DNA of 32,585 bases from Bacteroidota bacterium (GTDB taxonomy: Bacteria; Bacteroidota; Bacteroidia; Bacteroidales; SZUA-534): the NCBI GenBank assembly GCA_003250355.1, contig QKGS01000096.1, forward strand, positions 1-32,585, given 5' to 3'. Shown here in pieces: positions 1 through 32,585 of this stretch. Below the pieces are notes generated by a model. The model was not told the DNA's origin and searched no databases. It saw only the letters and a list, made by a program, of their open reading frames with translations. How positions within the stretch are numbered: position 1 is the stretch's first letter; each line of letters begins with the position of its first letter. The translations under genes and the position numbers were made by a program.

Positions 1-90
1 AAAAACACCATCTTTCCCCGTTAGCGATTCGCCTTTTCGCAACTGCTCAAGCGCCTTGGCTTGCATTGCTTTAAATTCTTCTGTTTTCAT
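1..90 (-). CDS. IS256-family transposase, N-terminal start (cut by window edge)
   Basis: The 30 visible residues begin MKTEEFKAMQAKALEQLR and continue with a GESLTGKDG stretch. This is the opening of IS256/Mutator-type transposases of Bacteroidota, which reads roughly EEF..(I/M)..KALEQ..SGKSL.GKDGAF. The catalytic DDE domain lies outside the window. The ATG at position 90 is the first start in frame and is preceded on its strand by a short AT-rich region and a candidate inverted-repeat end. The identification rests on a short stretch, so the family is likely but not certain. Confidence 0.68.
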   Translation of the reverse strand, partial: MKTEEFKAMQAKALEQLRKGESLTGKDGVF

Positions 91-120
91 AACTCTATCT
101 TGCAAAATTAATATTTGTTA

Positions 121-143
121 GACAGAGTTTATTTTACAGTCTC
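121..143. mobile_element. Candidate terminal inverted repeat end of the IS256-like element
   Basis: Read on the minus strand, the block starts GAGACTGTAAAATAAACTCT. Ends beginning G-G/A-G-ACTGTAAAA are common in IS256 relatives, and the block sits about 30 bases upstream of the transposase start, where the left end of the element should be. The opposite end and any target duplication are outside the window, so the boundary at 143 is inferred. Confidence 0.4.
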
Positions 144-269
144 ACCTGCTGATAAAATTTCAGACCAATTAACAGCCATAGCATTAACCTACATTAAAAT
201 GTTCACCCATTTATCCAAGTCATAATGTAAGAACCAATTTGCCATAACTTATGTAAACCTTGCTTAGAA

Positions 270-2279
270 TCAAAAATTATATTTTTTAACCATATTGGAA
301 ATATTATCGCTACCCGATATAGTTTGCTTATCGATAAGGTTGCCATTACTGTCATAGGTTGATTCCTGAGCTTCGTTATCGGAAATTATTTTGAGCCATA
401 TTCCTGAACGTTTGCCGTTTGTGTAAGTCCCCATCTCTTTCGGATTACCACGCCAGTAAGTAACATATAATCCTTCACGAATACCTGACAAAAAATTTTC
501 CTTTAGCTTTATTTCACCCGAATTAAGATACTCAATATTTTCACCATTGGCTTTATTGTTAATATAGCTGCATTCTTTAATTAGAATACCCTCCATTGTA
601 TACTGTTTATATTCACCTTCTTTTTGCAATTGATTTTGCCCCGGCGTGTTTGATGGTTTGTAGTGAGTAATGCTTTTAATTTGGCTGTTGTCGTAATACT
701 CATTTTTAATTACATAATTAGCCGTTACATTATACAAAGTTTCAAATTGAATATTTCCACTTTTATAATACTTTTTTTCATAAAGCATTGTACCGTTTTT
801 ATAGCTTTCCTCTTGATATATTATACCGTCGGAGTAATATGCATGAATACCATCATTAATACCTTTATTATAGTTTGTGCTTTTTATTAATTGCCTGTTA
901 TCATCATATTCAACTACGCTACCATGTAAAACCGACTTACCGTTACTTATTACATAAGTTTTGCTTTGTTGTATTGTTCCATCGTTGAAATAATCGGCAC
1001 ATAAACCCACTTTCTCATTATTAGAATAATTTATTTCCCCCTTTAAATTACCATTGTCGAAATATTCAGTGAATCTACCATGCTTAACAGGGCTGTATTT
1101 GCCTGGAATAAAAAACTCTTCCGATTTCAGGTTTCCGTTTTCAAAGTAGCGGTTTATTGTTTTATTACCATTATTATGGTTTAAATACTCAATTTTAATA
1201 TTCCCATTCTCATAATATTGAATTGTGTTGCCCGAACGAGTACCGTTAGTATACTCTTTTTCCTCTTCCAATTGTCCATTTCTATAATATGAGTAAAATT
1301 TGCCTGTCTCTTTGTCGTTGAAATATGAACCTTTTGACCATATTTGTCCATTGGTGTAATATGAAATAAATTCGCCGTGTTTTTGCCCGTTGTCAAAGTT
1401 TGATACCGATGCAAGTATTTCGTTCTGATATGATGTCCAAGAGCCTTGTTTTTTTCCGTATTTATCTAAGTTCCCTTTAAATACATAGTTATCATTATCG
1501 AATATTTGCATTGATACAGGTATGTCATTTTCAAATACTGTAATACTTTCAATATTTCCATAGCCCGTGTTATTATAAACTGTAGAGTTACCATTTAACA
1601 TCCCTTTATTATATTCATTGGTTTTTGCCATAAATCTATAATTGCGCAAAACTGAATAGTACTCCCAAACACCCTCTTTATAATTGTCGGCATAATTTCC
1701 TTTTTCAATAAGGTTGTTATCTTTATCAAACAGCTCATACAAGTTATGTAAGTATCCGTTGTTCAAATTAATAACTGAATAATTTCCACTGCGGTATATA
1801 ATTTTGAAATTTCCGTTAAGTATGGTATTACCATCTGATATTTGTCCTTGAAAATTTTTACTTACGTTGTAAATACGTAACCCCGAATTAATATTTTCAA
1901 GTAAATTCAAATCGGCAAGCAAGGCATTGGTAGTATTAATAACAATAGTCGATACAGATGCAACATTGTTTTGCATCATCATTTCAAACACCTTTGAAAG
2001 TATTGTATTATAATCGATACCTGCATTTTGAAATTCCGATTTCAGGTTATCTTCATCAATTGTAATCTGCACTTTAACGTAAAACAATTTATCGCGACGT
2101 CGTTCCTCAATAATAGTAGTTTTCATGTGAGACATTGAAAATACCTGAGTATTACGGGTAAAATTCTGTTCAAATGCTTCGTTATTTTTTTTAACCTCAT
2201 TCGATGAATTACTAATAATATATGAACCCATTTCGTCGGCAAGTAACCGCTTTATTTCATTAACAGCTTTTTCGCGCAC
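270..2279 (-). CDS. MORN_2 (YwqK-like) repeat protein with LPP20-like head, probably 5'-truncated
   Basis: The protein has 669 residues. From about residue 140 to the end it is a long series of repeats of the type G.....YY.NG.....E..Y.NG, typical of MORN_2/YwqK-like proteins, which are often exported and of unclear function. The first 120 residues (AVNEIKRLLADEMGSYI, then a KTTIIEERRRDKLFYVKVQI block) resemble the LPP20-type domain found in Bacteroidota envelope proteins. In those proteins a signal peptide and about 40-60 residues normally precede this helix. Here the frame opens just after a TAA at about 2307, the only nearby start is GTG at 2279, and no signal peptide exists. The gene is therefore probably missing its 5' end. 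Repeats give high confidence in the family; a functional state is doubtful. Confidence 0.75.
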   Translation of the reverse strand: MREKAVNEIKRLLADEMGSYIISNSSNEVKKNNEAFEQNFTRNTQVFSMSHMKTTIIEERRRDKLFYVKVQITIDEDNLKSEFQNAGIDYNTILSKVFEMMMQNNVASVSTIVINTTNALLADLNLLENINSGLRIYNVSKNFQGQISDGNTILNGNFKIIYRSGNYSVINLNNGYLHNLYELFDKDNNLIEKGNYADNYKEGVWEYYSVLRNYRFMAKTNEYNKGMLNGNSTVYNNTGYGNIESITVFENDIPVSMQIFDNDNYVFKGNLDKYGKKQGSWTSYQNEILASVSNFDNGQKHGEFISYYTNGQIWSKGSYFNDKETGKFYSYYRNGQLEEEKEYTNGTRSGNTIQYYENGNIKIEYLNHNNGNKTINRYFENGNLKSEEFFIPGKYSPVKHGRFTEYFDNGNLKGEINYSNNEKVGLCADYFNDGTIQQSKTYVISNGKSVLHGSVVEYDDNRQLIKSTNYNKGINDGIHAYYSDGIIYQEESYKNGTMLYEKKYYKSGNIQFETLYNVTANYVIKNEYYDNSQIKSITHYKPSNTPGQNQLQKEGEYKQYTMEGILIKECSYINNKANGENIEYLNSGEIKLKENFLSGIREGLYVTYWRGNPKEMGTYTNGKRSGIWLKIISDNEAQESTYDSNGNLIDKQTISGSDNISNMVKKYNF

Positions 2280-2307
2280 CGTAGGCTGATTCAGGCACCT
2301 AAAATCT

Positions 2308-2412
2308 TTAGTAATTTCTCAGCTTTTCAATATTCTCTTTGGTCAATCCTGTTGATTTTGAACTCAGGCACAGCGTGGCAGATCTGTTGTAAAAATATTT
2401 GTTTTACCATAA
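2308..2412 (-). other. Short open remnants upstream of the MORN gene
   Basis: On the minus strand an ATG at 2412 opens a 26-residue frame that ends at a TGA near 2332. A second frame over the same bases ends at the TAA at 2308-2310 with residues LTKENIEKLRNY. Neither is recognised. They may be leftovers of the missing upstream part of the MORN protein gene or of a deleted neighbour. Confidence 0.2.
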
Positions 2413-2435
2413 TTCTAAATTATGTACTATAATAT

Positions 2436-2443
2436 TATATTTG
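2436..2443 (+). promoter_or_regulatory. Bacteroidota-type -7 box (TATATTTG) for the YkgJ-like gene
   Basis: TATATTTG matches the TAnnTTTG consensus used by the Bacteroidota primary sigma factor and lies 58 bases before the ATG at 2502. No clear TTG -33 element is seen at the right distance, so this is a weak call. Confidence 0.3.
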
Positions 2444-2501
2444 AGAAATTAACAGTTATAAACTAAGCTCTCGGTAAAACGGATTTAGTTCAACACAGGG
2501 A

Positions 2502-3053
2502 ATGAATTTTCTTATGAAACAAATAACTAAACTTGCATCTGACGATATTTTACCTCTTACATGTTCACGCACCGGGAGTTGTTGTTTTGGTAATCAGGTT
2601 TTATTAAATCCGTGGGAATTAACTCTCATAGCAAATGCAAAAAATATAACAGTTAGAGAATTCAGTAACTTGTATTGTGATTTTGGTGGTATTAGGTTAA
2701 GATTTGACGGAGAATTGATTTTTAACCAAAAAAAAGCTTGCAGGCAATATATCGAAAATTTTGGTTGCAGTGTGTATGAGGGTCGCCCCCTAGCTTGTCG
2801 CTTATTTCCACTTGGCAGGTATATTCAAAACAGTGAGGCTCATTATATGTTTGAAGGGACTATTTTTCCATGCCTTGCCGAATGTTCTGAAGTAACTAAT
2901 CTGCACTCAATGACTGTGACTAATTATTTGTCGGGACAGGAAACTGAGCTATTTGAAAAAGCGGTGGATACTTATCTTGGCATGGTTCAAAATATAGCTG
3001 ATATTGCTTTTACCTTATTGTTGGCGGTCATTCAAGGAGATGTCACTACATAA
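2502..3053 (+). CDS. YkgJ-family cysteine-cluster (CxxCxxCC-like) protein
   Basis: The protein has 183 residues. The N-terminal part carries the family pattern: C21 (LPLTCSRTGSCCFGNQV) with the CC pair at 27-28, then a conserved LNPWELTLIA segment, a cysteine before RQY, a GCSVYEGRP block and ACRLFPLGR. This is the PF03692 zinc- or iron-chelating fold, whose cysteines are thought to hold a metal or Fe-S cluster; the cellular role of the family is not settled. It is soluble with no signal peptide. It is followed by the restriction gene, but that gene has its own promoter, so the two are probably not an operon. Start chosen as the first ATG after the promoter-like element. Confidence 0.8.
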   Translation: MNFLMKQITKLASDDILPLTCSRTGSCCFGNQVLLNPWELTLIANAKNITVREFSNLYCDFGGIRLRFDGELIFNQKKACRQYIENFGCSVYEGRPLACRLFPLGRYIQNSEAHYMFEGTIFPCLAECSEVTNLHSMTVTNYLSGQETELFEKAVDTYLGMVQNIADIAFTLLLAVIQGDVTT

Positions 3054-3054
3054 A

Positions 3055-3084
3055 TTGAATATTCGACCAAAAGAATTACATTTG
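3055..3084 (+). promoter_or_regulatory. Promoter of the Eco47II-like restriction gene
   Basis: TTG at 3055-3057, a 19-base spacer, and TACATTTG at 3077-3084 fit the Bacteroidota -33/-7 promoter (TTG, 19-21 bases, TAnnTTTG). It lies 25 bases before the ATG at 3110 and overlaps the end of the upstream gene's spacer. This gives the nuclease its own transcription start. Confidence 0.6.
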
Positions 3085-3109
3085 TGTTTTACAAAAAAAA
3101 CAGAATGTT

Positions 3110-3874
3110 ATGGCGAATAAATATGTTGATTTCATCTCGGACAAACACTTTTTAGACTGTGTGGAAAACCTTTATAATTCTTACATTAAGGCGAAAGAAG
3201 GAATCAGTAAAAAGAAATTCTACAGCAATAAGATAGATACATTTAAACTTACTTTTGACGCAAAGTTTAATGACATTTCTGAAGAAACAGTGATTGAAAA
3301 TGAAATTATGCGCCAAATTGATAAATCGATAAATAATTCAATCGGAACTTTTCATGAGCAGATATTAGGTGGAATTAAAGGGTTTGAAATGGGTAGTTTA
3401 AGTGGTTACGATATAAAAGCCACAGACGATACTTTATTTGCTGACATCAAGAATAAACACAATACGATGAACAGTAGTGCTGCTGAAAGCTTATTTCAAA
3501 AGCTTGCCAGGTATGCTGATACATATAAGAAAGCAAAGTGTTACTGGGTACAAATTTTGGCAAAAAATAGCTTTTGTGAAAGTTGGGCTGGAGATATTAA
3601 CGGAAAAGAATATAGTCACAGCAGAGTTTTTAAAATATCGGGCGACCAATTTTACTCTTTACTAACAGGTCAAGAAGATGCATTTTTTGCATTATATAAA
3701 GCTTTACCAATAGCAATTTCTGACTTTTTAGAGAGTATTGATAAATCAAAAGGCAAAGAATCAAATTCAGCTCTTTCTGAAATCAAAAAAGTTAAGAAAG
3801 AATCAAAAAGAACTGTGTTTGACCAAATAACTTTTGAAAATTTTGGCTATTATTTAGGATTTGATAAGCTGTAA
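3110..3874 (+). CDS. Type II restriction endonuclease, Eco47II/Sau96I family (likely GGNCC)
   Basis: The protein has 254 residues and matches the Eco47II family along its length. The core is SIGTFHEQILGGIKGFE at 77-93 followed by SGYDIKATDDTLFADIKNKH at about 98-117. D101 and the D112-I-K114 triad make a PD-(D/E)xK nuclease site, and the NTMNSS block after it is a family signature. Members cut GGNCC. The last 25 bases overlap the 3' end of the convergent methyltransferase gene, which should modify the same site. It has its own promoter. Family assignment is strong; the exact recognition sequence is inferred from the family. Confidence 0.88.
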   Translation: MANKYVDFISDKHFLDCVENLYNSYIKAKEGISKKKFYSNKIDTFKLTFDAKFNDISEETVIENEIMRQIDKSINNSIGTFHEQILGGIKGFEMGSLSGYDIKATDDTLFADIKNKHNTMNSSAAESLFQKLARYADTYKKAKCYWVQILAKNSFCESWAGDINGKEYSHSRVFKISGDQFYSLLTGQEDAFFALYKALPIAISDFLESIDKSKGKESNSALSEIKKVKKESKRTVFDQITFENFGYYLGFDKL

Positions 3875-5088
3875 TATTCGTTTAAGAATTTCACAATTGA
3901 ATAACCTAATTCGCACCCTAAATTAACAGGAACCGCATTTCCGATTTGTTTATATTGTTGAGCAATAGAACCATCAAATTTCCAATCATCAGGGAAAGTT
4001 TGGATTCTAGCATATTCACGGACTGTAAAGGGACGGGTTTCATCGGGATGACATCGTTCAGTTTGCTTTTGTGCAGGACTGCAAGTTAATGTTAGACTTG
4101 GTTCATCCCAACCGATTCGGCGAGCCATTCCAGTTTTTCCGCCACCTAGATAAAAACTGCCGCCCATATATTCTTTTTGAATATCTAACGGTAAGTCGCG
4201 CCAATAACCTTTGGGTGGAACTAAATCAAGAACCTCTTTCTTTGATTGAGGGTATTTTGCACCATCAGACTTTGGGACATTTTTATCAAATAATTCGCTT
4301 TTTTTGAGAGCATCTGACAGGTTGTATATTTTTTTATAAGGCTTTGGGTATTCGTATTTAATATCAATATCTTTTCGAATACCAACTAGGATTAAGCGTT
4401 CTCTTTTTTGTGGAACTTTAAAGTTAATAGCTTTTAAAACTTGAACAGGGACAACATTATAGCCGATTTCGTCAAGAATTGAAATCATACCTTGTAAGGT
4501 TTTACCTTTTTCATGACTTAGTAGACCTCGCACATTTTCGCCGATACATATTGCAGGAGATACTTCTTGAACAACACGAGCAAATTCATAAAACAAAGTT
4601 CCTCGTGCATCTTTAAGACCTAATTTTTTCCCAGCATAACTAAAAGCTTGACAAGGGAAACCACCAGTAACAACATCAACTTGATTTTTATATTTTGAGA
4701 AATTAAAATCTTTAATATCACCTTCAAGGACATTCCAATTTGGTCGATTTTTCCTTAAAGTATTGCAAGCCCATTTGTCTATTTCATTTAAAGCAACACA
4801 TTTTAGACCTGATTTTTCAAGTCCAACAGCGAGCCCACCAGCACCTGCAAAAAGCTCAAGGACTGAATAATTGTGATTAGGTTTTACATAGTTAGAAACT
4901 TCTTCCTCTTTTATGTCATCAAATAGATTGCCTAATAAAGCATGGACATCAGATTTTTTGTAAACACGATAATTGGAAACAGGTTCACGAACAGCATTAA
5001 GAATACCTTCGTTATCCCACCTTCTAAGGGTTTCTTTACATTTTCCGACTAATTCTGCTGTTTCTGAAAGAGATAAATATTCGCTCAT
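3850..5088 (-). CDS. DNA (cytosine-5) methyltransferase with N-terminal MerR-like HTH
   Basis: The catalytic part has all main C5-methylase motifs in order: LELFAGAGGLAVGLE (motif I, SAM binding), GGFPCQAFSYAGKK (motif IV, nucleophile cysteine near residue 146), GENVRGLL (VI), PQKRERLILVG (VIII) and QIGNAVPV (X). Residues 3-55 before it (SLSETAELVGKCKETLRRWDNEG, then NYRVYKKSDV) form a MerR/excisionase-type helix-turn-helix. A DNA-binding head on a C5 methylase is known to autoregulate some R-M operons (SsoII type), so it may act as repressor here. The ATG at 5088 is preferred over the GTG at 5094 because AAGG lies five bases upstream. It converges on the restriction gene and should protect the same GGNCC site. 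Confidence 0.9.
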   Translation of the reverse strand: MSEYLSLSETAELVGKCKETLRRWDNEGILNAVREPVSNYRVYKKSDVHALLGNLFDDIKEEEVSNYVKPNHNYSVLELFAGAGGLAVGLEKSGLKCVALNEIDKWACNTLRKNRPNWNVLEGDIKDFNFSKYKNQVDVVTGGFPCQAFSYAGKKLGLKDARGTLFYEFARVVQEVSPAICIGENVRGLLSHEKGKTLQGMISILDEIGYNVVPVQVLKAINFKVPQKRERLILVGIRKDIDIKYEYPKPYKKIYNLSDALKKSELFDKNVPKSDGAKYPQSKKEVLDLVPPKGYWRDLPLDIQKEYMGGSFYLGGGKTGMARRIGWDEPSLTLTCSPAQKQTERCHPDETRPFTVREYARIQTFPDDWKFDGSIAQQYKQIGNAVPVNLGCELGYSIVKFLNEYYSLSNPK

Positions 5089-5119
5089 AACCACCTTGTT
5101 AAACCTTATACAATGGTTA

Positions 5120-5127
5120 CAAATATA
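5120..5127 (-). promoter_or_regulatory. Candidate -7 box (TATATTTG) for the methyltransferase
   Basis: On the minus strand TATATTTG lies 31 bases upstream of the ATG at 5088. A TTTG occurs further upstream, but only 15 bases away instead of 19-21, so only the -7 element is convincing. Confidence 0.35.
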
Positions 5128-5244
5128 TAACTAAATGATTAACAAAGAAAGGAAAAAGAACGAACCGCCAACAATGTATATAAAACATTTGGCAGAAAGT
5201 GCTATATTTGAAGCTATTACAAGTGAAAATATTTTTTTCGTATT

Positions 5245-5652
5245 TTGAAAGATAGTGCAATAAAAGCCAAACGTTTCATATACGAGCCGTTAGATACCGG
5301 TTTGTCTGCATCGGGCGAAACACATACATTACAGTTATGGCGACAAATGGGTGACAAATCACCAGACAAATTGAGTGATGAAATCCCGCAAGAGTGGTTT
5401 GATTTTCTTTTATTTCCTAAGATTGAAGTGGATTTTAAAGACCCTTTATTGTTTATAAATAGGCATAATGATTTTTTTCAGCAAAAAGTACAGGATACTT
5501 TTGGCGCTTTGGAAACAATGGATGAAATACACCATGCATCGGTTCTGATGATGCGATTAGCTTTGTTTTTAGCCTGTAGTATCGGTGCTGATTCGAAAGA
5601 GCTTTCCGAACTTTGGATTGGTATAGCCAAAAATCATGGGGCACAGGAGTAG
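5245..5652 (+). CDS. Unrecognised 135-residue protein, possibly a gene remnant
   Basis: The frame opens after a TGA at 5224 and the only early start is the TTG at 5245, so it may be the 3' part of a larger gene. The protein is acidic and looks soluble. It has a central WFDFLLFPKIEVDF segment and a C-terminal helical half (ASVLMMRLALFLACSI, then SELWIGIAKNH). I do not recognise a family and see no catalytic motif. It sits between the methyltransferase promoter and the end of the CRISPR locus, on the other strand from both, where deletion endpoints are expected. Confidence 0.4.
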   Translation: MKDSAIKAKRFIYEPLDTGLSASGETHTLQLWRQMGDKSPDKLSDEIPQEWFDFLLFPKIEVDFKDPLLFINRHNDFFQQKVQDTFGALETMDEIHHASVLMMRLALFLACSIGADSKELSELWIGIAKNHGAQE

Positions 5653-5768
5653 ATTTAAAAAATATCTTGTGATAGATTTGCTTTTACTTCTTTTAAATTT
5701 ATTGAGTTTATGCCTTTTAACATTGTAAGAAAGCGCCAACATTATCGAATTGTATGTAAGACATTAAA

Positions 5769-5804
5769 ATCTACAACAGTAGAAATTCAAATGTCATTAT
5801 TGAC
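5769..5804 (-). CRISPR. Solitary type V-A direct repeat (array reduced to one unit)
   Basis: The 36 bases on the minus strand begin GTCAATAATGAC and end AATTTCTACTGTTGTAGAT. The last 19 bases are the Cas12a crRNA handle: a TCTAC/GTAGA stem with a TGTT loop, the same as in the Francisella repeat. Length and both ends fit a complete repeat. It is 25 bases past the cas2 stop, where the leader-proximal repeat should be. No second copy or handle-like sequence is seen within the following several hundred bases or elsewhere in the window, so there is no true array. The sequence 3' of it would take the position of a spacer. Confidence 0.85.
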
Positions 5805-5829
5805 AAGAGACAAATTTAGAAAATTTAAA

Positions 5830-5985
5830 CTATTTATAAATCAAATCGATAACCCGCGGCGAATTTACAATCTCAAATACTGAAAACTGCAGTCTTACTC
5901 CATGCTTCAATAAGAATTTTGATACGTGGCTGCGTAGTTTATTATCTTGTATATCGTAGGTTATTATAATGCAATTTTTTGTCAT
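5830..5985 (-). pseudogene. cas2: Cas2, C-terminally truncated (51 residues)
   Basis: The frame from the ATG at 5985 encodes a Cas2 N-terminal half: residues CIIITYDIQDNKLRSHVSKF, then LKHGVRLQFSVFEI and NSPRV, followed by a TAG. This contains the first strand with the YDI aspartate and the QFSVFE strand of the ferredoxin fold. Cas2 proteins are usually about 85-100 residues, so the second half, including the dimer and Cas1-contacting strand, is absent. It lies eight bases after the cas1 remnant, in the order normal for type V-A loci. Cas2 serves as structural core of the Cas1-Cas2 spacer integrase; this form is unlikely to work. Confidence 0.82.
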
Positions 5986-5992
5986 AATACTT

Positions 5993-6541
5993 CTATTTAT
6001 AGTGGTATGATGGATATTCTTCTATTCCCTTATCGTTCATAAATGCACGGTAATATGCCTGTATGTATTTGAATATTTCGCTTTTACGCTCAATTATACT
6101 TTCGTAAAATACTTGTGTATATACAGCACGACTACCATGCTTTAAATAATATGAGTGATTATATTTTTCAAAATATTTTTTAGCTACTCGCCCTTCAAGT
6201 GTCATTATATCTTTTAATTCTTCTTTTTGTGGAAGCATGGTAAGAGCCGCAGCAATGGCATCTTTGGCACTTTCTGTAGCACCATCTTTTTTTAGTGTTT
6301 TATGCAATAGGGTGAATTGGTTTGTCAGCTTATTGGTAACAAGTAACTTTCCAATATCGGGGCGTACCTGTGGTTGGCTATGTTGTTTTTTGCGTAATAA
6401 AAAATTTCCGTCGGCAAAATTGCCAAAGTAATATACACTCCTGAAGTTAGGCTTCATTACAACCAACGGAATTTTGTATTTATTGCATTTTTCAATTAAT
6501 GCCGTAGTTACTGTTGTATGTCCTATAACTATAAGGAACAA
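5993..6541 (-). pseudogene. cas1: Cas1 integrase remnant: N-terminus and central catalytic region deleted
   Basis: Cas1 is the integrase for new spacers, usually about 300-330 residues; this frame has 182. It enters mid-protein at VIGHTTVTTALIEKCNKYK, the end of the N-terminal beta domain, using a TTG at 6541 after an in-frame TAG. The helical segment follows (FGNFADGNFLLRKKQH), then TLEGRVAKKYF with the catalytic glutamate near residue 116. The catalytic histidine and aspartate region that should follow is missing. The sequence jumps to a tail (YTQVFYESIIERKSEIFKYIQAYY is represented by residues 141-164) resembling the Cas1 C-terminus. Its start overlaps cas4 out of frame by 50 bases. Integration activity is very unlikely. 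Confidence 0.8.
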
Positions 6542-6932
6542 TATTTTCGTTTTTTGCTATGGAGCTAATCATAAGTGATTTAATGGTATATCCCATTTCA
6601 ATTAGTGCAAAATATTGAGCCCATAGTTGATAGTAAAACCCTTTAAACATTTTATGTACCTGATATTTATACTCAATAAGTGTTTGGTTTTGGGGGTAGT
6701 AAACATCAATTTTACCATATAACCTTAGCTTGTGCGAAATAACATACATACCATGATACTCTTCCTGTTTTTCAGATAGTTCATCAATTTTGCGGTGAGC
6801 AGTTTTTCCTTTTTGTTGAGGCTTAGCCGAAAATGCTTCTTCGGTCCCTTCGTCATATATTTGATGCAGGTATATTGAATATGGGCAAAAAATATAATCG
6901 TTGAGCCATGTTATGGGAATGTATGTTTCCAT
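6492..6932 (-). pseudogene. cas4: Cas4 exonuclease remnant lacking the C-terminal cysteine cluster
   Basis: Cas4 trims prespacers and selects PAM ends using a RecB-like nuclease and a 4Fe-4S cluster held by one N-terminal and three C-terminal cysteines. Here the start is intact: METYIPITWLNDYIFCPYSI with C16, then the KGKTAHRKID histidine, GKIDVYY aspartate and LIEYKYQ (E-x-K). After SLMISSIAKN the frame runs into bases that encode Cas1 in another frame and stops at 146 residues. About 30-40 C-terminal residues with the three cysteines are gone. A deletion fusing cas4 to mid-cas1 explains both. Start: ATG at 6932, in the family's usual place. Confidence 0.82.
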
Positions 6933-7284
6933 AGTTAATTGTGTTTGAAAAATGTTTATATCATATGTTACCTTCCCTACGCTCCTACGTAGCTTACGTT
7001 ATTTATAAATATTATTCGGATTACCTCTCCTGCGCTCCTACGGAGCTTGGTTTTTTATCGTGTTATTTATTCTACCATTCTGCTCTACCATTCCTGCGCC
7101 CCTAACGGGGCTATCACACCTCTGCTTTCCGAAACTTTTAATACTATTCAATTTATAAAATGTCCTGTAGGTACACATTGGAACAACAGAATATATTTTG
7201 CAAACCAAATTATAGCTCCGTAGGAGCGTAGAAAATGGATTTATTATTATACCAATGTTATAATATGCATATAAAACAGAAAGA
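6933..7284. repeat. cas12a-cas4 spacer filled with REP-like palindromes
   Basis: The 352-base gap between the cas12a stop and cas4 holds four short palindromes: GCTCCTACGTAGC at 6981-6993, GCTCCTACGGAGC at 7034-7046, GCCCCTAACGGGGC at 7098-7111 and GCTCCGTAGGAGC at 7215-7227. The second and fourth are inverted copies of one another about 170 bases apart, with the GCCCC type between. Elements of this kind (GCTCC-three bases-GGAGC) are widespread in Bacteroidota spacers. Frames that cross this region, including an 88-residue one on the minus strand, are accidental. cas12a and cas4 are normally closer, so the pair is probably a later insertion. Confidence 0.65.
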
Positions 7285-10200
7285 TTATTGTTTATTTTGT
7301 ACAAAAGCCAGCCACTCTTTATTATCTATCTTCAAGTCATTAAACTTGAGTTTAGTAACATCATCGGCTTTGCTAATTTTATGGAGCAGCAGTATCCCTT
7401 TTCGGGCAGTGTTGAATGCTCCGTTTGCATCGGCATCTTTTGGCAATTTATTGTCAACATAACGTGAATCAAAGAACTTTCCATTTTCTTCAACAGGCGA
7501 TATCAGATAATCAATATCGGTTCCTGTTTTAGAATTTCGCATTTGCAGTGTAAGCTTCAAAATGTATATCAGATCTTTAAAGAATTTGCTGTCAGATTTA
7601 CTAACTATTTCATCTTTAATGCAATTACCATTTTCAAAATCAATACCTGCAAATAGTTCCTTAAGTTCATCAGTGAGGTAAACTTTTTTAGTATCCCATT
7701 CACTATTATTTTCAGGGTTTCGGAAGTTTACTAATCGTTCACTATTGCTACAAATAGTCCATTTGGTTTTGGTTTCATCAGCACGGGTTGTAAACTTTTT
7801 ATAATCAATATGAAACTCGAAATAGTCCTGTTGCTTGTTGTAGCATACTTTATCGAAGTTTGAAAAGAATTTCTGACTTTTTTCCACACTTTCGTACTTA
7901 GGGTACAATAGGTTTACAAAACCGGTTGCAGGGTCAATTTTACTGGTATAGTCGGCACTTACATAAAATATAAAACCGCATTGTTTACCTAAATCTTTAA
8001 ATGCTGCAAACTTATTGGTAAGCTGGTAGGCTTTTAATGCTCCGCCGGCTTCCTGCGCATCGTTCTTTTTAAATACCAGATAATTTAGTTTATCAATTAA
8101 AGCTTTTTCAAATTTTTGATACACTTGTTTTTCAACTTTAATGCGTCCTTTTTTAAAGCCAAAATTCAGGTCTTCCATTACAATTATAGCATTATTATCA
8201 ACCATCATTGTAGCTATTTCGTGTACTACTTGCGATAAGTAACCACTTTTCAGCTCCTTAATATTTTCAATGGCATCCCACTCTTTGCGGGATTTAGTAC
8301 GGTCTTTTTCTACGGCATCAAGTTTTTCGTGATAATCTACCGTATGTTCTTTTCTTTCACCGTTTGATATATAACTGCTACTAACCGTATTTAAGGTTTT
8401 TTGCTCCAGTATTTCCCCTTTTTGGTTAATAAGAGTAAGATAAATTAAATGACGTTCGCCACGGTCTAATCCTATTATATTCACATCGGGGTTATTTTGT
8501 AGAAATTGAAGTACATCATTATTTAAACGCTCATTACCTGCACCTTTAAAATTCATGGTAATTGGCACATGAAACTGGAACTTATCAACTGTAAAGCGTT
8601 TGTTTTTTACTATTTCGTAAGGGAAAATACTCTCAGTTTCTCCATCGGTTCTTCGATTTATTTTTTCATTGGCATGGTGAATTGCTGTATTTTCACGCTT
8701 TAGCGACTGTTTACGGAAAAATATTTCGGCTTCGCCATTTAGTTTATATACAACATTGCTCAGGTTACGTTCATCGAACAACATTTTCCAGTAAATAGTA
8801 TGCAAATTTGGTGTACCCTTGCTTTGGGGCGAAAAATCTTTGTTATATATTTGGAACAGATAGAGTTTGCCTTCATTTACTAGCTGGTTGATATAATTAT
8901 CAGATATATTCTCATAAGTTATTTTATATCCTTGGTGCGAAACTTCTTTGTAGAAATAACTTAAATCTTCATAACTATTTGTATCAGAAAAGTTAAAGTT
9001 GAATTGCTTCCAGTCAGGATGCTTATTAATTGATGATTTGAAGAAGTCAATAAGGTTGTGGCAATCTTTAATATTAAAAGAATCTCCTTTCTTATGGGTT
9101 TCTAATTTATAATTCTCTAAAAGCTCACTACTTGGGTTAAATTCATCAATACGAGAATTTGAAAAAAATACTTTAGGAAGCATTTTGTTTGGGCCAGGAA
9201 GCATCTTGTAAACTATTTTTTCAAAATTTTCATCAGAGTTAGTATCCACATAATCCTCAAATATTTTATTGTGCTTTTTATCCATTACCCCAAGGTAGAA
9301 CAAGCCATCTTTTCGGAATAAAACACTACAATTATCCTTTTCCTTATTTTTATCCCATCCATCAAGTAGTGTACTGTTTTCAAAATTCAACTTAAATTTC
9401 TCGGTACTATAAGGTTTCTTAGTCAGGTAATTTCGAACCTTATTGTATAGTGAAATGGTTTGGTTGAGTTGATTGTAAACAGCATCGAATATGCCATAAA
9501 AATGCAAATCTTTATCGGCATTACCGGCAACAGCATCAAAGGGTTTTATAAAATGGATAACATCCATCAGGCTATCTAAAAACTCTTTAATTTGCTGTTT
9601 TGCTTTTTTGTCGGCTGCTAGTTTTTTATCGGTAGGGTAGGCAGTTTTTAATAATGGTTCTACTGCATTGTATTTTTCTACAACAGCATCTAATAAATTA
9701 TTATTGCCATCATCTGCACCAAGCTTTTGAAAATACCAAAGTATTGGGTTTTCTAGCTCACGATTATTTTTTACTTTATTATCGTATTCTTGTAAAGCTG
9801 TTTGTATAGTTTCTATGCTTAGATTGCTCTTTAGCCATTTGTCTTTTTCGTCAAGAGCTTTTGTTGAAAGCTTAGCAGGTAATAGGTTCTTGTCGTAATA
9901 TTCTGCAAGCGCATTTTTAATAATAGACCAATCGCCATATATTTTATTCGATATTTCGGTAAGGCTTGCATCATTCTTAATGTAAACTTTAGTTAAATCA
10001 GAATTTTGCAGTTCGGTAGTAATGTATTTTACTAATTTAAAAATACTTACCTGTTTTCCATCGGTTTCAAATTCTAATAGTTCATCAGTATAAAAGTTTT
10101 GTATTCCTTCTAAAAGCTCGGTATCGTCCTCTATTTCATCTAATACAAAAGAAGCCCCCACTCTATCGCTTAATATCTGTTTAAATAACAGGGTAAGCTT

Positions 10201-10980
10201 TGGCAATTTCTTTGTTTTTTTGTCATCGCCTTTTAATTGTTGATTGTATAAGTTTATATGCTCATTTAAACCTTGAATTTTATCCTTGCCTTCCTCGCTA
10301 ATACCACCCAATAGTGTATTATAAATAGTAATGCCGTTTTGAGTAAGGCATTGGTTAAAGTATTCAATCGTAAAAAAGCTTTCAATTGGAACTCCTTGTA
10401 TTACAGACTCTAGTTCTTGTGCAATATTGTCAAAAGTGAGTTCAGCTTGCGATATTTTTTCAAAGGCCTTAATATTATCAAGATACTTTGGTAGGTTTTC
10501 ATGTATCAGTCTGTATGAAATTGCCGTTGATTTATCATCGGCAGAGTACATATTCTCTCGGTTTTTATGAAAGCCTCCAAAATAGGTGGTGAAGTTTTTA
10601 AACTTACCAACCAGTTCTTTATCTTTTTCGTCGCTAAGCCAAGTAATTAAGTCGTCTTTTATTAATTCTTTTTTATCAATATTTTTGAAACGAGCTACTA
10701 TGTTTTCATCAGAGCTTTTATTAAAAGCATCGGCTACTTGTTTGCGTAGTTTCGTTTGCAAACTTGTAAATAGTTTTTTCTCTTTTTCGTCTTTTTGCTG
10801 CTTAAAGTATAAATCACTAAACTCTTGTAAATCGGATAAGGTTAAATATCCTAAAGCACTCTCGATAAAATCTTTGTGATATCGGTCAATTATCTTTTTC
10901 ACCTCTTTGTAGTCGCTGGCGCGTTGCTCATCTTCACTAATAAAGCCTTTTTCTTCAAAACGATACTCTTTTGGTTTCAT
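7285..10980 (-). CDS. cas12a: Cas12a (Cpf1) effector, lacking the N-terminal WED-I segment
   Basis: The 1231-residue protein matches Francisella-type Cas12a from about Fn residue 35 to the C-terminus. Seen: FTTYFGGFHKNRENMYSADD in REC1, PNKMLPKVFFS in the PAM-interacting region, FQFHVPITMNFK with the crRNA-processing H804 and K812, RuvC-I GLDRGERHL (D839), bridge helix GYLSQVVHEIA, RuvC-II IVMEDLNFGFK (E936), Nuc arginine QMRNSKTGT (R1148) and RuvC-III DADANGAFN (D1184). It guides DNA cleavage by a self-processed crRNA. The N-terminus is odd: MKPKEYRFEEKGFISEDEQRA replaces the usual 30-odd residues with the SKTLRFELIP strand that holds the crRNA handle. TAA directly precedes the ATG, and no upstream frame encodes the lost strand. 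Only a poor -7 match (TATCTTTA) lies upstream. Family certain; activity doubtful. Confidence 0.95.
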   Translation of the reverse strand: MKPKEYRFEEKGFISEDEQRASDYKEVKKIIDRYHKDFIESALGYLTLSDLQEFSDLYFKQQKDEKEKKLFTSLQTKLRKQVADAFNKSSDENIVARFKNIDKKELIKDDLITWLSDEKDKELVGKFKNFTTYFGGFHKNRENMYSADDKSTAISYRLIHENLPKYLDNIKAFEKISQAELTFDNIAQELESVIQGVPIESFFTIEYFNQCLTQNGITIYNTLLGGISEEGKDKIQGLNEHINLYNQQLKGDDKKTKKLPKLTLLFKQILSDRVGASFVLDEIEDDTELLEGIQNFYTDELLEFETDGKQVSIFKLVKYITTELQNSDLTKVYIKNDASLTEISNKIYGDWSIIKNALAEYYDKNLLPAKLSTKALDEKDKWLKSNLSIETIQTALQEYDNKVKNNRELENPILWYFQKLGADDGNNNLLDAVVEKYNAVEPLLKTAYPTDKKLAADKKAKQQIKEFLDSLMDVIHFIKPFDAVAGNADKDLHFYGIFDAVYNQLNQTISLYNKVRNYLTKKPYSTEKFKLNFENSTLLDGWDKNKEKDNCSVLFRKDGLFYLGVMDKKHNKIFEDYVDTNSDENFEKIVYKMLPGPNKMLPKVFFSNSRIDEFNPSSELLENYKLETHKKGDSFNIKDCHNLIDFFKSSINKHPDWKQFNFNFSDTNSYEDLSYFYKEVSHQGYKITYENISDNYINQLVNEGKLYLFQIYNKDFSPQSKGTPNLHTIYWKMLFDERNLSNVVYKLNGEAEIFFRKQSLKRENTAIHHANEKINRRTDGETESIFPYEIVKNKRFTVDKFQFHVPITMNFKGAGNERLNNDVLQFLQNNPDVNIIGLDRGERHLIYLTLINQKGEILEQKTLNTVSSSYISNGERKEHTVDYHEKLDAVEKDRTKSRKEWDAIENIKELKSGYLSQVVHEIATMMVDNNAIIVMEDLNFGFKKGRIKVEKQVYQKFEKALIDKLNYLVFKKNDAQEAGGALKAYQLTNKFAAFKDLGKQCGFIFYVSADYTSKIDPATGFVNLLYPKYESVEKSQKFFSNFDKVCYNKQQDYFEFHIDYKKFTTRADETKTKWTICSNSERLVNFRNPENNSEWDTKKVYLTDELKELFAGIDFENGNCIKDEIVSKSDSKFFKDLIYILKLTLQMRNSKTGTDIDYLISPVEENGKFFDSRYVDNKLPKDADANGAFNTARKGILLLHKISKADDVTKLKFNDLKIDNKEWLAFVQNKQ

Positions 10981-10982
10981 TT

Positions 10983-11117
10983 AAAGATACTGCGGGAATA
11001 TACCATAAGCTCGATACATTGATTTCATTTACCAATATTCCGGCCATCGGAGCTGATGGTTTGTGGAATAAAGGGACAAAAACCAAGGTTCTTAACGTAC
11101 GACTGAAAAAAAATTAA
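10983..11117 (+). pseudogene. 3' fragment of the rSAM-associated lipoprotein gene
   Basis: The frame ending in the TAA at 11115-11117 encodes KDTAGIYHKLDTLISF, FTNIPAIGADGLWNKG and finally NVRLKKN. The stop overlaps the ATG of the radical SAM gene (TAATG), so the two were translationally coupled. Lipoproteins of the rSAM/lipoprotein system (TIGR04134 type) end in a similar W.kG...nV.Lk pattern after beta-rich domains, and they precede this radical SAM enzyme. Only about 44 codons remain. Upstream the bases are the start of cas12a on the other strand, so the lipobox and main domains are lost. Assignment to the lipoprotein is inferred mostly from position. Confidence 0.6.
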
Positions 11118-12229
11118 TGCACCAAATTAGTTTAAAACAAAAGCTTGCTCTTGAGATATTCAGAAAATATCGAAAAACCGAAGCCCGGTTACATAACCTG
11201 AACTACCTGTTTTGGGAGTGTACTTTACGGTGTAATATCAGCTGTTTGCATTGCGGTAGCGATTGTAAGCACGAAGCCTCAACACCCGATATGCCTTTAA
11301 ACCATTTTCTGCAAGCACTCGACAACATAACACCAATAGTAGAACCTAACAAAACCAATATAGTGTTAACAGGTGGCGAACCTTTATTACGCAGCGACCT
11401 CGAAGAATGCGGTAAAGCCTTTTACGAACGCGGATTCCCATGGGGGTTTGTATCAAATGGTATTGCATTAACACCCAAACGGCTTGAAGGCTTAATGAAA
11501 AGCGGACTACGTGCTGCAACCATTAGTTTCGATGGTATGGAACAATCGCACAATTGGTTCAGAAATACACCTATTGGTTATAAAAAAGCAAAAGAAGCCA
11601 TTCACATGATTGCTCAACAAGATATTGATTTTGATACAGTTACCTGTGCTAATCAACGAAATTTCGGCGAGTTACATCAAATAAAAAATGAACTTTTAAG
11701 AATGGGTGTTAAGCGTTGGCGTATTTTTACAATTACCCCAATAGGCAGAGCAAAGCAAAACCCGGAACTACAACTGAATGCATTACAATTCAAACAACTG
11801 TTCGACTTTATTGAAAATGTACGTAAACAGGGCGACATTTCACTTAACTATGGCTGCGAAGGATATCTGGGAGCTTACGAAGGAAAAGTAAGGGACAATA
11901 TGTTCTTTTGCCGTGCCGGAATAAGAATTGGTTCAGTTTTAGCCGATGGTTCCATATCGGCCTGCCCTAACCTGCGGAGCAATTATATTCAGGGCAATAT
12001 TTACCGTGACAGTTTCAGAGATGTTTGGGAAAACCGCTATCGGAATATGCGTAACCGCTCATGGACAGAAACCGGGATTTGTGCTAACTGTAAAAGCTAT
12101 AAATACTGCGAAGGTAGCGGTTTACATTTACACAACGAAGATAGTAACGAGGTTCTGTTTTGCCATTTAAATAAAATAAACCAAGGGGCTTGTATTGAAA
12201 AGCTTCTCAACTCATCAAATACCAATTAA
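11117..12229 (+). CDS. Radical SAM/SPASM enzyme of the rSAM/lipoprotein system (TIGR04133-like)
   Basis: The protein has 370 residues. Residues 35-46 (ECTLRCNISCLHC) give the radical SAM CxxxCxxC site at C39, C43 and C46, and the LTGGEPLLR loop follows. The C-terminal SPASM region has ACPNLRSNYIQGNI, GICANCKSYKYCEGSG and a final CH for auxiliary Fe-S clusters. The N-terminal LKQKLALEIFRKYRK helix and overall layout match the Bacteroidota family paired with a lipoprotein, thought to modify a peptide or protein substrate that is not known. It overlaps the end of the lipoprotein remnant by TAATG, so here the enzyme has probably lost its partner and its promoter. The ORF itself is intact. Confidence 0.82.
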   Translation: MHQISLKQKLALEIFRKYRKTEARLHNLNYLFWECTLRCNISCLHCGSDCKHEASTPDMPLNHFLQALDNITPIVEPNKTNIVLTGGEPLLRSDLEECGKAFYERGFPWGFVSNGIALTPKRLEGLMKSGLRAATISFDGMEQSHNWFRNTPIGYKKAKEAIHMIAQQDIDFDTVTCANQRNFGELHQIKNELLRMGVKRWRIFTITPIGRAKQNPELQLNALQFKQLFDFIENVRKQGDISLNYGCEGYLGAYEGKVRDNMFFCRAGIRIGSVLADGSISACPNLRSNYIQGNIYRDSFRDVWENRYRNMRNRSWTETGICANCKSYKYCEGSGLHLHNEDSNEVLFCHLNKINQGACIEKLLNSSNTN

Positions 12230-12231
12230 AC

Positions 12232-12363
12232 GCAATTATTGTTGATTCACCACTAAATACCGCATTAAGCATTTTATATGAAAATATTTCATTTAATGTA
12301 GATAATTATTTTTACAAAACATTTTCAACCATAGAGGCAGCTGAAAAATGGATTAAAGCCTAA
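12232..12363 (+). pseudogene. C-terminal remnant of a STAS/SpoIIAA-like small protein
   Basis: Just after the radical SAM stop an open frame without any start reads NAIIVDSPLNTALSILYEN, then a VDNYFYKTFSTIEAAEKWI end. This VDSPL.TAL..LYE...F.TIEAAEKWL pattern is the end of a Bacteroidota protein family of roughly 120-140 residues with a SpoIIAA/STAS-like fold. Only the last 43 codons are present, and the frame upstream runs into the radical SAM gene. The gene therefore lost its 5' two thirds by a deletion ending near 12230. Function of the parent family is not established. Confidence 0.5.
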
Positions 12364-12671
12364 AATATGCACTAAAATTAAAGAAATCTAAGTATTATCA
12401 TATACACTTTCGATTACAATATGTTTTAATTAGTTTAATTAAAATACTCATACTCACATATTATTACTATAAAAATACATCATCCCATTATTATATATTG
12501 TCAATATCAAATAACTATTTTGTACACTGTCATTATTGAAATTGACTTTAATCATTTTGAATTATGATTTACAATTTTTCGCAATGTTTACAGTAACTGA
12601 ACTGTAACATACAAAGCCAATTGCCGTAAATACAGACAGGAAACAAATTAATATTTTAAAAGGGAGTTGAT
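12364..12671. other. AT-rich spacer, no gene seen
   Basis: About 300 bases, very AT-rich, with stops in all frames and no recognised RNA. The last 15 bases carry AAAAGGGAG before the ATG at 12672, a purine-rich ribosome-binding site of unusual strength for this window. No good TAnnTTTG promoter was found. Confidence 0.4.
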
Positions 12672-13037
12672 ATGAAGAAGCAAGGTTTTATTTTAGCAGC
12701 AGTTTTAGTTTCTCTGTCTCTTTTTAGCAGAGTTACAGCCAATACTTTAGTTATTGAAAATTATGCCCCTGTATTTACAAGTAAGGCAAATACATCGGCA
12801 CTTGAAGACTCTGTGTATACCTACTACATTACTACCTCCGACAACAACGGTGATGCTCTAATGGTATATGCAAAGCAACTGCCTTCATGGCTTTCATTAA
12901 GTTACAACTATGACGGCACCGCAATACTTACCGGAACCCCCGACAACAGTAAATTAGGAAAACACAAAGTGGAATTATTGGTAACCGACGCTTTTGCTAC
13001 CACAATTCAAAGCTTTGAAATAACCGTACAATACTAA
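12672..13037 (+). CDS. Small secreted protein with one putative Ig (He_PIG-like) domain
   Basis: The protein has 121 residues. A signal peptide (MKKQGFILAAVLVSLSLF, cut likely near SRVTAN) is followed by one beta-sandwich: NYAPVFTSKANTSALEDSVY, TTSDNNGDALMVYAKQLPSW, LSYNYDGTAILTGTPDNSKLGKH (pattern positions 76-98) and VELLVTDAF. The order APVF..., PSWLSL, TGTP, VTD is that of He_PIG/cadherin-like domains in surface adhesins. Such domains normally occur in large multi-domain proteins; here one stands alone. There is no T9SS or lipobox sorting signal. It has its own ribosome-binding site and a strong terminator after it, so it is a single-gene unit. The role is unknown. Confidence 0.72.
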   Translation: MKKQGFILAAVLVSLSLFSRVTANTLVIENYAPVFTSKANTSALEDSVYTYYITTSDNNGDALMVYAKQLPSWLSLSYNYDGTAILTGTPDNSKLGKHKVELLVTDAFATTIQSFEITVQY

Positions 13038-13054
13038 CGATGCACTTGCATTTT

Positions 13055-13095
13055 ATAAACAAACAAACCGGCTTATTGCCGGTTTGTTTGTTTAT
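13055..13095. terminator. Strong bidirectional hairpin terminator
   Basis: An 18-base perfect stem (ATAAACAAACAAACCGGC at 13055-13072 and its complement at 13078-13095) with a TTATT loop begins 18 bases after the stop of the Ig-domain gene. GC-rich top and T-rich 3' arm fit an intrinsic terminator for the plus strand. Confidence 0.75.
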
Positions 13096-13184
13096 GTTAA
13101 ACCCTAACCATACATTTAAATTGAAATACTAAAGTTAAATGAAGGATTATCAAAGCTTTATAGAGTTTGTGTTGTTAACTCTTC

Positions 13185-13384
13185 GGGTTCAACCCCACGG
13201 CAACCACATTTAACTTTTTTAGTTTCTTTGGCAAACCAAAGAATAATTTTTCAACCCTAAAAGCACAAAAACCACTAAAAAATTCAAATTAATTATATCA
13301 AAAAAATTGCTTTGCAATTTTTTTTGTGTTTTTCGGGCCTTTCGTGGTGATATGTTTTAAATGCGGTTGCCCTGGGTTCAACCC
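13185..13384. repeat. MITE-like element with about 28-base inverted ends
   Basis: The left end (GGGTTCAACCCCACGGCAAC, then CACATTTAA, 13185-13213) pairs with the inverted right end (13356-13384, read as GGGTTGAACCCAGGGCAACC, then GCATTTAAA). The interior has smaller hairpins: TTCTTTGGCAAACCAAAGAA near 13220-13245 and AAAATTGCTTTGCAATTTT near 13303-13323. No open frame of use is inside. Size (about 200 bases), inverted ends and lack of coding fit a miniature inverted-repeat element or a large palindromic spacer repeat. No clear target duplication could be read. Confidence 0.6.
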
Positions 13385-13466
13385 GCTATAATGCGTTGCA
13401 TTAGAAAGATACTGGTTACTAATTGATTAAAGCTAATTTAAAAAACCTAATGCATAATGCGGGTTA
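13380..13466. repeat. Imperfect inverted repeat beside the vWA gene end
   Basis: AACCCGCTATAATGCGTTGC plus ATTAG near 13380-13404 is partly complementary to CTAATGCATAATGCGGGTT near 13448-13466. The second arm overlaps the stop region of the vWA gene, so the structure may end its transcript. The arms have a mismatch and length difference. Confidence 0.4.
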
Positions 13467-14825
13467 AAACAGTACCACTTTATCGGCGCCACCCGATATT
13501 ACGGTAAACTCACGTTTCGAAGTATATACCGACTCCCGGGCATTCTTTGGTCGGCATATTGCAATATATTTGCCAGGCAATATTGCCAGTGTTTGAATGT
13601 TATCGTTACTATTCAGGTTCATTATCCACTCCAGTTTATTACCCGACTGCTTATATAAAGCTCCCACAGGTGGTGCCGATGCCACAAATGTTATCAAACC
13701 CGGATTGGGTATAAACATAGAATTGGTCTTACTTTGGTCTATTACAATATTATCAAACTTCATTCGGGGTATGGTCAATAATTCTATATCGTAATTACCA
13801 ACAATATATTTTTCCTCACTGTTTATTGACTGTACATTGAGAGTTTCTTTATAGCCATTCTTGCGAACTATAAATTGCAAATCGCGATATTCGGGAGCTG
13901 TCGTTTTTACAATTAATGACCCTCGGGGTGCATCTATTTTAACGGTATTGTGCTCACCCGGATTTATTATCACACTATCTTTTCTTACCGGCGGTATAGT
14001 ATGCACCACAATATCGTAAGTTGGAACAGGGTCTATTTTCAAAGTATCGGGATTACCCTTATAATTTATAGTATGTATAAAATTATACATAACAGCTCCC
14101 GAAAAACGGTCGTAAAAAGTCATATTAACATTACTTTCGGTAGGCCGTTTATTCATATCGAGCAGGTCAACCTGTATGCTTGTTGTATTCAAGGCTTGCG
14201 AAACTACTACATCTAATACCTCTTTAAACCTTTGCTCATTTGAAGCATCGTAATAACGCCCCACACAATCAAATGTATCCTTAAACTCATCATTGAGCCC
14301 TACTCCTATTACAAATGGTTTTAAAATAATTCCCTGGCTTTGCAATGCAAGTGAAACAGCACATGGGTCACCATCGCACGACTCTATCCCATCGGTAATT
14401 AGTATTATTATATTGCGGCAATCTTTACTCTTTGGAAAATCGGTTGCACTTTGCTCCAACGAATAGGCTATTGGTGTAGTTCCCTTTGGGTTTACAGCAT
14501 CAAGCTTATCTTTTATCCGCTTTGCATTATCTTTTGCAAATGGCACTTCAAGCTTTGTATCATCGCATCGCTGTGGAGGAACCGGCTTTTGATGTCCGTA
14601 CACTCTCAGAGCCATTTCTATATTTTTATCGAATTTCAAACTATCTACCATATCGGAAAGTAAATCCTGAGCTACTTTCATTTTTGTACCCGACTCCCAC
14701 TTGGCAAGCATACTTTGTGAACCATCGAGTACAAACAGTATACGTGTTAACTGCGGAACTTGCGTTTCTTGTGCCTCAATTGTTAGAACTGTAAAAATAG
14801 AAAGCAAAAATATTATCCTCTTCAT
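13464..14825 (-). CDS. Secreted von Willebrand factor A domain protein
   Basis: With the ATG at 14825 the product has 453 residues and begins with a signal peptide (MKRIIFLLSIFTVLTIEAQ). The longer frame from 14894 adds 23 residues before the signal and is not favoured. The vWA domain follows: RILFVLDGSQSM carries the MIDAS DxSxS, with later KGTTPIAYSLEQ and IILITDGIESCDGDPC. The second half is beta-rich, resembling PEGA/Ig-like modules: VDLLDMNKRPTESNVNMTF, KIDAPRGSLIVKTTAPE and AILPGKYIAICRPKNA. Such proteins are periplasmic or surface metal-dependent binders. The gene stands alone, diverging from the nucleoid-associated protein gene. Partner unknown. Confidence 0.8.
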   Translation of the reverse strand: MKRIIFLLSIFTVLTIEAQETQVPQLTRILFVLDGSQSMLAKWESGTKMKVAQDLLSDMVDSLKFDKNIEMALRVYGHQKPVPPQRCDDTKLEVPFAKDNAKRIKDKLDAVNPKGTTPIAYSLEQSATDFPKSKDCRNIIILITDGIESCDGDPCAVSLALQSQGIILKPFVIGVGLNDEFKDTFDCVGRYYDASNEQRFKEVLDVVVSQALNTTSIQVDLLDMNKRPTESNVNMTFYDRFSGAVMYNFIHTINYKGNPDTLKIDPVPTYDIVVHTIPPVRKDSVIINPGEHNTVKIDAPRGSLIVKTTAPEYRDLQFIVRKNGYKETLNVQSINSEEKYIVGNYDIELLTIPRMKFDNIVIDQSKTNSMFIPNPGLITFVASAPPVGALYKQSGNKLEWIMNLNSNDNIQTLAILPGKYIAICRPKNARESVYTSKREFTVISGGADKVVLF

Positions 14826-14919
14826 TATTTCAATATTTATAAGCTTTACAATGATAGAACAAATATTACACTTGCTAAAGTATATACTGAACATTACAAA
14901 AACTTTTCCTTTTTTAAGT

Positions 14920-14927
14920 TACATTTG
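14920..14927 (+). promoter_or_regulatory. -7 box TACATTTG for the nucleoid-associated protein gene
   Basis: TACATTTG is a full match to TAnnTTTG, 15 bases before the ATG at 14943, implying a very short leader. No TTG at the -33 distance is clear. Confidence 0.45.
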
Positions 14928-14942
14928 CAAAAAACATAATTT

Positions 14943-15995
14943 ATGGAACCGGTTTTCGATTTTACTGAAGTTATTTTAAATAAAATAGTTGTTCACAACA
15001 TTGGCAAACGCCCCGAAGATGAGGGTGTAAAACTTTCACGTACCGAAATGAATATAACCGACAATGCTGTTGAAGCTATTTTAAAACAATACTTCCTTTC
15101 CAACTTTAAATCCGATTATTTTTTTGGATTTAGCCACGAAAATAACCTCGACATGAATGAAGTGTTTACTTATTCAACTCAAATATTTGAAGACCCCGAC
15201 CTGTTTCTCGACCAATCGATTCACATTGCTAACTTCCTGTACGACAACTCAAATCACCCCAAAATAAAGCCTGGCGAATTATACGTTTGTAAATTCTCAA
15301 ATATGCTTGTTCATGGCGAATACGTTGACGGTATCGGTATTTTTAAATCGGAAACAAAAGATACCTTTATTCGCGTTTATCAAAAAAACGACAACTATGA
15401 GGTAGACTACGATAACGGTATAAACATTAAGAAACTCGATAAAGGGTGCCTTATATTCAACAGTGAAAAAGAGTCGGGATATTTGGTTTCAATTATTGAT
15501 ACAACCAATAAAACCGATGCTGCATACTGGAAAGACGATTTTTTGCAAGTTATGCCACGTGAAAATGAGTGGTACCAAACCAATCAGTTATTAAACCTTT
15601 GTAAAGGGTTCAGCGACAGTATACTTACCGAAGCCAACAATGTAGACAAACAAGACCAGGTTGCATTCCTGAAAAGAACCGAAGCTTTTTTTAATAATAA
15701 CGAAAACTACAACAACGAAGTATTTAAACAAGACGTTATTGGAAACGACATAATTTCTGAAGCTTTTGAAGAGTATAAAAACAACTATGAGATGGAACGC
15801 AATCTTCAACCTGCCGACCAGTTCGAAATATCAAAACCTGCTCTAAAGAGCGGCAAAAAATATTTCCGCAGCATAATTAAACTCGACAAAAACTTTCACA
15901 TATACGTTCACTCAAACCCCGATTATATTGAAAAAGGGCTCGATAATACTAAGGGCTTAAAATTCTACAAACTGTATTTTCACGATGAAGCCTAA
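14943..15995 (+). CDS. Nucleoid-associated protein, NdpA/YejK-like 37-kDa family
   Basis: The protein has 350 residues, the usual length for the family. It starts DFTEVILNKIVVHNIGKRPE, followed by the LSRTEMNITDNAVEAILKQY stretch, a GELYVCKFSNM strand and a long middle with NYNNEVFKQDVIGN, and it ends in KLDKNFHIYVHSNPDYIEKG. These are features of PF04245 proteins, which bind DNA non-specifically and are found with the nucleoid. Bacteroidota members are diverged from E. coli YejK and their role is inferred. No signal or membrane segment. Single gene with its own -7 box. Confidence 0.82.
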   Translation: MEPVFDFTEVILNKIVVHNIGKRPEDEGVKLSRTEMNITDNAVEAILKQYFLSNFKSDYFFGFSHENNLDMNEVFTYSTQIFEDPDLFLDQSIHIANFLYDNSNHPKIKPGELYVCKFSNMLVHGEYVDGIGIFKSETKDTFIRVYQKNDNYEVDYDNGINIKKLDKGCLIFNSEKESGYLVSIIDTTNKTDAAYWKDDFLQVMPRENEWYQTNQLLNLCKGFSDSILTEANNVDKQDQVAFLKRTEAFFNNNENYNNEVFKQDVIGNDIISEAFEEYKNNYEMERNLQPADQFEISKPALKSGKKYFRSIIKLDKNFHIYVHSNPDYIEKGLDNTKGLKFYKLYFHDEA

Positions 15996-16157
15996 ACCTT
16001 ATGATTTCATTTGTTCATTATTTCATTTAGTATGATAATTATCTGAACATTGGATTAAAGTGACATACACATATAACACCAGGGCATTTTGTTTTACAAA
16101 AACACATTCAATGCAAGAACAACAGTCTGCTTCTTGAATTTACATATTTTCAAATTT

Positions 16158-16175
16158 TCTCATATTATAATGAGA
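16158..16175. terminator. Weak hairpin between convergent genes
   Basis: TCTCAT and ATGAGA (6-base stem, 6-base loop) lie in the gap between two converging genes at 15995 and 16199. AT-rich and short, so only a possible terminator. Confidence 0.25.
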
Positions 16176-16198
16176 TTATAAAATTATGACCCAATGAA

Positions 16199-16915
16199 TT
16201 AATGAAAATATGCTTCCGCTACTTCTAACTTTTCAATAGTTCCTATATCGAACCAGTACGTTTGGTTGTGATTATAGCAACTGATAGTTTCCCGCTGAGC
16301 AAGTTCTACATACCATTGTATAATATTAAACTTCTTTTGCTCCGGAATATAGTTCAATATCTCGGGGCTGAGTATATGAATACCACTAAAAGCATACTTG
16401 TTTAAACCATCGGAGATTAAGCCTTTCGGCAAAATATCGCCGCTGCTGTCATTAGTCCACCCCTTTAAAATATTATTGCTTGTTAGTAAATACCGGCTTG
16501 TTGACCTATCCCTTACAGCAAGTGTTGCCAGCGATTTGTTTGTATGATGAAACTCCAACATTTTACCATAATCAATACCCGATAATATATCGGCATTTTG
16601 CAATAAAACAGATTCATTACCCATCAATAAACCCGATGCCTTCTTTAACCCTCCTCCCGTATCGAGCAACTCATCGGTCTCATTGGAAATATGAATTTTT
16701 ATGCCAAACGAATTATTTTCTTCAATAAACGAAATTATCCGGTTTGCCAAATGGTGTACATTTATTACTATTTCTGTTACCCCTGCACTTATTGCTTTCT
16801 CAATATTATGCTGCAACAAAGGCTTTCCATTAACTTTTACTAAAGCTTTAGGTATGGTTTCAGTAAGTGGCTTTAAGCGGGTACCTAAACCTGCCGCAAA
16901 TATCATTGCTTTCAT
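16199..16915 (-). CDS. Sugar-1-phosphate nucleotidyltransferase (MurU-like)
   Basis: The protein has 238 residues. The N-terminus MKAMIFAAGLGTRLKPLTE with PKALVKVNGKPL is the nucleotide-binding signature of NTP-transferases. NADIL (about residue 111) supplies the metal-binding aspartate, and a final YWFDIGTIEKL block closes the fold. The closest match in layout is MurU, which makes UDP-MurNAc from MurNAc-1-phosphate; mannose- or glucose-1-phosphate enzymes are the alternatives. The upstream gene is an AmgK-type sugar kinase fused to RapZ-C, and AmgK plus MurU form a known cell-wall recycling route, so context favours MurU. A 53-residue gene lies between them. Confidence 0.75.
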   Translation of the reverse strand: MKAMIFAAGLGTRLKPLTETIPKALVKVNGKPLLQHNIEKAISAGVTEIVINVHHLANRIISFIEENNSFGIKIHISNETDELLDTGGGLKKASGLLMGNESVLLQNADILSGIDYGKMLEFHHTNKSLATLAVRDRSTSRYLLTSNNILKGWTNDSSGDILPKGLISDGLNKYAFSGIHILSPEILNYIPEQKKFNIIQWYVELAQRETISCYNHNQTYWFDIGTIEKLEVAEAYFH

Positions 16916-16933
16916 ATATTATTCAGATAACGA

Positions 16934-17095
16934 CTAAATATCGGGGCAAATTCTAAGTTCCGAAAATGAAAACTTCACTTTCTTAGCTTTACAAAGCTTG
17001 CCCTTTTTATTCGACAACCTTTTACATTTTAAACATACAAACTTATATGTTTTGGGCTCTTTATACTTCTTTTTTCTACACTTTTTCTTACTCAT
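16934..17095 (-). CDS. 53-residue basic CxxC protein, translationally coupled
   Basis: This frame is below the length usually tracked. The ATG at 17095 overlaps the stop of the RapZ-C fusion gene by eight bases, and its TAG ends 18 bases before the nucleotidyltransferase start. The protein is lysine-rich, with cysteines at 6, 21, 24, 35 and 50, including a CLKC pair (residues 21-24) and LCKAKK. This suggests a zinc-ribbon-like fold. Coupled overlap, tight spacing and clean cysteine pattern argue that it is real. I do not recognise a named family; function unknown, possibly linked to amino-sugar recycling through its neighbours. Confidence 0.62.
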   Translation of the reverse strand: MSKKKCRKKKYKEPKTYKFVCLKCKRLSNKKGKLCKAKKVKFSFSELRICPDI

Positions 17096-18512
17096 ATTCT
17101 TCGAATATATCTTGCTCTCTATGCCATAAAACCACTTTTATATCATATTTGTTCACAATATATTTTGCAAAAGCTTCGGCACTATAAACCGACCGGTGCT
17201 GCCCTCCTGTACACCCAAAGCTTACACTCAAATGATCAAACTTTCGTTCTATATAATTTTCAACAGTTAACTCTGTTACTTTTATAACATTTTCAACAAA
17301 CTCATCGATACCTGTCGATTTAAAAAATTCAATAACCTGATTATCTCTCCCTGTTAAACTCTTGTATTCATTATATCGCCCCGGATTATCTATTCCGCGA
17401 CAATCAAATACAAATCCTCCTCCATTACCCGAAGGGTCAACAGGATACCCTTTTTTATATGAAAAACTTGTTACCCTTACAGTTAACTTATCAACTTTCG
17501 CAAATACCTCATCTTTAGGAACTTTTAGTATTGATGCTAACTCTTTCAAATAAGGCAAACTAACCGGCACATTACTGTCATTAAGCAAAAATTTCAGGTT
17601 TTCTATTGCATATGGTATACTTTGAATAAAATGTGGTTTACGCTCGTAATATCCCCTAAAACCATATGCACCAAGCACTTGTAATGTTCGCTGCAATGCG
17701 AATCCGTAAAAACTCTTTTTTAGGTATTCATTAGAAATATTTCGTACCTCCTGAACCTTTTTACAATAAAAATCGAACAATTCTTTTCGGGTTTCATTAG
17801 GTATTTGAGCCTTTGCCTGAAACAACAACGAAGCGGCATCGTAACAAATTGGTCCCTCCATTCCACCTTGAAAATCGATAAAATAAACCGCACCATTTTT
17901 CAATAGAATATTTCGCGACTGAAAATCGCGAAACATAAACCCCTCTGTATCAAGTGTCGCCAAAAAATCAATTAGTACATCAAAGTCGGCTTGCAATTTG
18001 TACTCATCGAACTCTATACCGGTTAATTTCAAGTAATTGTATTTAAAATAATTCAAATCCCATGTTATTGGTGTTCTTTCAAATTTTTTCACCGGATAAC
18101 AATACGAATAATCAATACTACTACCTGCTACCAGCTGCATTTTAACCAACTCTTCCAAAGCATTTTTATACAAATTTAAAACTACATCGGTTAACTTACC
18201 GTTACACTCAATAACCCTATTGTACAAAGAATCATTACCAATATCCTCAACCAAATAATATAAACCGTCGGCAGAAACAGAAAGAATATCGGGAACCGAA
18301 ACATTATTTTGTTTAAAATGTCGGGTAAACTCAATATAGGCTTTATTCTCTTGCACTTTCGGATTAAAAACCCCTAATACCGACTCATTATTATAAGTCA
18401 TTCTAAAGTATCTTCTATCCGACCCGCTCAGTGGTAAAGCCAACATTGAAGCAGGCTCACACCCTGCATGTTCTTTAAATAATTTTACTAATTCCCTATT
18501 CTCTGATTCCAT
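17088..18512 (-). CDS. Amino-sugar kinase (AmgK/APH fold) fused to a RapZ C-terminal domain
   Basis: The protein has 474 residues in two parts. Residues 1-330 are an aminoglycoside-phosphotransferase-like kinase: SGSDRRYFRMTYNNESVLGV is the nucleotide loop, FMFRDFQSRNILL the catalytic loop (D then N) and VYFIDFQGGMEGP the metal-binding aspartate. From about 347 (TVRVTSFSYKKGYP) to the end is the RapZ C-terminal domain, with GFVFDCRGIDNPGR and FGCTGGQHRSVYSAE. In E. coli this domain senses glucosamine-6-phosphate. Together with the MurU-like gene downstream, the kinase likely makes MurNAc/GlcNAc-1-phosphate from salvaged sugars. The RapZ N-terminal GTPase-like domain is absent. Databases often label such proteins RapZ only. 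Domains sure; substrate inferred. Confidence 0.82.
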   Translation of the reverse strand: MESENRELVKLFKEHAGCEPASMLALPLSGSDRRYFRMTYNNESVLGVFNPKVQENKAYIEFTRHFKQNNVSVPDILSVSADGLYYLVEDIGNDSLYNRVIECNGKLTDVVLNLYKNALEELVKMQLVAGSSIDYSYCYPVKKFERTPITWDLNYFKYNYLKLTGIEFDEYKLQADFDVLIDFLATLDTEGFMFRDFQSRNILLKNGAVYFIDFQGGMEGPICYDAASLLFQAKAQIPNETRKELFDFYCKKVQEVRNISNEYLKKSFYGFALQRTLQVLGAYGFRGYYERKPHFIQSIPYAIENLKFLLNDSNVPVSLPYLKELASILKVPKDEVFAKVDKLTVRVTSFSYKKGYPVDPSGNGGGFVFDCRGIDNPGRYNEYKSLTGRDNQVIEFFKSTGIDEFVENVIKVTELTVENYIERKFDHLSVSFGCTGGQHRSVYSAEAFAKYIVNKYDIKVVLWHREQDIFEEYE

Positions 18513-18666
18513 TACTTATTATTTTCAGCAAAACTAAGTATTCATTTTAAAAAATAGTTAATATGCTTATATTTAACCTGTTTTATTCTAAATAAAACAA
18601 CTAAAGCAGACTTTAATATTGGTATTCAATAACAAAGTCAAAATATCACCGAACTAAACTAAACTA

Positions 18667-21600
18667 ATGAAAAAAATAATATTTACCCTAATAGTCTCTA
18701 TTATATACTCAACATACTTTTGGGGCCAAGACCAACAGAAAGACGTTGTATTTGAACAAATAACCAATGAAAGCGGACGCAGTTTGGGTTTTATAACAGG
18801 TATAGTGCAAGACCAAAACGGATTTATGTGGTTCTCGACCAGAAAAGGTCTTTACCGCTACAACGGTTATTCATATAAACTTTTCAGAAATAACCGTACC
18901 GACAGCCTATCACTCCCATTTAACGACATTGCACACTTATATTACGACAACAACAACACTCTTTGGCTTAGACATTACGATGAATTAGCTCCATTCAAAG
19001 ACGAAAAAAGAATTTACACTATCGACAGCATTACAAAACACAAATACGATATAGAAGTAAAAATAGTTCAAGACAAATACGGCAACTATTGGGTAGGCCC
19101 TACCGGCGACGGTTTATATATGTATAATAAAGAAGAAAATGTATTTCGTAAATTCACCTGCCCCCCTCCCACTTACACAAAACAATCATGGCACTTTTTC
19201 GACTCTGTTCTTAACCGCGACGAAGGCATAGCCTGCATTGAAAACCCCGGCAACAACTGCAACACCAATTTTAGCTTCACAATACCCGCCGATGGATATT
19301 ACTTTGTAGCATCGTCGGGCGAAATAGACAAATATGGCAAATACGACTTCGGCTCTCTATATAAAGGCAATGAACTTATTTGGGAACTAAGCAATTCCAG
19401 TATGTGGGCCGGGGCTAACCTGAAAAACCGTTTTGAAGTAAAACCACTATTTCTGAAAAAAGGAAAATACTCTATCCGCTATAAATCAGATATGGCTCAC
19501 TCTTGCTCGCAATGGGAAGGTGAAGCTCCCAATAAAATAAGCTTTTGCGGAATTAAAATTGTTGAAATAAACAAAAATGAATTCAAAAAAATAATCGACA
19601 ACATTGAAATAGAAAAAGACAGCAATTACATTAATACCAACAAAATAAAAGATATTATTATTGATAAAAATGGCCGTTTTTGGGCATTAACAAATATTGG
19701 TATTGAACAGTTCAATTATAAAACCGGAAGCTTCTCTTTCCACCCAATTAACTTCAACGAAGTATTTGGATCAAATATGGAAAATGAATACATGAATATT
19801 TTTCGTAATAAAACAGGGCAATTTTGGATTGGCTCTATGCATGGATTATTAATGCACGACCACCTTTGGGGTCGCAATCTGGTTTTTCAAAATAGCGAAA
19901 ACACAGAAGTACTCACCAGCAACTCAATATATTCTGTATTTGAAGACTCACGAAGCAATATTTGGATAGGTACCGACAACGGAATAAATATTTATAATCC
20001 TGAACGAAAAACTATTGAAAAAATTCAGGCTAACAACAAAAACCGCCTTTACGACAACCGCATAATACAAATATTTGAAGACGACTCCAAAAACCTGTGG
20101 GTAGCAACATTTGAAGGATTAAACCGCCTGATAAAAGACCCTTTTGTATTTACCAACCTGGGTTACAATGCTATTCACACCTTTCCTGCCTACCACGATT
20201 CATATTCCAATATTTGGTACACTCTGGAGAACAAAATATACCGATATTCACGTACACTTACTGTTCAGGACGAATACAAACTACCCGATTACCTGTTTAG
20301 CACCGACAACTTTTCGGGCGATAAATTCTATTCGGTTGCCGATATGGCTGCAACTAAAAACAATAACCTATGGATAGCTACCGATAACAGAGTAAGCAAA
20401 TTCAACCAAAACAACCGAAAAATTGAATTTTCATACCCAACCGGTGCCGTTATTGTCAATACAGACAGTATTAAAGACCGTGTTTCACACGTATGCTACA
20501 TAAAAAAAAGCAACGAAGTATTTTCATTCAGCCCCAAAGGTATTTTCAGTATCAATGATTCTACAAATAAAAGAACATCATTTACCCCCTTCCCTATTTT
20601 AGTCGATTTTATTGATGAAGTTGACGTAAACTATGTTAAAAACATAATTCTAGATAATAATGAAGATATTTGGATAAGAACCGCCGATGGAATTTCCAAA
20701 TTCACAACTTCAAACCATTCTCTCAAATCATTCTATGAATTTGATTATAAAATAAAAGGTGGCCCTATTTCAAAAGGTGAAATGGCTATTGACAAAAGTG
20801 GTAATATTTGGTTCTCGGCTCTACCCAATATTTACAAAATTATCCCCCACCTCGATTCTGTTCAGCAGTTTACCTGTAACTATGAACACGACTGGGGTAC
20901 TTCAAATGTGAAAATAGGTAATGGCATTATTTGGATATACGGAACCAACGGCGTATATATGTTCAGCGAAAATGACAATTCGTTCAAATACATTTCTATC
21001 GACAACGGACTTATTGACAATAATATCAACAGCCTGTTTGAAGACAGTCTCGGATATATTTGGTTTACAAGCCTTAAAGGGCTATCGAAATACGACATAA
21101 AAGACAACAACTGTAAAAATTTCTTTACCTCAGCCGATTTTACCACTCATAGATTTCTAGGCAATCCAAACGATTTTTATGTTAATTCAAATGAAAAAAT
21201 ACTCTTCACCACTAACGGTTTTATTTCATTTTACCCCGACAGTATTAACCTTAGTATTCCCAGAGTTGTAATTGACCGCTTTACCATAAGAGGCAAAGAC
21301 TACCCGCTCGATAGTCTTCCATATTACAAACGAAATATTAAATTAAAATATAACCAAAACTTTATTGGAATTGAATTTGCTGTTCTCGACTATACCGAAC
21401 CATCGGCAAACCAGTATCAGTATATTTTAGAAGGTTTGGAAGACGAATGGAACAAAACCGATGCCAATAACCGAAAAGCCAACTATTCGGGTATAGCTCC
21501 GGGTAAATATAAATTCAGGGTAATAGGTTCCAACAACGATAAAACATGGAATATTGAGGGTGCTGAAATAACTATAATTATCACTCCTCCATGGTATAAA

Positions 21601-22536
21601 ACCATTCTTGCTTACATTTTTTACGCTATTCTTATTACTGTTTCTATTGTTTTATTTATAAAAATAAGGGAACGCCAATTAAAAGAAGAAAAACGTGTTC
21701 TTGAAGAAAAAGTGAAAGAGCGAACCCGCGAAATAGAAAAACAAAAAGAAGAACTAGCGCACAAAAACAAAGATATTCTTGACAGTTTGCGATACGCCAA
21801 ACGTATTCAACACGCTATTTTACCATCGCTTGAAAAAAACACCCAAAACCTCTCTGACCATTTTCTTCTGTGGCGTCCTCAAAATATTGTAAGTGGCGAT
21901 TATCACTGGTCGGCACACCACGAAAACCTTACTCTTATTGTTGCTGCCGATTGTACCGGACACGGTGTGCCGGGTGCTTTTATGAGTATGCTTGGCGTAG
22001 CATTTTTAAATGACATTGTAAACAATAAAAATGTTGTCGACCCCGATAAAATACTCAATATATTACGTAATCAAATAATTCGCCAGTTGAGTCAAGAGGT
22101 AGAAGGCAATGAAAACGGCGAAGGGGCTAAAGACGGTATGGATCTTTCGCTTTATGTTATTGACCACTCAAATATGAAATTACAATTTGCAGGTGCATAC
22201 AACCCGCTTTATATTATACGTGATGCCGAACTTACTGAACTCAAAGCCGATAAAATGCCTATCGGAAATCACATAAAAATAGATACTCCATTTACCGTAA
22301 AAGAATTTGAACTTAAAAAAGGCGACTGCCTTTACAACTTCTCCGACGGATATCCCGACCAATTCGGTGGCGAAACCGGTAGAAAATTTATGACCAAAAA
22401 CTTTAAAATACTACTTACCGAAATATATAATAAACCTATGAGCGAACAACGCGAAATTCTTAATTCCCGTATTGAAGAATGGATGGGAAATGAAGAACAA
22501 ATAGACGATATTATTATTGTTGGAGTAAGAGTATAA
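18667..22536 (+). CDS. Propeller sensor with transmembrane segment and SpoIIE-type phosphatase
   Basis: The protein has 1289 residues. A signal peptide (MKKIIFTLIVSIIYSTYFWG) is followed by periplasmic propeller repeats (GFMWFSTRKGLYRYNG, NIWIGTDNGINIYN, YIWFTSLKGLSKYD). At about 163-300 a different domain is inserted (NFSFTIPADGYYFVASSGE, KKGKYSIRYKSDM). A Y_Y_Y domain (YQYILEGLEDEWNKTD) leads to one membrane helix at about 980-1000, then a coiled coil (residues 1000-1035). The PP2C SpoIIE domain has GDYHW, VAADCTGHGVPGAFMS, DGMDLSLYV and QIDDIIIVGVR. Extracellular signals thus likely control Ser/Thr dephosphorylation, perhaps of an anti-sigma antagonist, instead of a histidine kinase as in hybrid two-component sensors. 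No partner gene is adjacent; folC follows 16 bases later. Confidence 0.88.
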   Translation: MKKIIFTLIVSIIYSTYFWGQDQQKDVVFEQITNESGRSLGFITGIVQDQNGFMWFSTRKGLYRYNGYSYKLFRNNRTDSLSLPFNDIAHLYYDNNNTLWLRHYDELAPFKDEKRIYTIDSITKHKYDIEVKIVQDKYGNYWVGPTGDGLYMYNKEENVFRKFTCPPPTYTKQSWHFFDSVLNRDEGIACIENPGNNCNTNFSFTIPADGYYFVASSGEIDKYGKYDFGSLYKGNELIWELSNSSMWAGANLKNRFEVKPLFLKKGKYSIRYKSDMAHSCSQWEGEAPNKISFCGIKIVEINKNEFKKIIDNIEIEKDSNYINTNKIKDIIIDKNGRFWALTNIGIEQFNYKTGSFSFHPINFNEVFGSNMENEYMNIFRNKTGQFWIGSMHGLLMHDHLWGRNLVFQNSENTEVLTSNSIYSVFEDSRSNIWIGTDNGINIYNPERKTIEKIQANNKNRLYDNRIIQIFEDDSKNLWVATFEGLNRLIKDPFVFTNLGYNAIHTFPAYHDSYSNIWYTLENKIYRYSRTLTVQDEYKLPDYLFSTDNFSGDKFYSVADMAATKNNNLWIATDNRVSKFNQNNRKIEFSYPTGAVIVNTDSIKDRVSHVCYIKKSNEVFSFSPKGIFSINDSTNKRTSFTPFPILVDFIDEVDVNYVKNIILDNNEDIWIRTADGISKFTTSNHSLKSFYEFDYKIKGGPISKGEMAIDKSGNIWFSALPNIYKIIPHLDSVQQFTCNYEHDWGTSNVKIGNGIIWIYGTNGVYMFSENDNSFKYISIDNGLIDNNINSLFEDSLGYIWFTSLKGLSKYDIKDNNCKNFFTSADFTTHRFLGNPNDFYVNSNEKILFTTNGFISFYPDSINLSIPRVVIDRFTIRGKDYPLDSLPYYKRNIKLKYNQNFIGIEFAVLDYTEPSANQYQYILEGLEDEWNKTDANNRKANYSGIAPGKYKFRVIGSNNDKTWNIEGAEITIIITPPWYKTILAYIFYAILITVSIVLFIKIRERQLKEEKRVLEEKVKERTREIEKQKEELAHKNKDILDSLRYAKRIQHAILPSLEKNTQNLSDHFLLWRPQNIVSGDYHWSAHHENLTLIVAADCTGHGVPGAFMSMLGVAFLNDIVNNKNVVDPDKILNILRNQIIRQLSQEVEGNENGEGAKDGMDLSLYVIDHSNMKLQFAGAYNPLYIIRDAELTELKADKMPIGNHIKIDTPFTVKEFELKKGDCLYNFSDGYPDQFGGETGRKFMTKNFKILLTEIYNKPMSEQREILNSRIEEWMGNEEQIDDIIIVGVRV

Positions 22537-22552
22537 CTAAATACCATTTCTT

Positions 22553-23836
22553 ATGACATATAAAGAAACCACCGAGTATTTGTTCAATTTGTTACCCGTT
22601 TTTCAACGCGATGGCAAAGCTGCATACAAAAACAATCTTGACAATACCATAGCTCTCGACAACTACTTTGGAAATCCTCACAAATACTTTAAAAGTATAC
22701 ATATTGCCGGAACCAACGGAAAAGGGTCTACCTCACATATGATATCGTCGGTACTGCAAACCGCCGGTCTGAAAACAGGACTATACACGTCGCCACACCT
22801 TAAAGATTTCAGAGAACGTATTAAAATAAACGGAATACCTGTTTCTGAAAATGATATTGTTGAGTTTGTTGGCGAACACTCTAAAATAATTGAACAATTG
22901 CGTCCTTCGTTTTTTGAAATTACCGTAGCTATGGCTTTCTACTTTTTTAAAAAGCATAAAGTAGATATTGCTGTAATTGAAACCGGAATGGGCGGACGAC
23001 TCGACTCTACAAATATTATAACCCCGCTTGTGTCGGCTATTACTCACATAGGTTTTGACCACACACAATTTTTAGGCGATACCATAGAAAAAATAGCAAT
23101 TGAAAAAGCCGGTATCATAAAAAAAATGACTCCTGTTGTAATTGGTGAATGCCCTGCTGAGGCCAAACTTGCCATTAAACGTAAAGCCGAAGAAATGAGT
23201 GCTCCATTCTGTTGTGCCGACGAACGATTACAGGTTAACAACATAAAACAAACCAACGACCATCAGGAAATTATTATTAAAAACTCACAAAGTGGAACCA
23301 GTTTCAACTATTCTTTGGATTTAATGGGCGATTATCAACAAAAAAACATATTGGTTGCTCTCACTATTCTTGAAATACTAACTCCTATGCTGGGCATTGA
23401 AAAACAGCATATTGTACAAGGCTTATGCATTGTTGCCGAAAATACCGGACTTATGGGGCGTTGGCAAACCATAAATAAAAAACCACTCACTATTTGCGAT
23501 ACCGGACACAATATCGACGGGCTTCGATTTGTTACAAACCAGCTTAAAAAACTGGAATACAATAAACTTCACCTTGTTATTGGTTTTTCGAACGATAAAA
23601 ACATTGAAGAGCTAATAAGCCTATTCCCCGACAATGCTCTATATTACTTCTGCAAACCCGATATTCCGCGTTGCGAAAGTGCCGATAAGCTTTATGAAAC
23701 AGGAATAAAACTCAACCGAAATTCGCTAAAATTTAACAGTGTAAAAGAAGCTTTTTCGCAGGCAAATTTGAATTCAGCCCACGATGATATTATATTTGTT
23801 GGTGGCAGCACTTTTGTTGTTGCTGAAATTGTATAA
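22553..23836 (+). CDS. folC: Folylpolyglutamate synthase / dihydrofolate synthase
   Basis: The protein has 427 residues, the normal length. The ATP loop HIAGTNGKGSTSHM (about 58-70) and GLYTSPHLKDFRERI are FolC signatures, followed by VIETGMGGRLDSTN, the ITHIGFDHTQFLG stretch with DHTQFLGDT, and ICDTGHNIDGL. The enzyme adds glutamate to dihydropteroate and to folates in the cytoplasm. It follows the SpoIIE sensor by 16 bases and precedes the TonB-C-like gene by 16, so all three may be one transcript, although their functions are unrelated. Confidence 0.93.
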   Translation: MTYKETTEYLFNLLPVFQRDGKAAYKNNLDNTIALDNYFGNPHKYFKSIHIAGTNGKGSTSHMISSVLQTAGLKTGLYTSPHLKDFRERIKINGIPVSENDIVEFVGEHSKIIEQLRPSFFEITVAMAFYFFKKHKVDIAVIETGMGGRLDSTNIITPLVSAITHIGFDHTQFLGDTIEKIAIEKAGIIKKMTPVVIGECPAEAKLAIKRKAEEMSAPFCCADERLQVNNIKQTNDHQEIIIKNSQSGTSFNYSLDLMGDYQQKNILVALTILEILTPMLGIEKQHIVQGLCIVAENTGLMGRWQTINKKPLTICDTGHNIDGLRFVTNQLKKLEYNKLHLVIGFSNDKNIEELISLFPDNALYYFCKPDIPRCESADKLYETGIKLNRNSLKFNSVKEAFSQANLNSAHDDIIFVGGSTFVVAEIV

Positions 23837-23852
23837 TCTTAACTTAATATAA

Positions 23853-24377
23853 ATGAAAAAATTCACAACATTTATTGTAGCAATACTAATATCAACTATT
23901 GCCGTTTCTCAAAAAATATACTCCGAAAAACTTGTTAATTGTCCATTAAAATTCATACTTGAAGACGAAGAAAAACACGTTGTTTACGAACCCAACGACT
24001 CTGTTATGTGGACCGATTTTCTGAACACTTTCGAAGAAAAAGAGAGAGATAAGTTTAAAGGTATAGTTATGATACAGGTTATGATGGATACAGCTTTTAA
24101 TGCCTGCCTGGTTAGCTATACTAACAAAACCAATGTTAGCGAACGAAAAATGGACATCATAAACCGTGTACAAAATTTGCCGGGCTGGAAACGTTATGCC
24201 ACCGATATGGATGACATTAATATTTGTGCTCTTATATCAATGTATTTCGATGAATATGAAGTAACTGTTACCAGAACAGGGTACAACAGAAATAGTGGCA
24301 AACACCTTATGGAATCGACAATATTTGTACGTAAAGAGAAACCGAAAGAAGAAGTTACTGAAGAACAGAAAAAATAA
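23853..24377 (+). CDS. Exported protein with TonB C-terminal-like fold
   Basis: The protein has 174 residues. A signal peptide (MKKFTTFIVAILISTIAVSQ) is followed by a region that reads like a TonB_C domain: FKGIVMIQVMMDTAFNACLV, then a helix and LPGWKR. The pattern is G.v.v...D..g........ followed by a helix ending in LPGW. The C-terminus is charged (EKPKEEVTEEQKK). No transmembrane anchor other than the signal is seen, so it is likely periplasmic. It is not a complete TonB. It is 16 bases after folC. Function unknown. Confidence 0.65.
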   Translation: MKKFTTFIVAILISTIAVSQKIYSEKLVNCPLKFILEDEEKHVVYEPNDSVMWTDFLNTFEEKERDKFKGIVMIQVMMDTAFNACLVSYTNKTNVSERKMDIINRVQNLPGWKRYATDMDDINICALISMYFDEYEVTVTRTGYNRNSGKHLMESTIFVRKEKPKEEVTEEQKK

Positions 24378-24390
24378 ATAATATGCTTAC

Positions 24391-24606
24391 TTAACTAAGA
24401 CTAAAATAATCTTTATTAGCCCTAAGCCTGAGGTTAGTTATATTTGCTTCACAAGAGTCAATTATTATCATGAACCCGCGCTTATGTATTAGCTGACTCC
24501 CATCTTGAAATGTTTCAACAAGTGCCATATCAGGTTTTATTTCAACTCTGGTTTCAAAATTAATTATATGTCTAACCTTATCTTTCACGGCTTTAGCATA
24601 ATTCAT
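24391..24606 (-). CDS. Small unknown protein of 71 residues
   Basis: The ATG at 24606 (MNYAKAVKDKVRHIINFETR) gives a compact soluble protein; the longer frame from 24678 would add a hydrophobic AT-rich stretch and is less likely. The middle reads VEIKPDMALVETFQDGSQLI and it ends LRLRANKDYFSLS. No family is recognised. It converges on the TonB-C-like gene with 13 bases between them and diverges from the aldo/keto reductase gene. Real but unassigned, in my view. Confidence 0.5.
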   Translation of the reverse strand: MNYAKAVKDKVRHIINFETRVEIKPDMALVETFQDGSQLIHKRGFMIIIDSCEANITNLRLRANKDYFSLS

Positions 24607-24774
24607 AATACTAAAAATACTGTATAAAAAATATATACTGAAATGAAAAAGTATGTTAAAAAACAGACTATTTAACATATAAAAAGACTAATATAACTGT
24701 AATATACACAAATATTTTTGCTATATTTAAAGTTTGTGAATTAATAAATTCAAACATTTTTCCACCACATTTAT

Positions 24775-25968
24775 ATGCAATACCGACAATTTGGCAATAC
24801 AGGCTTTAAGGCATCAGCACTAGGGTTAGGTTGTATGAGACTCCCAACTGTGAAACTACTGCCACAGAAAATAGATACCGAAAAATCGATAGAACTAATC
24901 AGATACTCTATTGACAAAGGGGTGAACTATCTCGATACTGCATGGCCATATCACTTTGGCGGAAGCGAACGAGTTTTGGGCGAAGCTCTTAAAGACGGTT
25001 ACAGAGAAAAAGTTCATTTGGTAACAAAGCTATTTATGCCATTAGTGCGCAAAACCGAAGACTTTGACTCGTTTCTCGACAAACAACTTACCAAACTACA
25101 AACCGACTATATTGATACATACCTGTTTCATGCATTAACCAAAAGCTATTTTGATAAAGTTAAAAACCTAAAACTTATCGATAAAATGGTTGAAGCAAAA
25201 GATGCCGGAAAAATAAAATACATTGGCTTTTCGTTCCACGATACTTTACCTGTATTTAAAGAGATAGTTGATTATTTTAACTGGGATGTTGTTCAAATAC
25301 AATACAACTATATGGATACGGGTATACAAGCAACAACCGAAGGGCTAAAGTATGCTGCAGCTAAAAACATGGCTATTGTTATTATGGAACCTCTAAAAGG
25401 GGGGCAACTGGCCAATCCACCCAAAGAGGCAGTTAAAATAATGTCGCAATCGCCTGTAAAACGGAGTGCCGTTGACTGGGCTTTACAATATTTGTGGAAT
25501 ATGCCCGAGGTATCGGTAGTTATTAGCGGTATGGGTAACCACAAAATGATAGATGAAAACTGTAAAAGTGCCCAAAACTCAGGCATAAACTCCCTTTCAG
25601 ACAATGAACTTACAACTATCGACAATTTGATTGAAGCTTTTAATAAAAATATTAAAATACCATGTACATCGTGTCAATACTGCATGAACTGCCCTGCCGG
25701 CGTTAACATTCCCGAAAACTTTGCTATTCTTAACAATACAGCATCGAAAGGTGGGGTGTTCCGCTGGAATATTAAACGCTCATATAAAAAACTTGCCAAT
25801 AATATTTCTAAACTCAACGACAATAAAACCAACGGTAATGCTTCACTATGTATTAGTTGTAATAAATGCATACCCAAATGTCCGCAAGGTATAAACATAC
25901 CCGAAGAATTACGAAAAGTACATGATGTATTGGGTAAAGGGAAAAAAGTAGAGAGTGTTTTTATTTAA
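24775..25968 (+). CDS. Aldo/keto reductase with C-terminal 4Fe-4S ferredoxin domain
   Basis: The protein has 397 residues. The barrel shows FGNTGFKASALGLGCMRLP, DTAWPYHFGGSERVLGEAL (the tyrosine is part of the catalytic set), VQIQYNYMD and the NADPH-binding SVVISGMGNHKMIDEN segment. Two cysteine clusters follow: IPCTSCQYCMNCPAGVNIP and LCISCNKCIPKCPQGINIP, a ferredoxin-like domain that can hold one or two 4Fe-4S clusters. This is the common Bacteroidota/Clostridia redox family (annotated aldo/keto reductase). Substrate unknown. Stands alone. Confidence 0.9.
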   Translation: MQYRQFGNTGFKASALGLGCMRLPTVKLLPQKIDTEKSIELIRYSIDKGVNYLDTAWPYHFGGSERVLGEALKDGYREKVHLVTKLFMPLVRKTEDFDSFLDKQLTKLQTDYIDTYLFHALTKSYFDKVKNLKLIDKMVEAKDAGKIKYIGFSFHDTLPVFKEIVDYFNWDVVQIQYNYMDTGIQATTEGLKYAAAKNMAIVIMEPLKGGQLANPPKEAVKIMSQSPVKRSAVDWALQYLWNMPEVSVVISGMGNHKMIDENCKSAQNSGINSLSDNELTTIDNLIEAFNKNIKIPCTSCQYCMNCPAGVNIPENFAILNNTASKGGVFRWNIKRSYKKLANNISKLNDNKTNGNASLCISCNKCIPKCPQGINIPEELRKVHDVLGKGKKVESVFI

Positions 25969-26005
25969 AAATGCAACAATAATATTGGTTATTATAAAAA
26001 AGCCC

Positions 26006-27262
26006 TTACAAGTTTTTGTATCCCAATTGTTCTACTATCTTTTTTACTTCTTCTACATCAATACTATCACCCTCAAGTGTTACTGTTTTGGCAGCTAAAT
26101 TTACCACTGCGCTATTAACAAAACTAAGCTTTGCAAGGTTTGTCTCAACGTTTGCCTTACAATGATTACAAGTCATTCCGTCAACTTTTATTACCGTTGT
26201 TGCCATATTATTTGATATTTCATTTTTAACTATATTTTTATTTTGCAAATACTTCTGTACGTAGCCGTTTATTATGAATGCTACCATTGCAACCGCCGAT
26301 AGTATTTCAATAGAACCTAAAGCCGAACCATGCTCGTGTCCTAAGTGCGACGATATAGTTTCTGTAAACCACTGAACAGGCAATAAATAATCGATAATTA
26401 AACCAAAACCCATAGCTCCTGCAATTATTGTTGCCAAATAGGTAATAAGGCTACGTTTGCCCAAAATATTTCCTATCATGGTTATAGTTGCGGCATTGGT
26501 TGCAGGCCCTGCCATTAATAATACAAATGCAGCCCCGGGGCTTATCCCTTTCATTATTAAAACTGCCGCCAATGGAATGGAGCCTGTAGCACATATATAC
26601 AATGGTATAGAAACTACCAGTATCAAAAGCATTTGCAATAGCGGCGACAAATTTATAAGTTCAAAAAAACTGTCGGGAACTAATGCCGATATAACTGCGG
26701 CAAGTATTAAACCAATTATCAGCCATTTCGATATATCCTGAATAAACTCTACAAATCCGTAACGAAATACATCTATCAGTTTTTGAACAAAGCTTTTATT
26801 TTCAGTGTCTTCTTCTCCATTATCAACTCTCTTTTCTTCTTTTTTAGTTACCACCCCGGTTATTAAACCTCCGGTAATACCGGTTACAAATGCAGCTATT
26901 GGGCGTATTATTGCAAAGGGTAAACCCATTAATGAAAATGTTGCAAGTATAGAGTCAACACCGGTTTGTGGGGTTGATATTAAAAACGAGACAGTTCCCG
27001 ATTTAGAAGCTCCGTTTTTATACAAAGCTGCTCCTGTTGGGATTACTCCACACGAACATAATGGTAATGGGATTCCAAATACCGCCGAATTTAACGATGC
27101 TATCAATGGCGAACCATTAAAATATCTGTCTATTTTCTTTTTAGGTATAAATGCATGAAGCAATCCTGCAAAAAAGAAGCCCAGAATTAAATACGGAGAC
27201 ATTTCGCCTAGAATTATTGCAAAGTCTGATACGAATGATGTTATGTATTCCCAAATGTTCAT
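26006..27262 (-). CDS. SO_0444-type Cu/Zn efflux permease with C-terminal HMA domain
   Basis: The protein has 418 residues. The membrane part (PF03773-like permease) begins SPYLILGFFFAGLLHAFIPK, followed by PLPLCSCGVIPTGAALYKNG with the Cys-Ser-Cys pair, STPQTGVDSILATF and ATGSIPLAAVLIMKG, with about eight to nine hydrophobic segments. The last 70 residues are a heavy-metal-associated domain with VDGMTCNHCKANVETNL (CxxC). Such permeases export copper or zinc. It follows a CDF-type cation exporter by 34 bases on the same strand, so a metal-resistance operon is likely. No MerR or ArsR regulator is next to it. Confidence 0.87.
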   Translation of the reverse strand: MNIWEYITSFVSDFAIILGEMSPYLILGFFFAGLLHAFIPKKKIDRYFNGSPLIASLNSAVFGIPLPLCSCGVIPTGAALYKNGASKSGTVSFLISTPQTGVDSILATFSLMGLPFAIIRPIAAFVTGITGGLITGVVTKKEEKRVDNGEEDTENKSFVQKLIDVFRYGFVEFIQDISKWLIIGLILAAVISALVPDSFFELINLSPLLQMLLILVVSIPLYICATGSIPLAAVLIMKGISPGAAFVLLMAGPATNAATITMIGNILGKRSLITYLATIIAGAMGFGLIIDYLLPVQWFTETISSHLGHEHGSALGSIEILSAVAMVAFIINGYVQKYLQNKNIVKNEISNNMATTVIKVDGMTCNHCKANVETNLAKLSFVNSAVVNLAAKTVTLEGDSIDVEEVKKIVEQLGYKNL

Positions 27263-27296
27263 TTCTATTAGTTTTTATATTAATGCTGCTAATTCG

Positions 27297-27932
27297 CTAG
27301 TTATTAATATCCTTTTCGATATCCAAAAGTACAGAACCTGAATCTTTAAGTAAACCTACCGACCATTTGATTATTACCAATGAACTTACAATAGCCACTA
27401 TAGTGTCGATATATGCTATATCCCAAATCATGGCTACTAACAAACCAACTATGGCCGCAAGACTGGTAAGTGCATCGGCAAGAACATGAAGATATGCAGC
27501 TCGTATATTATGGTCGGAGTGTTCATGGTCGTGATGCAAAAGAAATGCACTTACTACATTAACCACTAACCCAATAATTGCTATTAGTATTGCATCTTTA
27601 TATATTATTTCGGCCGGATTAATAAAACGCTGAACTGCCTCAACAAGTATTACTACTGCAAATATAAGTAGCATTAAACCACTACTGTAACCCGACAACG
27701 AAAGTATTTTGTTGGAATTGCCATTAAATTTTTCACTACCGGCTATCCTGCGCACTATTACATAAGCAAGCCAGCTTAATCCTATTGCCAATACATGAGA
27801 ACCCATATGTATCCCATCGGCAAGCAGTGCCATTGAGTTAGTAGTTATTCCAAATAATATTTCTACTATCATTGTTACAAATGTTAGCAGAACTACCCAA
27901 CGTGTTTTTTTTTCGTGCTTGTGGTTTTGCAT
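27297..27932 (-). CDS. Cation diffusion facilitator (DmeF-like), lacking the C-terminal domain
   Basis: With the ATG at 27932 (MQNHKHEKKTRWVV) it has 211 residues and six membrane helices, with the metal-site motifs NSMALLADGIHMGSH (D and H in TM2) and HVLADALTSLAAI (H and D in TM5) and a His-rich loop HHDHEHSDHN. CDF members usually carry a cytoplasmic domain of about 80-90 residues after LLD; here the protein stops at GSVLLDIEKDINN. The longer frame from 27971 starts inside a heptamer array and is rejected. It probably exports Zn, Co or Ni with the permease 34 bases downstream. Confidence 0.82.
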   Translation of the reverse strand: MQNHKHEKKTRWVVLLTFVTMIVEILFGITTNSMALLADGIHMGSHVLAIGLSWLAYVIVRRIAGSEKFNGNSNKILSLSGYSSGLMLLIFAVVILVEAVQRFINPAEIIYKDAILIAIIGLVVNVVSAFLLHHDHEHSDHNIRAAYLHVLADALTSLAAIVGLLVAMIWDIAYIDTIVAIVSSLVIIKWSVGLLKDSGSVLLDIEKDINN

Positions 27933-27936
27933 TGTT

Positions 27937-27976
27937 TTATGAGTATCAAGATTTTTAGTATCAAGTATCAAGACTT
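27937..27976. repeat. Short heptamer array just upstream of the CDF gene
   Basis: The bases read as 7-mers of the type AGTATCA, AGATTTT, AGTATCA, AGTATCA, AGACTTA with one slip. This is the same class of degenerate heptamer repeats as near the FeoAB gene. It begins four bases from the start codon at 27932, so it fills the leader. Confidence 0.45.
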
Positions 27977-28373
27977 ATAACACCGATATTTATCGGAATA
28001 GTTTTCAAAAGGCTTCCTGCGAGTTTTTAAATACAATGAGCATAACTTCAAGTAACAAATATAAATTTAGATGCTTTAAAATCTTGATACTATACAATTA
28101 ACAATTACAAAGTAAGTATGTTTTATATAGTTATGAAATACCTAAATAATGGGATTTTTACTTTAGCCATTTTACACGAATCACTTATTCTTCGCATACG
28201 CTTACCTAGGGCTTCTCCCTAGGCTACTGTTTGCGCACCCTTGGTGCTTTGAGTTAGATATTTGAATATGTATCCTAAAAATCAATTTTCAAATTCTCTC
28301 ATTTTCACATTTATCTCTAGTCGCTTTAGTTTCACCCTAACTCTCTTTAGACACTATACTACTGCCTACTAAT
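27977..28373. repeat. Spacer with two paired REP-type hairpins
   Basis: No gene in this 397-base gap between two same-strand operons. CCTAGGG-CTTCT-CCCTAGG lies at 28205-28223 (7-base perfect stem) and GCACC-CTT-GGTGC at 28235-28247. This tandem pair is a frequent REP form in Bacteroidota, often scattered by a RAYT transposase; none is in the window. The rest is AT-rich, with no promoter that fully fits. Confidence 0.6.
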
Positions 28374-29432
28374 TTAAAACCACCGTTTTTTTCTAAAATA
28401 ATACATCATACCGGCAAACATAAGCAGCATAACTCCCCAAACACCTGCGTAACCCCATCTCCATGTAAGTTCGGGAATATTTGCAAAGTTCATTCCATAA
28501 ATCCCCGCAACAAATGTTAATGGAATAAATATAGTTGCTACAACAGTAAGTGTTTTCATTACCAGATTCATTCGGTGTCCCTGAACCGAAAAAAACAGAT
28601 TTACATTACTTTCTATTCTCATCTCCAACTGGTCGCACTCATCTATAAGTGTTAAGCACATATCTTTTATTTCAAGAAAATACTTAGTGTTACTATTTTC
28701 TATCATTGAAAAATTCTCACGTTCCATAAACGATATAAAATCTTTGATTGGAAAAAGAGTTTTCTTTATCCGATATACTTCTCGCTTATACTTTTCAATA
28801 TTTACAAGTGTTTCGGGCGACAGGTCGGCGCTATCATCTATTAGTTTAATATCTCGAATTATAGATTCTATTTCCGAAATAGTTTTAAAATAATTATCGA
28901 GAATAGATTCAAGCATTAAAAATAGAAGGTAATCGGTTTTGCGTTCTCGTACTATTCCTATTTTATTTCGTATCCGTTCCCTTATATGACCAAAATAATC
29001 GGCTTTTCGCTCCTGAAACGAAACCATGTAATTGTTGCCCATAATAAAACTCAACTGCTCTATGGCAATATCTCCATCTAATGCAATTGCCGATTTAAGA
29101 GTGAAGAACCAAAAATTATCGAACTGCTGGAATTTAGGTCGCTGGTTTATATCTATAATATCCTGAACTACAAGTTGATGTATATTAAGTACAGATGATA
29201 TTTGCGTAACTATATCAATATTATGTATTCCATGAATATTTAGCCAGTAAATGTTATCATCGGTTGGGAATGGTTCAAACCCGGAGATATTAAAATCCCT
29301 TTCTTCGCTGTAACTGCCGGCATTGTAGCAAAAAAGCTGCAATTCAACTTCCGAGTCGGTATGCTTTCCGGTAAATGAAAGCTCTCCGGGATTAAGCTTT
29401 TTCCGGTTCAGAAATTTTATCGGCACTACCAT
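28374..29432 (-). CDS. corA: CorA-family magnesium/cobalt transporter
   Basis: The protein has 352 residues, the typical length. The C-terminus has the selectivity motif GIYGMNFANIPE (GMN) between two membrane helices (TLTVVATIFIPLTFVAGIYG and WGVMLLMFAGMMYYFRKKRW). The N-terminal cytoplasmic funnel includes IYWLNIHGIHNIDIVTQI and a long helical stalk. It takes up Mg2+ and perhaps Co2+. Its first 41 bases overlap the end of the MscS-like gene, so the two are translationally coupled. A shorter start cannot be excluded, but the overlap fits the N-terminal residues seen in the family. Confidence 0.92.
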   Translation of the reverse strand: MVVPIKFLNRKKLNPGELSFTGKHTDSEVELQLFCYNAGSYSEERDFNISGFEPFPTDDNIYWLNIHGIHNIDIVTQISSVLNIHQLVVQDIIDINQRPKFQQFDNFWFFTLKSAIALDGDIAIEQLSFIMGNNYMVSFQERKADYFGHIRERIRNKIGIVRERKTDYLLFLMLESILDNYFKTISEIESIIRDIKLIDDSADLSPETLVNIEKYKREVYRIKKTLFPIKDFISFMERENFSMIENSNTKYFLEIKDMCLTLIDECDQLEMRIESNVNLFFSVQGHRMNLVMKTLTVVATIFIPLTFVAGIYGMNFANIPELTWRWGYAGVWGVMLLMFAGMMYYFRKKRWF

Positions 29433-30270
29433 TTTTATCTTTTTTAATTACAATTGTCCTGTATGGGAACGGTATTTCAATACCTTCTCTGTCGAAACGT
29501 TGTTTTACCGACTTTAGCAAATCGCACATTGCTGTAAAAGCATTATCGTTACTTTCTGCCCATACATAAGCTTTAATATCGACCGACGATTCGGCCAATG
29601 CCACAACCCTTACCATTACTTTAGGAATACCTTGTTCAATATCGGCTTCGCTGCGGTTATCAATTACCAGTGGGTGATTCATTGCTTCATCGCAAATTAT
29701 TTCTATGGCCTTATCAATATCGGAATCGTAACTGATTGAAAATATAATATGCTTCTTTATTTTTTCATCGTTTATATTACTGTTTATTATTGTCTCCTCG
29801 CTTATAATACTATTAGGTATAATTATACGACGGTTTTCGTATTCGCGAATTATTGTATGGCGCAGTGTAATTTCCTCAACAATGCCCTTTTGTCCGTCTT
29901 TAAACTCTATAATATCATTCATTCTAAAAGGCTTAAATATTAATATAAACACACCGCTTATAATATTTGCAAATGCCTTTTGCGATGCAAAACCTATCAT
30001 TATTGCAAATACCCCGGCACCGGCAAACAATGCTGTTCCTAGTGATTTTAAATATGGTATTTTGTAAAAAATAAAAAATGCCGCTGTGGCATATATTACA
30101 AAACCAACCGAATTTTTTATAAATGCAAAGTTTGTTGGATCGGCATTGAGCTTTAAAGCATATTTACGTATAAATACGTTTAATATTTTTCGCAAAATAA
30201 ACACTAATATTATTGCCGATACTACTGTTACCGATACCAAAATTAAATACTGCCCCAACTCTTTACTCAT
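29392..30270 (-). CDS. Small-conductance mechanosensitive channel, MscS family
   Basis: The protein has 292 residues. Three membrane helices: YLILVSVTVVSAIILVFILR, SVGFVIYATAAFFIFYKIP and the pore helix LGTALFAGAGVFAIMIGFASQ, the Gly/Ala-rich pattern of MscS TM3. This leads to QKAFANIISGVFILIFKPF, the FRMNDIIEFKDGQKGIVEEI beta domain and the RRIIIPNSIIS signature. It opens on membrane tension to release solutes. It overlaps corA by 41 bases, so channel and Mg transporter are co-translated. A -7 box lies upstream. Confidence 0.92.
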   Translation of the reverse strand: MSKELGQYLILVSVTVVSAIILVFILRKILNVFIRKYALKLNADPTNFAFIKNSVGFVIYATAAFFIFYKIPYLKSLGTALFAGAGVFAIMIGFASQKAFANIISGVFILIFKPFRMNDIIEFKDGQKGIVEEITLRHTIIREYENRRIIIPNSIISEETIINSNINDEKIKKHIIFSISYDSDIDKAIEIICDEAMNHPLVIDNRSEADIEQGIPKVMVRVVALAESSVDIKAYVWAESNDNAFTAMCDLLKSVKQRFDREGIEIPFPYRTIVIKKDKNGSADKISEPEKA

Positions 30271-30291
30271 AGTTTATACTTATTTATTCTG

Positions 30292-30299
30292 CAAAGGTA
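30292..30299 (-). promoter_or_regulatory. -7 box TACCTTTG for the mscS-corA pair
   Basis: On the minus strand TACCTTTG fits TAnnTTTG and lies 21 bases upstream of the ATG at 30270. The nearest TTG is 24 bases further upstream, a little too far for a standard -33 element. Confidence 0.45.
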
Positions 30300-30351
30300 A
30301 TACAGTTTATTATTTATAAAACTCAAAATATAAAACCCCAACTTTTAGGGA

Positions 30352-30382
30352 TTGATGCGCCTTGATATCTGCCATACTTTTG
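30352..30382 (+). promoter_or_regulatory. Promoter of the OprB-type porin gene
   Basis: TTG at 30352-30354, 20 bases, then TACTTTTG at 30375-30382 match both elements of the Bacteroidota promoter. It lies 25 bases before the ATG at 30408. Confidence 0.6.
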
Positions 30383-30407
30383 TATCGAACCACAAAAACT
30401 AACTGAA

Positions 30408-31586
30408 ATGACAAGAAAACAACTTACAACAATGCTATTAATGTGCGGGACATTAATAAGCGTAAAATCTCAGGACAATGACAGTACTGAATTTAAACAC
30501 TTAACAATTGAGAGTGGAGTAATAATGGATAATGTAGCAAACTTAAGCGGTGGAATTAAGCAGGATTACACTGCGTTAGGCCAATTTGACTTTACGGTTG
30601 AATACAAACCTGCAAAAATGGGATTCTTGAAGAACACCTCGGTTTTCGGTCACCTGCAAAAAAACGGTGGAAAAGGAGCTTCTGAAAATTTTATTGGCGA
30701 CGTACAGGTTGCTTCAAATATTGAAGGTATATCGTCACGTTTTATTTACGAACTATCGGTTTCACAAAGCATTGCCGACTTTAATATTACTGCCGGCCTT
30801 CTTGACCTGAATGCTGAATTTATGGCAAGTGAATATGCAGGCGACTTCATTAATAGTTCATTTGGTATTTTACCATCGGTTTCTCTGAATACTCCTGTTC
30901 CTATTTTCCCTGTTACATCGTTCGGTGGAATTGTATCTTATAATAAAAAGCAGTTCGATATAGTAGCCGGAATATATAACCTGAATCACGAATATGGCGA
31001 AGATGAATTTTTCAATTTTGAAAATCACTTTTTTCAGAAAGGTTACATTGGAGTGGGCGAATTAAGATACCGATTAGCTAAAAATGATGATGTACTTGGC
31101 GAATATCGTGTAGGGGCTTATTACAAAGATTGCACTGCTCCTTTTGTTGAAAATGCAGCCGGAGACATGGTTCCCGATTCTACTTTCAAAAATGCTGCCT
31201 ACGGTTTTTACTCTACCGGTGACCAAAAAATTGCTACTCTTGGAAATGGTGCTTCTCTGGGTGCATTCTGGCAATTAGGTTTCACTCCCGACAAAAACAA
31301 CTACGCTCCTGAATATTATGCACTTGGATTTTGCGTAAGCGATATTGATAATAAATTTCTTCCGAATTACATAGGTTTAGCTGCCGGTAATGTAGCATTA
31401 ACCGAAGAAGCCGGAAATAAACAACAAGGATTTACAGGAAGTGAAACTGTAATAGAACTTACTGCTAAAAAAGAATTTTATAACAGAATAACAGTACAAC
31501 CAGACTTGCAATACATCATTTCGCCATCGGGCTTACTTGATGATGCATTGGTCGGGATATTAAGAGTGGAGATAGCGTTGAATTAA
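30408..31586 (+). CDS. OprB-type carbohydrate porin
   Basis: The protein has 392 residues. A signal peptide (MTRKQLTTMLLMCGTLISVKS) precedes a beta-barrel with alternating strands: FDFTVEYKPAKMGFLKNTS, FDIVAGIYNLNHEYGEDEF, LRYRLAKNDDVLGEYRVGAY. The C-terminal pattern is typical of OprB (PF04966): TVIELTAKKEFYNRITVQPD, then LQYIISPSG and a final barrel strand (GILRVEIALN). It is an outer-membrane channel, with sugars the likely substrates. It has its own promoter. The next gene, a FeoA-FeoB fusion, is 440 bases away and not an obvious partner. Confidence 0.8.
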   Translation: MTRKQLTTMLLMCGTLISVKSQDNDSTEFKHLTIESGVIMDNVANLSGGIKQDYTALGQFDFTVEYKPAKMGFLKNTSVFGHLQKNGGKGASENFIGDVQVASNIEGISSRFIYELSVSQSIADFNITAGLLDLNAEFMASEYAGDFINSSFGILPSVSLNTPVPIFPVTSFGGIVSYNKKQFDIVAGIYNLNHEYGEDEFFNFENHFFQKGYIGVGELRYRLAKNDDVLGEYRVGAYYKDCTAPFVENAAGDMVPDSTFKNAAYGFYSTGDQKIATLGNGASLGAFWQLGFTPDKNNYAPEYYALGFCVSDIDNKFLPNYIGLAAGNVALTEEAGNKQQGFTGSETVIELTAKKEFYNRITVQPDLQYIISPSGLLDDALVGILRVEIALN

Positions 31587-31588
31587 AA

Positions 31589-31686
31589 GGTTGCGGGTTA
31601 CGGATTACAAGTTGCAGGTTGCGAGTTACTAGTTACTAGTTTCTGGAGACTGGACGCTGGAGACTGGAGACTGGATTCCGGATACT
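31589..31686. repeat. Fourteen tandem degenerate heptamers
   Basis: From three bases past the porin stop the bases read in exact 7-base phase: GGTTGCG, GGTTACG, GATTACA, AGTTGCA, GGTTGCG, AGTTACT, AGTTACT, AGTTTCT, GGAGACT, GGACGCT, GGAGACT, GGAGACT, GGATTCC, GGATACT. The consensus is (A/G)G(T/A)(T/G)ACT. No coding is implied. Confidence 0.75.
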
Positions 31687-31763
31687 TTCATGTTTTGAAC
31701 TTGATCATTAAAAATAAAACGAATCTAATGTAAAAATGAGGAGATTGTTAACAAAAATACCCT

Positions 31764-31798
31764 TTCCCCTGTAGGGACTTTCCCTAGAAGGGAAAGAA
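31764..31798. repeat. Imperfect hairpin repeat
   Basis: CTTTCCCCTGTAGGGACTTT, then CCCTAGAAGGGAAAG: a CTTTCCC/GGGAAAG stem with internal CCCTGTAGGG-like smaller palindrome. Part of the repeat-filled spacer ahead of feoAB; may act as a terminator for the porin. Confidence 0.4.
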
Positions 31799-31840
31799 GC
31801 TATGAGTAGTGTTTTTATGATAAATGTTACATAATTGCTT

Positions 31841-31860
31841 TCTCCCCTGTTTAGGGGAGA
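31841..31860. repeat. Perfect hairpin TCTCCCC-TGTTTA-GGGGAGA
   Basis: A seven-base GC-rich stem with a six-base loop. This CTCCCC...GGGGAG palindrome is a common spacer repeat in Bacteroidota. No T-run follows on the plus strand, so it is less likely a terminator. Confidence 0.6.
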
Positions 31861-31918
31861 TGTCGATAAACAGAGGGGTAAAACACAGCAAATTTAAACT
31901 AGTTCCTCCAATGACATT

Positions 31919-32023
31919 TTTGAACTTTTAAACATTGAACCTTGAACTATTGAACTTGGAACCTATTGAACGTGAAACTCGCAACTTGGAACCTATAACC
32001 TATAACTTAAAACATAGAACTCG
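31919..32023. repeat. Second heptamer array, ending at the feoAB start codon
   Basis: 7-mers of the form TTGAACC, TTGAACT, TTGAACT, TGGAACC, TTGAACG, TGAAACT, CGCAACT, TGGAACC, TATAACC, TATAACT, with two small slips. It ends two bases before the ATG at 32026. Read on the other strand, the first array (31589-31686) has matching units such as CGCAACC and AGTAACT, so the two are inverted members of one family. Confidence 0.68.
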
Positions 32024-32025
32024 AT

Positions 32026-32585
32026 ATGAAACTTTCAGAATTAACAACCGGACAAGAGGCTCTGATTACCAACATAAAAGGTGAAGGAGCTATTAAGCAG
32101 CGGATTAACGAAATGGGGTTTATTTCAGGGAAACCTGTAAAGGCTATTAAGTCGGCACCATTTAAAGACCCTGTTGAATACGAAGTTATGGGGTACAACT
32201 TAACCATTCGTCGTAAAGATGCCGAAATGGTTGAAGTGGAAACCGATACCGCTTTCATTCCTGAAATAAAAAGCTACGACTTTAAAAATAACAACAACAG
32301 TAATTGCGCATTTTGCAATAGCCGAGAAAAAAAGAGCAATGAGAAAACAATTACCGTTGCACTGGTTGGAAACCCTAACTGCGGTAAAACAACCATTTTC
32401 AACTATGCTACAAACTCACGCGAGCACGTTGCAAACTACTCGGGCGTAACCGTTGCTGCCAAAGAAGCTTCGTTTATTGTTGGCGATTACACAATAAATG
32501 TAATTGACTTGCCGGGTACTTATTCACTTAAACCATATTCGCCCGAAGAACTTTTTGTTTACGATTATCTGGTAAACAAAACACC
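32026..32585 (+). CDS. feoB: FeoA-FeoB fusion ferrous iron transporter (partial, 3' cut by window)
   Basis: 186 codons are visible. Residues 1-75 are a FeoA (SH3-like) domain: MKLSELTTGQEALITNIKGE, INEMGFISGKPVKAI and YEVMGYNLTIRRKDA. A linker with NCAFCNSREKK (CxxC) follows. From about residue 107 is the FeoB GTPase: VALVGNPNCGKTTIFNYAT (G1), a switch with NYSGVTV (G2), and VIDLPGTYSL (G3). The membrane part lies beyond the window. FeoB imports ferrous iron; FeoA-FeoB fusions are usual in Bacteroidota. No usable ribosome site or promoter is visible, since the 5' leader is a heptamer array. Confidence 0.92.
   Translation, partial: MKLSELTTGQEALITNIKGEGAIKQRINEMGFISGKPVKAIKSAPFKDPVEYEVMGYNLTIRRKDAEMVEVETDTAFIPEIKSYDFKNNNNSNCAFCNSREKKSNEKTITVALVGNPNCGKTTIFNYATNSREHVANYSGVTVAAKEASFIVGDYTINVIDLPGTYSLKPYSPEELFVYDYLVNKT

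Follow-up and report, generated by a model that had tools for sequence, protein, structure and literature searches.

The minus strand of a 32,585-nucleotide stretch of DNA from a Bacteroidota bacterium (the window) encodes a 474-residue protein in which an AmgK-like sugar 1-kinase is fused to the C-terminal domain of RapZ (RapZ-C; 17088..18512). Across a phylum sample of 296 genomes, kinase and RapZ-C co-occurred in 13/13 genomes that possess AnmK and lack MurQ, versus 13/194 genomes with both AnmK and MurQ (Fisher p 7e-14), and this module therefore looks like an outlet for MurNAc-6-phosphate. Such an outlet requires a phosphatase, MupP-like proteins are patchy in these genomes, and RapZ-C carries an invariant phosphatase-like loop; for these reasons we favour, as roughly an even call, a bifunctional MurNAc-6-phosphate phosphatase and MurNAc 1-kinase over the sensor of glucosamine-6-phosphate put forward by the sequence-only reading, with RapZ-C as the presumptive phosphatase.

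The fusion gene and its neighbours

The kinase domain (residues 1-325; 17538..18512, minus strand), delimited by Pfam, fusion alignments and VIA-align, scores above the cut-off of Pfam APH (PF01636; residues 31-250, E 1.8e-13) and aligns with 3csv at a VIA-align Z of 30.2 (rmsd 2.6 over 308 residues). Alignments of 48 and 50 fusions show its RDFQSRN and IDFQGG motifs to be wholly or almost wholly invariant, with R195-D196, N201 and D213 unchanged in all 50, and the APH fold thus comes with intact catalytic motifs. The AmgK equivalog NF045759 is the best-matching kinase model, yet at 67.2 bits it stays below its cut-off of 550. Judged by sequence, the domain is AmgK-like, and anomeric phosphorylation of MurNAc or GlcNAc is its putative activity. 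RapZ-C (residues 344-467; 17112..17483, minus strand) is recognized by PF22740 (E 1.2e-30, 106.6 bits against a gathering score of 27) and matches E. coli RapZ crystal structures at Z 19.6-19.8 with 33-34% identity. An AlphaFold2 (AF2) model of the fusion reached a mean pLDDT of 93.9 and a pTM of 0.76. The inter-domain linker (residues 331-340) is poorly predicted, with a mean pLDDT of 58, and the model consequently lends no support to a fixed interface between the two domains.

Downstream lies a 238-residue, MurU-like sugar-1-phosphate nucleotidylyltransferase (16199..16915, minus strand), assigned from Pfam, NCBIfam and gene order, which among NCBIfam models scores best against MurU NF045761 (E 1.1e-44; 152.9 bits, below the curated cut-off of 250) and which, as expected of MurU, is encoded together with the putative anomeric kinase. 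A MurU-like gene was the same-strand downstream neighbour at 57/78 and 51/80 RapZ-C loci in two locus sets. Sandwiched between the two genes is a 53-residue, lysine-rich protein with four conserved cysteines (C6, C21, C24 and C35; 16934..17095, minus strand), recognized as an ORF with relatives, whose start overlaps the end of the fusion by 8 bases. The sequence-only reading had proposed all three genes, the fusion and its MurU-like partner included, and they hold up at these positions and on this strand. It had also suggested that the small gene might belong to the system, naming loss of the frame in relatives as the observation that would speak against it. The frame is conserved in relatives: among the 30 best loci, the small gene adjoins the fusion in 23 and MurU in 4 more. 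In a codon-level comparison of 30 loci, a single one (L147) gave no small ORF, and start choice shortened some N-termini. All four cysteines were invariant in 7/7 aligned proteins, and changes fall mostly on third codon positions (11 of the 12 differences within one pair, L142/L143), which rules out a chance ORF. The protein is a conserved accessory of the locus and is predicted to bind zinc. Beyond these genes, clustering of neighbours at 161 loci yielded, apart from the anchor-gene cluster, no gene cluster present in more than 13 loci, and a tblastn search with the genome's own AnmK over 160 loci, the longest of them about 13.6 kb, did not find AnmK in any.

The fusion recurs widely. Both domains were found in 53 of 60 near genomes (the own genome included), as a single frame in 51 and as adjacent genes in two (G023 and G041), and at least 587 loci in named genomes encode a relative. 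In the best 80 of these loci the match covers both domains, and in 76 of those 80 it lies inside a single open frame that starts with ATG and is 450 residues or longer. This recurrence excludes chance, misassembly or a frame artefact as the origin of the fusion. Carriers include Bacteroides, Parabacteroides, Phocaeicola and Prevotella genomes as well as a Tannerella sp. MAG (L186), and the fusion is therefore relevant to wall recycling of common gut bacteria.

Distribution relative to AnmK, MurQ and MupP

Counted by family, the association persisted (7/7 with AnmK and without MurQ versus 2/42 with both; p 4e-7). Among the near genomes, 35 of the 37 with AnmK and without MurQ have both domains; of the two misses, one is cut off at a contig end and the other is a genome of 70% completeness. 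The own genome has AnmK, elsewhere than at the locus, and MurQ was not found in it. According to a passage of PMC5371409, E. coli K-12 without murQ recycles MurNAc no further than MurNAc-6-phosphate. A close kinase was present in all 36 RapZ-C genomes of the phylum sample, and since G239 has the two genes on separate contigs and G330 has them with 547 kb in between, a tie through position alone is ruled out. In genomes whose titles place them outside the phylum, AnmK accompanied the module in 7/8, a count that comes without a base rate. Placement of the locus in MurNAc salvage is well supported, and the distribution fits enzymatic handling of MurNAc-6-phosphate better than general sensing of glucosamine-6-phosphate. 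It ties the module as a whole to MurNAc-6-phosphate, and RapZ-C itself less directly.

These data bear on the possibility, which we regard as rather unlikely, that RapZ-C acts as an allosteric sensor that binds glucosamine-6-phosphate, another amino-sugar phosphate or a UDP-sugar and adjusts the kinase, thereby coupling salvage to de novo supply. That RapZ-C in the phylum sample occurs only alongside the kinase (36/36) would suit a sensor, as would the binding of glucosamine-6-phosphate by the E. coli C-terminal domain with a KD of 10 nM, given in a passage of PMC7073468, and the invariance in 50/50 aligned fusions of the E. coli pocket residues T248, G249, H252 and R253 and of the nearby C247. 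Against it, 50/50 fusions have glycine in place of H190, a residue essential to E. coli RapZ, and the poorly predicted linker means that the model does not back a fixed interface. A glucosamine-6-phosphate sensor also does not predict that kinase genomes devoid of RapZ-C should be devoid of AnmK and MurQ, as they are in the phylum sample (AnmK or MurQ in 0/64, 63 of these from one family) and among the near genomes (0/2), a pattern that in turn favours the bifunctional enzyme. This counterpoint is softened by genomes that have both kinase and RapZ-C with neither AnmK nor MurQ (7/36 in the phylum sample, 8/53 near genomes); these hold no tested-for source of MurNAc-6-phosphate and so also count against the bifunctional enzyme.

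As to other candidates for the phosphatase, 14 of the 37 near genomes with AnmK and without MurQ encode HAD proteins that hit the MupP model with E<=1e-10. None of the 60 near genomes passed the cut-off of the MupP model NF009696, which is insensitive, since the control Caulobacter, listed with a MupP homologue in a passage of PMC13046382, fell below it as well. The best HAD protein of the own genome reached 96.6 bits against the cut-off of 359 and could, contrary to the phosphatase reading of RapZ-C, perform the step instead. A HAD gene adjoining MurU at one locus (L063) was rejected as MupP, being an inorganic diphosphatase by NCBIfam, above cut-off.

The RapZ-C loop and a putative phosphate transfer from C6 to C1

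Tyrosine and dual-specificity phosphatases share a C-X2-G-X2-R-S signature loop. RapZ-C of the window carries C434-T-G-G-Q-H-R440-S441 (17190..17213, minus strand), and this C-X5-R-S loop was present in 78/78 loci, with invariant columns in the fusion alignments. In the AF2 model it sits between the strand 427-434 and the helix 440-455, that is, at the strand-helix junction expected of a cysteine-dependent phosphatase. The likeness of the RapZ-C loop to tyrosine phosphatases has been remarked in print before. Passages of PMC9841335 report that C247A and C247S variants of E. coli RapZ are inactive, and that the crystal of the C-terminal domain with glucosamine-6-phosphate contained density that probably belongs to a transformed product; the cysteine requirement fits catalysis and counts against a pure sensor. 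Those mutants lost RNA binding too, which confounds their reading as catalytic. A passage of PMC7525490, a paper that cites the work on YvcJ, credits this homologue with phosphatase activity.

Other observations weigh against a phosphatase. No phosphatase family in Pfam or NCBIfam matched the fusion at E<=1, the residue corresponding to H190 is glycine, and the structural likeness to dual-specificity phosphatases (DUSP14, DUSP1, DUSP7, DUSP8 and others) is weak, at VIA Z 4.7-5.2 over 87-90 residues. Higher Z values came from phosphofructokinase, at up to 6.4, and from certain unrelated P-loop folds, at up to 5.8, and a Z near 5 lies in the range of common fold arrangements and decides nothing.

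Two further roles of RapZ-C appear less probable. It would be surprising, if conceivable, for the domain to be a non-catalytic binding or dimerization scaffold to which the phosphorylated sugar or the MurU enzyme attaches, with neither regulation nor turnover. Such a role would accord with the self-interaction of the E. coli domain through strand 179-182 (YVFD), described in a passage of PMC5737377, whose counterpart FVFD is largely conserved among fusions, and with a triple fusion of kinase, RapZ-C and MurU in one MAG (L229); alone, it leaves unexplained both the invariance of C434 and other loop residues and the link to AnmK and MurQ. The FVFDCR stretch is preceded here by a glycine-rich insertion (G364-G366; 17415..17423, minus strand), invariant in 50/50 fusions and, by pairwise alignment, without counterpart in E. 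coli RapZ. As for an RNase adapter that binds RNA as in E. coli, now joined to a kinase, we consider it highly improbable and have rejected it, even though E. coli R184 is kept as R372 in 50/50 fusions and 44/50 carry K or R at the site of K170. The basic tail (RxRxKNxQxRHRTxxKRK, from a passage of PMC7525490) was not seen in 50 fusions, whose C-terminal tails average a net charge of -0.44 (-4 in the window protein), and a passage of PMC7073468 confines the RNA-binding region to Enterobacteriaceae. The N-terminal Walker domain was likewise not found in the fusion by Pfam or NCBIfam; the full-length RapZ model NF003828 gave 93.5 bits, below its cut-off of 244, and solely over model positions 155-277.

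Returning to the bifunctional enzyme, we infer substrates, RapZ-C catalysis and the order of steps as follows. The locus would carry the last steps of MurU-type peptidoglycan salvage. AnmK would convert anhydroMurNAc to MurNAc-6-phosphate, which, MurQ not having been found, would be spared from etherase breakdown; RapZ-C would take off the 6-phosphate via the C434-X5-R440 loop, the tethered kinase domain would then phosphorylate the anomeric position, and the MurU-like enzyme would yield UDP-MurNAc. The fusion would thus stand in, as a single polypeptide, for both MupP and AmgK. A broader version, offered tentatively and with slightly better prospects of failing than of holding, has RapZ-C as a cysteine-dependent sugar-phosphate phosphatase, the fusion shifting the MurNAc phosphate from C6 to C1 by hydrolysis and rephosphorylation. 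It would form a MupP-independent bridge from AnmK to MurU in Bacteroidota, Acidobacteria and Elusimicrobia, and the E. coli RapZ sensor would derive from an ancestral amino-sugar phosphatase.

If RapZ-C is catalytic, this would name the enzyme that dephosphorylates MurNAc-6-phosphate in Bacteroidota with AnmK and without MurQ and would fill a missing wall-recycling step within one protein; a domain known for regulating the supply of wall precursors would turn out to have once been an enzyme. The hypothesis that E. coli RapZ hydrolyses sugar phosphates, printed in PMC7199280, can be put to a direct test in the fusion, which lacks the RNA-binding tail.

Relation to known systems

As in the AmgK-MurU-MupP route of Pseudomonas, AnmK is present, MurQ was not found and an AmgK-like kinase adjoins a MurU-like enzyme, whereas here the kinase is fused to RapZ-C, both enzymes score below the NCBIfam AmgK and MurU cut-offs, and the (insensitive) MupP cut-off was passed by none of the near genomes. 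With E. coli RapZ and B. subtilis YvcJ, the fusion shares the C-terminal fold of E. coli RapZ and the pocket loop GCTGGxHRS; it differs from E. coli RapZ in lacking the Walker domain and the basic tail, in the exchange of H190 for glycine and in the extra glycine-rich insertion. The resemblance to tyrosine and dual-specificity phosphatases lies in the loop between strand and helix and in the DUSP matches, whose Z values fall within the range of common arrangements, and it does not extend to a sequence-family match. A further known system is the MurNAc pathway of T. forsythia (MurT, MurK, MurQ, AmgK, MurU). The text of PMC7670621 on this organism does not contain the word "RapZ", and its passages on the pathway name no MurNAc-6-phosphate phosphatase while stating an AmgK/MurU route. 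This species, too, belongs to the Bacteroidota, and the Tannerella sp. MAG mentioned above carries the fusion.

The kinase-RapZ-C locus and its small cysteine-rich gene

The finding of a kinase fused to a RapZ C-terminal domain (RapZ-C) is genuine, and the sequence-only reading listed its parts correctly. The fusion (17088-18512, minus strand) joins an APH-type kinase, for which AmgK was the top NCBIfam kinase model, to RapZ-C (PF22740, Pfam E 1.2e-30), while Pfam and NCBIfam searches found no Walker domain of RapZ in it. A small cysteine-rich ORF (16934-17095, minus strand) overlaps the kinase end by eight bases, as had been read, and the MurU-like gene lies at 16199-16915 on the same strand. 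Since the fusion and the MurU-like protein both missed the NCBIfam equivalog cut-offs (67 of 550 bits for AmgK and 153 of 250 bits for MurU), they are homologues and not certified AmgK or MurU members. Assignment of the locus to the MurU pathway is well supported, and we hold it with considerable confidence.

Judged by its sequence, the small ORF is a genuine Lys-rich protein family, although no Pfam or NCBIfam family scored above cut-off. The eight-base overlap suggests translational coupling with the fusion. In the first set of loci (the window plus L061-L140), the small gene lies between fusion end and MurU in seven; C6, C21, C24 and C35 are invariant in all seven aligned proteins, which probably bind zinc. 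Close pairs of the ORF differ mostly at third codon positions. Conservation of the small frame in relatives, put forward earlier as the test, is upheld: searched against 294 genomes of the order, a model built from the seven found the small protein in 73 (E<=0.01), and among the best 30 of these loci, 23 adjoin the fusion, four MurU alone (including a contig-end fragment) and three neither. Five of the 30 belong to the search model; without them, the fusion adjoins in 18/25. In one MurU-only case (G379, L254:5747-11175, minus strand), separate kinase and RapZ-C genes lie upstream, with three other genes before the small gene and MurU. Besides, three relatives carry a 120-129-aa protein between the fusion (or small gene) and MurU (L074:7160-7522, L082:5745-6134, L091:5516-5893); the one member searched, that of L082, had no Pfam or NCBIfam match.

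Several other features of the window are of note. Divergent from the fusion, a two-component-propeller and SpoIIE-phosphatase regulator (18667-22536, plus strand) is followed by a Mur-ligase-family protein (22553-23836, plus strand). An Eco47II-type restriction endonuclease adjoins a cytosine methylase with an N-terminal MerR-like helix-turn-helix (3110-5094). Type V-A CRISPR genes (5993-10980, minus strand) encode Cas12a at its full length of 1231 aa, together with a short, 146-aa Cas4 and a 182-aa Cas1 frame whose match is limited to about positions 47-171 of 317; repeat searches of 4800-7400 and 10900-13500 returned only two-copy imperfect repeats. This locus has the appearance of an effector whose adaptation module has decayed.

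Occurrence of the two domains, fused and separate

The fusion had matches in 56 of 60 near genomes (the window's own included). Both domains were present in 53, in a single frame in 51 and as adjoining separate genes in two (G023, G041); G021 and G040 encode the kinase without RapZ-C, and the match in G028 is interrupted by a contig end. In a phylum sample of 296 Bacteroidota genomes, each at least 90% complete, 36 genomes had RapZ-C and 37 a close kinase (E<1e-39), with 36 having both; two genomes carry them on different contigs (G239) or 547 kb apart (G330). In 63 further genomes, all listed under one family, RapZ-C is absent and the kinase is remote (E 1e-25 to 1e-9).

The first set comprises 78 RapZ-C loci, in 67 of which the two domains are fused; the 11 with separate genes include several in the Rosetta-stone order of kinase, RapZ-C and MurU as consecutive genes (e.g. 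L093, L110, L113-L118). Named genomes held at least 587 loci encoding relatives of the fusion; in the best 80 of these, the match covers both domains, and by title they are mainly Bacteroidota, with Acidobacteriaceae, Elusimicrobia, Delongbacteria and Calditrichaceae. The next gene downstream, on the same strand, is MurU in 57/78 first-set and 51/80 named loci, a count of that position only (two of the remaining 29 named loci stop at a contig edge). A Bacteroidaceae MAG provides a natural triple fusion of kinase, RapZ-C and MurU-like enzyme in one frame of ~760 codons (L229:5992-8271). One relative (L105:6076-8283, minus strand) encodes a 736-aa kinase and RapZ-C with an N-terminal B3/4 domain.

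AnmK without MurQ

AnmK yields MurNAc-6P, which MurQ converts to GlcNAc-6P, and AmgK and MurU require MupP upstream, according to the relevant passages of PMC5371409 and PMC13041923. In the phylum sample, AnmK was present in 207/296 and MurQ (E<=1e-50) in 210/296 genomes. All 13 genomes with AnmK and without MurQ had kinase and RapZ-C, versus 13/194 with both enzymes (Fisher p 7e-14); because genomes are related, the test was repeated by family, giving 7/7 versus 2/42 (p 4e-7). With MurQ counted at >=280 bits, 37/60 near genomes had AnmK without MurQ, and 35 of the 37 had both domains, the two others being G028, cut by its contig end, and G036, which is 70% complete. This association points to a need to return MurNAc-6P to MurNAc, a conversion that such bacteria probably must perform. 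Neither AnmK nor MurQ was found in genomes whose kinase lacks RapZ-C (0/64 in the phylum sample, namely G068 and 63 members of a single family, and 0/2 near genomes; four families altogether). On the other hand, both domains occurred with neither enzyme in 7/36 (phylum sample) and 8/53 (near genomes); by analogy with T. forsythia, for which a MurK-type kinase is described (PMC5790795), these genomes may rely on such a kinase.

Outside the phylum (by title), AnmK was found in 7/8 fusion genomes, a number with no base rate for comparison; the sole miss, L214, has its RapZ-C part in a frame of only 71 codons. Two more loci were searched, in an Ignavibacteriales MAG and in an unplaced bacterium, and yielded just short matches that start at most four bases from a contig start. 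In the window's own genome (L252:3627-6414), AnmK overlaps by 11 bases an upstream 579-aa gene with an M23-type peptidase likeness by eye.

HAD phosphatases other than MupP could still dephosphorylate MurNAc-6P. Of the 37 near genomes with AnmK and without MurQ, 14 encode a HAD protein matched by the MupP model with E<=1e-10 (>=70 bits in four; 96.6 bits in the window's own genome). The model's cut-off was reached in none of the 37, a cut-off also missed by the control Caulobacter, for which a MupP homologue is listed (PMC13046382).

RapZ-C as a candidate phosphatase

The AF2 model is of high confidence (mean pLDDT 94.8 for RapZ-C, 93.9 for the whole fusion) except for a poor linker (residues 331-340, pLDDT 58), and VIA-align matched RapZ-C to E. 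coli RapZ crystal structures (Z 19.6-19.8, rmsd 1.6-1.8, 33-34% identity). The E. coli pocket is described as H190, T248, G249, H252 and R253, with C247 close by (PMC5737377, PMC9841335, in part). C434, T435, G436, H439 and R440, mapped onto it by pairwise alignment, are invariant in 50/50 fusions; the H190 position is Gly in all 50 and His in at least one fusion outside this alignment, L105. The sequence-only reading proposed that RapZ-C may sense glucosamine-6-phosphate (GlcN6P) and regulate the kinase, a sensor role we consider possible yet rather doubtful.

The GCTGGxHRS motif occurs in 78/78 first-set loci; the named set, partly chosen by this motif, is no test of its conservation. Its loop is placed between strand 427-434 and helix 440-455 in the model, and the loop of cysteine phosphatases is likewise placed between strand and helix. 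Dual-specificity phosphatases recur in the VIA list (Z 4.7-5.2 over 87-90 residues), although they are outranked by phosphofructokinase (Z up to 6.4) as well as by certain P-loop folds (Z up to 5.8), and a Z under 8 may reflect a common arrangement. By an estimate that counts from range ends, not by residue alignment, C232 of DUSP7 (4y2e) is at most two residues away from C434. We give about equal belief and doubt to RapZ-C of the fusion being a MurNAc-6P phosphatase; a plain binding or scaffold domain seems unlikely, and an RNA adapter most improbable.

Khan and Gorke (2020) likened the RapZ pocket to a tyrosine-phosphatase loop and suggested GlcN6P hydrolysis (PMC7199280, in the relevant passage). 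PMC9841335 reports a likely transformed GlcN6P product in the pocket and inactive C247A and C247S variants, which also lack GlmZ binding, confounding the reading of their inactivity. YvcJ is said to possess phosphatase activity in a citing paper (PMC7525490, in part), and HpaP's is named in a paper's title in a reference list. Our search of open-licence PMC literature found no publication on the kinase-RapZ-C fusion. The phosphatase-loop idea for RapZ is thus already in print, and what is new is its link to MurNAc-6P and an AmgK-like fusion. The MurU pathway is a known kind of system, to which the fused RapZ-C and the small cysteine protein are the new additions.
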